A DNA stretch of 64,000 nt from an uncultured Rhodocyclaceae bacterium. Its GTDB lineage: Bacteria > Pseudomonadota > Gammaproteobacteria > Burkholderiales > Rhodocyclaceae. Below the pieces are notes generated by a model. That model ran no database searches. It had not been told where the DNA came from and saw only the letters and a program-made list of their open reading frames with translations. The stretch lies in NCBI GenBank assembly GCA_907163075.1, contig CAJQTY010000001.1:3224001-3288000 (forward strand), written 5' to 3'. This document shows, piece by piece, positions 1 to 64,000 of this stretch (position 1 is its first letter; every line of letters begins with the position of its first letter). Made by a program: the position numbers and the translations under genes.

Positions 1-535
1 GCCCGGTGCCACGCAACTCTCGTGCCATCGGCACCGGACACGCCGTGGCGGCGCGTCTCCGGAATCGCGGATGGACACGCGTTCAGCGCGGGCGGAAAAA
101 AGCCGAAGGCGCCTTCGGGCGTATGGCGGCGGCGGGTATCTCGCCTGCGGTGTCGGAAGGCGCTGCGCTTTTCCGACCTACGACGCTGCGGCTTACGTGC
201 CGAGTCGGCGCATGCCGCGTGCCAACCCACGGCTAGTGGCGGACTCCTTTGGCGCTCTTGGAGAATTCCTCTGGCGATAACGGGTGGCTATCGCGGCATG
301 TCGCGGATTACCCAGCGCTTACCGAGATGCATCGATCGCCGTCATTCAGGCCTATGTGGTCAGCTGGAACTCTTTTTCCACAGGGGTCTCCAATAAAAAC
401 GAGCCAGGCAGCCAGCAGGGTTCGTCGTTGGCGCGTCGCCGGTATGGCCGTCAAGTGATGTGCGTTCGCCGTGTCTAAAAAGGAGTTTTTACTCAGCCCA
501 AATGAAGGAATCTGCAAACTGAAAAGGAGATGGAA
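1..535. other. Leading stretch without a convincing gene
   Basis: Short overlapping frames exist here but none has a ribosome-binding site with a plausible protein; their products are Arg/Ala-rich, as expected from translated GC-rich noncoding DNA. The last ~20 bases carry the AAGGAG site of the next gene. Nothing else was recognised. Confidence 0.5.
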
Positions 536-922
536 ATGGCCAATTGTGCAAACTACGATGTGGTGTCGGACGGCAATGTCCTTATCGATGTGGCCCAGGA
601 TCCGGATCACGATTTTGCGTTGGGATTCGACTCAAGCATCAACCTTGGAATCCAGTCAGTTCTCTCATACATGATTGACCCCGGTTCGACGGGCGTGACG
701 TTCAAGATGTCGATTGTTAATGCCAATATTCCCATCAACAGTGACCAGATCATAACAATCGTCGTCCCGCCGACCACGCTTCCTTCTCAGAGTCCCTATG
801 TTCGCCAGGAAGTCATCAGTGCCAACGTATTCAAGAAAGTCGGCAACACCCTGCGAGTTCAGGTTACTGCCGGGCGAGCGAACTTCTCGGACATTGTGAT
901 CATGTACAAATCCATTTTGTAA
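536..922 (+). CDS. Hypothetical beta-rich protein (128 aa)
   Basis: An AAGGAG site at 524-529 sits 6 bases before the ATG at 536; the in-frame ATG at 530 abuts the site and is too close. The product has no signal peptide and no membrane segment. It is rich in alternating hydrophobic and Ser/Thr/Asn residues, suggesting an all-beta fold, and ends in a VQVTAGRANFSDIVIMYKS-like strand region. I do not recognise the family. Base composition is visibly less GC-rich than in the ABC operon downstream, which may indicate a foreign origin. It stands alone: GC-rich DNA without a gene upstream and a convergent operon downstream. Confidence 0.65.
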   Translation: MANCANYDVVSDGNVLIDVAQDPDHDFALGFDSSINLGIQSVLSYMIDPGSTGVTFKMSIVNANIPINSDQIITIVVPPTTLPSQSPYVRQEVISANVFKKVGNTLRVQVTAGRANFSDIVIMYKSIL

Positions 923-1053
923 ACGAGGAACCACGCGAAAAGGGGCGTCGGGGCACGCGCAATCGCATGAACGTGCCTGGAATGGCCAGCGGCCGGTCGA
1001 TCCAAACCTCGTCATTCCGGCCGACGCCGGGTATTCCTCAGATGCGCAGGCGG

Positions 1054-2724
1054 TCAGACGAAAGCGTTTTCCTTGGACTGTGAAAAATGCATCACGCCAT
1101 AGACACACAGGCCGGAACTCACCAGCAGAATGGTTGATAGCGCCGCCGCAATACCGAACTCGCCATCCAGCACCGCGTTGTAAACACGCACCGGCATGGT
1201 CGCGGTTGGGGCGGTGTACAGCAGCAGGGTGGAGGACAGTTCGTTGATCGCGGTGATGAAACTCATCATGGCGCCGGCGATCACGCCGGGCATCATGAGC
1301 GGCACGGTGACCGTGGCGAAGGCCTTGGCCGGCGACGCTCCCAGGCTGACAGCGGCCTCTTCGATCGACGGTTTGATCTGGCGCAGCACCGAACTGGTGG
1401 CGCGCACGCCGTAGGGCAGACGCCGGATGAACAGGATCAGGACGATGATCGAACCGGTTCCCACCAGGTCCAGCGCGCCGCTGTTGAACGTGAGCAGGAA
1501 GCCGATGGCCATGACGACGCCGGGCACCACGTAGGGGACCATCAGGATCGAATCGAGGAAACCGGCCAGCCGCGTTTCGCGGCGCACGATGATGTAGGAC
1601 ATGAGCACGCCGGCCACGGTGATCAGGAGGGTCGCCAGCAGCGAAAACCTGAAGGTATTGGCGATCACCTCCGGCACTTCCTGGATTACCCGCGCATAGC
1701 TGTTGAGCCCGAAACCGCCGCTGAACACCGGCCCTTTCGTCTGCAGGAACGAGGTATACACCACCACGGCGATCGGCAGCGTGGCGAGCCCGACGACGGC
1801 GTAGCAGAAGGCGTGAATCGCCGCTGAAGTCAGACCCGTGCCGCGTTTCTGGAGATTCAGGCTGGTCATCGAGCCAGCGTAGCGTCGCTTGCCGATCATG
1901 TGGCGCTGCAACAGCACAGCGAGCATCGAGATCACGATCATCAGCATCGAGATGCTCACCGCCATGGTCGGCGTCCCGCCCATCTCCGAAGTGTATTGGT
2001 TGTAGGCGATCGTCGATAGCGTCCGGAAGTCGCGCCCGATGATCGAGGGGGTGCCGAAGTCGGCGATCGACAGCACGAAGCACAGGATGGCCCCGGAGCT
2101 GGTGGCCGGAAAAACCAGCGGCAGGGTAACCTTGAAGAAGCGCTGCAGTGGCGTGCAGCCGAGGTTCTCGGCCGCCTCCTCGAATGAACGGTTGATGTTG
2201 CGCAGCGCGCTTTCGGTCATCAGGTAGACAAACGGAAAAAACTTCAGGCTGAAGACCAGGATGATGCCGTGCATGCCGTAGATGGTCGGCAGGGCAACAC
2301 CCAGGGCCTTGATCTGCTGCGTCAGCCAGCCGTTGCTGCCAAGCACGACGATCCACGAGTAGGCCCCGATGAACGGCGGCGATACCAGTGCCAGCACCGC
2401 CAGCGTCGTGATCACGCCGCGTCCCTTGATGACGTAGCGTGCGGTGCAGTACGCCAGCGGCACGCCGAGCAGGCAGGCGCCGACCATGCCGCCGACGCCG
2501 ACCAGCATCGTGTTCCAGATCGCGCCCAGGTAATACGGGTGCGTCAGGACCTTGATGTAATTAGTCAGGGTGAAGGTGTGCGTCTCGGCGTCGAGAAATC
2601 CCAGCCCAAGCACCTGCGCGATCGGCCAGAGCAGGAGCGCGCCGACGATCGCCAGCGCGGCGAGCATGATCAGCGACCAGAAATCGAACTGCGCGCTGCC
2701 GCGCATGGTCCGCGGCCCGCTCAT
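1054..2724 (-). CDS. Iron(III)-type ABC transporter, fused double permease
   Basis: This 556-aa inner-membrane protein has two tandem binding-protein-dependent permease halves, each with about six hydrophobic segments. EAA-loop signatures lie near residues 200 (EEAAENLGCTPLQRF) and 465 (EEAAVSLGASPAKAF); these contact the ATPase. A fused dimer of this length is typical of the FbpB/AfuB/SfuB iron(III) family and related 2-aminoethylphosphonate importers. Its ATG overlaps the stop of the ATPase gene (ATGA), so the two are translationally coupled. It is the last gene of the operon binding protein - ATPase - permease. The substrate cannot be fixed from sequence. Confidence 0.85.
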   Translation of the reverse strand: MSGPRTMRGSAQFDFWSLIMLAALAIVGALLLWPIAQVLGLGFLDAETHTFTLTNYIKVLTHPYYLGAIWNTMLVGVGGMVGACLLGVPLAYCTARYVIKGRGVITTLAVLALVSPPFIGAYSWIVVLGSNGWLTQQIKALGVALPTIYGMHGIILVFSLKFFPFVYLMTESALRNINRSFEEAAENLGCTPLQRFFKVTLPLVFPATSSGAILCFVLSIADFGTPSIIGRDFRTLSTIAYNQYTSEMGGTPTMAVSISMLMIVISMLAVLLQRHMIGKRRYAGSMTSLNLQKRGTGLTSAAIHAFCYAVVGLATLPIAVVVYTSFLQTKGPVFSGGFGLNSYARVIQEVPEVIANTFRFSLLATLLITVAGVLMSYIIVRRETRLAGFLDSILMVPYVVPGVVMAIGFLLTFNSGALDLVGTGSIIVLILFIRRLPYGVRATSSVLRQIKPSIEEAAVSLGASPAKAFATVTVPLMMPGVIAGAMMSFITAINELSSTLLLYTAPTATMPVRVYNAVLDGEFGIAAALSTILLVSSGLCVYGVMHFSQSKENAFV

Positions 2725-3803
2725 TGCAGCATCGCTCCGGTTTCGCCGGGCGCGAAGTACAGCAGATCCTCGGTGCGTATCGCCAGTGCCAGCGCATCGC
2801 CGGGCTTGAGCGCGATCATCGCGGCGTTGGGCTGGGTCAGCACGTCGAGCAGGCCGTGCCCGGTGACCTCGACCGTGAGCTGCAGCTCGCGCCCGGTGAA
2901 CATCGCCTGGCGGACGACGGCGCCGACGCGCACGCCGTCTCCGGCTAGCGGTTCATTGACCGTGATCTTTTCCGGCCGGATCGACGCGACGACCGCGCCG
3001 GCCTGCCGCTGGCGCACCGCTGGCGGCACCACCAGCGGCTGCCCGAGAAGGCCGGGCTGCCCGGCGCCGGCGGCAGTCAGCGGAATGAAGTTGTTGCTGC
3101 CGACGAAGGTCGCGACGAAACGGTTCGCCGGGCGGTTATAGACGTCCCACGGGCTGCCCACCTGCTGCACGATGCCGTCATGCATCACGCACACCTGGTC
3201 GGAAACCGAGAGCGCCTCTTCCTGGTCGTGCGTGACATAGACCGTGGTGATGCCGAACGCCTGCTGCAGGGAGCGGATATCGCGCCGCAGTTCCACGCGC
3301 AGCTTGGCGTCGAGGTTGGAGAGCGGCTCGTCCATGAGCAATACCTTGGGCCGGATCACCATCGCCCGCGCCAGGCCGACGCGCTGCTGCTGGCCGCCGC
3401 TGAGCTGGTGCGGCATGCGATCGGCGTTCTCCGCGAGCTGCACGGTTGTCAGGATGGCCTGCACGCGCTGCCGGATTTCGGCCGCGGGCACCTTCTGCTG
3501 CACCAGGCCGAAGGCGACGTTATCGAAAACGCTCAGATGCGGAAAAACCGCGAAATCCTGGAAGACCATACCCACGTTGCGCTTGTTGGCGCCGAGGTGG
3601 CCGATCGACTGCCCGGCGAGCAGGATTTCCCCGGCATCCTGCTGGTGAAAACCGGCGATCGCCCGCAACAGCGTCGTCTTGCCGCAACCGCTCGGGCCGA
3701 GCAGGGTGAAAAAGGCGCCGCTGTCGATGTTCAGACTGACGTCCTTCAGCGCAACATGGCTGCCGTAGGCTTTTCTTATATTCTTGAGTTCAACGTGGGA
3801 CAT
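2721..3803 (-). CDS. Iron(III)-type ABC transporter, ATP-binding protein
   Basis: A 360-aa ABC ATPase that energises the permease encoded next to it. Visible motifs are Walker A GPSGCGKTT near residue 36, a Q-loop (VFQDFAVFP), the signature LSGGQQQR near 134, Walker B VLLMDEP near 155 and the switch His in YVTHDQEEAL. The C-terminal ~120 residues form the TOBE-type regulatory domain (SIRPEKI motif) common to FbpC, PotA and UgpC-like proteins. It lies 55 bases after the binding-protein gene and overlaps the permease start. FbpC-like is the best guess from gene order; a polyamine or phosphonate importer is possible. Confidence 0.87.
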   Translation of the reverse strand: MSHVELKNIRKAYGSHVALKDVSLNIDSGAFFTLLGPSGCGKTTLLRAIAGFHQQDAGEILLAGQSIGHLGANKRNVGMVFQDFAVFPHLSVFDNVAFGLVQQKVPAAEIRQRVQAILTTVQLAENADRMPHQLSGGQQQRVGLARAMVIRPKVLLMDEPLSNLDAKLRVELRRDIRSLQQAFGITTVYVTHDQEEALSVSDQVCVMHDGIVQQVGSPWDVYNRPANRFVATFVGSNNFIPLTAAGAGQPGLLGQPLVVPPAVRQRQAGAVVASIRPEKITVNEPLAGDGVRVGAVVRQAMFTGRELQLTVEVTGHGLLDVLTQPNAAMIALKPGDALALAIRTEDLLYFAPGETGAMLQ

Positions 3804-3858
3804 GAAAGTATCTCGCGATTCGATTGCGGCTGTTGCGCTTGTTGTGTTTGGTGACGGA

Positions 3859-4839
3859 TCACTTCTTGTTGAGCAGCAGTTCGTTCCACTTCGCCAGGAT
3901 GCGCGCGCGGTTGGTGCCGGCCCAGTCGTCGTCGTACTTGACCACCTTCAGTTTGTTCATCGGCGCCAGCGCGCTCTTGGCGACGACATCGGCACGCACC
4001 GAGCGGCGGCCCACGGAGTCCAGGATTTCCTGCGCTTCCCTGGACAGCATGAAATTGATGAAGGCCTTGCCGCCCTCGGCGTTGAGCGGATTGGCCGTTA
4101 GCGCCATGACGTCGGCGGCGACCGCGGTGCCGTCCTCGGGATAGAGCAATTCGACCGGGCCGCCGCCAACCTTGTAGCGCAGCAGCGTATCCTCGTTTGA
4201 CAGGCCGATCGCCGCTTCGCCGTCATTGACGAACTTGGACACGGCGCCGGAGCTGTTGGAAAGCACGGTATTGTCGAGAATCTTGCTGTAGATGGCCCAG
4301 CCTTTTTCCTCGCCGTAGATCTGCAGGATCAGGGCCAGCTGAATGAAGGCCGAACCCGATTTGTCCGGGCGTCCCGCCGAAATCTTTCCCTTGTACATCG
4401 GGTTGCCCAGATCGATCCAGGTCTTCGGGTACTGGGCCGGGGTCAGCAGCTTGGTATTGACGCCGAACGCGGTCGCCACCGCCGTGAATGGCACGGCGGC
4501 GTCGTTTATCTGGAAGGCGCTGGCCAGGGACTTGGCATTCTCCGGCGTGAATTTGCTGAACAGTTTGCCGTTGGCCTCGACGACTTCGGTCGATACGCTG
4601 AACAGCACATCGGCCGACTGGCGGCCGGCTTCCGCCTTCAGCCGGTTGATCATGTCGCCGGAGCCCCCCTTGATCAGCTCCACCTTGATCTTGGCGGCCT
4701 TTTCGAACGCCGGAATCACGTGGTCGAGGAGATCCTGCGGGGCTGCCGAATAGATCGTAACCTTGGCCTGCGCCACGGCCTGCGTCGCCAGCAGTGCGCC
4801 GAGAGCCAGCGTTGCCAGGAATCTGCCGAGTGTTTTCAT
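3859..4839 (-). CDS. Iron(III)-type ABC transporter, periplasmic binding protein
   Basis: The product (326 aa) has a clear Sec signal peptide (charged MKTLGR, hydrophobic core, AQA cleavage near residue 25) followed by a mature start KVTIYSAAPQ, typical of the FbpA/AfuA class of extracellular binding proteins. The start at 4839 is preferred over an upstream in-frame ATG because a GGAG site lies just before it and the signal peptide begins there. I do not see the adjacent Tyr-Tyr pair that binds Fe3+ in classical FbpA; the corresponding region reads LLYPEDGT, so the ligand may differ. First gene of the three-gene operon. Confidence 0.82.
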   Translation of the reverse strand: MKTLGRFLATLALGALLATQAVAQAKVTIYSAAPQDLLDHVIPAFEKAAKIKVELIKGGSGDMINRLKAEAGRQSADVLFSVSTEVVEANGKLFSKFTPENAKSLASAFQINDAAVPFTAVATAFGVNTKLLTPAQYPKTWIDLGNPMYKGKISAGRPDKSGSAFIQLALILQIYGEEKGWAIYSKILDNTVLSNSSGAVSKFVNDGEAAIGLSNEDTLLRYKVGGGPVELLYPEDGTAVAADVMALTANPLNAEGGKAFINFMLSREAQEILDSVGRRSVRADVVAKSALAPMNKLKVVKYDDDWAGTNRARILAKWNELLLNKK

Positions 4840-5000
4840 TCCAATTCTCCAAACTTTTCGTAAATAATGGACGCCTGAAAGGCACGTTTTTATACAGATC
4901 ACATCATCAGGAAATTCTACACGGTAAGCCATCCGCGTAATGCAGAGGCATGCCTTTCACGCCATCGGTCCGGACCCTGCGGAGCACGCCGGCAAGAACC

Positions 5001-5932
5001 TTAGCCCCATAGTCTTTCCGCATAGACGCCAGCTGCAATCAGCTGGCGAATGCGCTTCACACACACCGGGTTGTCCTTCGCATGGGTGATGCCGAACCAC
5101 GCACCGTCAGTTTTCAGTACGCGGCACTCGGCCTCGCCGGAGCGTATCAGGCGGTCAAGCGCGTCGGGGAGGTAGCATTCGGCGTCCGGATCGCTGCCAC
5201 GCAGGCGCAGGAAATCAGCGAAATAGCGCGTCATCTGGCCAAAAATGGCGGGCGTAAAGCCCCAGAAGTTCATCGAAACCGTCGTGTCTTCGGGAATGCA
5301 CACCCATTCGCCGGCCAGATTGAATCCGTGGCAGATGCCGCCGGCAGCGCAGACGATTCCGGTGTGTTCCTCGATGCTCGCCAAAACCCATCGATTTCGC
5401 GACAGACCGCGCGATTGACGCCGCCGCTGAGCGATAGCGTTTGCCTGATCGGATAGCCGACCAGGGCATAGCGATCGACGCCCCTTGCCGACCCGCTGGC
5501 CCGATCAAAGTGGCCGGCCATCCGGCGGTATGCCTGCGGCCCGTAATAGTCGTCGGCATTGACGACGGCAAACGGCTCGTCCAGCACGTCGCGCGCGGCA
5601 AGAACGGCATGCAGCGTTCCCCAGGGCTTGCCTCGCCCGGCGGGCACGCAAAATCCTGCGGGCACGTCGAACAGGTCCTGATAGACGTAGTCGACCGCGA
5701 GATGGCCGCCGTAGCGCGCTCCGACCCCGGCCTTGAACGTCTCCGCGAAATCGCTCCGGATCACGAACACCACGCGCCGGAAGCCGGCGCGCAGCGCATC
5801 GAACAGCGAGTAGTCGAGGATCGTCTCGCCGTTCGGGCCGTTCGGGCCGATCGGGCCGATCTGCTTGAGTCCGCCGTAGCGGGAGCCCATGCCTGCGGCG
5901 AGCACCAGGAGGGCAGGCGCTGTGTTGGCCAT
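5001..5932 (-). pseudogene. NTP_transferase-like nucleotidyltransferase, frameshifted
   Basis: Two frames together make one protein of about 310 aa. The upstream frame begins MANTAPALLVLAAGMGSRYGG, a nucleotide-binding signature of sugar-1-phosphate nucleotidyltransferases, with NADDYYG further on (Mg2+-binding Asp). The downstream frame continues ASIEEHTGIVCAAGG to VYAERLWG. The switch occurs at a TTTT run near 5388-5392, where one extra T would restore GFLASIEEH. This is either a true one-base deletion or a homopolymer sequencing error. A GPNGPNGE repeat near residue 30 suggests a small in-frame duplication. The sugar substrate is unknown. Confidence 0.75.
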
Positions 5933-5992
5933 CGCTGCGGAGGACGTCCGGCGGTCAGGCGCCGAGCGCGATGCGCGCAATCGGCCGCACGT

Positions 5993-6604
5993 TCAGCTAT
6001 TCACCCCGAGCGCGCCAAGTTCGTCGATCACCTGCTCGACCGACCTGAAGTGCACCGCGTGCATGCCGACGCGGCGGGCGCCTTCGACGTTGTGCAGGCT
6101 GTCGTCGATGAACACGGCGCTGGCGGGCTGTACGCCATGGCGTTCGCACAACAGCCGGTAGATCGCCGGATCGGGCTTTATCAGCATGGCTTCCCCGGAT
6201 ATCAGGATCGCCTCGAACTCGTCGAGAAAGGGGTTGAGGCTGAGCGCGCGCGGGAAGGTTTCCGCCGAGAAATTGCTCAGCGCCAGCGTTCGATAGCCGG
6301 CCGCGCGCAGTTGGCGGGCAAGCGTCACCGAGCCCTCGATCGGCGCGGCTATGGTTTCCTCCCAGCGGTCGAAGTAGGTCTGGAAAAGGTGGCCGTAATG
6401 CGGAAACGCGGCGGTGTGCCTGGCGATACCGTCAGCGAAGGTCTGGCCGGCATCGTGTTGCGCATTCCACGCGCTGAAATTGACTTCGGCCAGGAAGCGC
6501 TCGACCGCCGTGTCGTCGGGCAACAGCTTCCTGAGCAGCCAGCGCGGCTCCCAGGGGATCAGTACGTTACCGATATCGAAAATGACAGTGTCGATGGCGT
6601 GCAT
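5993..6604 (-). CDS. HAD superfamily hydrolase (YihX-like phosphatase)
   Basis: This 203-aa soluble protein has the HAD core motifs: motif I VIFDIGNVL near residue 9 (nucleophilic Asp), motif II LALSNFS, Lys in IKPDPAIY and motif IV VFIDDSLHNVEGA. The Asp-x-Gly-Asn form of motif I and the SNFSAETF segment match YihX-type sugar-phosphate phosphatases and the related haloacid dehalogenase-like family. The start at 6604 gives the usual short N-terminus; an upstream extension to 6667 would add an unlikely leader. It probably dephosphorylates a small sugar phosphate; the true substrate cannot be read from sequence. Confidence 0.8.
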   Translation of the reverse strand: MHAIDTVIFDIGNVLIPWEPRWLLRKLLPDDTAVERFLAEVNFSAWNAQHDAGQTFADGIARHTAAFPHYGHLFQTYFDRWEETIAAPIEGSVTLARQLRAAGYRTLALSNFSAETFPRALSLNPFLDEFEAILISGEAMLIKPDPAIYRLLCERHGVQPASAVFIDDSLHNVEGARRVGMHAVHFRSVEQVIDELGALGVNS

Positions 6605-6685
6605 GGCGAACTTTCGAAAAAAGGGATAAATGCTGCATGCAACGGACGGCAGCGTAAGCCGGTTCAAGTCGGCAGCGGGGCCGGA

Positions 6686-6892
6686 TCAATCCCAGCGCGC
6701 TTTCGAGAAGTAGAACATGGCGATGCCGATGCCCGTCAGCAACTGTTCCGCGTACGGAATGTAGGGCGAAAACAGAAGGCCGAGGATAAAGACCGGTATC
6801 GAGAAAATGAAGGCGTGGGGGTATCTCAGGCCTTCGCAAAAACGGCGCAGTTTTTCCGGAACGAGATTGGCAATCTGGGGTATCAGGCCCAT
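6686..6892 (-). CDS. Small conserved-looking membrane protein (68 aa)
   Basis: The ATG at 6892 follows an AAGGA site at good spacing. The product has a polar N-terminus with a Pro-Glu-Lys-Leu-Arg-Arg segment and then two closely packed hydrophobic stretches (residues ~27-45 and ~50-63), so it is probably a two-helix inner-membrane hairpin. It has the look of a short uncharacterised protein family seen in Betaproteobacteria and Xanthomonads, but I cannot name it. It sits between the HAD phosphatase and the IS element, on the same strand as the phosphatase. Confidence 0.6.
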   Translation of the reverse strand: MGLIPQIANLVPEKLRRFCEGLRYPHAFIFSIPVFILGLLFSPYIPYAEQLLTGIGIAMFYFSKARWD

Positions 6893-6985
6893 AGCGTTGC
6901 ATCCTTGAGAAAGGGGTCGTGTGAAAAGGGGCAGTTAACCACAAGGGGCATGACAGGCACAACAGCGCCTGACCGGAAACGGCGC

Positions 6986-7007
6986 GCGTCAAGGTAGTTG
7001 TCGCCTC
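6986..7007 (+). repeat. Left terminal inverted repeat of the IS3-like element
   Basis: The sequence is GCGTCA-AGG-TAGTTGTCGCCTC. It matches the reverse complement of 8610-8631 except in the three central bases; the inner 13 bases TAGTTGTCGCCTC are a perfect match. Confidence 0.8.
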
Positions 7008-7009
7008 GG

Positions 7010-8101
7010 TCATGCAGCCAACGGCTGAATATGCTTGTCTTCCGAACGCGCGTTGGCGATGCAATCGCGTTCGGGATTGAGTGTCACGGCACCGACGGGC
7101 GTCCAGTTTCGTGTTCTCCCTGACCAGCGTGCCGGGTTGAGTTCGCGTGCCGAGGCATACAACGCATGTCGAGCGGCGAGAATGGCTTGATCCTCGCCGG
7201 CATGGCGCTGTGCCGGACTGACGTAACGAATGCCACTGTGGCGATGCTCGACGTTGTACCAATGCACGAAGCTGACCGCCCAGGCACGGGCATCGTCGAG
7301 CTCGGCAAAGCCTTTGGCAGGAAACTCAGGGCGGTATTTGGCGGTGCGAAACAGCGACTCGGCGTAAGCGTTGTCATCGCTGACCCGGGGCCGCGAATAC
7401 GAGGGTTTGACACCCAACCAGTTGAGCATCGCCAGCACCGTCGTCGCCTTGAGCGTCGCGCCGTTGTCACCGTGCAAGACGGGCTTGCTGTTCAGCGCGG
7501 CAATACCCTCGGCCAGCGCCGTACGGCGCACCAGATGCGCCGCATGATCGGCGTGATCGCTGTCATGCACCTCCCAGCCGACAATCTTGCGGCTATACAG
7601 GTCGAGGATGAGGTAGAGGTGAAACCATCGACCCTGCACCTGGGCTGGCAGATAGGTCATGTCCCAGCACCACACCTGGCGCGGTTCGGTAGCGATATGC
7701 GTGGTCGGCGGTCGCCGTTGCTTCGGCGCCTTGGCGCGCCCACGGTGGGTGGTTTGGCCGTGGGCCTTGAGTACCCGGTTGAAGGTGGATTCGCTGGCCA
7801 GGTAAATGCCTTCATCCGCCAGTATCGGCACAATGCGTGCCGGCGGCACGGCCGCAAAGCGAGGTTCGTTGGCCACGGCCAGCACGTGCGCCCGCTCGGC
7901 CGTGGTCAGGGCGTGACCGGAGGGCGGGCGAACGGCCTGTGGCCGGCGGTCGCCGCCGATCAGCCCAGCGCTTGCCTGCCAGCGCTGGAGGGTGCGCAGG
8001 TCGATGCCCGCCATTGCGCAGGCCGGTTTGAGCCGTGCCCCGGCCGCATGGGCAGCGTGGATATCTCGGACCAGCGCCTGGCGGTCTTCGAGGCCGATCA
8101 T
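7010..8101 (-). CDS. IS3-like transposase OrfB (DDE integrase domain)
   Basis: A 363-aa transposase subunit that cuts and joins the element's DNA ends. The N-terminal ~60 residues hold a helix-turn-helix-like segment (AGIDLRTLQRWQ). The rve integrase core follows with Asp in CWDMTYLPAQ, Asp in LHGDNGATL and Glu in AYAESLFRT; exactly 35 residues separate the last two. The ATG overlaps the OrfA stop codon (ATGA), so expression appears to be by translational coupling rather than the -1 frameshifting common in IS3. The start at 8101 follows from this overlap; the longer frame upstream runs antiparallel to no known domain. Confidence 0.87.
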   Translation of the reverse strand: MIGLEDRQALVRDIHAAHAAGARLKPACAMAGIDLRTLQRWQASAGLIGGDRRPQAVRPPSGHALTTAERAHVLAVANEPRFAAVPPARIVPILADEGIYLASESTFNRVLKAHGQTTHRGRAKAPKQRRPPTTHIATEPRQVWCWDMTYLPAQVQGRWFHLYLILDLYSRKIVGWEVHDSDHADHAAHLVRRTALAEGIAALNSKPVLHGDNGATLKATTVLAMLNWLGVKPSYSRPRVSDDNAYAESLFRTAKYRPEFPAKGFAELDDARAWAVSFVHWYNVEHRHSGIRYVSPAQRHAGEDQAILAARHALYASARELNPARWSGRTRNWTPVGAVTLNPERDCIANARSEDKHIQPLAA

Positions 8102-8571
8102 TCGTCCTCTCCCTTGTTGAAGATCGCCGCGACTTTTTTTGAGAGCACCAGCAGGGCTGCCGTTTCGGCGAGTGCCCGGTCCTTGCGCAGCAACTCGCGT
8201 TCGAGTTCCTTGATACGTTTCTTGTCTTGCCGGGTGGCTTGTGGGCTGGCTCTGAGTTCTTCCGGCTCGGCCAGTGCCGTGGTCGCACTGCTCCGCCATT
8301 GGAGCAGTTCGTCCGGATAGACGCCGTGTTCGCGACACCATGCGCTCTGGCCGGCTTCGTCCAGCGCTGCCGTGACGATCACCGCCTCCAGCCGCGCCGC
8401 CGCTGTCCATGCCCGCCCTCGGGCGGGCATGGACAGCACGTCATCTCGCCAACGTTCGAGCGTGCCTGCACCAATGCCAACTTCACGAGCCACCATGTCC
8501 AACGCCGCACTTTCTGGCGGCAGCAATCGCGCTACCACTCTACCTTTGAATTTCTCTGAGTACCTTGCCAT
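8098..8571 (-). CDS. IS3-like transposase OrfA (DNA-binding)
   Basis: A 157-aa partner of OrfB. An N-terminal helix-turn-helix (MVAREVGIGAGTLERWRDD) should recognise the terminal repeats. A leucine-rich charged coiled coil lies near residues 115-145 (KKRIKELERELLRKDRALAE), as in other IS3 OrfA proteins, for multimerisation. An AAAGG site precedes the ATG at 8571 by six bases; the ATG at 8577 overlaps that site. The stop overlaps the OrfB start. Confidence 0.82.
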   Translation of the reverse strand: MARYSEKFKGRVVARLLPPESAALDMVAREVGIGAGTLERWRDDVLSMPARGRAWTAAARLEAVIVTAALDEAGQSAWCREHGVYPDELLQWRSSATTALAEPEELRASPQATRQDKKRIKELERELLRKDRALAETAALLVLSKKVAAIFNKGEDE

Positions 8572-8609
8572 TTCCATCCTTTATTGCCGCCCATTGTTGA
8601 GATTCTATT

Positions 8610-8631
8610 GAGGCGACAACTATTCTGACGC
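8610..8631 (-). repeat. Right terminal inverted repeat of the IS3-like element
   Basis: Reverse complement reads GCGTCA-GAA-TAGTTGTCGCCTC, pairing with 6986-7007. It lies 39 bases upstream of the OrfA start. Confidence 0.8.
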
Positions 8632-8805
8632 AGGGGGCTTCGGACATGGGCAAGAACAACCAATGATGGCAAAAAGCAAGAGGCCTTCATTTTCAAATTG
8701 TCCCGCTCTGTTCGCGAATTCGATGATGGCGAGCAACAGGCCATATGGAGTCTAGTATTTGGCCCCATCAGCCTTTGGCTTGCATTGATCAATAAGCGTT
8801 GATTT
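8632..8805 (+). other. Possible C-terminal gene fragment next to the IS element
   Basis: One frame without a start codon runs from about 8652 to a TGA at 8800-8802 and reads ...KKQEAFIFKLSRSVREF... ending GPISLWLALINKR. It could be the tail of a gene cut by the IS insertion or by prophage decay. No matching N-terminal part is visible on the other side of the IS, so this is weak. Confidence 0.25.
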
Positions 8806-9243
8806 ATGGCCAACCCCGCTTCACTCCCGTTCTCTGAAGCCATCGACTTCTACAAGTCGAAGATCAAGCTACCATCGTCCGGATGGACAGACATCTGGCA
8901 GGAACAGCTCTTCGTGAAGGGTAGCGACAAGGAAGGCGACAACTTCAAGTGGCTGGCCGAGCCGGAGAAAGCCGACCGCCTGAAGTACATCAACCTGCTG
9001 GCCATGACACTGATCGAGCCGGATGAAATCTGGTGGGCCTGGGAAAAGGATGCCGGCGACCTGGCCAAGTGGCGCTTGAAACGGCAGTACGTGAAGGCTT
9101 TCGAGATCGATGGCGACGGCCGGTATGGCGTCGGTGTGTTCGAGTGGTCGAAAGCGGGATAGACGGGCGCTACGGTCTTCCCGGCCAGCAAAGAGAAGTA
9201 TTTCGACCGGCAGCGCATCGGCTGCCTGATCTGGAAAAAGTAA
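8806..9243 (+). pseudogene. Mu-like prophage nuclease-domain protein (PBECR type), amber mutant
   Basis: The frame opens MANPASLPFSEAIDFYKSK and runs through LAMTLIEPDEIWW...LKRQYVKAFE, matching the phage barnase/EndoU/colicin-E5/RelE-like nuclease domain found at the end of Mu F-like head proteins. The reading frame reaches TAG at 9160-9162, then continues in the same frame as TGATVFPASKEKYFDRQ...GCLIWKK to TAA at 9241. The family normally reads G-W-T-G at this point, so the TAG is most simply a Trp codon (TGG) mutated to amber. The upstream head-protein part is missing, so the gene is truncated as well as interrupted. Confidence 0.65.
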
Positions 9244-9261
9244 CGCGGCCATGGGGCCGCG
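9244..9261. other. GC-rich perfect hairpin in the prophage remnant
   Basis: CGCGGCC-ATGG-GGCCGCG forms a 7-bp stem with a 4-base loop directly after the nuclease-remnant stop codon. There is no T-run, so it is not a canonical terminator; it may be a relic of the phage intergenic region. Confidence 0.4.
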
Positions 9262-9326
9262 TCGCTTTGCGGATCAGATATGGTGCAGTAGCGCGAACGC
9301 CTTCTGACTGACCGCGAGGTAACTAT

Positions 9327-9870
9327 ATGCAATTTACGATTGAATTTCAAGCCGACCACCTAAGCGCCGTCATGGAGGTAGTCCGCCGAAATGCTCGGCA
9401 GCATCGGCGAATCACTGTTCCGGGTAAATCAGGAGCGCCACGATCAAGGTCTCGATCCGGAGGGCAAGGCCTGGGAACCGTTGGCCGCCTCGACCATTGC
9501 CGCCGGAGATCGTAAAGGGGGGCCGCTCAACAAAACCGGCCGCATGTTGGCCAATTTCCATTACCAGGTACAAGGCGACAATCTGCGCCTCGGCTTCGAC
9601 CAGGGCGACGGCTTCAAGGCCATCTTCCATCAGGACGGATCGCGCGCCCATGTAATCACGGCTCGGAAAGCAAAGGCGCTCAGTTTTGGCGGCATCTTCC
9701 GCAAGCGTATGAATCACCCCGGCCTGCCCGCGCGTCCCTTGGTTGGCTTCCCGGAAAGTGATCGCCAACTGGTCGGCGACGTGCTCGGCCAGCCGCCGGC
9801 CAGTCTTGTCATTGAAAACGCTGAAAAGTCGGGAGTGCTACTCGCAAAGCGGTACTGCCGACGTGAAAAG
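9327..9870 (+). pseudogene. Phage virion morphogenesis protein (Mu gpG-like), frameshifted
   Basis: The first frame gives MQFTIEFQADHLSAVMEVVRR, the usual N-terminus of Mu gpG-like virion morphogenesis proteins. The second frame gives MLGSIGESLFRVNQERH, then GKAWEPLAASTIA...LNKTGRMLANFHYQ and RKRMNHPGLPARPLVGFPESD, which are the conserved middle and C-terminal blocks (W-x-P-L, L-x-x-T-G-x-L, PARPFLGF). The frame changes near 9385-9395. After about 9800 the sequence no longer looks like the family. With the upstream nuclease remnant it marks a Mu-like prophage that has lost nearly all of its genes. Confidence 0.65.
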
Positions 9871-9913
9871 TTTGCAAGAAAACATTTCTCCGTTTACGCC
9901 GAGGATGTTCTCC

Positions 9914-11830
9914 TCAGCCGGATGCGGTCACCCGGTTACGACCGCCCGCCTTGGCCTCGTAGAGGGCAGCGTCAGCAGCCTGGATCAGTGCCAGACTGTC
10001 CACTTCGCCGCTCGTCGATATGGCGGCGCCGACGCTCACGGTGACCGGAATGCGCTGCTGTTCCCACATGAAGGAAGTTTTTTCGATCATCGAACGAATG
10101 CGTTCGCCGATCTGCAGTGCGACACGCAGGTTGGCGTTGGTCAGAATGGCGGCAAACTCCTCGCCACCGTAGCGGAAAACCATGTCCTCGGAGCGCGAAG
10201 CACGCCTCAGGATATCGGCCACCTGGCGCAGCACGGCATCGCCCGCGGCATGTCCAAAACCGTCGTTGATCCGCTTGAAGTGGTCGATGTCGAGCATCAG
10301 GCAGGCCAAGGGTGCGCCGCTGGATTGGGCGAAAACCAGCTCCGATGCCAGAAAGTCCAGCCCGTTGCGGCGATTCGGGAGTTGCGTCAGCGTGTCGGTC
10401 AAGGCATCCTGCAGGAGCCGCTTCTGGGCCACGGCAAACTCGTCGGTCGAACGCATGATCCCGATTCGTTCACGATGGATTTCTTCCTTCAAAATCAGCA
10501 TTCGAGCCGCCGTATTGAGGTGAACGCGCAGGGTCTGCGCATTGACCGGTTTGATCAGCACATCATCGGCGCCAGCGTCGATGATTTCCAGAATGCGATT
10601 TTCCTCGCGCGGCGTTGCCAGGAGCAGGACATAGCTCTCCTTGCCCGTCGTCGATTGGCGCAGGCTGCGGCAAAAATCGGCGGCCTTCAGAATCGGCATC
10701 GACATGTCGGCAATGATGATCTGCGCCGGCCGGCGCAAGGCCAGCGCCAGTCCGTCGGGCGAGTCGTCAATCAACACAGGTTGGTGGCCGAGATCCTCTA
10801 TTTGCTGCATCAGCGGCTTCAGCTCGGTCAGCGGGATGCCGATCAACTGAACGTTCAGGCACGGCGTCCGCATGCGCCGGTTTTCGGAGTCGGGCGCCGT
10901 GCCCATGCGCCGCATGGGTGGGCTGGCCGCCAGTATTTCGGCAAACGGCGGGATATCCTGTGTGCGCACCTGGAGCTTGGCTCCCCATTCGCGCCAGCGT
11001 TCCACCATCCGGTCGACCAGTTCGTTCAGCGCGTCGCCGCCTATCCCCAGGCGCGCTGCCCGGGCCAGCAGAGCGGGCAATAGTCCCCAGCGCGACTCCT
11101 CGTCGACCATGCACAGATGCGCCAACGAACTGGCAAAACTCAGCGAATGCGTCAGCGTCTGCACGCGGGAACCATCGGCAAAGCCGGCCGCTTCGGGATT
11201 TTCATGGTGAAAGGCGGCCTGAATGAGCACCTCCGGCAGACCCCACTCGTTGAGCATGCTGGCGGCAAGCTCGTGGTGGTCCAGGGAAAAACGCTCCTGC
11301 TCCAGTTGCGCCATATCGCCGCCGTGCTGCCGCACCATCAGCAGCAGGTCCGAGTACTCATCGGGAAAGAGCGAAGCCAGAGCCAGTTCGCCCACCCTGG
11401 ACAGCAAACCGACAGTGAATATTTCTTCACTCGTAATCTGGGCGAAATGGGCGAGTTCCTGGCAAGCGATGGCGGTGGCCAGAGAGTGTCCCCAGAAACC
11501 GTCATAATCGAATGCCGAGCATTGCCCGACCTTGTGGCCGTGCATGACGGAGAACCCGACGACCAGATCCCTTACGCGAAACGATCCGAGGGCGACGATG
11601 GCACGCTGCAGCGAAACAATAGGACGCGAGCGGCCAAAGGCCGCCGCATTTGCAAAATAGAGGATGCGCCCCGCAATGGCCGGGTCGGATTGAACCAGTT
11701 GTATCAGATCGGCGATGCGGAAATCATCCCGCTGCAGCAGACGGACGATCGATATGGCGATCCCCTTCGGAGAGGGCAACTTGCCTGTCGTCTTCAAGGC
11801 CGAGTAGCGGTCAGGGTCAATAAAACGCAT
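9914..11830 (-). CDS. HDOD - receiver - GGDEF signalling protein
   Basis: This 638-aa cytoplasmic protein has three modules. Residues ~15-215 form an HDOD domain (DPAIAGRILYFANAA, LLSRVGELALASLFP). Residues ~325-450 form a response-regulator receiver-like domain (IIIADMSMP with the phosphoacceptor Asp, DVLIKPV with the conserved Lys). Residues ~478-635 form a GGDEF diguanylate cyclase domain with an intact active site, FRYGGEEFAAIL, so it should make cyclic di-GMP. The order HDOD-REC-GGDEF in one chain is less common than each alone. No partner kinase is adjacent. It is a single gene on the minus strand, running toward the prophage remnant. Confidence 0.87.
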   Translation of the reverse strand: MRFIDPDRYSALKTTGKLPSPKGIAISIVRLLQRDDFRIADLIQLVQSDPAIAGRILYFANAAAFGRSRPIVSLQRAIVALGSFRVRDLVVGFSVMHGHKVGQCSAFDYDGFWGHSLATAIACQELAHFAQITSEEIFTVGLLSRVGELALASLFPDEYSDLLLMVRQHGGDMAQLEQERFSLDHHELAASMLNEWGLPEVLIQAAFHHENPEAAGFADGSRVQTLTHSLSFASSLAHLCMVDEESRWGLLPALLARAARLGIGGDALNELVDRMVERWREWGAKLQVRTQDIPPFAEILAASPPMRRMGTAPDSENRRMRTPCLNVQLIGIPLTELKPLMQQIEDLGHQPVLIDDSPDGLALALRRPAQIIIADMSMPILKAADFCRSLRQSTTGKESYVLLLATPREENRILEIIDAGADDVLIKPVNAQTLRVHLNTAARMLILKEEIHRERIGIMRSTDEFAVAQKRLLQDALTDTLTQLPNRRNGLDFLASELVFAQSSGAPLACLMLDIDHFKRINDGFGHAAGDAVLRQVADILRRASRSEDMVFRYGGEEFAAILTNANLRVALQIGERIRSMIEKTSFMWEQQRIPVTVSVGAAISTSGEVDSLALIQAADAALYEAKAGGRNRVTASG

Positions 11831-11987
11831 TGTGACGAACTCCGGTGCAGGACTACATCATAAACCCAAAGCGTTTTGTGAGTGATGCCTCTCGTTGCTA
11901 GATTTTCATTTCAAATGCCTACGACGTTCGCCACGACGATCTGGACTCCACCAATCTTCGCCCCCCGGCGCCGCTAAGGAATGTCCG

Positions 11988-12563
11988 TCAGCTGACTACG
12001 ATATGTCCGGCAATCCAGCGTTTGAAATCGATGATTTTTGGATCGTAGCGGTCGTAAGCCATCAGACTCTGCCCGAAAACGTAGGCGTAGAGCAGCAGGC
12101 TGCGGCTTTTCGCTTCGTCGTCGGATAGGCCCTTGGCGACGAAGAGCTTGCGGGCGCTTTCCAGCCGGTAGGTATCGACTTCCTCGACGATCGCACCGGC
12201 CTGCGCGTCGCGCCGCGCCCAGTCGCGCACGGCGAGTTCGATCGAGATGCCCTTGCGGTTGCGATTGCTGCTATACACCTCGATGATCCGGAGCAGTTGA
12301 TCGCCTTCATTGCCTGCCGCCGCGGTACTCTGCTTGTCGATATCGCGGATGCGGCCTTCCTTCCAGGTTTGCAGCACGGCGCTGAAGAGATCCTGGCGAT
12401 CCTTGAAGTGCCAGTAGAAGCTGCCCTTGGTGACGCTGAAGCGTTTGGCCAGGGCCTCGACCCGCATCCCCGCCATGCCTTCGTCGGCGAGTGCTTCGAT
12501 TGCACCGACGATCCACTCATTGCGATCGAGTTGGGTTCTCGGTTTCGATTTTTCCGGCTTCAT
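11988..12563 (-). CDS. TetR/AcrR family regulator, likely of etfBA and ETF-QO
   Basis: A 191-aa protein with the TetR N-terminal helix-turn-helix at residues ~15-60 (MAGMRVEALAKRFSVTKGSFYWHFKDRQDL) and a helical ligand-binding C-terminus. It is transcribed divergently from etfBA copy 1. Two palindromes of the form CCATAC-N6-GTATGG lie in the shared 163-bp gap, over a strong etfBA promoter, and a related site lies over the ETF-QO promoter. The simplest model is repression of ETF genes relieved by an acyl-CoA or related ligand; that is inference. The start gives a normal TetR length. Confidence 0.85.
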   Translation of the reverse strand: MKPEKSKPRTQLDRNEWIVGAIEALADEGMAGMRVEALAKRFSVTKGSFYWHFKDRQDLFSAVLQTWKEGRIRDIDKQSTAAAGNEGDQLLRIIEVYSSNRNRKGISIELAVRDWARRDAQAGAIVEEVDTYRLESARKLFVAKGLSDDEAKSRSLLLYAYVFGQSLMAYDRYDPKIIDFKRWIAGHIVVS

Positions 12564-12628
12564 CGCGCCTTTAATCTTTCAAGTAAAGCCATGCTAAGCT
12601 AGTATTTCAAACGAACGTTTTATGCGTA

Positions 12629-12657
12629 TTGACAGCAACCATACCGCACCGTATGCT
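12629..12657 (+). promoter_or_regulatory. Sigma-70-type promoter of etfBA copy 1
   Basis: TTGACA at 12629-12634, a 17-base spacer, and TATGCT at 12652-12657. Predicted transcription start is near 12664, about 63 bases before the etfB start codon. The first operator covers the spacer and part of the -10 box; the second covers the start site. Confidence 0.7.
12639..12656. promoter_or_regulatory. TetR-type operator 1 (etfBA promoter)
   Basis: CCATACCGCACCGTATGC is an inverted repeat with CATAC and GTATG arms separated by six bases. It overlaps the spacer and -10 region. Confidence 0.6.
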
Positions 12658-12660
12658 ATT

Positions 12661-12678
12661 CCATACCGTTCAGTATGG
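12661..12678. promoter_or_regulatory. TetR-type operator 2 (etfBA promoter)
   Basis: CCATACCGTTCAGTATGG is an inverted repeat with perfect 6-base arms and a six-base spacer. Its centre lies 22 bp from that of operator 1, two helical turns, so two dimers could bind the same DNA face. Confidence 0.65.
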
Positions 12679-12725
12679 TCTATTTTCCGGTCAGGCATCA
12701 ACGATGTCAAACAAAGGAGAAAAAA

Positions 12726-14400
12726 TTTGAAGATCCTCGTTTCCGTCAAGCGGGTAGTAGATTACAACGTCAAAGTTCGCGTCAAGGCGGACGGGACTGG
12801 TGTTGATGTCGCCAATGCCAAGATGTCGATGAATCCTTTTGATGAAATTGCCGTTGAAGAAGCGGTGCGTCTGAAGGAAGCTGGAATTGCGACCGAAGTC
12901 GTGGCCGTTTCTGCGGGTATCGCCAACTGCCAGGAAACGCTGCGCACGGCGCTGGCGATCGGCGCCGACCGCGGCATCCTGATCGAAACCGACGTCGAAC
13001 TGCAGCCTCTCGCCGTAGCCAAACTGCTCAAGGCCGTGTGCGAAAAAGAACAGCCGCAGATCATTATTTGCGGCAAGCAGGCCATCGACGACGACGCCAA
13101 CCAGACCGGACAGATGCTCGCTGCACTGATGGACTGGCCGCAGGCCGCCTTCGCCTCCAAAGTCATCGTAGCGAACGGCAAAGCGACGGTAACACGCGAA
13201 ATCGACGGCGGCCTCGAAACAATCGAAATCGCCTTGCCCGCGGTAATCACCACCGACCTGCGCCTCAACGAACCGCGATATGCGACGCTCCCCAACATCA
13301 TGAAGGCCAAGAAGAAACCGCTGGAAACCCTCACGCCCGAAGCCCTGGGCATTGATGTTTCTCCCCGTTTGAAGACCCTCAAGGTAGCTGAACCGGCGAA
13401 GCGTGCGGCCGGTATCAAAGTGGCCGATGTCGCTGAACTGGTCGCCAAACTGAAGAATGAAGGAGTAATCGCATGAGTTGCCTGGTTATCGCCGAACACG
13501 ACAACACCTCGCTCAAGTCCTCCACACTCAATGCCGTCACGGCCGCGGCAAAGATCGGAGGAGAGCTACATCTTCTCGTCGCCGGATGCGCTTGCACTTC
13601 CGTTGCCGACAGCGCCGCACGAATCGTCGGCGTGACCAAGGTACTGCTGGCCGATGCGCCGCACTACGCAGATCAATCGCCGGAAAACATTGCAGCGCTG
13701 GTCCTGGCCCAGGCTACCGGCTTTAGCCATGTGCTCGCGCCCGCAACGACAGCGGGCAAGAATTTGATGCCACGTGTCGCCGCCAGGCTCGATGTCGCCC
13801 AGATTTCTGAAATTGTAGCGATCGAGTCGGCCGACACCTTCGTGCGCCCGATCTACGCCGGCAACGTACTGGCGACGGTGCAGTCATCCGATGCGGTCAA
13901 GGTCATCACCGTGCGCACCACCGCGTTTGAGGCGGCTGGCGAAGGTGGCTCGGCCGCCATCGAGAAGGTCACCGCGCAGGCTGATCGGGGCCAGAGCAGG
14001 CTGGTTTCCCGCGAGCTGACCCAATCCGCGCGCCCCGAACTGGCGGCGGCCAAGATCGTTGTTTCCGGTGGGCGTGGTCTGGGCAGCGGCGAGAGCTACC
14101 ACCGAGTCCTTGAACCGCTGGCCGACAAGCTCGGCGCCGCCATGGGTGCGTCACGCGCGGCGGTCGATGCCGGCTACGTACAGAACGATTACCAGGTCGG
14201 ACAAACCGGCAAGATCGTTGCGCCGCAACTCTACATCGCGGTCGGCATTTCCGGCGCCATCCAGCATCTGGCGGGAATGAAGGAAAGCCGTGTGATCGTG
14301 GCCATCAACAAGGATGCCGATGCGCCGATCTTCCAGGTCGCCGATTATGGACTCGTCGGCGATCTTTTCGAGCTTGTGCCGGAACTGACCGCAGCGCTGT
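12726..14400 (+). repeat. 1,675-bp exact duplication, copy 1 (etfBA)
   Basis: Bases 12726-14400 match 19406-21080 with an offset of 6,680 and no difference that I could find. The identity begins one base before the TTG start and ends at the first base of the etfA stop codon (TGA here, TAG in copy 2). The flanks on both sides are unrelated. Confidence 0.9.
12727..13476 (+). CDS. etfB: Electron transfer flavoprotein beta subunit, copy 1
   Basis: The 249-aa small subunit of ETF carries electrons from acyl-CoA dehydrogenases to ETF-QO and holds AMP. The start is TTG at 12727, after an AAAGGAGA site, giving the family N-terminus [20 protein letters not shown]; an ATG at 12622 would add a leader that covers the promoter. 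Typical blocks are [44 protein letters not shown] and a [10 protein letters not shown] near the end. The stop overlaps the etfA start (ATGA). Gene order etfB-etfA-acyl-CoA dehydrogenase implies a role in fatty or organic acid oxidation. Confidence 0.95.
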
Positions 14401-14402
14401 GA
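13473..14402 (+). CDS. etfA: Electron transfer flavoprotein alpha subunit, copy 1
   Basis: The 309-aa FAD-binding subunit pairs with EtfB. The N-terminal domain is followed by the C-terminal FAD domain with the signature block [12 protein letters not shown], then [37 protein letters not shown] and [20 protein letters not shown], all normal for functional EtfA. It is translationally coupled to etfB, and 33 bases separate it from the acyl-CoA dehydrogenase. The protein is identical to copy 2. Confidence 0.95.
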
Positions 14403-14435
14403 CTTGTCGGATCTTGATTCTTACAGGAGAATGAA

Positions 14436-16223
14436 ATGAGCGAATACCGTGCCCCGATCCGTGAAATGCAGTTCGTGCTCAAGGAGTTGGCCGGGCTTGA
14501 CGAAGTCGCGCAGTTGCCGGGCTGCGAGGAGGCCGCTGCCGATGTGGTCGACGCCGTGCTGGAGGAAGCCGCCAAGTTCGCCGAGGGCGTCCTGTCGCCG
14601 CTCAACGTGGTCGGCGACCGCGAGGGCGCACAATTTCAGGACGGTCAGGTGACGATGCCGAAGGGCTTCAAGGAAGCCTACAAGCTGTTCGCCGAAAGCG
14701 GGTGGACTGCGCTCGGCAGCGAGACGGAGTGGGGCGGGCAAGGTTTGCCGAAACTGGTCGCGACGCCTGTGAGCGAAATGTGGAAGTCGGCCAACCACGC
14801 CTTTGCGCTGTGCCCGCTGCTGACCGGCGGGGCGATCGATGCGCTGGTGCTCTCCGGGTCCGACAAACTCAAGCAGACCTACCTGGAGAAGATGGTCGCC
14901 GGTGAGTGGACGGGAACGATGAACCTCACCGAACCGGGCGCGGGGTCCGATCTGGCCGCCGTGCGCACACGCGCCGAACCTCAGGCCGACGGCAGCTACA
15001 AGATTTTCGGCCAGAAAATTTTCATCACCTATGGCGAACACGACATGGCGGACAACATCATCCACCTCGTGCTGGCGCGCACGCCGACGGCGCCGGAAGG
15101 CGTCAAGGGAATCTCGCTGTTCATCGTGCCGAAGTTCATGGTTGACGACGCAGGACGTCTGGGTGCGCGCAACGACGCCTGGTGCGCATCGATCGAGCAC
15201 AAGCTGGGCATTCACGCCAGCCCGACGGCGGTGATGGCCTTCGGCGACAAGGGCGGCGCCATCGGCTACCTGGTCGGCGAGGAGAACCGCGGCCTCGAAT
15301 ACATGTTCATCATGATGAACGTCGCGCGCTTCGGCGTCGGCATGGAGGGCGTCGCCGTTTCCGAGCGCGCCTACCAGCGCGCGCGCGACTACGCCAAGGA
15401 ACGCGTGCAGGGTACCGACATCGGCGTGCGCGGCAGCGTCAAGGTGCCGATCATCGTGCATCCTGACGTGCGCCGAATGCTCATGAGCATGAAGGCCAAG
15501 ACCGAGGCCAGTCGCGCGCTGGCCTATGTCGTCGCCGGCGCGCACGACAAGGCGGTGCATCACCCGGATGCCGCCGTGCGCAAACAGCATCAGGCCTTTG
15601 TTGACCTGATGATCCCGGTGGTCAAGGGCTGGAGCACCGAGATCGGCATCGAGGTGGCATCAACCGGAATCCAGGTCCATGGCGGCATGGGCTACATGGA
15701 AGAAACCGGAGCCGCGCAATATTTGCGCGATGCCCGTATTTCAACGATTTACGAAGGTACGACAGGCATCCAGGCCAACGATCTGATCGGCCGCAAGATG
15801 GCGCGTGACGGCGGAGCGACGTTCAAGGTCGTGATCGGCTTGATGCGCGCGCTCGATGCCGATCTGGCCCGTCACGATGGCCTCGCCGCCATCCGCCGTC
15901 GATTCGCGGCCGGGGTCGATGCGCTGACCAGCGCCGGCGAGTGGATTGTCGCCACCTATGCCGCCGACGTGCGTGCTGCGTCGGCCAGTGCCGTGCCGTT
16001 CCTGACGCTGTTCGGCATCGTTGCCGGCGGCTGGCAGATGGCGCGTGCGGCGCTTGTCGCGCAGGCCAGGATCGATGCGGGCGACAGCGATCCGTTCTAC
16101 CCGGCCAAGATCGCCACGGCGCGTTTCTTTGCCGACCACCTGCTGTCCCAGGCCGACGGTCTGGCCAGTTCGGTAACCGACGGCGCGGCCGGCGTGATGG
16201 CCTTGGCCGAAGAACAATTCTGA
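14436..16223 (+). CDS. Acyl-CoA dehydrogenase (595 aa, DmdC-like)
   Basis: This FAD enzyme makes a 2,3-double bond in an acyl-CoA and reduces ETF. Its length, an extra N-terminal segment of ~40 residues and a C-terminal extension place it with the 590-600-aa group that includes 3-methylmercaptopropionyl-CoA dehydrogenase (DmdC); many members act on other substrates. Visible motifs are MNLTEPGAGSDL (FAD/substrate), GQKIFITYGEHD, GGMGYMEETGAAQYLRDARI and the catalytic Glu in IYEGTTGIQ. An AGGAGA site precedes the ATG. It is the third gene of the etfBA operon and is followed by a terminator. Confidence 0.9.
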   Translation: MSEYRAPIREMQFVLKELAGLDEVAQLPGCEEAAADVVDAVLEEAAKFAEGVLSPLNVVGDREGAQFQDGQVTMPKGFKEAYKLFAESGWTALGSETEWGGQGLPKLVATPVSEMWKSANHAFALCPLLTGGAIDALVLSGSDKLKQTYLEKMVAGEWTGTMNLTEPGAGSDLAAVRTRAEPQADGSYKIFGQKIFITYGEHDMADNIIHLVLARTPTAPEGVKGISLFIVPKFMVDDAGRLGARNDAWCASIEHKLGIHASPTAVMAFGDKGGAIGYLVGEENRGLEYMFIMMNVARFGVGMEGVAVSERAYQRARDYAKERVQGTDIGVRGSVKVPIIVHPDVRRMLMSMKAKTEASRALAYVVAGAHDKAVHHPDAAVRKQHQAFVDLMIPVVKGWSTEIGIEVASTGIQVHGGMGYMEETGAAQYLRDARISTIYEGTTGIQANDLIGRKMARDGGATFKVVIGLMRALDADLARHDGLAAIRRRFAAGVDALTSAGEWIVATYAADVRAASASAVPFLTLFGIVAGGWQMARAALVAQARIDAGDSDPFYPAKIATARFFADHLLSQADGLASSVTDGAAGVMALAEEQF

Positions 16224-16288
16224 GAAAACGGATGTTCAGCGCCGAGACGAGAAAAATTGTCCCGGCGCCCGCTGCTCTTTGACTGCTC

Positions 16289-16329
16289 AAATCTCCCTGC
16301 ATGAGTTTAGAATGAAGGGAGATTTTTTT
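16289..16329 (+). terminator. Rho-independent terminator of the etfBA-acd operon
   Basis: AAATCTCCCT (16289-16298) pairs perfectly with AGGGAGATTT (16316-16325) and runs into seven T residues. It lies 65 bases after the acyl-CoA dehydrogenase stop and upstream of the HDOD gene's start, which argues against longer versions of that gene. Confidence 0.85.
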
Positions 16330-16347
16330 GATTTGAAGGAGTGCCGA

Positions 16348-17208
16348 GTGACTCAATCGATACATGAAGCTGCCGAAGGATTCCGCAATGCGCTCGCGGG
16401 GGCGAAAATCGGCGAACTCAGTTTTCCGACCAATCTTGATGCCAGCCGGCGGGTGCTGAGGGCGGTGGAGAATCCGGATCTCGGGGTGAATGACCTGGCC
16501 AAGATCGTTGTTTCTGAGCCCCTGTTGTCGGCCAAGGTGGTTCGACTCGCCAATTCGGTGGCCCTCAATCCGGGCAACAATCCGGTTCGCGATGTCGTGC
16601 AGGCGGTCCTGCGCGTCGGAATGGCGCCGATCAAGTCGCTGGCCATGGTGCTGATCGTCGATCAGTTGCGGCATACGCAACGCCACAGCGCTTGCCGTGA
16701 CCTCTCCAATCGCTTGTGGGAGCGTGGCGTTCATGTGGCCGCGCTGGCTTACGTTCTGGCCCGAAAGCTGACGCGCATCAATGCCGACGAAGTCATGTTC
16801 GCCGGCATCGTGCGTGATCTCGGCCGTTTCTACATGCTTTCGCGGGCGGCCGACTACCCGGCGCTGCTGCAGGATAAGGTCGTGCTGGCCGAAACGATCA
16901 ATGACCTGGCGGACCCGGTTACCGAAAAAGTGCTCGGCGCGCTCAACCTGCCGGCTTCGGTGATGGACGCCGTACTCGCCTCGCGGAATTACGGCGGCAC
17001 CATGCCACCGGCGACGATGGGTGATCTTCTCTTCGTCGCCAGCGTCGTCTCGCCGCGTCCCGATCCGTTCGACGAACTCGATGCGCGGGTAACTCCGGTG
17101 GCCGACGGCGCCGCTGCGATGGGCCTCGATCAAAGCCTGGTGACCGAGGTGATTTCGGCTTCCGGCGACGAGATATACTCGATAGTCATCGCGCTGGAAG
17201 AGTACTGA
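16348..17208 (+). CDS. HDOD domain protein
   Basis: A 286-aa protein made mostly of one HDOD domain (residues ~15-210; VSEPLLSAKVVRLANSVA, ADEVMFAGIVRDLGRFYML), a non-catalytic relative of HD phosphohydrolases used in signalling. The GTG at 16348 is chosen because an AAGGAG site lies six bases before it and because the upstream ATG codons fall inside the terminator hairpin. It lies between the etfBA-acd operon and ETF-QO but seems to be its own unit. No output domain follows, so it probably acts through a partner. Confidence 0.78.
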   Translation: MTQSIHEAAEGFRNALAGAKIGELSFPTNLDASRRVLRAVENPDLGVNDLAKIVVSEPLLSAKVVRLANSVALNPGNNPVRDVVQAVLRVGMAPIKSLAMVLIVDQLRHTQRHSACRDLSNRLWERGVHVAALAYVLARKLTRINADEVMFAGIVRDLGRFYMLSRAADYPALLQDKVVLAETINDLADPVTEKVLGALNLPASVMDAVLASRNYGGTMPPATMGDLLFVASVVSPRPDPFDELDARVTPVADGAAAMGLDQSLVTEVISASGDEIYSIVIALEEY

Positions 17209-17284
17209 GCGAGTACTGTGCGAGTAGTACTGAGCAGAGGCGAATTACCGGGCGGCAACTTGCTGCCCGGTGTGTCGCCGCCGG

Positions 17285-18931
17285 CTACATATTCGGATAA
17301 TTCGGCCCTTCGCCGCCTTGCGGCACCACCCACGTGATGTTCTGCGTTGGGTCCTTGATATCGCAGGTCTTGCAATGCACGCAGTTTTGCGCGTTGATCT
17401 GCAGGCGGGGATTTCCGCCGGCGTCGTCGCGCACGATTTCGTACACGCCGGCCGGACAGTAGCGTTGTTCGGGAGCGTCGTAGAGCGCCAGATTGATGCC
17501 GATCGGCACGGACGCATCCTTGAGCGTCAGGTGGCACGGCTGGTCTTCCTCATGGTTCGTGTTCGAAAGATAGACCGACGACAGACGGTCGAAGGTAATC
17601 ACGCCATCAGGCTTGGGATAGACGATGGGCCGGCAATCGGCCGCCTTCTTCAGCTTGGCGTGATCGGGTCCCGAATGGTGAAGCGTCCACGGTGCTTTCC
17701 CGCGCAGCAGCGTCTGGTCGATACCGAGCATCAGACTGCCCAGATAAAGTCCTTTGGCCATCAAGGGCTTGAAGTTGCGCGCCTTGTGCAGTTCTTCAAA
17801 CAGCCAGCTCTGGCGGAAAGCTTCAGGATAGGCCGCCAGTTCATCGCCGCTGCGCCCGGCGGCGACGGCGTCGAAGCAGGCTTCGGCGGCCAGCGCCCCG
17901 GACTTGATCGCGCTGTGCGAACCCTTGATGCGCGACGCATTCAGGAAACCGGCATCGTCGCCGATTAGCGCGCCGCCCGGAAAAACAAGCCTGGGCAACG
18001 ATTGCAGGCCGCCGGCCGTGATCGCGCGGGCGCCGTAGGCGATACGTTTGCCGCCTTCGAGAAACACGCGCAGGGCCGGATGCGTCTTGAGGCGCTGCGC
18101 TTCTTCGTAGGGCGAGAGAAACGGGTTGCTGTAGCCCAGCCCGGTGACCATGCCCACTGAAACCTGGTTGCCTTCCATGTGATACATGAAACCGCCGCCA
18201 TAGGTCTGCGCATCGAGCGGCCAGCCGCCGGTGTGGATGACGAGGCCGGCCTGGTGTTTCTCCGGCTGCACCTCCCACAGTTCCTTCAGACCGATGCCGT
18301 AGACCTGCGGATCGGAGCCTTCGCGCAGACGAAATTTCTCTTCGAGCTGCTTGCCGAGCTGGCCGCGACAGCCCTCGGCAAATAGCGTGTATTTAGCGTG
18401 TAGTTCCATGCCCGGCTGGTAGGCCGGCCCATGACTGCCATCCTTGAGCAGCCCCATGTCGCCGGTGGCCATGCCCTTGACCGAGCCGTCCTCGTTGTAG
18501 AGCACCTCGGCGCCGGCAAATCCGGGATAAATCTCGACTCCAAGCGACTCCGCCTGCTGACCAAGCCAGCGGCAAACGTTGCCCAGGCTGATGACGTAGT
18601 TGCCGGCGTTGTGGAAACACCCGGGCAGCATCCAGTTGGGGATCTGAAAACTGCCACTTTCGTTGAGGATGAGGAAACGGTCTTCGCTGACCGGCGCCTT
18701 GAGCGGTGCGCCGAGCTCCTGCCAGTCCGGAAACAGTTCGGCCAGCGCGCGCGGATCCATCACCGCGCCGGAGAGGATATGGCCACCGATTTCGGCGGAC
18801 TTCTCGATCAGGCAGACGTTGATTTCACTCGATTTCTGTGCAGCGAGCTGCTTGAGATGAATCGCTGCGGAAAGGCCCGCCGGGCCGCCACCAACGATCA
18901 CGACGTCGTATTCCATGGATTCGCGTTGCAT
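17285..18931 (-). CDS. Electron transfer flavoprotein-ubiquinone oxidoreductase
   Basis: A 548-aa membrane-associated iron-sulfur flavoprotein that passes electrons from reduced ETF to ubiquinone. The N-terminus MEYDVVIVGGGPAGLSAAIHL is the FAD-binding Rossmann motif. The middle carries GALIGDDAGFLNASRIKGSH. The C-terminal ferredoxin-like domain has the four 4Fe-4S cysteines in CPAGVYE and CVHCKTCDIKDP. The start at 18931 has a GAGGAAA site; a longer frame back to 19156 would cover the promoter. The length fits bacterial ETF-QO. It faces the HDOD gene, and its promoter carries a site like the TetR operators at etfBA. Confidence 0.93.
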   Translation of the reverse strand: MQRESMEYDVVIVGGGPAGLSAAIHLKQLAAQKSSEINVCLIEKSAEIGGHILSGAVMDPRALAELFPDWQELGAPLKAPVSEDRFLILNESGSFQIPNWMLPGCFHNAGNYVISLGNVCRWLGQQAESLGVEIYPGFAGAEVLYNEDGSVKGMATGDMGLLKDGSHGPAYQPGMELHAKYTLFAEGCRGQLGKQLEEKFRLREGSDPQVYGIGLKELWEVQPEKHQAGLVIHTGGWPLDAQTYGGGFMYHMEGNQVSVGMVTGLGYSNPFLSPYEEAQRLKTHPALRVFLEGGKRIAYGARAITAGGLQSLPRLVFPGGALIGDDAGFLNASRIKGSHSAIKSGALAAEACFDAVAAGRSGDELAAYPEAFRQSWLFEELHKARNFKPLMAKGLYLGSLMLGIDQTLLRGKAPWTLHHSGPDHAKLKKAADCRPIVYPKPDGVITFDRLSSVYLSNTNHEEDQPCHLTLKDASVPIGINLALYDAPEQRYCPAGVYEIVRDDAGGNPRLQINAQNCVHCKTCDIKDPTQNITWVVPQGGEGPNYPNM

Positions 18932-18987
18932 CGGTTTCCTCGCTGCCGCAATGGCGTTGTGCTGCACTTCGGTTGTGATGTGCTTTT

Positions 18988-19026
18988 TACTACGGTATCG
19001 TATGGAATAAGACGTGCGGGCGTCAA
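18988..19026 (-). promoter_or_regulatory. ETF-QO promoter with TetR-type half-site palindrome
   Basis: Reading the minus strand, TTGACG (19021-19026), an 18-base spacer and TACGAT (18997-19002) form a sigma-70-like promoter. CCATAC-GATACC-GTAGTA (19005-18988) overlaps the -10 box: the left arm matches the etfBA operators perfectly, the right arm only in GTA. The relative position is the same as at etfBA copy 1. Confidence 0.5.
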
Positions 19027-19406
19027 GTCGCCAACGGCATAAAGGGTTCTGATCGATCAGGCAGACCGACCGGGAGACACGTAAATGTCGCAGCCGTTTG
19101 CATCCGTTTGGCCCAAATGAATACCAAATGTGACCAAGCACGGCCAGGAGAAGCAACGGGTGCTTGAAGGAAGTTTGCCAACATCGATTACTTCAAGCGT
19201 TGCGTCATAAACGGTTTAATATTCAGATGCAGACGATAAGATTCAACCTGCAATTGTTGCTTAGCCAGGACTCTACCGGCCCTTGATGCTCGTAGGCAGC
19301 CGGTTTCCTAAGCACAGAAGCAGCACTGTAGGGCGAATCCCCGGTATTTGAGCAGCAGCGGGCACCCAATCCGACTATTCAATTTTTGTAGAGAAGGAGA
19401 GAAGCT
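19027..19406. other. Leader region of the second etfBA copy
   Basis: About 380 bases with no gene. I find no CCATAC-N6-GTATGG palindrome here, in contrast to copy 1. An AAGGAGAG site lies just before the TTG start. No riboswitch or clear promoter was recognised. Confidence 0.5.
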
Positions 19407-21080
19407 TTGAAGATCCTCGTTTCCGTCAAGCGGGTAGTAGATTACAACGTCAAAGTTCGCGTCAAGGCGGACGGGACTGGTGTTGATGTCGCCAATGCCA
19501 AGATGTCGATGAATCCTTTTGATGAAATTGCCGTTGAAGAAGCGGTGCGTCTGAAGGAAGCTGGAATTGCGACCGAAGTCGTGGCCGTTTCTGCGGGTAT
19601 CGCCAACTGCCAGGAAACGCTGCGCACGGCGCTGGCGATCGGCGCCGACCGCGGCATCCTGATCGAAACCGACGTCGAACTGCAGCCTCTCGCCGTAGCC
19701 AAACTGCTCAAGGCCGTGTGCGAAAAAGAACAGCCGCAGATCATTATTTGCGGCAAGCAGGCCATCGACGACGACGCCAACCAGACCGGACAGATGCTCG
19801 CTGCACTGATGGACTGGCCGCAGGCCGCCTTCGCCTCCAAAGTCATCGTAGCGAACGGCAAAGCGACGGTAACACGCGAAATCGACGGCGGCCTCGAAAC
19901 AATCGAAATCGCCTTGCCCGCGGTAATCACCACCGACCTGCGCCTCAACGAACCGCGATATGCGACGCTCCCCAACATCATGAAGGCCAAGAAGAAACCG
20001 CTGGAAACCCTCACGCCCGAAGCCCTGGGCATTGATGTTTCTCCCCGTTTGAAGACCCTCAAGGTAGCTGAACCGGCGAAGCGTGCGGCCGGTATCAAAG
20101 TGGCCGATGTCGCTGAACTGGTCGCCAAACTGAAGAATGAAGGAGTAATCGCATGAGTTGCCTGGTTATCGCCGAACACGACAACACCTCGCTCAAGTCC
20201 TCCACACTCAATGCCGTCACGGCCGCGGCAAAGATCGGAGGAGAGCTACATCTTCTCGTCGCCGGATGCGCTTGCACTTCCGTTGCCGACAGCGCCGCAC
20301 GAATCGTCGGCGTGACCAAGGTACTGCTGGCCGATGCGCCGCACTACGCAGATCAATCGCCGGAAAACATTGCAGCGCTGGTCCTGGCCCAGGCTACCGG
20401 CTTTAGCCATGTGCTCGCGCCCGCAACGACAGCGGGCAAGAATTTGATGCCACGTGTCGCCGCCAGGCTCGATGTCGCCCAGATTTCTGAAATTGTAGCG
20501 ATCGAGTCGGCCGACACCTTCGTGCGCCCGATCTACGCCGGCAACGTACTGGCGACGGTGCAGTCATCCGATGCGGTCAAGGTCATCACCGTGCGCACCA
20601 CCGCGTTTGAGGCGGCTGGCGAAGGTGGCTCGGCCGCCATCGAGAAGGTCACCGCGCAGGCTGATCGGGGCCAGAGCAGGCTGGTTTCCCGCGAGCTGAC
20701 CCAATCCGCGCGCCCCGAACTGGCGGCGGCCAAGATCGTTGTTTCCGGTGGGCGTGGTCTGGGCAGCGGCGAGAGCTACCACCGAGTCCTTGAACCGCTG
20801 GCCGACAAGCTCGGCGCCGCCATGGGTGCGTCACGCGCGGCGGTCGATGCCGGCTACGTACAGAACGATTACCAGGTCGGACAAACCGGCAAGATCGTTG
20901 CGCCGCAACTCTACATCGCGGTCGGCATTTCCGGCGCCATCCAGCATCTGGCGGGAATGAAGGAAAGCCGTGTGATCGTGGCCATCAACAAGGATGCCGA
21001 TGCGCCGATCTTCCAGGTCGCCGATTATGGACTCGTCGGCGATCTTTTCGAGCTTGTGCCGGAACTGACCGCAGCGCTGT
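19406..21080 (+). repeat. 1,675-bp exact duplication, copy 2 (etfBA)
   Basis: Second copy of 12726-14400, in direct orientation. Three translated frames on both strands are identical between copies, which supports identity at the nucleotide level, including silent sites. Confidence 0.9.
19407..20156 (+). CDS. etfB: Electron transfer flavoprotein beta subunit, copy 2
   Basis: Identical in sequence to copy 1, including its TTG start, but with an unrelated leader and its own GAAGGAGAG ribosome-binding site. It lies divergently from ETF-QO, 475 bases away. The lack of the TetR-type palindromes implies separate control. Its product should be interchangeable with copy 1. Confidence 0.93.
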
Positions 21081-21082
21081 AG
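20153..21082 (+). CDS. etfA: Electron transfer flavoprotein alpha subunit, copy 2
   Basis: The protein is identical to copy 1; only the stop codon differs (TAG instead of TGA). No acyl-CoA dehydrogenase follows; instead a decayed transposase fragment begins about 100 bases downstream. The ATGA overlap with etfB is kept. Confidence 0.93.
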
Positions 21083-21186
21083 CGGGCGGCAGGAAATCTT
21101 GCGAACTTTCCAAACGCTCGATCGCTGGCTCAAGCAAACGCCGCGTTGAATACACCGGAACGGAATGACAGTCGCCGTTGGCGGCT

Positions 21187-21345
21187 GTCAGGACCGGTGC
21201 GCCGAAATCGATGAGTGGTCTGTTCCAGAGCCACCGGCGCAACAGGGAGAAGATGGCCGAAACCGTCTCGGGCAGCCAGTACCAGCGGCTCCACCACATG
21301 CTGGGCGAATCGGCTTAGGATCGCCGCGGCGTGCGCCGGCAGCGG
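21187..21345 (+). pseudogene. Transposase N-terminal fragment (IS701/IS4-like), decayed
   Basis: In the frame of the ATG at 21211 the sequence reads MSGLFQSHRRNREKMAE, then VSGSQYQRLHHMLGESA, a stop (TAG, 21316-21318) and DRRGV. This matches the N-terminal block of IS701-type DDE transposases, which usually reads GLLQ-x-x-x-R-K-N-x-E-x-M-A-E ... LQHFLS-x-S-P-W-D; the TAG replaces the Trp codon. The remainder of the transposase is missing. Assignment rests on remembered family patterns only. Confidence 0.5.
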
Positions 21346-21471
21346 ATTGCCGACGCCACTGCCCATTTCGGCGATGCCTTTAGTTGGGGGGAGAAACCGG
21401 ACGGTTTGGAGGGCGGGGAATCGGCCTGAAACGCCCGTGCTTACTAACCCTTGCCGCCATGCCACGATGCC

Positions 21472-22152
21472 TTACTGCGTGGGCGCCGAGACAACCCACA
21501 CCCGGCGATCATGGACGTCGTTCCAGTCGTAGCCAAGGTCGACCAGCATGCCGCCGATGAAAAACTTGGCATTGGTCAGGCCATCGAGCCAGGCGTTCTG
21601 GTACTGGGCGCCGTTGGGGAAGAGGGTGCCGGGGGGCGTCGGGCCATCGGTCCGCACCGCGCCGCTATTCTTGTCGCCGGGCCAGTACAGCCGGCGGCCC
21701 CAGTTGGGAATCTGGAACATTGGCATGTTCTTGATCTTGGGGTACATCTCGCGGGTGCAAATGACCAGATCGCTGAAGCTGCGACCATCCTTGGCCGTTT
21801 TCCAGAGACGGACATCAAAGGTCACGCAATCGGTGTCGCGCAGGGTGTTCTGAACAGCCGTGGAGGCAAAGACGCCGGGGCTGGCCGACTTGATGGTGAT
21901 CGCTACCCGCGGGAAGCGCTCCGGGTTGCGCGTGTCGGTAATGGGGTATTTCTTGAAAATGCCGTCCAGTTCGCTGCCGGCAATTTCCTTGCGCCCGTTT
22001 GCCCCGCCGTTCTGCGCCCGGCTCCTTTCCGCCGCCTTGGCCAGTTCCGCCTTGAGGTTGGCACCCGCTTCGTCCAGCGACGCACATCCCGCAAACAACA
22101 ACGGCGTAACCAACAACAGCCCCTTAAACTTTGATGACAGTGAATGTTTCAT
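21472..22152 (-). CDS. Putative lipoprotein of unknown function (226 aa)
   Basis: The ATG at 22152 begins a lipoprotein signal (MKHSLSSKFKGLLLV...LLFAGC) with the lipidated Cys near residue 23, so the protein should be anchored in the envelope. The mature part has a helical charged segment followed by a mixed domain (DCVTFDVRLWKTAKDGRSF, FQIPNWGRRLYWPGD). I do not recognise the family. The longer frame back to 22233 would bury the signal peptide and is rejected. It is downstream of, and on the same strand as, the TVP38-FAD fusion gene, but two hairpins separate them. Confidence 0.7.
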   Translation of the reverse strand: MKHSLSSKFKGLLLVTPLLFAGCASLDEAGANLKAELAKAAERSRAQNGGANGRKEIAGSELDGIFKKYPITDTRNPERFPRVAITIKSASPGVFASTAVQNTLRDTDCVTFDVRLWKTAKDGRSFSDLVICTREMYPKIKNMPMFQIPNWGRRLYWPGDKNSGAVRTDGPTPPGTLFPNGAQYQNAWLDGLTNAKFFIGGMLVDLGYDWNDVHDRRVWVVSAPTQ

Positions 22153-22181
22153 GCCCGATTTTCCCGAAATGGTTTCGACCG

Positions 22182-22224
22182 CCAGCCGGCTTTGGCTGGT
22201 GACGGGACTCGAAGCAAGTCCCGT
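22182..22224 (-). terminator. Pair of hairpins downstream of the FAD oxidoreductase gene
   Basis: CCAGCC...GGCTGG (22182-22199) and ACGGGACT...AGTCCCGT (22202-22224) lie between the two minus-strand genes. They may end transcription of the upstream gene or form part of the lipoprotein leader. No long T-run follows, so a terminator role is uncertain. Confidence 0.4.
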
Positions 22225-22330
22225 TATGGGCATGACGTCGACGGTCGGGTAATGTCAGGGCAAACTTCAATAAGGGAGAATTAGGGCCTCAGATAGCGGT
22301 CGTTCGCGGGCGGTACCGCGAACCTGATTG

Positions 22331-24475
22331 TCATCCGCGGCGCCAGGCGTGAAAGCGCCCGACCCAGGCCAGCAGCCGCTGCGGCGCGTGTGCTTTTTTC
22401 CAGTTGCCTGCCGCGTATTTGTTGGCTTCAGCCAGCGTCGGGTAAATATGGATGGTGCCGAGAATCTTGTTCAGGCCGATGCCGTGGCGCATGGCCAGGA
22501 CGTATTCGGCGATCAGGTCGGCGGCGTGTTCGCCGACGATGGTGACGCCGAGAATCCTGTCCTTGCCCGGTACGGTGAGCACCTTGACGAAGCCGTGCGC
22601 CTCGCCGTCGGCAATTGCCCGGTCGAGATCGTCGATGCCATAGTGCGTGATTTCATAGGCGACCTGGCGTTCCTTCGCCTCCAGTTCATTGAGCCCGACG
22701 CGCGCAACTTCGGGGTCGATAAAGGTCGCCGACGGGATCACCGAATAATCGGCGCGGAACTTCCGGAACGGGTCGAATAGCGCATTGACGGCGGCGTACC
22801 ACGCCTGGTGGGCGGCGGTGTGAGTGAACTGGAAGGGGCCGGCGACGTCGCCAGCGGCGTAGATGTTGGGGTATTTGGTCTGCAGGAATTCGTTGGTTTC
22901 GATGGTGCGGCTGGCGGCGATGCCCAGTTCTTCGAGGCCGTAGCCCGTGAGATTGGCGGTCCGGCCGACGGCAACCAGCACGGCGTCGAAGGCGATGCGC
23001 ACGTCCTGGCCATCGTTTTCGGCGATCAGGATTTTTTCGCCGCCGTCGATCAGGAATTGTCTGGCCTGGTGATTGAGCCGCACGTCGATCCCCTCGGCCC
23101 GGAAGCGCTGCACGATCTGCTCCGAAACCTCCGGGTCCTCGCGCAGCAGCAGGCGCGGCGCCATTTCCACCAGCGTGACCTGGGCTCCGAGGCGGGCAAA
23201 GGCTTGCGTCAGCTCGGCGCCGATCGGCCCGCCGCCGAGAACGACGAGGCGCTTTGGCAGTTCGCGCAGTTCCCAGACGGTGTCGGAAGTCAGGTAGCCG
23301 ATCTCTTCGATGCCGGGTATTGGCGGCACAAAAGGGTGTGCGCCGGTGGCGATGACGATGCTGCGTGCCGACAGCCGCTGGCGTTCGCCGTCATCGCGAA
23401 CAATGTCCACCTCCCACGGCGAAACCAGCTTCGCCGTACCGGCGATGACCTCGACGCCGAGCGCGCTGTAGCGTTCAGCTGAGTCGTGCGGCTCGACGCT
23501 CCTGATGACCCGGTGCACGCGGTCCATGACTTCGGCGAATTCGAACTCGGCCGTGGCCGTGCGAATGCCGAACTCCGGTGCGCGCTGCATGTGCGCGAGC
23601 AGGCGGGCCGAGCGGATCAGCGCCTTGGACGGAACGCAGCCGGTATTCAGGCAGTCGCCGCCGAGCTTGTGCTTCTCGATCAGCGTTACCCTGGCCTTGA
23701 CCGCCGCCGCGATATAGGCCGTCACCAGCCCGGCCGAGCCGCCGCCGATGACGATCAGGTTGCGCTCGAAGCGTCCCGGCTTCTTCCAGCCGGCATAGAC
23801 TTTGTGCGCCCCGACGGCCTCGGCGATCCTCCGCGCGATCAGCGGAAAGAGGCCGAGCAGGACGAAGGAGCCGAGCAGGGCGGGCGAGAGGATTCCCGAC
23901 ATTGACTCGATTCTGGCCAGTTGCGTGCCGGCGTTCACGTAGACCACCGTCCCGGCGAGCATGCCGATCTGGCTCACCCAGTAGAAGGTCCGCGTCCGCA
24001 TCGGCGTCAGTCCCATCAGCAGGTTGATGACGAAGAAAGGGAACACGGGGACCAGGCGCAGCGTGAAGAGATAGAAACCGCCATCCTTGCCGACGCCGGC
24101 ATTGATGACGCGCAGGCGGTCGCCGAAATGCCGCTGCACCCAGTCGCGCAGCAGGAAGCGCGAGGCCAGGAAGGCGAGGGTGGCGCCCAGCGACGAGGCG
24201 AAGGAGACCAGCAGCAGCCCCCAGAACAGGCCGAACACCGCGCCGCCGACCAGCGTCATCACCGTCGCGCCGGGCACTGACAAGGCGGTTACCGCGACGT
24301 AGGAGACAAAGTAGAGCAGGGCCGCGGCCACCGGCTGCGCGGCGCGCCAGTCCTCGATCGCCGCCTGCCGGCTCTGGAAATAGTCGAGGCTGAGGAAGCG
24401 TCCGAGATCGAGGCCGAAGTAGGCCAGGAGCAGGCCGCCAAGCGCGGCGATCAAGAGCAGTCGTCGGGTGTTCAT
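22331..24475 (-). CDS. TVP38/DedA-like membrane domain fused to FAD disulfide oxidoreductase
   Basis: A 714-aa fusion. Residues 1-~225 form a TVP38/TMEM64-type membrane domain (about five hydrophobic helices; GATVMTLVGGAVFG and FTLRLVPVFPFFVINLLMG blocks). Residues ~238-710 form a class I pyridine-nucleotide disulfide oxidoreductase: FAD motif VIGGGSAG at 242, the redox pair Cys275-x4-Cys280 in GGDCLNTGCVPSKA, an NAD(P)H motif VVLGGGPIGAEL and YAAGDVAGPF. It resembles mercuric reductase but lacks the HMA domain and C-terminal Cys pair. The start at 24475 overlaps the upstream small ORF (ATGA). Its place in the arsS group suggests a role in metal(loid) or thiol redox chemistry at the membrane. 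Confidence 0.85.
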   Translation of the reverse strand: MNTRRLLLIAALGGLLLAYFGLDLGRFLSLDYFQSRQAAIEDWRAAQPVAAALLYFVSYVAVTALSVPGATVMTLVGGAVFGLFWGLLLVSFASSLGATLAFLASRFLLRDWVQRHFGDRLRVINAGVGKDGGFYLFTLRLVPVFPFFVINLLMGLTPMRTRTFYWVSQIGMLAGTVVYVNAGTQLARIESMSGILSPALLGSFVLLGLFPLIARRIAEAVGAHKVYAGWKKPGRFERNLIVIGGGSAGLVTAYIAAAVKARVTLIEKHKLGGDCLNTGCVPSKALIRSARLLAHMQRAPEFGIRTATAEFEFAEVMDRVHRVIRSVEPHDSAERYSALGVEVIAGTAKLVSPWEVDIVRDDGERQRLSARSIVIATGAHPFVPPIPGIEEIGYLTSDTVWELRELPKRLVVLGGGPIGAELTQAFARLGAQVTLVEMAPRLLLREDPEVSEQIVQRFRAEGIDVRLNHQARQFLIDGGEKILIAENDGQDVRIAFDAVLVAVGRTANLTGYGLEELGIAASRTIETNEFLQTKYPNIYAAGDVAGPFQFTHTAAHQAWYAAVNALFDPFRKFRADYSVIPSATFIDPEVARVGLNELEAKERQVAYEITHYGIDDLDRAIADGEAHGFVKVLTVPGKDRILGVTIVGEHAADLIAEYVLAMRHGIGLNKILGTIHIYPTLAEANKYAAGNWKKAHAPQRLLAWVGRFHAWRRG

Positions 24476-24705
24476 CTCAACATTCCGGATGCTTCGCGGC
24501 CGGCAGTGCTGTCCATGGCGTAATCCGGACCGTCGGTAATCCGCCGGAAACAGGATTGCCAGGCGGCGGAACCTTCGGGCCAGTTGATCAGCAAGCTTTC
24601 CTGCCAGGCTTTCCTGTCGTAGTGGATCGGCAGTGTATCGACGCCGGCCGCGCGCCGACGGCAAGCGTAGCGCACCGGGCATCGGCGGCCGGCTTCATTC
24701 ACGCC
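24472..24705 (-). pseudogene. Small ORF, probably an internally deleted gene
   Basis: A GTG-start frame of 77 aa begins VNEAGRRCPVRYA and ends DTLPIHYDRKAWQESLL, INWPEGSAAW, and a short tail. The two ends look like the N- and C-terminal parts of one larger phosphoesterase-like protein I associate with arsS neighbourhoods, joined after loss of the middle. That reading is from memory and unverified. The frame overlaps both neighbours (GTGA upstream, ATGA downstream), so it is translated in series with them if expressed. Confidence 0.4.
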
Positions 24706-24854
24706 GCGCCTTCGCGTACGGCGGGGCGACTGTGAGCGAGCAGAACGGGCAAGAAGAATCCGGCGGTGCACAGCAGGGGCAGTTCGTGCGCCGCCAGCCT
24801 GGGTTCCGGCAGGCGCCGGAATGACGAGGCCCGGATCAACCGGCCACTGGCCAT
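24699..24854 (-). CDS. Small ORF after arsS (51 aa)
   Basis: An ATG at 24854 follows GGGGAGAACGAA, a good ribosome-binding site, 14 bases after the arsS stop. The product begins MASGRLIRASSFRRL and has one hydrophobic stretch (ELPLLCTAGFFLPVLLA). It overlaps the next frame by four bases. It could be a real small membrane protein or another decayed gene end; nothing was recognised. Confidence 0.35.
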   Translation of the reverse strand: MASGRLIRASSFRRLPEPRLAAHELPLLCTAGFFLPVLLAHSRPAVREGAA

Positions 24855-24868
24855 TTCGTTCTCCCCGC

Positions 24869-25867
24869 TCAGGCGCCGCAGCTCGGCGCGGCGACGGTTT
24901 CGTCGCCTAGCGCGCCGCCGCAGCTCGATCCCTGTCCGGCCGTGCAGCCGTAGCAGTGATCGGCGACGCGAATGGCGTGCCCGTCGAGCGCGCCGCCGCC
25001 AAGCTCGGTGATATGCCGGCGCGGCCGGCCGGCGGCGGCAATCGGCAACCCCAGCTGCTGGTTGAAATCGCAGTCGTAGAGGTAGCCCTGCCAATCGACC
25101 GAGAGCAGGTTGCGGCACATTACGTGTTCCAGGTTTTCGTCGCGGTGCGCGCCGTGCAGTAGGCGCATGTAGCTGTTGAACTGGCCCTTGGAAATCAGCA
25201 TCGAGCCGAAGCGCTGGATCGGCATGTTGGTCAGCGTAAACAACTGGTTGAAGACGATGCCGAAGTTTTTGCCGAGATGTGCCTTGTAGGCCGCTTCAAG
25301 CGGACCCTGCGGCGGCGATAGACTCGGACCCTGCGGGTTGTAGACCAGGTTCAGGATCAGCTCGCCGCCCGGCGCGCCGTAACCCAGCGCGTTGAGGCGT
25401 TGCAGGCCCTTGATGCTGGCCGCGAAAGTACCCTTGCCGCGTTGCCTGTCGACGTTTTCCTCGAGATAGCATGGCATGGAGGCGACGACCTCGACGCGAT
25501 GTGCGGCGAGGAAATCGCCCAGATCGCCAAAGCCGGGCTCTTCGAGGATACTCAGGTTGCAGCGGTCGATGACCTTGAGGCCACGGCTGCGCGCGGCAAC
25601 GACCAGGCGGCGGAAGTGCGGGTTCAGCTCCGGCGCACCGCCGGTCAGGTCGAGTACCTTGAGCTCCGGGCTGGCCGCGGCAAAGTCGAGCAGGGCATCG
25701 ACCGTTTCGCCGCTCATTTCCTCCTTGCGCTGCGGCCCGGCATTGACGTGGCAATGCAGGCAGCTCTGGTTGCAGCGATAACCGAGGTTGACTTGCAGGA
25801 TTTCCACCGCCCGGCGCCGCAGCGCGGGGAAGTCGGTTTGGGCGAGAAGGGCGAGGGTGGCATGCAT
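24869..25867 (-). CDS. arsS: Arsenosugar biosynthesis radical SAM protein ArsS
   Basis: A 332-aa radical SAM enzyme proposed to form the 5'-deoxyadenosyl (arsenosugar precursor) adduct of methylated arsenic. The 4Fe-4S cysteines are Cys32, Cys36 and Cys39 in RCNQSCLHC. The family's SLSPPQGPLEAAYK, LFTLTNMPIQRFGS and CYGCTAGQGSSCGG blocks are present; the last supplies extra cysteines near the C-terminus. The start at 25867 gives the normal N-terminus. It follows prpB by 57 bases and heads the small-ORF/TVP38 group. No arsenic methyltransferase or arsR is seen nearby. Confidence 0.87.
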   Translation of the reverse strand: MHATLALLAQTDFPALRRRAVEILQVNLGYRCNQSCLHCHVNAGPQRKEEMSGETVDALLDFAAASPELKVLDLTGGAPELNPHFRRLVVAARSRGLKVIDRCNLSILEEPGFGDLGDFLAAHRVEVVASMPCYLEENVDRQRGKGTFAASIKGLQRLNALGYGAPGGELILNLVYNPQGPSLSPPQGPLEAAYKAHLGKNFGIVFNQLFTLTNMPIQRFGSMLISKGQFNSYMRLLHGAHRDENLEHVMCRNLLSVDWQGYLYDCDFNQQLGLPIAAAGRPRRHITELGGGALDGHAIRVADHCYGCTAGQGSSCGGALGDETVAAPSCGA

Positions 25868-25923
25868 TGGTTTGGCCTTTCCGGTTGATCGTATCCACTT
25901 GGTCGGCCGAGGGCCGGGTTTCC

Positions 25924-26826
25924 TTACACGCGCTGTTTCGGCGCCCCGTTTTGCGCAAACATTTCGTCCAGACGCTGCTCGAAAGCGTGGTAGCCGATGC
26001 ATTCATAGAGTTCGGCGCGCGTCTGCATGGTGTCGACCACCGCCTGCTGCGTTCCGTTCTGGCGCAGGGTGGAATAGACATTCGCCGCCGCCCGGTTGGC
26101 CGCCCGGAAGGCGGACAGCGGGTAGAGCGCCAGTGCGACGCCGGCGCTGGCCAGTTCGTCCACGGTGAACAGGGGCGTCGCGCCGAACTCGGTGATGTTG
26201 GCCAGCACCGGCACCTTCACCGCGTCGACGAACCTGCGGTACATCGACAGCTCGGTCATGGCCTCTGGGAAGATCATGTCGGCGCCGGCTTCGACGCAGG
26301 CCAGGCAGCGCTCGATGGCGGCGTCCAGCCCGGCCACGGCCAGCGCGTCGGTGCGCGCCATGATCACGAAAGCGGGGTCGCTGCGCGCGTCGACGGCGGC
26401 CTTGATGCGATCGACCATCTCGCCCTGGCTGACGATTTCCTTGTTCGGCCGGTGGCCGCAGCGCTTGGCGCCGACCTGGTCCTCGATGTGCATGCCGGCC
26501 GCGCCCATCCTGATCATGGTGCGGGTGGTGCGCGCCACGTTGAAGGCCGAGGGGCCGAAGCCGGTATCCACATCCACCAGCAGCGGCAGGTCGCAGACGT
26601 CGGTGATGCGGCGCACATCGGTGGCCACGTCGTCGAGCGTCGAAATGCCGAGATCGGGCAGCCCCAGGGAACCGGCGGCGACGCCGCCGCCGGAGAGGTA
26701 AAGAGCGCGGAAGCCGGCCTGTCTGGCCAGCAGGGCATGGTTGGCGTTGATCGCGCCGGGAATCTGCAGCGGCGATTCCTCGGCGACGGCACGGCGCAGC
26801 AGGGTTCCGGGTGAAACAGTCGTCAT
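25924..26826 (-). CDS. prpB: Methylisocitrate lyase
   Basis: This 300-aa member of the isocitrate lyase/PEP mutase superfamily splits 2-methylisocitrate to pyruvate and succinate in the methylcitrate cycle for propionate. The catalytic Cys123 lies in [12 protein letters not shown], the PrpB form of the loop. Asp residues for Mg2+ are in LVDVDTGFG and HIEDQ. The Ala-rich [14 protein letters not shown] block and the TMQTRAELY near the end are also PrpB-like. It is 28 bases downstream of prpD. prpC is not between them, unlike the common prpB-prpC-prpD order. Confidence 0.9.
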
Positions 26827-26854
26827 GGCGGGCTCGCGATAATTCGGATGGATC

Positions 26855-28306
26855 TCAGATCACGTACAGATCGACATACTCATGGACCGGCGTGGCGAGC
26901 AGCCGGGCGTGATCGAGCGACAGGTCCAGAATAGCGTTCTGCTGCTTGGCCGGGAAGCGGCGGGCGAGGTTGGTGCGGAACTTGGCTTCGAGCAGCGGAA
27001 TGCCGTCGCCGCGGCGACGTTTGTGGCCGATCGGATACTCCACGAGCAACTCGTCGAGCCGGCTGCCGTCGGTGAATTCGACCGTCAGCGCGTTGGCGAT
27101 CGAGCGCTTCTCCGGGTCGTGGTAGTCGCGGGTGAAGCCGGGGTCTTCGCTGCACACGATCTTCTCGCGCAGCGCGTCGATACGCGGATCGGCGGCCACG
27201 CTGTCCTCGTAGTCGGCGGCCGTCAGGCGGCCGAAGAGCAGGGGGATGGCGACCATGTACTGAATGCAGTGGTCGCGGTCGGCCGGGTTGTCGAGCGCGC
27301 CCTTCTTGTCGATGATGCGGATGCAGGCCTCGTGCGTGCGGATGGCGATCCGGCTGATGTCGTCCGCGCTCTTGCCCAGATCGCGCAACTGGCCATGGAT
27401 GCTCATGGCCGCTTCGACCGCCGTCTGGCTGTGGAATTCTGCCGGGAAGCTGATCTTGAACAGCACGTTTTCCATCACGTAGGAAGCGTAGGGGCGCTGG
27501 AAGCTGAACGGCCGACCCTTGAACAGCACATCGTAAAAGCCCCAGACCGGCGCCGTGAGGGCGCTCGGGTAGCCCATTTCGCCGGTCTTGGCGAGCAACG
27601 CCAGGCGCACCGCGCGGCTGGTCGCGTCGCCCGCCGCCCAGCTCTTGCGGCTGCCGGTGTTGGGGCTGTGCCGATAGGTGCGTAGCGACTGTCCGTCGAC
27701 CCAGGCCAGCGATACGGCGTTGATCATTTCGTCGCGGGAAAGGTCGAGCAGCCTGGCGACCACGGCTGTCGAGGCCACCTTGACCAGCACAACGTGATCC
27801 AGCCCGACCTTGTTGAACGAGTTTTCCAGGGCGATGCAGCCCTGGATTTCGTGCGCCTTGATCATCGCCGTCAGCACGTCGTGCATGAGCAGAGGCTTCC
27901 GGCCAGCGGCCACGGCCGTGCGCGACAGCCAGTCGGCGACGGCCAGGATACCGCCCAGGTTGTCGGATGGATGGCCCCACTCGGCGGCCAGCCAGCAGTC
28001 GTTGAAATCCAGCCAGCGGATCAGGGTGCCGATATTGAAGGCGGCCTGCACCGGGTCGAGTTCGAAGCGCGTGCCTGGCACCCTGGCGCCGTGGGCGACC
28101 ACAGTGCCAGGCACGAGCGGACCGAGCAGCTTGGTGCAGGCCGGGTACTCGAGGGCTTCGAGGCCGCAGCCGAGGGTGTCGATCAGGCAGTGGCGGGCGG
28201 TTTCGTAGGCCAGTGGCGACTGGATCTCGTAGTTCAGGACATATTCGACGATATCGACCAGCACCTGGTCGGGTTCGGGGCGGACGTTGCTGATCTGTGC
28301 GGACAT
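26855..28306 (-). CDS. prpD: 2-Methylcitrate dehydratase
   Basis: A 483-aa MmgE/PrpD-family enzyme, the same length as E. coli PrpD, which dehydrates 2-methylcitrate in propionate breakdown. Typical segments are [12 protein letters not shown] near residue 48, [20 protein letters not shown] near 100, [34 protein letters not shown] and the C-terminal [10 protein letters not shown]. It is the first gene of a prpD-prpB unit. Neither prpC nor a PrpR-type activator is seen nearby, so the remaining steps must be encoded elsewhere. Confidence 0.92.
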
Positions 28307-28481
28307 GGAGTAGTCTTCGTTGGCGGCATTAATCGGATCGATGATTGTAGATTAAACGAAGGCACCGGCGATGACGAGGTGATCATCGGTTCAGAAGGCA
28401 AATGTCTCTGACTCCAATGGCACTGCCAATGGCACTGATATGGAGTGACGACCGACGTTCAAGGTCCCCTGTAGCGCAGGG

Positions 28482-29111
28482 TTAGCCGACAAACAACGTT
28501 CGCAAGGTGGCAATGATGTTGGAAAAGTTTGCACCAATGGTAGTTTCCTTCTCCAGTTTCTCCAGCATGCTAACGGCTTGAGAGTCCGCTGCGTACTGAA
28601 TGTTTACAGTGTCGATATGCATCGTGGGAGATGACGCCACGGGAGTGGATTGACTGTCTTTGTTCTTTCCTTCTTCGGAGGCTGTGACCAACCTATAGCG
28701 CGCCTTGGACACGAGAAACTCGTCAGTTGGAACCGCCTGATAGGCAGCGTCTGCCTCAAGTGAAAAAACGCGGCGCATTCGTTTAAGTTCTGAATCGATG
28801 CGGATGGCGATAGATGCGTAGCTTGTGTGATCGATGCTTTCTTTCTTCACCCGTACTCGCCAGTTATAGAGATCTACCGGATTGTCAAACGGGTAGAGCA
28901 AATCGAGTCCCAAGTAGCACAGGCGTTCACGTGCCTTTGGCCCAAGTGCGATTGCGCACGAGTGCACCTCAATCGCAAGGTCGCACAGCTCCGGAGGGCC
29001 GAAGTCAGCGAACGGTTCGTCTTTAGGGATAAGCGGGTAGTGCTCCAAAAATATGCGGAAGTATTTGTCGTGCGCTGCCTGAAATGCTTCGAGTATCAAA
29101 AGTTTGTCCAT
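28482..29111 (-). CDS. Hypothetical protein (209 aa)
   Basis: No family was recognised. The N-terminal part is helical with an HDKYFRIFLEHYPL segment; the middle is charged; the C-terminus (MHIDTVNIQYAADSQAV...) may form a short strand-helix unit. There is no signal peptide or membrane segment. The start is uncertain: an upstream ATG at 29153 adds 14 residues, and neither has a clear ribosome-binding site. It is less GC-rich than its neighbours and isolated between prpD and a divergent gene, which suggests recent acquisition. Confidence 0.55.
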   Translation of the reverse strand: MDKLLILEAFQAAHDKYFRIFLEHYPLIPKDEPFADFGPPELCDLAIEVHSCAIALGPKARERLCYLGLDLLYPFDNPVDLYNWRVRVKKESIDHTSYASIAIRIDSELKRMRRVFSLEADAAYQAVPTDEFLVSKARYRLVTASEEGKNKDSQSTPVASSPTMHIDTVNIQYAADSQAVSMLEKLEKETTIGANFSNIIATLRTLFVG

Positions 29112-29251
29112 AGCGTGAATGCTGAATGGATTGGCGGCTAACGTACCAGTCATAAAGAAGGCCGTGCTCGAAAATCATGACACGGGCGCACGATACGGAT
29201 ATTTTATGTAAATTCTGGAATTTCTGGAATTTCTCTGCTTTACTTTGCCTT

Positions 29252-29668
29252 ATGAGCGATGTCTTTCATTTTTTGACCAGCGACGATCTGCGGCTCCTGG
29301 CTGAAAAGGCCAAGCGGGTCACTTATGACGCCGGCGAGATCGTCTTGTGCGAAGGGCGTGAGGCGAAGGGAATCTTTGTGCTTCGCTCGGGTCGGGTGAA
29401 GATCGAGAAACGCTTCTCGAAGGCGCCGTATACGATCGCCACGCTCGGTCCGGGAGAAGTTTTCGGCGAGGTATCGTTCATCGACAGCCGGTTGGCCAGC
29501 GCCTCCGTCCTGGCGGTCGAGGCGTCGGAAGCGGATATTCTCGAAAAAGCCGAGGTATTCTCGCTGCTCGCCTCGGTGCCCGGCCTATCGAGCCGTTTCT
29601 ATCAATCGCTGGCGCTCAAGCTTTCGGAAAGACTGCGCGCAACGACGGACAATCTGGCCGGGATTTAG
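29252..29668 (+). CDS. Cyclic nucleotide-binding (CRP-like) domain protein
   Basis: A 138-aa protein consisting of one cNMP-binding beta-barrel (residues ~5-125; ILCEGREAKGIFVLRSGRV-type sequence, then LGPGEVFGEVSFID phosphate-binding cassette). There is no C-terminal helix-turn-helix, so it is a stand-alone sensor rather than a transcription factor. The ATG at 29252 is chosen since the longer frame (from 29177) adds a Trp/Phe-rich leader coming from a direct repeat of TTCTGGAAT. Its ligand and partner are unknown. Confidence 0.72.
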   Translation: MSDVFHFLTSDDLRLLAEKAKRVTYDAGEIVLCEGREAKGIFVLRSGRVKIEKRFSKAPYTIATLGPGEVFGEVSFIDSRLASASVLAVEASEADILEKAEVFSLLASVPGLSSRFYQSLALKLSERLRATTDNLAGI

Positions 29669-29798
29669 GCTTCGACAAAGCTTGACCGGCGCGGGAGATT
29701 GTGGATTTTTTGCCCCGCCTCGCGACGAGAGCTTGCCTGCTCCTGGCCTTCGGGTCTGTGTCAAAGCGGCCGCCGACTGCTGACTTTACTGCCGTTCC

Positions 29799-30347
29799 TC
29801 AATCCGTAGACAAGGCGGGTGAATATATCTCGGTTACCAGTACCGTTTGTCTGCCAAAAGTGAAGAGCGAACGCCGGGCCCACAAGATCGGCGGCGGGGA
29901 GGCCGCAAGTTGCATGGCGTCGACGGCTGGGCGAAAGAGGGGATGCCGATGATCCAGGCGTTTGCAGTTGATCACAGCACGAGAGAATCCGGGATGGGCG
30001 AAGAGCAGGGCGCCAAGCGAACGGGTGCCCAGGCGTGCCAGCCAGCCGGTTACCGGGCCGCGCGGTCGGCGCGGCAGCACGGTATGCGCGAACACGAGGG
30101 GGGCGCCATCACAGAGAAGGGCTACCTCGCGAACCCAGACCAGTCGCTTGCGCTTGATGCCCAGCGCAAGCGCTTCGTCGCCGGTCGGCATGCCAAGACC
30201 CTGCCGCAGCAGGCGCACGGCGAAGGTTCCCCGGCGTTGCAGGCGTGCGGTCAACGAACTGCGATCACGCAGCCAGGACTTGAAGGGAATGCTGTCTGCA
30301 CTACGCAGCACTCTGGGGCGCCAGGCCAATCTTTTCTTGAAGCTCAT
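29799..30347 (-). CDS. ubiC: Chorismate-pyruvate lyase
   Basis: A 182-aa cytoplasmic enzyme that converts chorismate to 4-hydroxybenzoate, the first committed step of ubiquinone synthesis. UbiC features are WLRDRSSLTARLQ near residue 25, VREVALLCDG near 72, LGTRSLGALLF near 105 and a C-terminal ARRSLF...VTEIYSPA, containing the Arg and Glu that bind the product. The length is normal. It lies 18 bases after a DUF192 gene on the same strand. ubiA, the usual neighbour, is not seen. Confidence 0.82.
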   Translation of the reverse strand: MSFKKRLAWRPRVLRSADSIPFKSWLRDRSSLTARLQRRGTFAVRLLRQGLGMPTGDEALALGIKRKRLVWVREVALLCDGAPLVFAHTVLPRRPRGPVTGWLARLGTRSLGALLFAHPGFSRAVINCKRLDHRHPLFRPAVDAMQLAASPPPILWARRSLFTFGRQTVLVTEIYSPALSTD

Positions 30348-30365
30348 GTGTGCTCTGCAGTACGT

Positions 30366-30809
30366 CTATCGTGGCCGCGGCGACTTTTCGACGCCGCCAA
30401 TGCGCTGACCGGCCTTGAGTCCCTTGCCCGAAAACCAGCCGGCATTCATTTCCAGTGCATATCGTGCCGGGCCCGCGGCGCAGTGATTGTTCTCGGTCTG
30501 CGGCTTCATATCCTCGATGTTCAGGATGCGGCCTTGCTCGTCAAGGAAGGCAACTGAAAGCGGCAGAAAGGTGTTGCGCATCCACATGCAATGGCGGTCA
30601 GCCTGGGTGAAAACGAAAAGCATGCCTTGATTGGCCGCCATGCTGCGACGATTCATCAATCCCTGGACCCGGCTCGCCTGATCGGCGGCCACTTCGGCTT
30701 CGATGCGGTAAAAACTCGCGGTCAGTTCCACGCGCGGCATTTGTGCCAGAGTCTGCGTGGCCGTGAGGAGCAGCGCGGCGACACCCACGGGCGCTAAAAA
30801 ACGGTGCAT
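30366..30809 (-). CDS. DUF192 family exported protein
   Basis: The 147-aa product has a Sec signal peptide (MHRFLAPVGVAALLLTATQTLAQ) followed by a DUF192 domain with its landmark segments RVQGLMNRRSMAANQGMLFVF, CMWMRNTFLPLSVAFLD and ALEMNAGWF. DUF192 proteins are small periplasmic or extracellular beta-rich proteins of unknown function. It lies just upstream of ubiC and may be co-transcribed. Confidence 0.85.
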   Translation of the reverse strand: MHRFLAPVGVAALLLTATQTLAQMPRVELTASFYRIEAEVAADQASRVQGLMNRRSMAANQGMLFVFTQADRHCMWMRNTFLPLSVAFLDEQGRILNIEDMKPQTENNHCAAGPARYALEMNAGWFSGKGLKAGQRIGGVEKSPRPR

Positions 30810-30936
30810 TGAAAACTCCGTTGGGGGAATTCGGAAGCGGGAGGCCGGCCGCCAGCTTGGAGACGCCGCGCCTTTCCCGAGTTAGATGAAGGACTCTAGC
30901 ACAGAGTCTGCTGACTGATTCGAAGCGTACTATTCA

Positions 30937-31239
30937 TCAGCGCACTGCCTTGGTCTTTCTTGTAGACTTGGCCTTGGTCGCTGGTTTGCCTTTGACGACT
31001 TTTTTCGACTTTGCCGTCCCCTGTTTTTTGGCCGGTTTGACTTGCTTCGCGGGTTTCACCGATTTTGCGGAAGGTGGTGGTGGCCGGGCTATGTCGGCGC
31101 CTGTGGTTACCGGCGCATCTTCATGTTCTGCCGCCTTTGGCGTGGCCAGCGACGCCGCACTGCAAAAAGAGAATATGGCGGCGAAGAGCAAATGCACTAA
31201 CGAGTTCGTGCTTGGTTTCATAGGCGATCGCGCTTTCAT
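30937..31239 (-). CDS. Exported lysine/alanine/proline-rich protein
   Basis: A short protein (~100 aa) with a hydrophobic leader (VHLLFAAIFSFCSAASLA) and a mature part made of Lys-Pro-Ala repeats (SVKPAKQVKPAKKQG, TKAKSTRKTKAVR), strongly basic and without a folded domain. The leader indicates export; the basic tail could bind cell-wall polymers, nucleic acid or outer-membrane anions. The start is ambiguous between 31239 and 31221, and neither has a strong ribosome-binding site. Confidence 0.5.
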   Translation of the reverse strand: MKARSPMKPSTNSLVHLLFAAIFSFCSAASLATPKAAEHEDAPVTTGADIARPPPPSAKSVKPAKQVKPAKKQGTAKSKKVVKGKPATKAKSTRKTKAVR

Positions 31240-31323
31240 GAGAAATCCGAGGCATGCAGGGCGGCACATGCTGCCCGCTGAGTGCGGAATTTTATCTTTA
31301 AAGAAGCAGATAACCATAACCGG

Positions 31324-32904
31324 TCAGTGGCTGGTTCCTTCCGAACGAGAAATCTTGTTCCACACATTGTATTTTCCGACCGGCTTTCTTGCCGGGATGC
31401 GCTTCACTTCGGTCAGCGTTTTTGTGTCGATGACGACCAGCGCGCCGTCCATTTCCCATAAGCTGGCCAGCGCATAGCGACCGTCGCGCGTGAATTCGAC
31501 GTGCGCCAGCGTTTGTCCCGGAGCGGCCCGGAACTCGTGGATGACCTTCAGCGTCTGCTTGTCGATGACCTGAAGCACGTTCTTGTTTTCCTTGCTCATC
31601 ATCGAGTCGGTGAAGGCGTAGCGACTTTTCTCGTGGCTGCGCAAAAAGAAGCCCGGGCCGAGCGTCTTGATCTGCGCGACGGTCTCGTACGTGCCCAGAT
31701 CGATCACGGTGATCAGTCCTTCATTCAGGTTCGGCGAGGCCATCACCGTGCGCATCTTGCCGGCCGGGTCACGCCATTTCCAGGTGATGCCGGAACCCAG
31801 GTGCGGCATGCCCGGCAGGTCGAGATCGGCGATCTTCTTGCGACCGTCGAGCAGGACGACCTGGCCCTTGCTGGCTGAACGCGAGGCGCCCAGGATTTCG
31901 GCGTAGCTCTGGGTGAAGAAGAAGTCGTCGAGAAAATCGGTCAGCAGCGTTCGCCGCGGATTGAACATCGCCGACTTGAAATCGCCTTCCTTGTACTGGA
32001 AGTCGTGCACCAGGCCGTCGGCGACCGGTTCCGCCGCCGGGTCGTAGCTGAGTTCCCAGACTTCGGGAACATCCTTCAGTGCGGCAATAAAACTCTTGCG
32101 CGGCGCCGCATCGTAGACCGCGGATACCCGCGACGTCTTGTCGCCGTTCGCGCTCACGGTCGGAATGATCTGCTGCAGGCGAAGATCCTGCGCATCAAGG
32201 ATGACCAGATTGTGCGGCAGGTAGTTGGCCACCATCACCCACTTGCCGTCGCTGGAAACGGCTGCATTGCGAGTGTTCAGGCCGGCCCGTATTTCTGCGA
32301 CGACGCTCAGGTTGTAAATGTCGAACTTGCTGATCCAGCCGTCGCGCGATGCAAAGTAGACGAAGCGCCCGTCCGGCGAGAACTTCGGTCCACCATGCAG
32401 CGCATAGCGGCTGGGGAATCGATGGAGGCGTTTGAATTTATCGCCGTCGAGTACCGATACGTGGTGGTCGCCGGTCTCGACAACGATAAAAAGGTTGAGC
32501 GGATCGGCTCCCTTGAGCGCCTGTGAGGGGCGATTCGGCAGCTTGCCGGCGTCGATATCGACGATTTGCGATCTTCGGATATCGTCCTCGCTCCAGACGG
32601 GGGCGATTGCGGTTTTGGTGTAGATCCAGTCGGCAAGCTGTTTGGCTTCTTCTTCCTTGAGTCGGTCGCTGAACGCCGGCATCTGCGTCGCCACGCGTCC
32701 ATTGAGGATGGTGCTGAGCGCTTCCGGCTTGCGCAGGCGTTCGAGGTTTTCCGGCAGGAGGGCCGGGCCGATCCGGCCAAACCGATCGTCGCCATGGCAA
32801 ACGGCACAGTGCTGTTTGTAGAGTTCCCCGGTATCCGCGGCTTGCGCCGTGCCGCTCATCCACAGCGCGAGGCAGGCGGCGGAAAGGACGCGAACGAAAT
32901 TCAT
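31324..32904 (-). CDS. nirN: Periplasmic cytochrome c / d1-type protein NirN
   Basis: A 526-aa exported protein: signal peptide MNFVRVLSAACLALWMSGTAQA, then a cytochrome c domain with heme-binding Cys33-x2-Cys36-His37 (CAVCH), then an eight-bladed cytochrome d1 propeller (HGGPKFSPDGRFVY, MPHLGSG, C-terminal GKYNVWNKISRSEGTSH). NirN is a paralogue of nitrite reductase NirS that oxidises dihydro-heme d1 in its maturation. I prefer NirN to NirS because of its place after nirJ, but a cd1 nitrite reductase cannot be fully ruled out. Start at 32904 overlaps the nirJ stop by one base and has an AGGAG site. Confidence 0.78.
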   Translation of the reverse strand: MNFVRVLSAACLALWMSGTAQAADTGELYKQHCAVCHGDDRFGRIGPALLPENLERLRKPEALSTILNGRVATQMPAFSDRLKEEEAKQLADWIYTKTAIAPVWSEDDIRRSQIVDIDAGKLPNRPSQALKGADPLNLFIVVETGDHHVSVLDGDKFKRLHRFPSRYALHGGPKFSPDGRFVYFASRDGWISKFDIYNLSVVAEIRAGLNTRNAAVSSDGKWVMVANYLPHNLVILDAQDLRLQQIIPTVSANGDKTSRVSAVYDAAPRKSFIAALKDVPEVWELSYDPAAEPVADGLVHDFQYKEGDFKSAMFNPRRTLLTDFLDDFFFTQSYAEILGASRSASKGQVVLLDGRKKIADLDLPGMPHLGSGITWKWRDPAGKMRTVMASPNLNEGLITVIDLGTYETVAQIKTLGPGFFLRSHEKSRYAFTDSMMSKENKNVLQVIDKQTLKVIHEFRAAPGQTLAHVEFTRDGRYALASLWEMDGALVVIDTKTLTEVKRIPARKPVGKYNVWNKISRSEGTSH

Positions 32905-34097
32905 CAAATTCTCCTGATTCTCGTGTAGGGGGTAAGGCTCAACCGCTCTCCGCCGGGCGCCGCGCCGATTTCCTGGTCGTCGAGATAGCAGCCCGGATCT
33001 TCGGCCCATGGGTCGCCGGTGAGCTGTTGCGCCCGAACGCGGGTGTTGCCGTTGCAAATATCGAGGAAACGGCATTCGCCGCAGCGCCCGGAGACCGCGC
33101 GCGGGTGTCGCTTGAGTTCTGCCAGCAGCGGGTCGGAGGTATCCGTCCAGATTTCGGAGAATGGACGCTGCCTAACATTGCCCAGCGTGTGGTGCCACCA
33201 CATGGTGTCCGGGTGTACGTTGCCCAGGTTGTCGATATTCGCGACATTGACGCCCGATGAATTGCCCCCCCACTGCGTCAGCTTGGCCCGGATGTGTTCA
33301 GCTTTTTCCGGGAAGTGTTTCCGCACCCAGTAAAGAAAATAGACCCCGTCGGCATCGTTGTTGCCGGTGGTGAATTCCTTGTCGAGGCCGCGCTCCGCGT
33401 AGTCCCGGCAGGTGTCGAAAAGCAGATCCATGGCCCAGCGCGTCAGCTTGTGCCGGGCATCGTCCTTGCGGTTGGTGTTGCCGCGGCCTGCGTAGTTAAG
33501 GTGTGAAAAGTAAAAACGGTCGATGCCTTCGTCCTCGACCAGCTTCAGCAATCCGGGCAAATCGTGCGCGTTGTCCTGCGTCATCGTGAAACGAACACCG
33601 ATCTTCAGTCCCAGGTCCCGGCACAGGCGGATTCCGCGTAGCGACGCTTCGAACGCGCCGTCCATGCGGCGGAAGCGGTCGTGAGTTTCGCGGATGCCGT
33701 CGAGTGAAATTCCGACGTAATTGAAGTCGCAGCCGGCGATCCGTTCGATGTTCGACGGATTGATCAGGGTACCGTTGGACGACAGGCCGACATAAAAGCC
33801 CATGGCTTTGCCGTGCCCGGCGATATCAAAAATGTCGGGTCGCAGAAGCGGTTCGCCGCCAGACAGGATGAGCACCGGGACGCGAAATCGCTTGAGATCG
33901 TCCATCACGGTGAAGATCTCGCGGGTCGTCAACTCGCCAGGAAAATCCTTGTCAGCGGAGATTGAATAGCAGTGCTTGCAGGTCAGGTTGCAGCGACGAA
34001 TCAAATTCCAGATGACGACGGGCGCCGGCAGTTCTCGCCTCGGAGCGGGCGCTGTCGGCGCGGAGATTTCCTGCAGGTATTGCGAAATGCGGAACAT
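32904..34097 (-). CDS. nirJ: Heme d1 biosynthesis radical SAM protein NirJ
   Basis: A 397-aa radical SAM enzyme that removes propionate side chains from 12,18-didecarboxysiroheme during heme d1 synthesis. Cys36, Cys40 and Cys43 (RRCNLTCKHCYS) hold the radical SAM 4Fe-4S cluster, and a C-terminal SPASM-like group CGECRFLDIC holds another. The N-terminus MFRISQYLQE is typical of NirJ and supports the ATG at 34097, though a GTG at 34109 is in frame. It overlaps nirN by one base. The other heme d1 genes and nirS are not in the window. Confidence 0.88.
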   Translation of the reverse strand: MFRISQYLQEISAPTAPAPRRELPAPVVIWNLIRRCNLTCKHCYSISADKDFPGELTTREIFTVMDDLKRFRVPVLILSGGEPLLRPDIFDIAGHGKAMGFYVGLSSNGTLINPSNIERIAGCDFNYVGISLDGIRETHDRFRRMDGAFEASLRGIRLCRDLGLKIGVRFTMTQDNAHDLPGLLKLVEDEGIDRFYFSHLNYAGRGNTNRKDDARHKLTRWAMDLLFDTCRDYAERGLDKEFTTGNNDADGVYFLYWVRKHFPEKAEHIRAKLTQWGGNSSGVNVANIDNLGNVHPDTMWWHHTLGNVRQRPFSEIWTDTSDPLLAELKRHPRAVSGRCGECRFLDICNGNTRVRAQQLTGDPWAEDPGCYLDDQEIGAAPGGERLSLTPYTRIRRI

Positions 34098-34123
34098 AGA
34101 CGGGTGCACTCGGAAGATGGGTC

Positions 34124-34166
34124 AGTTTACTTGCAGACCGTTCGCTCCAGCCTTGACGTGGATCAA
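34124..34166 (-). promoter_or_regulatory. FNR/DNR-type box and -10 element for nirJN, shared with norEF
   Basis: TTGACGTGGATCAA at 34153-34166 matches TTGAC/T-N4-ATCAA, the FNR/ANR/DNR consensus. On the minus strand a -10-like TAAACT (34124-34129) puts the box centre about 42 bases before the start site, as for class II activation. On the plus strand a weak GATAAG (34191-34196) lies at about the matching distance for norE. One site could therefore control both divergent units under low oxygen or NO. Confidence 0.7.
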
Positions 34167-34296
34167 GCCGAACCCGCATCGACAACTACGGATAAGCACA
34201 AGGACTGTGCATACCGAAAACCGGGCTGCCTGTATCTGCTTTTTCCCGCCCCGTCTGCAACAATGCAGCATGACATCGACCGATAGTGGAGCCGGC

Positions 34297-34902
34297 ATGA
34301 CCGCGACAGTACTTCCCGCCCTGGAGCCGGCGCCGGCGCTCGCCAATAGCCGGCGCATCCCGGGCAACAAGGGGATATGGGTCGGCATCTGCTGCGAATT
34401 TGTCGAGTTCCTGGTGCTCTTTGTCGTCTATTTCGTCGCCCGTGCGCACTTTCCGGAATCCTTCGAAGCGGGCGCCGAGCGGCTCTCCCGCGTCGCGGGT
34501 ACGGTCATCACGCTATTGATGGTGACCAGCAGCTTCTTCATCGCATGCTCGGTGGCGACCATGCGGGCCGGTCAACGCCGGCGCTCGATCGGTTGGCTGG
34601 TAGCCGGGCTGCTCGTGGCGCTGGGTTACCCGATCGCCAAATACCTCGAGATCACCTGGAATCTGGCGCACCGCATCAACGGCGAATCGGGCATCTTCTT
34701 CACGGTCTATTACTACCTGACCTTCAATCATCTGGTGCATGCCGTCTGGGGCATCCTCGGCATTCTCTGGGTACTGGCCCGCCACCTGGCCGGCGGCTAC
34801 ACGACCGAGGACTACAGCGGCCTCGAATCGCTGGCCAGCTACTGGCACGCCACCGACATCATCTGGCTGGTCATTTTCCCCTTCTTTTACGTGCTCAATT
34901 GA
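34297..34902 (+). CDS. norE: NorE, cytochrome c oxidase subunit III-like
   Basis: A 201-aa inner-membrane protein with five or more hydrophobic helices of the heme-copper oxidase subunit III fold (GIWVGICCEFVEFLVLF, YYYLTFNHLVHAVWGILG, SYWHATDIIWLVIFP). NorE accompanies nitric oxide reductase, whose norCB genes are not here. The ATG at 34297 follows a GTGGAG site; an ATG at 34270 lacks one. It is divergent from nirJN and followed by norF two bases later. Confidence 0.85.
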   Translation: MTATVLPALEPAPALANSRRIPGNKGIWVGICCEFVEFLVLFVVYFVARAHFPESFEAGAERLSRVAGTVITLLMVTSSFFIACSVATMRAGQRRRSIGWLVAGLLVALGYPIAKYLEITWNLAHRINGESGIFFTVYYYLTFNHLVHAVWGILGILWVLARHLAGGYTTEDYSGLESLASYWHATDIIWLVIFPFFYVLN

Positions 34903-34904
34903 TC

Positions 34905-35201
34905 ATGAAGACCCCCGCCGCAAATCTCGGTTCGCTGACCCATGCATGGCTGGCCCTCGTCCTGCTGACCCTGCTCAGTCTCGGCACCGGCCAATGGTTT
35001 CATGGCGCCGTCTGGCTGCCGCTGCTGGTAGCCGCCATCCTCTGGATCAAGGGGACGGTGGTTGCCCGGGGCTTCATCGAGGCGCAGTTCGCTCATCCCT
35101 TCATCGCCAGGGTGCTCGCCGGCTTCATTGCCTTCACGCCAGTGGCGCTGGTCCTGACGGCCTTCTTCGGCAGCCAGTTCGCGCGCTGGGCGACGCTATA
35201 G
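34905..35201 (+). CDS. norF: NorF, cytochrome oxidase subunit IV-like membrane protein
   Basis: A 98-aa protein with three hydrophobic segments (residues ~13-28, ~36-50 and ~70-90) and the KGTVVARGFIEAQF motif typical of small norF / cytochrome c oxidase subunit IV proteins. It starts two bases after norE stops. Its 3' end overlaps the convergent MocR gene by six bases, so the two transcripts are antisense at their ends. Confidence 0.78.
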   Translation: MKTPAANLGSLTHAWLALVLLTLLSLGTGQWFHGAVWLPLLVAAILWIKGTVVARGFIEAQFAHPFIARVLAGFIAFTPVALVLTAFFGSQFARWATL

Positions 35202-36611
35202 CTGTTCGGCGACCAGCTGGCCGAGGGTAGCGATGGCAGCTTTCTGGCGCGGCGAATCGGCATGGCCGAAATTGAGGCGCAGGCAGTTGCCAAATTCGCG
35301 CTTGGCAGAAAAGATCGGGCCGGGCGCGATGCTGATCCCCTGCGCCAGCGCCTGCTGGTGCAACAACAGTGTATCAACCCGGCGCGGCAGCTCCAGCCAG
35401 AGAAAATAGCCACCCTGCGGCCGGGCCAGCCGCGTGCCGGCAGGAAAGTACTGTTCGACAGCGGCGGTCAGGGCCGCTTCCTGGTTGGCAAGGGTACGGC
35501 GCAGATGGCGCAGGTGGTTTTCGTAGCCGCCGTGTTTGAGGTAATCGGCCAGGGCAATCTGCACCGGAACATTGGTCGCCAGGCTGGTCGAGAACTTCTG
35601 ACGCTGGATCGCCTGGGCATAGCGCCCCGCCGCCACCCAGCCCAGGCGATAGCCGGGGGCCAGGCACTTCGAGAAGGACGAAACATGCATGACCAGGCCG
35701 GAACGATCCTCTGCCTTGCTGCACAGCGGTGCCTGCTGGCCGAAATAGAGCTCGGCATAGACGTCGTCCTCGATCAGCGGCACGTCATGGCGGTGCAGCA
35801 ATTCAAGCAGGGCCTTCTTGCGTTCATCCGGAACCAGCCCGCCCATCGGGTTGGCGAAGTTCAGCATGAACAGGCAGGCCTTGATGGGATGCTGGCGCAA
35901 GGCATCTTCCAGCGCCGCCAGACTCACCCCCTCGCGCGGATGGGTCGGGATCTCGATCACCTTGAGGCCGAGCCGTTCGCTTGCCTGCAGCCCGGCGTAG
36001 AAGGTCGGCGACTCGATGGCGATCAGGTCGCCCGGCCGGGTCACGGCCTGCAGGCAGAGATTGATCCCTTCCATGGCGCCGGAAGTGATGATGATTTCCT
36101 GCGGCGCGACGGTGGCGCCATGGGCGAGATAACGCAGGGCCAGCTGCCGGCGCAGCTCTTCGTTACCCGGCGGCAGGTCGGTGATGGTCGATAGCGGGTC
36201 GAGCTTGCGGGCGGCGCTGGCGAGAAAGCGGCCGAGCTTGTCGAGCGGGAAGAGATAGGGACTCGGGAAGCTGGAGCCGAGCGGCACGACGGCCGGGTCC
36301 TTGACGCTTTCCAGTATCTGGAAAATGAAATCGCTGACCTGGAGCTGCGTCGACTGGCCAAGCGGCCGATTCATCATTTCCGGTTCGGCCAGCACCTGAC
36401 CGAGCCGGGCCCGGACAAAGTAGCCCGATTTCGGCCGGGCCTCGATCAGCCCCCGGCTTTCCAGCAGGTAATAGGCCTGCGTGATGGTGACCGGACTGAC
36501 CGCGTGCGTCCTGCAGGCCTGGCGGACAGAAGGCAGACGATCGCCGGCGCGCAGGACGCCGTCCGCGATCAGTTTCGCGGTCCGGGTGGCAAGGTTCTGG
36601 TAAAGAGGCAT
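35196..36611 (-). CDS. MocR-type regulator (GntR HTH + aminotransferase domain)
   Basis: A 471-aa chimera. Residues ~1-70 form a GntR winged helix-turn-helix (LPSVRQACRTHAVSPVTITQAYYLLESRGLIEARPKSG-like). Residues ~105-470 form a fold-type I aminotransferase domain with the PLP Lys in SSFSKCLAPGYRLGW. MocR proteins use PLP or an amino compound as effector. A perfect palindrome 14 bases before the start codon may be its own operator. The nearest possible target is itself or an upstream gene; the norF neighbour only converges. Confidence 0.87.
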   Translation of the reverse strand: MPLYQNLATRTAKLIADGVLRAGDRLPSVRQACRTHAVSPVTITQAYYLLESRGLIEARPKSGYFVRARLGQVLAEPEMMNRPLGQSTQLQVSDFIFQILESVKDPAVVPLGSSFPSPYLFPLDKLGRFLASAARKLDPLSTITDLPPGNEELRRQLALRYLAHGATVAPQEIIITSGAMEGINLCLQAVTRPGDLIAIESPTFYAGLQASERLGLKVIEIPTHPREGVSLAALEDALRQHPIKACLFMLNFANPMGGLVPDERKKALLELLHRHDVPLIEDDVYAELYFGQQAPLCSKAEDRSGLVMHVSSFSKCLAPGYRLGWVAAGRYAQAIQRQKFSTSLATNVPVQIALADYLKHGGYENHLRHLRRTLANQEAALTAAVEQYFPAGTRLARPQGGYFLWLELPRRVDTLLLHQQALAQGISIAPGPIFSAKREFGNCLRLNFGHADSPRQKAAIATLGQLVAEQL

Positions 36612-36624
36612 CGCCAGATGCTAT

Positions 36625-36644
36625 CAGCCAGTTGAAATTGGCTG
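36625..36644. promoter_or_regulatory. Palindrome upstream of the MocR-type gene
   Basis: CAGCCA-GTTGAAAT-TGGCTG has perfect 6-base arms and an 8-base spacer. It lies in the leader of the MocR-type gene and is a candidate autoregulatory operator. Confidence 0.45.
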
Positions 36645-36812
36645 TGAGTTAAATCAATATGGGAAAGATCTGTTTCAAGATTGATGTGCAACAAATTGAT
36701 GACGAAGCATTTCAAAAACTGGCTTGAGCTTTTGGTAAAAACACAGGACTCAAAGCCCAACCCCGCAGCACCCAACCGCGTGCTCACATAACCTGGCCGG
36801 GGTTTTCATTTG

Positions 36813-37409
36813 TCAGTGCTTGCGACGGTTCGAGTCAATGATGCCGGCCTGGACCATGCCGCGAAGGCTCTCGCTGCGCTCTGTGAGGTCGCAGGCATGC
36901 GTGCCCATAATGATGCGGTCTTCACTCAGGTCGAACGCTTTGACGCTATCGGGACCCATATCGAGGAAGACAACCCGCCGACGGCATGAGTCGCAGCGTT
37001 CGACATGACCGGCCCGGTAGTATTGGCCACGGCCAAGTGCTTTCAAGATCATGACGCCTTCCGGGTCGTCCGGGTTGTAGCGCAGGCTATCTGTGTTCGC
37101 TGTTTGGGGAGGATCGCGTGGTACATAGGGATGCGGAGCGGGGTTTGTGTGGGCGAGAACGTGAGCGGGCCACGTTTCTTGTGGCACAAGAGCTTTGCAG
37201 CGCGGGCAGCGAACGAAAGGGGTTTGTGGTGCTTCGTGCACGCCACCCACTCGTTTCCACAAAGCTTGACGATGACGCTCGCCAATATGCCTATTCAGGT
37301 TTTTTGGGTTCAGCATGGTGCAGCAGAACATGCATTGGGCCAGGCTGGTTTCCAGCGCTGCCTTTGGCTTCTTTTTGTTGGTCATCGCTCCGCACTTTTG
37401 GTAGCTCAT
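36813..37409 (-). CDS. Cysteine/histidine-rich protein with C2H2-like zinc fingers
   Basis: A 198-aa protein with two C2H2-like units: Cys26-x2-Cys29-x11-His41-x4-His46 and Cys68-x2-Cys71-x11-His83-x3-His87, then a Cys139-x2-Cys142 pair that could complete a third site with later Cys or His. I know of no named family with this arrangement. The N-terminus is Lys-rich and there is no signal peptide, so nucleic acid or protein binding in the cytoplasm is plausible. An alternative start is at 37385. It is a single gene in a region with little else. Confidence 0.65.
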   Translation of the reverse strand: MSYQKCGAMTNKKKPKAALETSLAQCMFCCTMLNPKNLNRHIGERHRQALWKRVGGVHEAPQTPFVRCPRCKALVPQETWPAHVLAHTNPAPHPYVPRDPPQTANTDSLRYNPDDPEGVMILKALGRGQYYRAGHVERCDSCRRRVVFLDMGPDSVKAFDLSEDRIIMGTHACDLTERSESLRGMVQAGIIDSNRRKH

Positions 37410-38193
37410 CGGTGGCTGCTGAACATCGAGGCCGTCAAGGCAATGACAATTTACTCGCCAGTCCAGCGAGCCGACAGGATAACAAAACGGCCGCGAAATT
37501 GAGGTTGTGTTGCTGTGAGCAGGGGATCTAAAAGGGATTCAGCGATTCGCGCAAGCGTTCGTAAGTATTTTCGCTAAGGCATTTGAACGTACGGATGGAA
37601 CCGATCAAATCGGATAAAGCAGGTACAGCACCGGAGCGCCACGATTGTGAGCGAATCTGACCTGCTTTATCGGCCTCAATCCGTACTATCCGTGCAATCC
37701 ACGTCAAAAAAATACGCTCGTCCAAGGCATGACCTCAGCCGAGGACGCCGCTGGCTTTCAGGCTTTCGATCTCGGCTGGCGGCGTTGTGATCACCGGCCT
37801 GAAAATCGATTTCGACAACCCATTTTCGGCAGAGGCACGCCACCTCTGCAACCCCTCGCCCCAACTCAGGGCCTTACACCAGTTTCGACTTGAGCTCGGC
37901 ACCCGGGAGCGGGCGCCATTGTTGTTCTGTTTGCAAGTGTCGGTCATATGTGCGTGATGGGAAGCGCTTTTGTCTTCGGGTTTGCGACGTTTGCGCAGAC
38001 AATTGCCGTCATCGCGGCGTACGCCGCTGTGTCTGTTGCCCGAGCTTCCGCTATGCTGCTACCATCTCCGGCCGGTGTCCTCGATCCCGACACGCACTGC
38101 TTTACGTTATTTTTCGATTTTAATGTTGTGCCGGTCGTGCTCCTTGTGGTTAGCTGCGCCTTTAGGGCTCATTCCTTTGTGGAGAAAACTGTC
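37410..38193. other. Long stretch without a convincing gene
   Basis: About 780 bases. Short frames on the minus strand (37528-37725, 37735-37947) have no ribosome-binding site and no recognisable domain. The last bases carry the lemA ribosome-binding site. An inverted repeat lies at 37613-37671. Decayed mobile DNA is possible but not shown. Confidence 0.45.
37613..37671. repeat. 12-bp inverted repeat
   Basis: GATAAAGCAGGT (37613-37624) and ACCTGCTTTATC (37660-37671) are perfect inverted copies 35 bases apart. Function unknown; it could be the ends of a very small element or a long hairpin. Confidence 0.45.
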
Positions 38194-38796
38194 ATGCGTT
38201 CCAGAATTCTTGCCGTTGTCGCCGTGTTCGTCAGCCTGCTTTCGGGATGCGGCTACAACAGCTTCCAGACCGGCGACGAGGCGATCAAGTCGGCGTGGTC
38301 GGAAGTGCTCAACCAGTACCAGCGGCGTGCCGATCTGGTGCCCAATCTGGTCAGCACCGTCCAGGGCTACGCCAGTCACGAGAAAGACGTCCTGACCCAG
38401 GTGACGCAGGCGCGTGCGCAGGTCGGCGGCATCCAGGCGACGCCGGAGCTGATCAACAATCCGGAGGCGTTCGCCAAGTTCCAGCAGGCGCAGGCCGGGC
38501 TGTCGAGCGCGCTGTCGCGCTTGCTGGTGGTGGCTGAAAACTACCCCAATCTGAAGGCCGATGCCGCTTTCCGCGACTTGCAGGCGCAGCTGGAGGGGAC
38601 CGAGAACCGCATTACCGTGGCGCGCAACCGCTACATCAAGGCGGTCGAGTCCTACAACGTGTCGGTGCGCAGTTTCCCGAACAATCTGACGGCCATGGTG
38701 TTCGGCTACGAGGTCAAGCCGAACTTCAGCGTCGAAAACGAAAAGGCCATCTCGGTCGCGCCCAAGGTCGATTTCTCGGCGCCGTCGAAGAAATAA
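38194..38796 (+). CDS. lemA: LemA family lipoprotein
   Basis: A 200-aa protein with a lipoprotein signal (MRSRILAVVAVFVSLLSGC; Cys19) and a helical LemA domain (YQRRADLVPNLVSTVQGYA, ARNRYIKAVESYNVSVRSFP, GYEVKPNFSVENE). LemA proteins have a coiled-coil bundle and unknown function; they are usually linked to TPM-domain genes, as here. A GGAG site lies nine bases before the ATG; the longer frame from 37948 is rejected. It is the first of three likely co-transcribed genes. Confidence 0.88.
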   Translation: MRSRILAVVAVFVSLLSGCGYNSFQTGDEAIKSAWSEVLNQYQRRADLVPNLVSTVQGYASHEKDVLTQVTQARAQVGGIQATPELINNPEAFAKFQQAQAGLSSALSRLLVVAENYPNLKADAAFRDLQAQLEGTENRITVARNRYIKAVESYNVSVRSFPNNLTAMVFGYEVKPNFSVENEKAISVAPKVDFSAPSKK

Positions 38797-38817
38797 TCGA
38801 CAGCCGGTCGACGCTCA

Positions 38818-39753
38818 ATGCGGCGCTATGCGATTCGTCTGGCGGGCTGGCTGCGCGGCCCGGGCCTCTTCGGACTGCTCCTGCTCGTCGCGGCGGCGCT
38901 GGCCGGCGCCCAGCCGGTGCAGCCGATCCCCGCGCTCAGCGCGCGGGTGACCGACCTGACGGCAACGCTTACGGCCGATCAGCGCGGCCAGCTGGAAAGC
39001 AAGCTCGCCGCTTTCGAACGCCAGAAAGGTAGCCAGATCGCCGTTCTGATCGTGTCGACCGTACAGCCGGAAACCGTCAACGAATATGCCCTGCGTGTTA
39101 CCGAGGCGTGGCGGCTTGGGCGCAAGGGCGTCGACGACGGCGTCTTGCTGCTGGTGGCCAAGGACGACCGCAAGCTGCGCATCGAAGTCGGCTACGGCCT
39201 CGAGGGCGCGCTCAACGACGCCACGGCCAAGCGCATCATCAGCGAGAGTATCGCCCCGCGCTTTAAGGAGGGCGATTTCTACGGCGGCATCGACGCCGGT
39301 GTTGAGACGATGATCAAGGTGATCGGCGGCGAGCCGCTGCCGCCGCCCAGGCCCGCGGGCAACGCTGCGGGCGGGGATACGGGTGCCGAAGATGTCTTCG
39401 GAATGGTCGTCGTCGTCGGCTTTGCGCTGGTTTTCGTCGTCGGCCGCCTGCTGCGCGCGCTGCTCGGCCGCCTGCCGGCCGCTGGTATCGTCGGCATCGC
39501 CGCCGGTTTCGTCACCTCACTCATCATGCCCTCGCTACTCGTCGCCATCGTCGCCGGCGTCGTTGCTTTCATCGCCTCGCTCATCGCCGGAACAGGAGGC
39601 GGTGGCCGCGGGGGTGGCTTCGGTGGCGGCGGCGGATTGTCCGGTCCTGCGTCGTGGGGTGGAGGAGGGGGCGGTGGGTTCTCGGGTGGTGGTGGCGGCT
39701 TCGGCGGTGGTGGCGGCACCGGCGGCGGCGGTGGCGCCTCGGGAGGATGGTGA
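38818..39753 (+). CDS. TPM-domain protein (YgcG family), glycine-rich tail
   Basis: A 311-aa protein with an N-terminal signal sequence (GLFGLLLLVAAALAGAQ), a TPM/YgcG domain at residues ~40-165 (LESKLAAFERQKGSQIAVLIV, LRIEVGYGLEGALNDATAKRII, FYGGIDAGVE), three hydrophobic segments at ~195-265 and a Gly/Ser tail of about 50 residues. The tail follows a pattern common to this family. TPM domains have been linked to membrane repair and, in plants, photosystem assembly; the bacterial role is open. It is 21 bases after lemA and overlaps the next gene by one base. Confidence 0.87.
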   Translation: MRRYAIRLAGWLRGPGLFGLLLLVAAALAGAQPVQPIPALSARVTDLTATLTADQRGQLESKLAAFERQKGSQIAVLIVSTVQPETVNEYALRVTEAWRLGRKGVDDGVLLLVAKDDRKLRIEVGYGLEGALNDATAKRIISESIAPRFKEGDFYGGIDAGVETMIKVIGGEPLPPPRPAGNAAGGDTGAEDVFGMVVVVGFALVFVVGRLLRALLGRLPAAGIVGIAAGFVTSLIMPSLLVAIVAGVVAFIASLIAGTGGGGRGGGFGGGGGLSGPASWGGGGGGGFSGGGGGFGGGGGTGGGGGASGGW

Positions 39754-40250
39754 TGCGTCTGTCCAGAATCGTGCATCATGCACTGCTACCCGACTGGTGG
39801 ATTCTGCGGGTCTTTCCGAAGCCGGCGCTGCGGGCGATCGAACGTGCCATCGCCGAGTCTGAATTGCGGCACCAGGGCGAAATTCGCTTCGTCGTCGAGG
39901 CCAACCTGCCGCTGCACAGCGTGCTGCACGACCAGACGCCGCGCGCGCGCGCGATCGATCTGTTCGCGCAACTCGGCGTTTGGGATACCGAGCACAACAG
40001 CGGCGTGCTGATCTACGTCCAGTTGCTCGAACGGCGCGTCGAGATCGTCGCCGACCGGGGGATTCACGCCAGGGTTGGCAACGAGTTCTGGAGCGCCGTC
40101 TGTCGCCGCATGGAGAAGGCGTTCCGCGAAGGGCAGTTTGAAAAAGGGGCGCTGCTTGCACTGAATGACATTACGGCCGCACTTGCCGAACATTTTCCAG
40201 CGTCCGGCGGCAACCCCAACGAACTGCCTAATGCGCCCGTGATTCGCTGA
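39753..40250 (+). CDS. Second TPM-domain protein (no signal peptide)
   Basis: A 165-aa protein with a TPM-like core (ALRAIERAIAESELRHQGEIRFVVEANLP, SGVLIYVQLLERRVEIVADRGIH, FEKGALLALNDI) but no export signal or membrane anchor. The ATG at 39753 overlaps the TGA of the preceding gene by one base and has GGAGG seven bases before it, which decides the start. The order lemA - TPM - TPM is common in Beta- and Gammaproteobacteria. Confidence 0.83.
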   Translation: MRLSRIVHHALLPDWWILRVFPKPALRAIERAIAESELRHQGEIRFVVEANLPLHSVLHDQTPRARAIDLFAQLGVWDTEHNSGVLIYVQLLERRVEIVADRGIHARVGNEFWSAVCRRMEKAFREGQFEKGALLALNDITAALAEHFPASGGNPNELPNAPVIR

Positions 40251-40253
40251 CGT

Positions 40254-41519
40254 TCAGTGCGACGAGCTGTCGTCCAGGTGGATCACGTCGTCGTGCCGAC
40301 GCTGATTGGCTTCGTGACGGCGTTTGACGAGCAGCATGGAGCCGCTGACGAAGAGACCGAACAGGGTGATGACCCAGTATATCGAAAGGTCAACCTTGAC
40401 CATCAGGTAATAAATGCCGGTCATCATCAGGATCGACAGGTTCTCGTTGAAATTCTGAACGGCGATCGAATGGCCAGCCCCCATCAGGATGTGACCACGG
40501 TGCTGCAGCAGCGCGTTCATGGGTACGACGAAGTAGCCGGACAGCGCGCCGATGATGACCAGCAGCGGAACGGCCAGCCAAACGAAGTGCACAAAATTCA
40601 TGACCAGAACGATGAGTCCCATCGCGATGCCAAGCGGGATGACGCGGACCGACTTGCGCAGCGTGATCATCCTGGCCGCGCCGACGGCGCCAAGCGCCAC
40701 GCCGAGCGCAACGACGCCCTGCAGCATGCTCGACTTGGACAGGTCGAGTTGCAGCGATACTTCGGCCCATTTGATCACGATGAACTGCAGGGTGGCGCCA
40801 GCGCCCCAGAAGAGCGTGGTTACCGCCAGTGATATTTGTCCGAGGCGGTCGCGCCAGAGTAGTGACAGGCAGTGGTTGAATTCACGGATCAGATACCACG
40901 GGTTCTTGTGCAGCGCCTTGTGATCGACGCCGGTTTCCGGTATGTAGAGGTTGAAGATCGATGCCAGGATGTAAAAGACGCCGACAAAGCAAAGCGCCAT
41001 TTCGCCGACGCTGTCGATCCCGGTATAGATCACCGGGAAGTCGAGCGACAGCAGCTTGTAGGCGATGGCAGGCTGGATCAGCGCGCCACCGATGACGACG
41101 CCGAGAATGATGGCGCAGACGGTGAGTCCCTCGATCCAGCCATTGGCAACCACGAGCTGGCGATGCGGCAGGTATTCGGTGAGGATGCCGTATTTCGCCG
41201 GCGAGTAGGCGGCGGCACCGAGGCCGACAACGGCATAGGCCAGCAGCGGGTGAGCGCCGAAGAACATCATGCCGCAACCAACGATCTTGATCGTGTTGCT
41301 GATGAACATCACCCGCCATTTGGGCATCGAGTCGGCAAAGGCGCCGACGAAGGCGGCGAGGGCAACGTAGGAGACGGTGAAGAAGGTTTTCAGCAGCGGT
41401 TCATAAGCACTCGGCGCATGCATTTCGCGTAGCGCCGCGATGGCTACAATGAGCAGGGCATTGTCGGCCAGCGCGGAAAAAAATTGCGCGGCCATAATAA
41501 TGTAAAAGCCGAAAGGCAT
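40254..41519 (-). CDS. lplT: Lysophospholipid transporter LplT
   Basis: A 421-aa inner-membrane protein of the major facilitator superfamily with about twelve hydrophobic segments. Family blocks include FYIIMAAQFFSALADNALLI at the N-terminus, AAYSPAKYGILTEYLPHRQLVVANGWIEG and FVVPMNALLQHRGH. LplT flips 2-acyl-lysophospholipids inward for reacylation; aas, its usual partner, is not here. It is divergent from alr. Confidence 0.88.
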   Translation of the reverse strand: MPFGFYIIMAAQFFSALADNALLIVAIAALREMHAPSAYEPLLKTFFTVSYVALAAFVGAFADSMPKWRVMFISNTIKIVGCGMMFFGAHPLLAYAVVGLGAAAYSPAKYGILTEYLPHRQLVVANGWIEGLTVCAIILGVVIGGALIQPAIAYKLLSLDFPVIYTGIDSVGEMALCFVGVFYILASIFNLYIPETGVDHKALHKNPWYLIREFNHCLSLLWRDRLGQISLAVTTLFWGAGATLQFIVIKWAEVSLQLDLSKSSMLQGVVALGVALGAVGAARMITLRKSVRVIPLGIAMGLIVLVMNFVHFVWLAVPLLVIIGALSGYFVVPMNALLQHRGHILMGAGHSIAVQNFNENLSILMMTGIYYLMVKVDLSIYWVITLFGLFVSGSMLLVKRRHEANQRRHDDVIHLDDSSSH

Positions 41520-41701
41520 TGGTGAATAAGATACCGCTCTTATTGAGTCGCGGATTTATACCATGAAAGCCGGGAAGTTGTTAGCGCCGCCGGCGCGCCG
41601 CTGTTTCGTCTTTCAGCGCATCGTAGCGTCATCTTGTGTTGAAGCATAATGCGGCCGATACTTTCGATCCAGATGTAAACCAGTCCAGGAAGCATTCGTC
41701 C

Positions 41702-42784
41702 ATGCCTCGTCCAATTCAAGCGCGTATCGACCTTGCGGCGCTGCGCCACAATTATCTACTGGCCAAAAAACCGCTTACAGGCCAGCGCGAACAGGCCAGA
41801 GCGTGGGCCGTCGTCAAGGCCGATGCCTACGGGCACGGTTTGCTGCGTACGGCCTCGGCGCTGGCCGATATCGCCGACGGCTTTGCCCTGCTCGAACCGG
41901 AAGCGGCAGTCGCCTTGCGCGATGCCGGTTTTCGCCAGCCAATTCTCTTGCTTGAGGGATTTTTCGAGCCCGAGGATCTGGCCGTTTGCGCCGAATACAG
42001 CCTGATTCCCGCCATCCATCGCATCGAACAACTGCAATTGATCCGTGCCGCCGCCCTTCCCGTGCGCCTGCCAATCTATCTGAAGCTCAATACGGGCATG
42101 AACCGCCTGGGTTTCACACTGGATCAACTGCCGGCGGTAAAGGCCGAACTTGCCAGTTCGTCAGCCATCGGACCGGTGACGCTGATGACCCATTTTGCCG
42201 AAGCCGACGGCGAGCGTGGTATCGCATGGCAGATGGAGCGTTTTTCGCGTATTGGCCAAGGCTGGAATTGCCCTGTTTCGATGGCCAATTCAGCCGCGAT
42301 TCTTCGTTATCCGCAGACGGCACACGACTGGGTGCGACCGGGCATCATGCTTTACGGGGGCAGTCCGTTTGCCGATGCCAGCGCCGCAAGCTTCGGCCTG
42401 CGCCCGGTGATGACGCTGCGCAGCCGTATCCTGGCGGTGCAGACGATCGCGGCGGGCGAGCGGGTCGGTTACGGCGGCACCTTCGTCGCCGAGCAGCCGA
42501 CGCGAGTCGGCATCGTCGCTTGCGGCTATGCCGACGGTTACCCGCGGCACGCGCCGAGCGGCACGCCCATCCTGGTTGCCGGGCAGCGGACGACGACGCT
42601 CGGGCGGGTATCGATGGATATGCTGGCCTGCGATCTGAGCCGCCTGCCCGAGGCCGGCGTCGACAGCACGGTCGTGCTCTGGGGCGAGGGCTTGCCCGCC
42701 GACGAGGTCGCCGCCGCCGCCGAAACGATCAGTTACGAACTGTTCTGCGCGCTCGCCCGGCGGGTACCGGTGCTTGAAGTCTGA
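41702..42784 (+). CDS. alr: Alanine racemase
   Basis: A 360-aa PLP enzyme interconverting L- and D-alanine for peptidoglycan. The PLP Lys39 lies in WAVVKADAYGHG, and the second catalytic base Tyr lies in GERVGYGGTF. YLKLNTGMNRLGF, ANSAAILRYP, YADGYPRHAPSGTP and GRVSMDMLACDLS are standard blocks. The ATG at 41702 gives the usual N-terminus; 41636 would add an unlikely leader. radA follows 18 bases later. Confidence 0.93.
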   Translation: MPRPIQARIDLAALRHNYLLAKKPLTGQREQARAWAVVKADAYGHGLLRTASALADIADGFALLEPEAAVALRDAGFRQPILLLEGFFEPEDLAVCAEYSLIPAIHRIEQLQLIRAAALPVRLPIYLKLNTGMNRLGFTLDQLPAVKAELASSSAIGPVTLMTHFAEADGERGIAWQMERFSRIGQGWNCPVSMANSAAILRYPQTAHDWVRPGIMLYGGSPFADASAASFGLRPVMTLRSRILAVQTIAAGERVGYGGTFVAEQPTRVGIVACGYADGYPRHAPSGTPILVAGQRTTTLGRVSMDMLACDLSRLPEAGVDSTVVLWGEGLPADEVAAAAETISYELFCALARRVPVLEV

Positions 42785-42802
42785 ATTACCGGGAATCTGA
42801 TC

Positions 42803-44167
42803 ATGGCCAAGGCGAAGACAATCTACTCCTGTACCGAATGCGGTGCCAGCGCGCCGAAGTGGCAGGGGCAGTGCCCCGGCTGCGGGGTCTGGAACACCCT
42901 CGTCGAAACCATCGCCGAAAATGCGCCGGCCAGCACCAGCCGTTTCGCCGCGCTCGGCGGCACGGCCGGGCTGCAGACCTTGTCCGAGATCGAGGCGCGT
43001 GAGGAAGACCGGCTGCCGACCGGCATCGGCGAGTTCGACCGGGCGCTCGGCGGCGGCCTGGTGGCGGGCGGCGTCGTGCTGCTCGGTGGCGATCCGGGCA
43101 TCGGCAAGAGCACCTTGCTCCTGCAGGCGCTGGCCGAACTGTCGGGCGCCAGCCATGTGCTCTACGTCAGTGGCGAGGAGTCTGGCCAGCAGATCGCCAT
43201 GCGCGCCCGCAGACTTTCGCTCGATACCAAAAAACTCAAGCTGCTGGCCGAGATCAACCTGGAAAAGATTCTCTCCACGCTGCACTCGGTGAAGCCGCAG
43301 GTAGCGGTCATCGACTCGATCCAGACGCTGTGGTCGGATCAGCTGAGCTCGGCGCCCGGATCGGTCGCTCAGGTACGCGAATGCGCGGCGCAGCTTACCC
43401 GGCTAGCCAAGCAGACGGGGATCAACATCATTCTCGTCGGCCACGTGACGAAAGAGGGCGCCCTGGCCGGCCCGCGCGTGCTCGAGCATATCGTCGATAC
43501 CGTGCTCTATTTCGAGGGCGATACGCATTCGAGTTTCCGCCTGATCCGCGCGGTGAAAAACCGTTACGGCGCAGTCAATGAGATCGGCGTGTTCGCGATG
43601 ACCGACAAGGGGCTCAAGGGGGTAAACAATCCTTCGGCGATGTTTCTTTCGCAGCACGGGCAGGAGGTTCCGGGTTCCTGCGTGCTGGTCACCCAGGAGG
43701 GGACGCGGCCTTTGCTGGTCGAGATTCAGGCGCTGGTCGATCAGGCGCATGGCAACCCGCGCCGTTTGACGGTCGGTCTCGACGCGCAGCGCCTGGCGAT
43801 GCTGCTGGCCGTTCTGCATCGCCACGCGGGAATCGTCTGCTTCGATCAGGATGTTTTCGTCAACGCCGTCGGTGGCGTCAAAATCGTCGAGCCTGCCGCC
43901 GATCTTTCGGTCATGTTGTCGATTGTTTCTTCACTTAAAAACAGATCGTTACCGAGTAAACTTATAGTGTTTGGCGAAGTCGGATTGGCCGGTGAGATCC
44001 GCCCGGCGCCGCGCGGTCAGGAGCGGCTCAAGGAGGCGGCCAAGCTGGGCTTTACCCGAGCGATGATCCCGGAGGCCAACAAGCCCAGGCATCCGATCGC
44101 CGGATTCGAGGTCATCGCCGTGCGCCGGGTTGACGAAGCGGTCGAACGCCTGCGCGAGCTTGATTGA
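42803..44167 (+). CDS. radA: DNA repair protein RadA
   Basis: A 454-aa RecA-like branch-migration protein. It has a C4 zinc finger (Cys10, Cys13, Cys24, Cys27), Walker A GDPGIGKST near residue 95, the RadA signature KNRYG and a C-terminal Lon-like domain (VFVNAVGGVKIVEPAADL; VFGEVGLAGEIRPAPRGQERL). The length is normal. It is followed by lexA on the same strand, 99 bases later. Confidence 0.94.
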   Translation: MAKAKTIYSCTECGASAPKWQGQCPGCGVWNTLVETIAENAPASTSRFAALGGTAGLQTLSEIEAREEDRLPTGIGEFDRALGGGLVAGGVVLLGGDPGIGKSTLLLQALAELSGASHVLYVSGEESGQQIAMRARRLSLDTKKLKLLAEINLEKILSTLHSVKPQVAVIDSIQTLWSDQLSSAPGSVAQVRECAAQLTRLAKQTGINIILVGHVTKEGALAGPRVLEHIVDTVLYFEGDTHSSFRLIRAVKNRYGAVNEIGVFAMTDKGLKGVNNPSAMFLSQHGQEVPGSCVLVTQEGTRPLLVEIQALVDQAHGNPRRLTVGLDAQRLAMLLAVLHRHAGIVCFDQDVFVNAVGGVKIVEPAADLSVMLSIVSSLKNRSLPSKLIVFGEVGLAGEIRPAPRGQERLKEAAKLGFTRAMIPEANKPRHPIAGFEVIAVRRVDEAVERLRELD

Positions 44168-44227
44168 GCAAAAGCATTGTTTAGACACGGCCGAAACGAA
44201 CTATTAGTGCTTGTTTTTCTTTGATGT

Positions 44228-44243
44228 CTGTATAAAAATACAG
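44228..44243. promoter_or_regulatory. LexA (SOS) box upstream of lexA
   Basis: CTGTATAAAAATACAG fits CTGT-N8-ACAG perfectly and lies 24 bases before the lexA start. It should give LexA autoregulation. Confidence 0.88.
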
Positions 44244-44266
44244 TATCAGAACAGGAGGCGGTGCTC

Positions 44267-44869
44267 ATGATCAAACTTACTTCGCGACAACAGGAAATAC
44301 TTGAGTTTATCCGCAACTCGCTGGAAGTTCTCGGCGCGCCACCAACGCGGGCGGAAATCGCCAGCGCCTTCGGTTTTGCATCGCACAACGCGGCTGAGGA
44401 GCATCTCAAGGCGCTCGCCAAGAAAGGCATCATCATTCTCGAACCCGGCTCGGCGCGCGGCATTCGCCTGGTCGAGCAACTCGGCCTGCCGCTTATCGGC
44501 AGTGTCGCGGCGGGCAGCCCGATCCTCGCGGTGGAAAACGTGCACGGTCGTTATGCGCTCGACGCCAGTCTGTTCAAGCCACGCGCCGATTTTCTCCTGC
44601 GTGTGCGTGGCCTGTCGATGATCAATGCCGGGATTCTGGACGGCGATCTGCTGGCGGTTCATCGCAGCAGCGAAGCACGCAACGGCCAGATCGTCGTCGC
44701 CCGCTTGGGTGACGATGTAACGGTAAAGCGTTTCCGCCAGCACGGCGATATCGTTGAGCTTGTTGCAGAGAATCCCGATTTCGAGCCGATCATCGTGGAT
44801 ACACGGGAGCAGCCGGTGGCGATCGAAGGCATTGCCGTCGGCCTGATTCGCGGTGGCGAGGCGATGTAG
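44267..44869 (+). CDS. lexA: LexA repressor
   Basis: A 200-aa SOS repressor: N-terminal winged helix ([33 protein letters not shown]), self-cleavage site Ala82-Gly83 in SVAAGSPI, and the Ser117-Lys154 catalytic pair. All are offset by two from E. coli LexA. AGGAGG lies eight bases before the ATG at 44267; the GTG at 44261 is too close to it. A perfect SOS box precedes it. Confidence 0.95.
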
Positions 44870-44884
44870 GCAGAATGCCGTGAA

Positions 44885-45559
44885 TCAGCGCTCCGCGGGG
44901 TACTGTTCGAGCAGCGCCGTCGTCAAGGGATGCTGGTTTTGCCGCGCATAGAAAAGCGGGGTTTTCCCTTTCGCGTCCTTGCTTTGCGGGTCGGCACCGC
45001 GCTCGATCAGGAATCTCGAGAGCTTCGGCTGGCCCGTTGCCGCGGCAAGGTGCAGCGCCGTCTGTCCGGAATCGGATTTGATCGCGATGTCCGCTTTCTT
45101 GTCCAGCAACAGTTGAACTTCCTGCCTTCCTCCCGATAAAACCGCCGCATGGAGCGCGGTCATGCCGACACGGTCTTTCGCGTCGATATCCGCACTGCGG
45201 GCGATCAATAGTTCGGTGGCCTTCAACTGGCCATAGAAGGCGGCCATGTGCAGCGGGGTTCTGCCCATCGCATCCGTGGCGTTGACGTCGGCCCCGGCGT
45301 CAAGCAGCGCCTTGATCTCGTTCAAATCACCCCGGACCGCGGCCTGACTCAGCGGGGGCTCGGAAGAGGCCGGAGTTTCGCTTTTTACCGGGACGTTGTT
45401 CTTTTCCGGCGCCTTGCCGCAGGCAGCGATGTTCAATGCCAGCGCTCCCGAGACAATCAGGGTCGCTGCCACGCGCCATGTGGCGCGCAGGCGGTGCGTG
45501 CGGCTGTTGGATCGGTGAGTGGCAGAGCATCGGTTCGGTCGTGTCATGGTGTAAGGCAT
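44885..45559 (-). CDS. Ankyrin-repeat lipoprotein
   Basis: A 224-aa protein with a long N-terminus and a lipoprotein-type signal ending ...ALALNIAAC, then a Pro/Ser/Thr-rich linker and four or more ankyrin repeats (residues ~70-215; typical G-x-TPLHMAAF, GMTALHAAVLSGG, GQTALHLAAATGQ). Envelope ankyrin proteins mediate protein contacts; no enzyme domain is present. The start may be a few codons further in. It converges on lexA and is divergent from pyrG. Confidence 0.78.
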   Translation of the reverse strand: MPYTMTRPNRCSATHRSNSRTHRLRATWRVAATLIVSGALALNIAACGKAPEKNNVPVKSETPASSEPPLSQAAVRGDLNEIKALLDAGADVNATDAMGRTPLHMAAFYGQLKATELLIARSADIDAKDRVGMTALHAAVLSGGRQEVQLLLDKKADIAIKSDSGQTALHLAAATGQPKLSRFLIERGADPQSKDAKGKTPLFYARQNQHPLTTALLEQYPAER

Positions 45560-45612
45560 TGTCTGGAATCAAGTGTAAATCATAAACGATTGTGACTTCG
45601 GTGGCGGACTAA

Positions 45613-48173
<2,561 letters not shown>

Positions 48174-48270
48174 TTGCCGCCGGTGTGCCGGTGCTCGCGG
48201 TCCGGCTCACGGAACCCGCGTTGAATACCGCGGCCGCCGAGCAGTGCAGCTTTGCAGTACACATCATTAA

Positions 48271-49569
<1,299 letters not shown>

Positions 49570-49605
49570 AAAGTCGTCAGGAACCAGCGCTGAGGAGTCA
49601 GGGAC

Positions 49606-49625
49606 AAAACCGGCGCCCCGGTTTT
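49606..49625 (+). terminator. Hairpin between eno and ftsB
   Basis: AAAACCGG-CGCC-CCGGTTTT is an 8-bp perfect stem with a 4-base loop ending in four T residues, 36 bases after the eno stop. It may terminate or attenuate transcription before ftsB. Confidence 0.6.
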
Positions 49626-49662
49626 GCTTCGGGCGCCTGCGGCTTTCTTCCTTGCTGAAACA

Positions 49663-49983
49663 ATGCGCTGGTTATCTGTCGCGCTGGTCGCCCTGCTTGT
49701 CCTGCTTCAATATCCGCTGTGGATTGGCAAAGGAGGCTGGTTGCGGGTCTGGGATGTCGACCGGCAACTGCTGCAGCAGAAAGAAAGCAACAAAAAGCTT
49801 GAAGTGCGCAATGCCGGACTGGATGCCGAAGTGCGCGACCTCAAGCAGGGTTATGACGCCATCGAGGAGCGCGCGCGTTTCGAACTGGGCATGATCAAGC
49901 AGGACGAAGTCTTCGTCCAGATACCGGAAAAAGCCGTCCAGGAGAAAGCCCCGGAAGAACCTGCCACCGGGGACAAGAAATAG
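49663..49983 (+). CDS. ftsB: Cell division protein FtsB
   Basis: A 106-aa bitopic protein: one N-terminal membrane helix ([20 protein letters not shown]), then a coiled coil (residues ~35-70; [21 protein letters not shown]) and the conserved [22 protein letters not shown]. It joins FtsL and FtsQ at the septum. The ATG at 49663 starts the membrane helix; 49624 is upstream within the leader. The C-terminal tail is Glu/Lys/Pro-rich. Confidence 0.9.
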
Positions 49984-50084
49984 GTGCTTGTCAGAAGCTC
50001 CTTCAACACGGAGAACGCCGAGACACGAAGGAGAACGTGTGTGTGCCCGCCGTGCCCGTTCTGGCCAGACTGAATTTTCCTGGT

Positions 50085-50765
50085 CTATTCGAGTTCGATC
50101 TGGCCGGAGACCGTTGCACTGACCTGTGATTCGCCGGTCTCCATCGGCATCGGAGCGGCGTCAGCCATCATCGCTTTGGCCGCCGCGCGGAACATCGGCT
50201 GAACGGTTCTTCCGTTCGTGCTTACCGATAGCTGCTTGATCTGGTAAGACTTGCCCAAGGCCTCGGCAATGACCTTGGCGCGCGCCTTGAAGGCGGTTAT
50301 CGCGTCGAGCGTCGCTTCGTCCTCAGCCTTCTTGCGGGTTTCGGGGGACGGTTGCAGCGCAAGGTTGGAGACGCCGAGCGAGGTCTGCAATTTGCCGAGC
50401 AGTTCGGAAAGCGCGGCGGTGTCGCCCGACTCCAGCGCAAGCTCCGAACGCATCCGCCACGATTCGATCTTGCCGCCTTTCGAATAGATCGGGTAGGTGC
50501 TGGTGCCGCTGCTCTGCGTCTTGACGCTCGGATAGGCCTTTGCCGTCTTCAGGGCGTCGGCGATCAGCGTGTTGACCTGTCTGGACAGTTCGCCGGGCGT
50601 CGCGCCCGTCGCTTCCGCCGAGACCGTCGAGCGAACCAGGTCGTTGGCGGCCGGGCGGCTCGCTTCGGACGAGAGTTCAACCAGCGTCCCCGCGGCAAAG
50701 GCCGGCGTGGCGAGCAACGCCGCGCAGAGGGGGAGAGTGCGCATGGCGCGGAGCACGTATGTCAT
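50085..50765 (-). CDS. SIMPL-domain periplasmic protein
   Basis: A 226-aa protein with a signal peptide (MRTLPLCAALLATPAFA near the N-terminus) and a SIMPL (DUF541) domain: AKAYPSVKTQSSGTSTYPIY, KIESWRMRSELALESGD and ATLDAITAFKARAKVIAEALGKSY. SIMPL proteins are periplasmic and of uncertain role in stress. An AGGAAG site precedes the ATG at 50765. The longer frame to 50831 is not needed. Confidence 0.83.
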   Translation of the reverse strand: MTYVLRAMRTLPLCAALLATPAFAAGTLVELSSEASRPAANDLVRSTVSAEATGATPGELSRQVNTLIADALKTAKAYPSVKTQSSGTSTYPIYSKGGKIESWRMRSELALESGDTAALSELLGKLQTSLGVSNLALQPSPETRKKAEDEATLDAITAFKARAKVIAEALGKSYQIKQLSVSTNGRTVQPMFRAAAKAMMADAAPMPMETGESQVSATVSGQIELE

Positions 50766-50964
50766 GAGGCTTCCTGTCTTGAATGAGCTAGTTGATTTCA
50801 ACACCCGGGCCGAATGTGGCCGGGCCGCCAATTTTGAGTTTCGGTCCGGCTATTGTAACGTGGTAATGTCATCGTTTTCTTGTAGTCAGGCGCGAGAAGC
50901 TTGGTTAGAATCCGCCTGACCTGCTCGCTTTGATGCGAACGGGCCGGGTCTTAGAGGAGGCATA

Positions 50965-51435
50965 ATGCTGAAAGTTGGACAGATGGCACCGATGTTCATC
51001 CTCCCCGATGCGGATATGGAATCCATCGATATTGCCCAGTATCACGGCAAGAGTAATGTCATTCTATTTTTTTACCCGAGAGATGACACGCCGGCATGTA
51101 CGCTGGAAGCAACAGATTTTTCCGATCATGAAGATGAATTCTTGCGTCACGAGTGCATGGTCATTGGCATCAGCCGTGACGAGTGCATCCGGCATGCCGA
51201 GTTTCGCGACAAGCACGGGATCTCGGTGCGGCTTTTGTCGGATTCTGAAGGCGAGGCGTGCAGGCAGTACGGTGTGTGGCAGGCGAAAGAAGTCAATGGG
51301 GTCAAGAAGCACGGCATCCTGCGTTCGACTTTCGTCATCGACAAACAAGGTGTGCTCCGTGTTGTGCTTTACGGAGTCAATGCAAAAGGCCATGCGCTGG
51401 ACGTGCTGCGCGCGGTGAAGGAACTTAATTCATGA
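50965..51435 (+). CDS. Peroxiredoxin (PrxQ/Bcp-like)
   Basis: A 156-aa thiol peroxidase with the thioredoxin-fold AhpC/TSA domain. The peroxidatic Cys is in FFYPRDDTPACTLEATDF. The resolving Cys found five residues later in typical PrxQ (C-T-x-E-A-C) is replaced by Asp, so this should act as a 1-Cys or atypical enzyme; other Cys are in HECMVIG, DECIRHA and EACRQYG. An AGGAGG site lies before the ATG. Its stop overlaps the slyD start (ATGA), implying joint expression. Confidence 0.87.
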   Translation: MLKVGQMAPMFILPDADMESIDIAQYHGKSNVILFFYPRDDTPACTLEATDFSDHEDEFLRHECMVIGISRDECIRHAEFRDKHGISVRLLSDSEGEACRQYGVWQAKEVNGVKKHGILRSTFVIDKQGVLRVVLYGVNAKGHALDVLRAVKELNS

Positions 51436-51932
51436 ATATGCAAGTTGTAAGAAATACCGTTGTCACCCTCGATTACAGCGTCACCGATCCGGAGGGCGAA
51501 CTGGTTGATGCCGGCCAGGAGCCGCTCGTTTATCTGCACGGCGGTTACGACGATATTTTTCCGATGATCGAAGAAGCCGTTCACGAGAAACGGGTCGGTG
51601 AATCCGTCATCGTAAAGATGCAGCCTGACGATGCTTTCGGCGAATACGATGCTGATCTGATCCAGGTTGAATCACGCAAGGGATTCCCCAAGGAGTTGCA
51701 GGTCGGCATGCAATTCGAGGGCGTGCCGGATAGCGGTGACGATGACGATATCCTGATTTATCGAGTCACCGAAATTGCCGACGATAAGGTGGTGCTCGAC
51801 GGCAATCACCCGCTGGCGGGCATGGCGCTGGTGTTTACGTGCACGGTGACCGACGTGCGTCCGGCCAGTGCGGAAGAGATTGCGCACGGTCATATTCATG
51901 ATCACGATGCTGACTGCGAACACGACGACTGA
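51432..51932 (+). CDS. slyD: FKBP-type peptidyl-prolyl isomerase SlyD
   Basis: A 166-aa chaperone-isomerase. The FKBP half (VVTLDYSVTDPEGELVDAG, PLVYLHGGYDDIFPMIEEAV) is interrupted by the insert-in-flap domain, and a His/Asp/Cys tail (EIAHGHIHDHDADCEHDD) can bind nickel, though it is shorter than that of E. coli SlyD. The ATG overlaps the peroxiredoxin stop. Confidence 0.92.
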   Translation: MNMQVVRNTVVTLDYSVTDPEGELVDAGQEPLVYLHGGYDDIFPMIEEAVHEKRVGESVIVKMQPDDAFGEYDADLIQVESRKGFPKELQVGMQFEGVPDSGDDDDILIYRVTEIADDKVVLDGNHPLAGMALVFTCTVTDVRPASAEEIAHGHIHDHDADCEHDD

Positions 51933-51971
51933 TACCGGAACCTGGCCGTTGTTCGCTCTTCTGCCGGCCGG

Positions 51972-52892
51972 TCAGTTCTTCTTGTAGGGTCGCGCTTCGA
52001 AGCGAAAGAGCGCTGGGTCCGTGTTGTCGATGAAAACCTTCACCCAGCCCAGGAACGGATAACCGAACGTTTCAGCGCGGGTGAAATTGGCAATCCGTTC
52101 GTTTGACTTCGGGCGGCGCAAGGGATGGTCGATGCGCTGCCAGTGTGTATCTCCATGCACGAGCAGGACCTGGCCGGCGAAATCAAGCGTCTCATGGCGC
52201 AGGACTTCGAGCAGTTGGCGATACCCGCTGTGCGTAAGATCGGCGGCGAAATGCTTGAGGCCGGGGTTGCCCTGCATGACGATGACGATGCCGGCCGATT
52301 TCTCGCGACGGGCGCTGGCAAACCCCTCTTTCAGCCAGTCAATCACAATCGGGTTACGCGCCAGAAACTCCGGGCGCGGCGCCTTGCCGATCCCGAAATT
52401 GTTGTTCGGACCGGGAACGTTCAGCGTTATGAAGATCACTGGCCCGAGGCGCCAGCGCAGGTGTTCCGGGAACGCGGCGGATTGCCGCTCGAGCGCGATC
52501 CGGGTTCGGCCGAGCGAGATCGGCTCGGCGAAAAATATCTCGCGCAGCCTGCCGAGGCGCTCCAGTTCGCTGAAATGACCGGTTGCCGTGCGCTTGCAGT
52601 CGGTCCATTCGTTGTCGCCGGGAACGTAGATGAAGGGCACGGCGGAGGCGTTGAACAGGTCGTGGCGATCAAGGAACGTTTCGTCGCTGCATTCCGATAT
52701 CGAACTCTTTATATCGCCGGCGTGAACGATGAAGTCGGGGTGCTCGGCGGCGATTTCGTCCAGCATCGTCGGCAGTTCCCGCCGCTCGAAGTCGCTGTAG
52801 GGCGTGTCGCCGATCAGCGCGAAACGCCACGTTTCGGCGTGCACGCCGAAGGCCAGCAGAAAACCGAGGGCAAGTGTCAGGAGATGTTTCAT
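51972..52892 (-). CDS. Exported metallophosphoesterase
   Basis: A 306-aa protein with a short signal peptide ([19 protein letters not shown]) and a calcineurin-type metallophosphoesterase fold: [13 protein letters not shown] (GD-x-PY), [22 protein letters not shown] (GDNE), VIVMQGNP and VHGDTHWQ (GDTH in place of GHTH). The substrate is not evident. Its ATG overlaps the mutS stop, so it is downstream of mutS in the same transcript. Confidence 0.83.
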
Positions 52893-55496
52893 TGGCTCAG
52901 GGCCTTGAGTTGGTAAAGTACGTCGAGCGCCTGCTTCGGCGTCAATTCGTCGGGATCGATGGCGGCCAGGCGCTCGAGTGCACGGTTGGGCTCCGCCTCG
53001 ACCGGTTCCACGTAGCTCGGCAGAGGCGCGGCAAACAGGTCAGGCTGTAGCGGATTGATCGACGCGCGCTGTTCAAATTCGTGCAACTGGCGTTTGGCGG
53101 CCTTGACCACGGAGGCCGGGATGCCGGCCAGAGCGGCGACCTGAATGCCGTAGCTCTGGTTGGCCGGACCGTCTTCGACCGCATGCAGAAAGATGATGCG
53201 TTCGCCGTGCTCGACGGCATCGAGATGAACGTTGGCGAGATCGGCGTATTCGTTGGCGAGCAGGGTCAGTTCGAAGTAATGCGTAGCGAAAAGCGTCAGC
53301 GCGCGGTTCTTGACAACGAGATGGCGGCAAATGGCAAAGGCCAGCGCCAGGCCGTCGAAGGTCGAGGTGCCGCGCCCGATCTCGTCCATCAGCACCAGAC
53401 TGTGTTCCGTCGCATGATGCAGGATCGCTGCCGATTCGGTCATCTCGACCATGAACGTTGAGCGTCCGGATGCCAGGTCGTCGGACGCGCCGATGCGCGT
53501 GAATATCTGGTCGAGCGGGCCGAGCCGCGCGCGCCGGGCCGGCACGAAGCTGCCGACATGGGCGAGCAGGGCGATCAGCGCCGTCTGCCGCATGTAGGTT
53601 GATTTGCCGCCCATGTTCGGGCCGGTGATGACCAGCAGGCGGCGGCCGTCGCCAAGCTTCGTATCGTTGGCGATAAAGGATTCGCCGCCAGCCAGCGCGC
53701 CCTCGACGACCGGGTGGCGGCCGCCTTCGATGAGCAAGCCGGGTTCTTCGGAAAACAGCGGCCGGCAGTAATTGTGCGCTAGCGCGATGTCGGCGAAGCA
53801 GGCCAGCAGATCGGTCTGCGCCACGGCACGGGCGATGCGCTGCAATTGCGGCAGAGCCGCCTGCAAGGACGCCAGGACGCCCTCGTAGAGCATCTTTTCA
53901 CGGGCCAGGGCGCGATCCTGGGCGGACAGCGCCTTGTCTTCAAAAGCTTTCAACTCGGGCGTGATGTAGCGCTCGGCATTCTTCAGCGTCTGTCGGCGGC
54001 GGTAGTCGTCGGGCACCCTGGTGGCATTGGCATGGGTGATTTCGATGTAAAAGCCGTGCACGCGGTTGTATTCGACCTTGAGATTGGCGATGCCGCTGCG
54101 TTCGCGTTCGCGCGCTTCGAGGGCGACGAGAAAAGCGCCGCAGTTGTCGTTGAGCGCGCGCAGTTCGTCGAGATCGGTGTCAAAGCCGTTGGCCATCACG
54201 CCGCCGTCGCGGATCAGTGCGGCTGGTTCGGGCAGGATCGAGCGCACCAGCAGTTCAAGTACGTCTGCCGGAGTAGCAAGTTCGGTGAATAGTTCGGCCA
54301 GCAGCGGAACCGGCATGTCGGCAAGCGGTTCGCGCAGTTCGGCCAGCCGGTGCAGACTGTCGCGCAGGCTCGATAGGTCGCGCGGGCGCGCGCTGTAGAG
54401 CGCGATGCGGCCAGCGATGCGTTCGATGTCGGCGAAGCCGCGCAGCGCTTGGCGAACCGCGCGCATCGTCCGCGCGCCGTCGTCGAGCAGGATGGCAACC
54501 GCCGCATGGCGTGCGGCGGGCAGCGCCGGGTCGCGCAGCGGGTGGTGCAGGGCGTGGCGCAGAGCACGCGAACCCATGGCCGTGACGCAGGTGTCGAGCA
54601 GGCTGCACAGGGTCGGCGCCGGCTGGCCGCGCAGTGTCTCGGTGAGCTCAAGGTTGCGCCGGGTGGCCGTATCGAGGCCGAGGAAGGTGCTGTCCTTTTC
54701 AACGATCAGCGCCTGCAGATGCGGCAACGCGCGCGTTTGCGTGGCCTGGGCGTAGCGTAGCAGAGCGCCAGCCGCCGCGATGCCCAGGCGCAAACCATCA
54801 GCGCCGAAGCCGGCCAGCGAGGCGGTGTGGAAGTGTGCGCAGAGTTCGCGTGTTGCAGCCTCCCGGTCGAAATGCCAATCCGGCTGGCGGGTGAGCGCGG
54901 CCTCGGGCTGTGAACGGTAGTTCGAGGTTTTCCGCGACGATGATTTCGGCCGGGCGGATGCGATCGAGCGTCGCGGCGAGCTTTTCGCTGGCGACTTCGC
55001 ACACGCGAAATTCGCCGCTCGCCAGATTGAGCCAGGCCAGACCGGCTTGCTGTTTGCTAATGCCGAGCGCGAGCAGCAATATATCGCGCTTGTCGTCGAG
55101 CAAGGCCGCATCGGTGAGCGTGCCAGGGGTCACAATACGCGTCACGGCGCGTTCGACCGGCCCTTTGCTGGTCGCCGGATCGCCGATCTGCTCGCAGATC
55201 ACCACGGATTCGCCGAGCTTGACCAGGCGCGCAAGGTAAGGCTCCAGCGAATGGCAGGGCACGCCGGCCATCTTGATCGGGGTGCCGGCGCTCTGACCAC
55301 GTGTGGTTAGCGTGATATCGAGCAGGGAAGCGGCTTTCTCCGCGTCTTCGAAGAACAGCTCGTAGAAATCGCCCATCCGGTAGAACAAAAGAATGCCCGG
55401 ATGTTGCGCCTTGAGCCGAAGGTACTGCTGCATCATCGGGGTGTGTTTTTCAAGCCCCTTGTCTAGTGCGGCTTCTGCGTTATTATCCTTTTTCAT
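52889..55496 (-). pseudogene. mutS: mutS mismatch repair gene, split by a frameshift
   Basis: The upstream frame (from 55496) has [17 protein letters not shown], the mismatch-contact motif GDFYELF and ends coherently at [10 protein letters not shown]. The downstream frame picks up at [17 protein letters not shown] and carries the rest, including Walker [23 protein letters not shown] and ATHYFEL. The frame changes near 54910-54930 (CTCGAACTACCG). Without it the protein would have ~870 aa. A true lesion would disable mismatch repair; the break is not in a long homopolymer, but a sequencing indel is still possible. The gene overlaps the phosphoesterase gene by four bases. Confidence 0.85.
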
Positions 55497-56390
55497 TCAA
55501 TCATTTGCGTCGTTCATGGTGTTTCATTTCCAGAAAAAACTATAAGTGCAGCCTTCATGTTGCCGAGTCAATAGCGTAATGCCCTCGTATTCAAATAGTC
55601 CGTTTTGACGCGTTTGAAAAGATGATTTTTCGAGGTTCTTGGCGAAACCAGGAACGATTTTGTGTAGATTGGCATGCACGTTGAATACTTTGCTCGTTAT
55701 GAAACGCTGACTGGCAACAAAAATAAGCGAATATGTGCATTGTATATGCTTGGTGGACTTCTTCACTGGAAAACGGCGATGGACCGATAGCCAATCACGT
55801 ATCGTACCTGTGGCATTTTGACCGCCCCAACGGATCACGTTTGTGTCGAATCATGTGGGGCTGCGCGAACTACGCTATCAGGGGTTTTCCCTTGTACACA
55901 CTTTATTTACTTCCACAGCACATTTTTCAGGTGACCAACCTTGGAACGGTCGGCCCAAGTCTTTGGTGATAGCACGGCGAAGGCCGTAGAACGGCCGCAA
56001 GCGCGTCAGTCGGTTGATGAAGAGAATGAGGATTGAAGCGCTTACCGGAAGCCGAACCTGAGCCGTCGCCATGCGGTGCATCCGATCTACCGCTAATTTG
56101 AGGTAGGGCGTAGGTTTTTTCTGTTCTATTCTATTTTCCTTCCAAATGTTTCAAACCTAATGCGTGAGTATTTCAAACCAATGGCGTGCTATCAGTGCCG
56201 ATTCATGTTTCGTAGATTTACCTAATGTTTCAAATCCCAAGGCCGCAATGTTTCAAACGTATGGCTCGCCGTCATAGGTTGTCGGTCAATTGGAGGTCAA
56301 TCGGATGTTTACCAGACTTAACATAATACAAATTATGCGCTTTTGGCCAGAAATCAGAAGGGCAATCTTATGACTCCAAAGAATAGAGTT
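55497..56390. other. Low-GC region without a supported gene
   Basis: Almost 900 bases upstream of mutS. A 104-aa minus-strand frame (55524-55838) has no clear ribosome-binding site and no recognisable domain. The GC content is lower than in the surrounding DNA. TTTCAAAC repeats lie at 56146-56258. The region looks like decayed foreign DNA. Confidence 0.5.
56146..56258. repeat. Direct repeats of ATGTTTCAAAC
   Basis: Copies at 56146-56156 (perfect), 56168-56178 (GTATTTCAAAC), 56225-56235 (ATGTTTCAAAT) and 56248-56258 (perfect), plus a partial ATGTTTCGTAG near 56205. Spacing is irregular (22, 57, 23), unlike a CRISPR array. Confidence 0.55.
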
Positions 56391-56560
56391 CGTCATTCCG
56401 CCAGCTGGCCCAGCAGAAGGGGAGTCGGATTTTGGAACGGCATTCAATGCTGGATCACGTGCACATGTTAATCGCGACTCCGCCGAAATACGCGGTGTCG
56501 CAAGTGGTCGGTTACAGCAGGGAAATGCAGTAAGCGCAACTGCACCGCGACCCCCAGGCG
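56391..56560 (+). pseudogene. IS200/IS605 TnpA transposase fragment
   Basis: The frame reads FRQLAQQKGSRILERHSML, then DHVHMLIATPPKYAVSQVVGY, then SREMQ and a TAA. DHVHM-LI-x-IPPKYAVSQVVG is the catalytic HUH signature of IS200/IS605 TnpA. The stop, the changed bases after it (family reads IKGKSA) and the absence of either end show a dead fragment. Confidence 0.75.
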
Positions 56561-56571
56561 GTTGGCGTCGC

Positions 56572-56729
56572 CGCGCCGCTGGCGGATTGCCAAACTTGAA
56601 ATCGCCATCCAACTTTGCATATTCGATGTCTGGTTGCCACGTGTGCCATCGATTGACATCAGGCCATACTCGCCACACATCCTCCGCTCGCACGCCGGTT
56701 ACTCTCTTGCTGTACGTCTTACTCCTCAT
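56572..56729 (-). pseudogene. SRPBCC-type gene, N-terminal fragment
   Basis: The frame from 56729 reads MRSKTYSKRVTGVRAEDVW, then RVWPDVNRWHTWQPDIEYAKL and DGDFKFGNPP, like the first 50 residues of polyketide cyclase/SRPBCC proteins (W-x-D-x-x-x-W-x-x-W). After about 56575 it enters unrelated sequence at the edge of the tnpA fragment, so the gene seems to have been cut at that junction. Confidence 0.5.
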
Positions 56730-57033
56730 GATTTTTCCTTTTGCATAGGCAACATGGCGACATAGTACCCCGGCTTACTATGTGGCCAATCTGCACTGCA
56801 GGCGCACAACGAAACCGCTGACGACTTCAAACTCGCGCAAAATCAGCTCGGAAGCAACGGGTTCGAATGGGGCAGCACCTGGTGTAGATCGCTCTGCAGG
56901 AACTAAGCTGAATGAAGCGCCTTGCTCATGCTCTCGGCGTCAAGCAGCGGCGTGATGCCCGAAGGCTAACTTAAAAATAAGCATTTACTATTTTTTGTAA
57001 AATACTTGGCAATTTATTTCATACAAACACCCG

Positions 57034-58338
57034 ATGAAACTTCAATTGACCGATCAACGCACGCTTTGGACCGAGTTTCTTAAAGCGGTAAGGCACGAAG
57101 TCGTTCCTGCTCTTGGCTGCACCGAGCCGGTCTCGCTGGCTCTGGCGTCGGCCATCGCCACCCGATATCTCGGTTCGATTCCCGAGCGGATCGACGCTAG
57201 GGTGTCGGCCAATCTGATGAAGAACGGCATGGGCGTGACCGTACCGGGGACCGGCATGGTCGGGCTTCCGATTGCAGCGGCCGTCGGGGCGCTGGGCGGC
57301 GATCCGGATGGCGGGCTCGAAGTATTGCGAAAGCTGACACCGGCCAATGTCGAGGCAGGCAAGCAAATGCTGGCCAACAAGAAAGTGGATATCGAAATTG
57401 CGGATGTTCCGCACATTCTTTATGCGGAATCGCGTGTTTCAAACGGCGAGGAATGGGTTCGGGTCTGTATCGCCGATACGCACACTCACGTCGTCCTCAT
57501 CGAAAAGAATGGCGAAACGGTTTTCAAAGCCGAGGCCATTTCCCGTGACGATGATGAAAGCTACTCGCTGGAAGGCGCAACGGCGCGCGGCGTCTACGAT
57601 TTCGCGACGACGGCGCCATTTGCCGATATGGCATTCATCCTGGAGGCGGAAAAACTCAACTCGCGGCTCGCATGTGAAGGCATGTCGGGCAACTTTGGCT
57701 TGCATATCGGCGCCACCATGCAACGACAGCTTGAACGCGGCCTGCTCTCGGATGACCTGCAGTCCAGAATACTGATTTCTTCTTCAGCCGCCTCCGATGC
57801 GCGGATGGGAGGCGCCGAGTTCCCGGCCATGAGCAATTCCGGATCAGGTAATCAGGGGATTACCGCCACGCTGCCCGTTGTTGTCGTGGCACAGCACGTG
57901 AAGGCCGACGAAGAGACCCTGGCGCGTGCCTTGATGCTGTCGCACCTGATGGCCGTTTATATCCACAGCAAGTTGCCGAAGCTTTCCGCGCTCTGCGCCG
58001 TAACCACGGCGGCCATGGGTGCCGCCGCCGGCATGGCCTGGCTGTTGCGTGGCGGCTACGGCGCTGCCAGCATGGCCATCTGCAGCATGATCGGCGATGT
58101 GGCCGGCATGATCTGCGACGGAGCGTCCAACAGCTGCTCGATGAAGGTATCGACCTCGGCGATGGCGGCCTACAAGTCCGTGCTGATGGCGCTGGACAAT
58201 TCTTGCGTCACGGGCAACGAGGGAATCGTCGATGAGTCGGTCGATGCGTCCATCGCCAATCTCTGCGCACTGGCCAGCGAAAGCATGATCCATACGGATC
58301 GCCAGATCCTTCAGATCATGGTCGGCAAACAATGCTGA
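57034..58338 (+). CDS. cyuA: L-cysteine desulfidase (CyuA/YhaM, UPF0597)
   Basis: A 434-aa serine-dehydratase-alpha-family protein thought to break down L-cysteine to pyruvate, sulfide and ammonia using a 4Fe-4S cluster. The N-terminal [30 protein letters not shown] and the C-terminal [19 protein letters not shown] and [13 protein letters not shown] blocks carry the conserved cysteines. A low-GC AT-rich promoter region precedes it. An Lrp-type regulator pseudogene follows 45 bases later; in E. coli the DecR/CyuR regulator controls cyuA, so this is probably its broken counterpart. Confidence 0.87.
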
Positions 58339-58383
58339 GTTGCCATTCGCCGATATTCACACCCCGGCGATCAAGGGGAAACA

Positions 58384-58614
58384 ATGGACCGGGTTGATCG
58401 AGACATTCTCGCCCTGTTGCAGGAAAACGCCGATCTGTCGCCGGCCGGGATCGCCGAACGGATCAACCTGTAGTCAACGCTTTGCTGACGCCGCATCCAG
58501 CGCCTGGAGGAACAGGGCTACATCAAGCGCCGTGTGGCTTTGCTCGATCCGGTAAAGCTAAACGTCGAAGTAACCGTCTTTGTGCTGCTCAAGACGAATC
58601 AGCACAACGCACCT
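58384..58614 (+). pseudogene. Lrp/AsnC-type regulator (DecR/CyuR-like), nonsense-mutated and truncated
   Basis: The frame from ATG 58384 reads MDRVDRDILALLQENADLSP, AGIAERINL, stop (TAG), STLC, stop (TGA), RRIQRLEEQGYIKRRVALLD and PVKLNVEVTVFVLLKTNQHN. Lrp-family regulators read I-N-L-S-x-x-x-C-W-R-R-I-Q-R-L at this point, so the two stops replace a Ser (TCG to TAG) and a Trp (TGG to TGA). The ligand-binding domain is lost after about 58614. Confidence 0.8.
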
Positions 58615-58768
58615 CTTCCTGAAACTTCTCATCCTTGTCCAAAGTGTCATGACTGGTCGCATACGGCTCGAAGTAGCCGATGTAACGATCCAGCCGCGCT
58701 TGCGCACCAGCATTGATGAAACCATCCAGTCGAGCCAGTCGGGCAAGGTTGGATTGATGATATTCCAT
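58589..58768 (-). CDS. Small ORF (59 aa) overlapping the regulator remnant
   Basis: The ATG at 58768 follows an AAAGGA site. The product begins MEYHQSNLARLARLDGFINA and continues GAQARLDRYIGYFEPYATSH, then DTLDKDEKFQEEVRCADSS. It is soluble, charged and helical, with codon use like a real gene. I do not recognise it. It could be a small protein or the start of a larger, now truncated one. Confidence 0.45.
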   Translation of the reverse strand: MEYHQSNLARLARLDGFINAGAQARLDRYIGYFEPYATSHDTLDKDEKFQEEVRCADSS

Positions 58769-58919
58769 GGTGTATTCCTTTATTTATGAGTGAGAAGCGA
58801 CGACGGAGAGCGACAACTGTGCGACGTCGCATACTGCGTGGCTCCTTCGGCGGAAGGGGGCTGCGCTTTTTCGCCCGACGTGCTGTTTGCATAACTTCCA
58901 GACAGCGTGCAACACTACA

Positions 58920-60623
58920 CTAGCGGCGAAATCGATAGTCGCCGGCCACATGCAGCGTCCAGTTTCCGCCGCCCGTGAGTTCGAGTACCTGCGAATGGAA
59001 TTTCTTGATGGACGGACGATGGCCGGTGCTGACCAGCGTCGTTCCACTATACACGAGCTGCTTGTAAAGGCTGTTCTCGTTGGCGATATCCATGGCGCTG
59101 GTCGCTTCGTCGAGAATGGCGAAGCGGGGTGCGGTGAGTAGTACGCGGGCAAAGGCAACGCGCTGTTGCTCGCCTACCGACAGCACCTTCGCCCAGTCCA
59201 GCTCCGCATCGAGGCCGCCAAAGTGTTCAGCGACGTCGGGAAGATTGACTCGTTGCAGCAAACTCAAAAGATCGTCATCGCTGATGTCCACATCCCGCTG
59301 CGGATACAGCAACTGGCTGCGCAGGGTGCCCAGCAGCATGTAGGGCCGCTGCGGCAGAAACAGCATTTCGGCGATGTCGGGGCGGATTATGCGACCGCTT
59401 CCGGAGCGCCAAAGGCCGGCAATGGCGCGCAATAGGGAACTTTTGCCGCTGCCACTGGCACCGACGATCAATAGCCCTTCCCCCAGATTGATCGCCAGCG
59501 AGAGGTCCTTGAGCAGGATTCTCTTGTGGTTGGGTGTTTGCAGGGTGAGTTTTTCAATCGCCAGACGGGGTTCCTGGACGAATTCGATTTTGTCGGCGTC
59601 TTTTGCCGCACTGCCCTTCTTCTGGGTGATGAATCTGGAGAAACTGTACAGGCGATCAATCCCCGCCGAAAACTTGCTGAATTTTTCGAAGTTATCGACG
59701 ATCACGGTCAGAGCATGCAATATCGCCGCAAAAGCGCCGGCCGCCTGGATCGCCCGCCCCACCTCGAGTTCGCCCGATAGCACGCGTCCGGCGATGATCG
59801 CGCTGGGCAGAACGATGGTAATGAAACTGTAGGAGTACTGGAACAGGTTCAGATTCAGTTGAGCCCGGATCAGCTTGTTGAAATTGGCGAAGGCTGCATT
59901 GAAATGCTGCACGACCTGACGCGACTCCTGCTCTTCGCCGCGATAGAAGGCGATAGCTTCGGCATTCTCGCGAATTCTTACCAGGCTGAAGCGGAAATCG
60001 GCTTCGCGCCTGAGTTGGTAAAAGTTTAGCCCGATCAGGACCTTACCGAACACCAGCAGCGTAACGGTGGTGCCGACAATCGCATAAACGACGAGAAAGC
60101 CGACCATTTCGATCGAAATGGACCACAACACGCCAATGAAAGCGATGAGTTCCAGTATTGCGCCGACCAGTATCAGCAGAAAGAAGAGTGATTCCTGGGT
60201 GAAGGTCTTGATGTCTTCGGCAACGCGTTGATCGGGGTTGTCGATGTCGCTGTTGGAATTCAGCTCGAAATAGGCACGATGGTTGAAATAGTTGCCCAGA
60301 AAACGCCCGGTCAGCCAGCGCCGCCAGAACAGACCCAGCTTGTCGCGCACATAGTAATAAAACGCATAGATCGGAACAGCCACCACCAGGATGGCAAGGC
60401 ACTGAAAGATCGACGTCCAGAACCGGTCCGCATCCTTGGCCGCCAGAGCCGAGGTGAACTCTCCCGTCAGCTGGTTGAACAGCACGTCGAATCCCGTCTG
60501 GCCGAGCAGAAGCACTACCAGCAGGACAAGCAGGCCCCGCGCCGACCACTTTTCTTCTCCAGACCAGTAGGGCGCCGCAATGGATCGGAAGCGGTGCCAC
60601 AAACGAAGATCAAAGCGGATCAT
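58920..60623 (-). CDS. SbmA/BacA-like ABC transporter (fused permease-ATPase)
   Basis: A 567-aa inner-membrane protein with an N-terminal SbmA/BacA-type membrane domain (about six helices; FELNSNSDIDNPDQRVAEDIKTFT is the family hallmark) and a C-terminal ABC ATPase with Walker A GASGSGKSS, signature SVGEQQRVAFAR and Walker B FAILDEATSAMD. Close families import peptides, vitamin B12 or long-chain acyl-CoA; the substrate is open. Start chosen at MIRFDLRLW; upstream ATG at 60659 is possible. Confidence 0.82.
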   Translation of the reverse strand: MIRFDLRLWHRFRSIAAPYWSGEEKWSARGLLVLLVVLLLGQTGFDVLFNQLTGEFTSALAAKDADRFWTSIFQCLAILVVAVPIYAFYYYVRDKLGLFWRRWLTGRFLGNYFNHRAYFELNSNSDIDNPDQRVAEDIKTFTQESLFFLLILVGAILELIAFIGVLWSISIEMVGFLVVYAIVGTTVTLLVFGKVLIGLNFYQLRREADFRFSLVRIRENAEAIAFYRGEEQESRQVVQHFNAAFANFNKLIRAQLNLNLFQYSYSFITIVLPSAIIAGRVLSGELEVGRAIQAAGAFAAILHALTVIVDNFEKFSKFSAGIDRLYSFSRFITQKKGSAAKDADKIEFVQEPRLAIEKLTLQTPNHKRILLKDLSLAINLGEGLLIVGASGSGKSSLLRAIAGLWRSGSGRIIRPDIAEMLFLPQRPYMLLGTLRSQLLYPQRDVDISDDDLLSLLQRVNLPDVAEHFGGLDAELDWAKVLSVGEQQRVAFARVLLTAPRFAILDEATSAMDIANENSLYKQLVYSGTTLVSTGHRPSIKKFHSQVLELTGGGNWTLHVAGDYRFRR

Positions 60624-60842
60624 GACACGTCGCAATCCTTGGTTGACGGCTTTGTACATCAATCACTGGCAGATGTTTAGTCGTGGTTTTCCAGAGATCA
60701 AGCGGTCGCTTTGCCTACGGATCATCAACCAGCACCCGATCAGCGACGGATGGACAATAAGCACAGCGCCTCCTGGCGTGTGCGCTATCCGATCCCGGCG
60801 TTTATCCGCCGAGGGGCGAGTTCAACGCATTCCGTATTCGAG

Positions 60843-61166
60843 TCAATGCGTACTGCGTAATGAACTCTCCACCTCTATTTCAGCTTCAAGCCAGTCCGAC
60901 AGCTCTTTTCCTGGGGCAAAACTACGCCGCTCGGCGATGAAAAACGCCGCTTCCTCGATCATCGGCTTGGCGTTGAAAGCGGCCTCTTCCGCGATCAATT
61001 GTTCATATTCGTCATTGCCTTCGGGCTTGATCGGGAACTCTTTCTTCGTCTCGACCTTCATCTCTCGATCCAGACGCTTGTCGTGAAAATTATCCGCTTC
61101 GACGATCGCATGATGATGTGCGAGACGGCCTTCCGGCTTGTGCGGAAACTTGTTCCTTAATTTCAT
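60843..61166 (-). CDS. DUF2934-containing protein (107 aa)
   Basis: A highly charged soluble protein. The C-terminal ~40 residues (IEEAAFFIAERRSFAPGKELSDWLEAEIEVE) match the DUF2934 pattern (I-x-x-x-A-x-x-x-x-x-x-x-x-G-x-x-x-x-DW-x-x-AE). Its function is unknown. It is first in a row of five minus-strand genes for small, mostly exported proteins. Confidence 0.65.
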   Translation of the reverse strand: MKLRNKFPHKPEGRLAHHHAIVEADNFHDKRLDREMKVETKKEFPIKPEGNDEYEQLIAEEAAFNAKPMIEEAAFFIAERRSFAPGKELSDWLEAEIEVESSLRSTH

Positions 61167-61199
61167 TTTCGACTCCTGGTTAAGATGCCTGTGGCTGCT

Positions 61200-61622
61200 T
61201 CAGTAATTGTTGCCGCGGCCTTGATTCCTGCCCTGGTGACCGTTTCCGTTGTTTCCGTTGTTTCCGCGATACTCATCCCGGCGCTCGCCGTGACGTTGCT
61301 CATAGCGCGGAACGTACTCGTTTCGGTACCAGGAGTTCTGAACAAAATAGACCCGTTCGCCGCAGGCGCCGTACTCGCGGCAATGGTTTCTCCAGTTCCT
61401 GGCGTGCCCCGGCGGTACTCGCAAATAGATCGGCGGACGCTCCATCTCCATCCGCTCAACCCTGATCGGCTGGCGATAAATCACACGTGGCTGCGGATAG
61501 TCACCGATGTCGATCTGGCCATAGAAGCCTGGCTGGCCGACACTTATTGACATTGCAACATCGACGGCAAGCGCCGAGGCACTAACCGCGACTAGCGCCG
61601 CGGCAAATAGAAAGCGTTTCAT
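61200..61622 (-). CDS. Exported basic Arg/Asn/Gly-rich protein
   Basis: A 140-aa protein with a signal peptide (MKRFLFAAALVAVSASALA). The mature core has VGQPGFYGQIDIGDYPQP and PPIYLRVPPGHARNWRNHCREYGACGERVYFV, a pattern I have seen repeatedly in betaproteobacterial genomes without a known function; two Cys can form a disulfide. The tail is a disordered Asn-Gly repeat. It follows the DUF2934 gene on the same strand. Confidence 0.72.
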   Translation of the reverse strand: MKRFLFAAALVAVSASALAVDVAMSISVGQPGFYGQIDIGDYPQPRVIYRQPIRVERMEMERPPIYLRVPPGHARNWRNHCREYGACGERVYFVQNSWYRNEYVPRYEQRHGERRDEYRGNNGNNGNGHQGRNQGRGNNY

Positions 61623-61695
61623 CTCGAACCTCTTGTCTCTTATTCAGGATAAACCTCGTGACAACGGCAGCGCCCTGCGCAAAGCGCGGATGCAA

Positions 61696-61890
61696 CTACT
61701 TCTTGTCACCCTTGGCTGCATCCTGGATGCTTTCGCCAGCTTTCTCGATCTGCTGTCCGACCTTCTCAGTCGCCTTGTCGACGTCCTTGCCGGCACGTTC
61801 TGCCGGACCTTCCTGTTTCTGGCAACCGGCGAGTGCTCCAAGCAGCATACCGATGACCATGGCGGTGCTAAAGGCTTTTCCGAATTTCAT
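61696..61890 (-). CDS. Small lipoprotein (64 aa)
   Basis: A lipoprotein signal (MKFGKAFSTAMVIGMLLGALAGC) precedes a 40-residue amphipathic helix with repeated Lys-Ala-Thr/Gly-Glu units (AERAGKDVDKATEKVGQQIEKA), like entericidin- or YtxH/CsbD-type stress lipoproteins. An AGGAGATAACACA site precedes the ATG. Probably envelope stress-related; specific role unknown. Confidence 0.68.
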   Translation of the reverse strand: MKFGKAFSTAMVIGMLLGALAGCQKQEGPAERAGKDVDKATEKVGQQIEKAGESIQDAAKGDKK

Positions 61891-61982
61891 TGTGTTATCT
61901 CCTGTTGTCCCGATCGCCCACGAAAACCCGGGCGATCGGCAACGCACCGACCGTTCGGTTGGGCGCGTTGTACGTCGATCGC

Positions 61983-62198
61983 TTACTTGCCGACTTCATG
62001 GCCAATTATTCCGCCGACAGCAGCGCCGCCAACGGTTCCGATGGCACTGCCACCGGTCAGAACGGCACCGCCAACGGCACCGGCGCCGGCACCAATTGCC
62101 GTGTTCTTGTCCTGCGCCGACATTCCGGCACAAGCTCCGAGGCCGAGCAACATCGCGACGGCAATGGTGCTAACTGTGAATCTATATGTGGTTTTCAT
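61983..62198 (-). CDS. Glycine-zipper lipoprotein (OsmB-like, 71 aa)
   Basis: A lipoprotein signal (STIAVAMLLGLGAC) is followed by a glycine zipper (NTAIGAGAGAVGGAVLTGG, SAIGTVGGAAVGGIIGHEVGK), a two-helix membrane-spanning motif as in OsmB and SlyB-like osmotic-stress lipoproteins. It lies 92 bases upstream of the 64-aa lipoprotein gene. Confidence 0.75.
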   Translation of the reverse strand: MKTTYRFTVSTIAVAMLLGLGACAGMSAQDKNTAIGAGAGAVGGAVLTGGSAIGTVGGAAVGGIIGHEVGK

Positions 62199-62255
62199 TC
62201 GATCATCTCTTTGTCAAACAGTGTGTTTCAGGTACTGCAACTTATTTCGTATGGC

Positions 62256-62870
62256 TTATGACTTGCCAAAGCGTATCTTTGCCTGATCCAGGCAGCTATC
62301 CTTGGCGCCGCCCGCGAACGCGTCGCATTTTTCCTTGGCCACGGTGTATGCAGCGTCAGTCTTTTCTTCCGTCGCGTCCTTGCGTGCCTCGGCGCTCGTC
62401 TCGCTCGCCTTGCTGCGTGCGTCGGCCGATTTTTCGTTGGCGGTTACGTTGGCATCCGAGGTCTTCATCTGCGCTTTGGCATCTGCCTTGGCGGTCGCTT
62501 CGACGGCCTTCGCTTCCTTCACGCAAACATCCTTGATGTTGCCGGATTTGTCGTCGCAGCGTTCATTGGCCACGGCATAGTCGGCTTCGGCCTTGGCTAC
62601 GCGCAGGTTGTACTGGCTCTTGACGCTGGGCTTGTAGCTGCCTTCCAGATCCGCCAGGGCGACCTTGTCCTTGCCCTTGGCCTCGGCTAGGCAGATGTCG
62701 TTCGCGTTGCCGGAAAGCGAGCTGCAGTTCGCCTTGTCTGCCTTGTACGCGGCCGAAATCCTGTCCTTGCTGGCCGTGTATTCCGCTTTCGTGACATTTT
62801 GTGCCATTGCGCTGGCGCTGAACGCCAGGCCGACCGCGATCACGAGTGCTTTGATGTTGAAGTTATTCAT
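62256..62870 (-). CDS. Exported Ala/Lys-rich repeat protein
   Basis: A 204-aa protein with a signal peptide (ALVIAVGLAFSASAMA). The mature part is a helical Ala/Lys/Asp-rich chain with three Cys-pair units (CSSLSGNANDICLAEAKGK, CDDKSGNIKDVCVKEAKA, CDAFAGGAKDSCLDQAK), suggesting a short internal disulfide in each. It resembles Lys/Ala-rich TolA-like segments but no TolA domain exists. It is the first gene of the small-protein row if transcription starts upstream of 62870. Confidence 0.7.
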   Translation of the reverse strand: MNNFNIKALVIAVGLAFSASAMAQNVTKAEYTASKDRISAAYKADKANCSSLSGNANDICLAEAKGKDKVALADLEGSYKPSVKSQYNLRVAKAEADYAVANERCDDKSGNIKDVCVKEAKAVEATAKADAKAQMKTSDANVTANEKSADARSKASETSAEARKDATEEKTDAAYTVAKEKCDAFAGGAKDSCLDQAKIRFGKS

Positions 62871-63467
62871 TGTGCATCCTTTATGTGATGAGATTGGAAG
62901 TGTTTATGGGCAAAAATTGCCGACAAGCACTTATCTTCGCCAAGCGCGTTCCTTTCAAACATCACGCATTGCCACGGTACAAACCCTGCACCTTTTGTAG
63001 GCTCCGACGATTTGGAGCTTAGGGGGATCGTCCATCACCGTCTGTGTGTTGGCGGACATAACCCGCAGTCGACAAGAGCGCCCCTTACAGCGATAGCCAG
63101 CCTGTGCCCCGGCGAAATCTGCCGGACGATTGCCGAAATATCACTCGCACAGTGATGGTGCCAAATGCGAATCATATGCACCTTGACCAAGCAAGTTTTC
63201 CACCGACAAGCCCGGGAAAAGTCGAGCATGGCGCTGCACACGTGTCGCAACTAATTGTTTATAAAATATAAAAATACTTTAACCGCAACTGGCACGGCTC
63301 GTGCTGCGTTGTAGACCTGCAAGAGGCAAATCGCATTCGCTTCTTGCAACGCAGCTAAACGATATGCACTCCGACGTGACGCCCGAGTCGTTCGGATTTA
63401 GTCCAAACGGTGGCCTGGAACAACGTCCGGAATTGTGGCGCTGCTTTAACTGAACAGGAGACGAATC
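62871..63467. other. Intergenic region between divergent units
   Basis: About 600 bases with no supported gene. An AT-rich stretch at 63255-63290 could hold promoters for the CBS gene. I see no FNR- or SOS-type box. Confidence 0.5.
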
Positions 63468-63902
63468 ATGCCCCACAGAACCATTCGCAGTATGGTTGAA
63501 AACCAAACCCTCATTTGCGCCTCGGCGCACAGTACCGTGGCTGAGGTAGCGCGCCAGATGAAGCAGTCCGGCGTAGGCACGGTCATGGTGGTCGACAAGG
63601 ACCAATTGGTCGGCATTTTCACTGAACGCGATGCGCTGTTCCGTGTTCTGGCCGAGGGTCGGGATGCCAAATCAACCCGCCTGACCGAGGTGATGACGGC
63701 CGATCCTCAGACAATCCATCCCGACAAGCCCTTTGGACATGCTCTGCACATGATGTACGAAGGGGGCTACCGGCACGTTCCGGTGGTGGAGAATGGTTGT
63801 CCGGTGGGCATGGTATCCGCTCGCGACGCGCTGGCTCCGGAAATGCAGGTTTTCGAATCTGAACTGCGTTTCCGCCAGGAGATCGCCGAGTTACTGGCCT
63901 GA
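63468..63902 (+). CDS. CBS-domain pair protein
   Basis: A 144-aa protein consisting of two CBS domains (VADVARQMKQSGVGTVMVVDKDQLVGIFTERDALF-like first unit; FGHALHMMYEGGYRHVPVVENG, PVGMVSARDAL second unit), which bind adenine nucleotides and sense energy state. There is no catalytic domain; the target is unknown. An ACAGGAGACGA site precedes the ATG. Confidence 0.85.
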   Translation: MPHRTIRSMVENQTLICASAHSTVAEVARQMKQSGVGTVMVVDKDQLVGIFTERDALFRVLAEGRDAKSTRLTEVMTADPQTIHPDKPFGHALHMMYEGGYRHVPVVENGCPVGMVSARDALAPEMQVFESELRFRQEIAELLA

Positions 63903-63933
63903 TTTCGAGTTCGGAAGCTCGCACCTTTTACGG

Positions 63934-63958
63934 AATTGCCCCGACTTTCGGGGCAATT
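63934..63958 (+). terminator. Hairpin after the CBS-domain gene
   Basis: AATTGCCCCGA (63934-63944) pairs with TCGGGGCAATT (63948-63958) over an 11-bp stem with a 3-base loop. Only a short T-run follows. Confidence 0.65.
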
Positions 63959-64000
63959 TCGAATCAGGCGCCGTTGGCCTCAACCTTCCTTATCAACCTA

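Follow-up and report, generated by a model that had tools for sequence, protein, structure and literature searches.

Published concerted evolution of etfBA and related systems

The closest described case is that of Wang & Chen 2018 (PMC6053082), in which, according to the parts of the main text used here, etfA and etfB (spelled eftA and eftB) are among 26 genes with long-lasting concerted evolution. They are listed there for Burkholderiales, in 10 and 9 species respectively, with the warning that the age given for these two may be too high if genes have passed from one species to another. The likeness to the locus described below is considerable: in those parts of the paper the same genes are concerned, paralogs within a genome are closer than copies from different species, the similarity is attributed to gene conversion, and for most of the listed genes synonymous sites are homogenised, as they are here. 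In the main text of the paper, words starting with Rhodocycl, Azoarcus or Thauera are absent, and the parts of it used here do not describe a codon-sharp limit of identity, a pattern of one operator per genome or a 100% identical pair this close together.

Another known case of gene conversion is the tufA/tufB pair, with kinetics in Salmonella given by Paulsson et al. (PMC5485169). The genome studied here has a tuf pair as well, 99.67% identical over 1,208 bp and with no flank match. Unlike tuf, the etfBA case concerns a two-gene electron-transfer operon rather than a translation factor, and its copies are direct and only 6.7 kb apart. The multi-copy amo and hao operons of Nitrosomonadales, as described in the same parts of PMC6053082, offer a further likeness in that several operon copies serving one energy-metabolism pathway are homogenised; the enzymes are different, and the two systems are likened by description only.

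Our literature search on identical etfBA copies in Rhodocyclaceae found no paper, a further search gave only Wang & Chen 2018, and others may be in print. The GTDB places Rhodocyclaceae within Burkholderiales. Since concerted evolution of etfBA is already known in Burkholderiales, the pair reported here is an extreme case and not a new phenomenon; what is added is the spread over the family, a left limit set sharply at a codon, the restriction of the operator-like site to one copy, and the arrangement as direct repeats close together.

Two identical operons in one genome

The genome under study (G000) is that of an uncultured Rhodocyclaceae bacterium, and the window is the whole 64,000-nucleotide stretch of it that was analysed. 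Two copies of etfBA lie in the window on the forward strand, in direct orientation: copy 1 at 12726..14400 and copy 2 at 19406..21080, each about 1.7 kb long and 6.7 kb apart (repeat unit 6.68 kb). The original prediction was that they match base for base, silent sites included. This is confirmed, with 0 mismatches in 1,675 bases (dS 0), a count that rests on the assembly sequence, in which short-read polishing could have erased a few real differences.

Each repeat opens with the base preceding the TTG of etfB and closes with the first base of the stop codon of etfA. Copy 1 consists of etfB (12727..13476) and etfA (13473..14402, stop TGA), copy 2 of etfB (19407..20156) and etfA (20153..21082, stop TAG); both etfB genes start with TTG. 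Both pairs are intact, with an EtfB of 249 aa counted from the TTG and an EtfA of 309 aa. The Pfam ETF domain (PF01012) is found in both subunits of copy 2, and ETF_alpha (PF00766, FAD-binding) in its EtfA; the copy 1 proteins are identical to these. In a mechanical ORF list etfB of copy 1 begins at 12622, as the frame is open upstream.

The identity had further been said to end at the coding limits, and it does so with an extension of 0 bases on either side. On the left it stops one base before the TTG; on the right it stops at the first T of the stop codons, the sole base that TGA and TAG have in common. The flanks are unrelated, as proposed, with an ungapped identity over 100 bases of 29% upstream and 22% downstream against a chance expectation of 25%, and the copies have separate leaders, each with a purine-rich ribosome-binding site.

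No other exact repeat of at least 40 bases occurs on the same strand within the window. A DNA search of the whole genome (5.2 Mb, 4 contigs), with 40 of 137 first-look candidates scored, and a protein search with EtfA, with 26 of 26 candidates scored, both return these two copies and no third. Elsewhere, the closest full-length etfBA DNA in 58 other genomes is only 80% identical; paralogs within this genome are thus more alike than orthologs in any of those, and the 100% identity is a within-genome matter. The named records nearest in EtfA, among 80 matches listed, belong mostly to Accumulibacter, Propionivibrio and other Rhodocyclaceae or near relatives.

One could ask whether the assembler duplicated a copy, or whether polishing equalised two slightly different ones; the contamination estimate of 3.63% is a point on that side. 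The two copies have four distinct junctions within a 3.46-Mb contig, however, and polishing could explain only the last fraction of a percent. Near-identical pairs also recur in single-contig genomes of the family. A collapsed repeat, which the original prediction had named as one possible refutation, takes copies away and does not add them, and since the four junctions all differ, collapse did not create them. We regard an artefact of either kind as very improbable.

Gene neighbourhood

The usual gene order in the genus is TetR (reverse), etfBA, acyl-CoA dehydrogenase, HDOD protein and ETF-QO (reverse), and copy 1 fits it. The order is seen contiguous in G013 and G002, and in G003 it is spread across two contigs. 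In the window, a TetR-family regulator (11988..12563, reverse strand; Pfam TetR_N), of a kind that adjoins etfB in many relatives, is divergent from copy 1. An acyl-CoA dehydrogenase (14436..16223, forward) lies immediately 3' of copy 1, followed by an HDOD-domain protein (16279..17208, forward; domain match) and by ETF:ubiquinone oxidoreductase (ETF-QO; 17285..18931, reverse), whose start was set by aligning relatives and which is divergent from copy 2. That an acyl-CoA dehydrogenase and ETF-QO stand between the copies agrees with the original prediction and is borne out for both by Pfam domains (acyl-CoA dehydrogenase domains in the one, Fer4_ETF_QO and ETFQO_UQ-bd in the other). Judging from these neighbouring genes, electrons would pass from acyl-CoA dehydrogenase to ETF and on to ETF-QO.

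Flanks were compared at the protein level with those of 60 other loci from 22 genomes of the family, with a match threshold of E 1e-20 and, for copy 1, additionally 150 bits. The upstream flank of copy 1 is matched by 21 of the 60 loci and the downstream flank by 21, with 15 matching on both sides. The flanks of copy 2 are matched on neither side among the 60, and its position was not found in any other genome compared. The leader of copy 2 (18932..19405, forward) matches three relatives in a stretch close to ETF-QO (18963-19035), and the remaining leader has no match in 27 other genomes of the genus.

An EtfA match is present in 24 of 28 genomes of the genus (G000 included), and two full-length ones are present only in G000, many of the genus assemblies being fragmented, so that identical etfBA copies could be collapsed there. 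The second matches of G002, G012 and G004 are either remote or incomplete, and a single match is also what the low-contig assemblies G007 (20 contigs) and G026 (4 contigs) contain. We considered a hidden second copy in G022, where the etfBA contig ends 13 bases past etfA and has an exact 63-base overlap with a contig opening in ETF-QO; this candidate was dropped, as an ordinary break between neighbours explains the overlap equally well. G003, with a 110-base overlap within etfB, and G004, where a contig begins in etfA, are equally ambiguous.

A position found in no other genome, together with zero differences between the copies, is what might be expected of a single recent duplication of just etfBA to the site beside ETF-QO, perhaps aided by an IS701-type element and too young to have diverged. 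A remnant of an IS701-type transposase does lie about 135 bp beyond copy 2, on its 3' side (21217..21368, forward; E 2.5e-4, far under the curated cut-off). It is decayed, however, and is thus not freshly inserted; both breakpoints would also have had to land by chance within a base or two of start and stop codons, and relatives have coding-limited identity too, partly at positions common to several species. A lone recent duplication is therefore an unlikely explanation.

A fragment elsewhere in the genome (contig C1, 2658458-2658609) matches the remnant with 95% identity over 152 bp. Flanking IS copies, terminal inverted repeats and a target duplication were not found in 18900-21600, where direct and inverted repeats are short and chance-like only. 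A transposon origin of copy 2 was rejected, as terminal repeats were not found and the only trace is a one-sided, decayed IS701-type fragment; eroded ends are possible.

Similar pairs across the family

An EtfA search over 395 genomes of the family, G000 included (E <=1e-70, at most five candidates scored per genome), gave matches in 367, with at least two matches in 98 by hand count. The detailed sample consists of G000 and 34 genomes picked from the remaining 97 with two or more matches, with preference given to assemblies of few contigs and to matches of similar score. It provides 97 loci, 95 from the 34 genomes and 2 from G000, and etfB is adjacent in 93 of them; L216, L218, L219 and L220, at contig ends without etfB, enter the comparison with etfA only and stand outside the operator scan.

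The best pair within a genome is at least 93% identical in 20 of the 35 multi-copy genomes (G244 being judged on etfA alone), a proportion that is not a family rate because the sample is biased by choice. No pair reaches 93% in the other 15, where the best is 55.6-91.4% identical, so conversion is not universal. Pairs of at least 93% identity are mostly far apart, with unrelated flanks. Over 100 bases the flanks of close pairs are mostly about 25% identical; the exceptions include G233 downstream (82%) and partial ones, for instance G392 (44%) and one pair of G136 (40%). Many further paralogs in the surveyed genomes, 55-82% identical, lie outside the homogenised sets. For the 32 pairs on one contig, identity is not correlated with distance (Spearman -0.13, P 0.46). 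This counts against conversion, and the idea that conversion fades with distance was dropped.

Within genomes, dS is 0-0.23 in 35 pairs, that of G000 among them, 0.32 in one and at least 0.57 in the rest. ETF is a conserved protein, with dN of at most 0.027 in the 35 close pairs, and one might suppose that purifying selection alone, without conversion, maintains the sameness. Against this, synonymous sites are alike too, while dS is at least 0.57 for paralogs outside the homogenised sets; in the genus group g86, moreover, DNA divergence between species is 9-19% for these genes at one and the same position. We give this explanation next to no credence.

Probable gene conversion and shared positions

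The original prediction allowed for either a recent copying of the two genes or gene conversion between them. It is supported, and conversion is the preferred form, as the coding-limited identity recurs in relatives, partly at positions that are conserved between species. Separate recent duplications would not share secondary positions across species, and since some positions are shared, the relatives also argue against such duplications.

Group g86 provides one example. Between species, copies of the same start-codon class are 81-91% identical in the CDS, and 25 of 30 comparisons show homology of the 300-base flanks; every one of the five exceptions includes L151 of G195, whose flanks match at the protein level only. 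Within a genome the CDS are 93-99.4% identical, and in none of the 6 genomes are the flanks of the two copies homologous, by DNA (compared with shuffles) or by translated search. One copy retains the TetR side, and the other retains the acyl-CoA dehydrogenase side in 5 of 6 genomes. Single-linkage grouping of positions merged both g86 copies into the group of copy 1, and direct flank scores were used instead. For copies within one genome, three other genera give flank scores of 15-29, where the shuffled maxima are 20-33; 5 of these 24 scores top the best of 30 shuffles by 2-3 points. Same-position scores are 96-595, except for two downstream cases in g73.

A second example is location B, where seven loci in four genera have a common upstream flank (at least 800 bits in all 21 pairs), and the downstream flank is common only to three within-genus species pairs. 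Of four B loci checked, three (L132, L133 and L159) have a family III CoA-transferase on their upstream side; the frame chosen for L169 gave nothing. The transferase of L133 has succinate-glutarate CoA-transferase as its best match, below the model cut-off. On the tree, B copies join the other copies of their own genome, clearly in G077, G136, G095 and G198 and weakly in G117 and G331; the B copy of G099 sits with its own second copy.

The tree as a whole, of 62 copies, clusters largely by genome and not by position: the genome label changes 29 times, where the minimum is 22 and the mean after shuffling is 52.5, and 0 of 200 shuffles gave a number as low. The grouping is imperfect in that G099 and G331 intermix. 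These two share position D, at which they are 98.0% identical between species, which is closer than the two within-genome pairs of G331 that involve D.

The shared positions in relatives (location B, g86) indicate duplication that predates the species split; the position of copy 2 is shared with none. Taking the evidence together, we consider it likely that the two etfBA operons are duplicates at dispersed sites and that gene conversion maintains the identity of their coding parts. One etfBA would be copied over the other by homologous recombination, and the sequences 5' of the start and 3' of the stop, having no homology, would stay separate. ETF is expected to dock with many dehydrogenases as well as with ETF-QO, and selection would favour one sequence under several promoters. 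As G000 alone cannot date the position of copy 2, conversion in that genome is inferred from the relatives, which suggest it, rather than one recent copying, as the probable source of the identity. The family could serve as a natural test of how bacteria hold one protein identical under several controls, with genomes of two to six copies in which conversion, escape and loss can be compared.

Limits of identity

In the close pairs the coding part is synchronised and the control region is not, with the start codon as the usual left boundary. The left limit falls on the start codon's second base in 24 of 35 close pairs and on its first base in three; in eight it lies elsewhere (-13 to +15). Start codons frequently differ within close pairs (ATG, GTG, TTG). 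The right limit is scattered, from 6 to 52 bases ahead of the stop codon in 30 of the 35 pairs and from 1 to 65 bases beyond the start of the stop codon in the other five. Differences per site, in a profile whose pairs are not independent and in which start-codon changes are counted, are 0.031 in the first tenth of the CDS, 0.066 in the last and 0.009-0.027 between. The raised values at both ends are as expected for tracts limited by loss of homology. Homology may be worn away from either end towards the interior, as far as selection on the protein allows; if constraint on EtfB sets in at its first residues and the tail of EtfA lacks it, this would give a sharp left limit and a loose right one.

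Operator-like site and control

Copy 1 is preceded by a sigma-70-like promoter, TTGACA-17-TATGCT (12629..12657, forward; consensus match only, 10/12). One operator-like palindrome overlaps it (12639..12656, one mismatch to CCATACN6GTATGG), and another, CCATACCGTTCAGTATGG, of the form CCATAC-N6-GTATGG, lies just past it (12661..12678). No operator-like site is found in the leader of copy 2. In G000 exact sites occur at two places, ahead of copy 1 and in front of a gene resembling acyl-CoA synthetases. The FadD likeness of the latter was read from its translation.

In the family, 93 of 97 copies could be scanned for the site (at most one mismatch, up to 400 bp upstream), the others being two of G100 and two of G244. 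An operator-like site lies ahead of exactly one copy in 31 of the 35 genomes, ahead of two copies in 0 of 35, and ahead of no scannable copy in four (G099, G062, G132 and G244, the zero for G244 hence being uninformative). The remaining 564 kb of these loci do not contain it. An operator-like site that precedes at most one copy per genome is a concrete marker for divided regulation.

The position of copy 1 between TetR and acyl-CoA dehydrogenase, which is common in the family, together with the putative operator, suggests that this copy is probably induced alongside fatty-acid breakdown. Copy 2, with no such site and with ETF-QO beside it, is probably a second source of this electron carrier under different control; from the two leaders, the copies appear to be controlled differently, and the arrangement probably serves to place a single protein under two kinds of control. 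More tentatively, and with a good deal of doubt, etfBA in the family could be one coding unit that serves several regulons: conversion would keep the protein alike throughout and halt at the start codon, which would leave the promoters insulated, and a single copy per genome would respond to the TetR operator. In G000, recombination between the direct repeats, 1.7 kb in length and 6.7 kb apart with acyl-CoA dehydrogenase and ETF-QO between them, could then amplify the whole module or remove it.

Some secondary copies in relatives adjoin genes with a possible role in feeding ETF, namely acyl-CoA dehydrogenase and CoA-transferase, a GbdR-like regulator (below the model cut-off) and, in G155, ETF-QO; beside others there are SecD, transporters, alanine dehydrogenase or a GGDEF protein, for example, with no evident link.

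Operator-like sites and etfBA neighbourhoods

Two operator-like palindromes (CCATAC-N6-GTATGG) are present at the TetR/etfBA promoter, at window 12639-12678. The comparison covered 35 genomes, made up of the source genome (G000) and 34 chosen multi-copy relatives; in 31 of them a single etfBA copy has the palindrome, with at most one mismatch, within 400 bp upstream. The second place in the source genome with an exact match (G000:C3:356872, where C3 is the contig) is upstream of an acyl-CoA synthetase-like gene.

In six genomes of genus group g86 (loci L146-L157), the old etfBA neighbourhood is divided over two etfBA copies: one retains the TetR side and the operator-like site, and the other, in five of the six genomes, retains the acyl-CoA dehydrogenase side. 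A separate etfBA type is represented in the tree by loci L171, L178, L183 and L176; its near-identity across genomes of two genus groups, g69 and g73, suggests recent horizontal transfer.

Other genes near the etf locus

Two HDOD-domain proteins are encoded close by (window 9914-11830 and 16279-17208), one of them joined to GGDEF. In G013, G002 and G003, among other relatives, the gene for the second is flanked by those for acyl-CoA dehydrogenase and ETF-QO. Upstream of the etfBA pair, an IS3-family transposase (window 7010-8410) and an overlapping ORF together span 7010-8577. A decayed IS701-type transposase fragment (window 21217-21368) has 95% identity over 152 bp with G000:C1:2658458-2658609, which is also decayed. 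Further along, a VTT membrane domain is fused with a mercuric-reductase/lipoamide-dehydrogenase-like flavoprotein (window 22331-24682), and the adjoining gene encodes the arsenosugar radical SAM protein ArsS (window 24869-26002).
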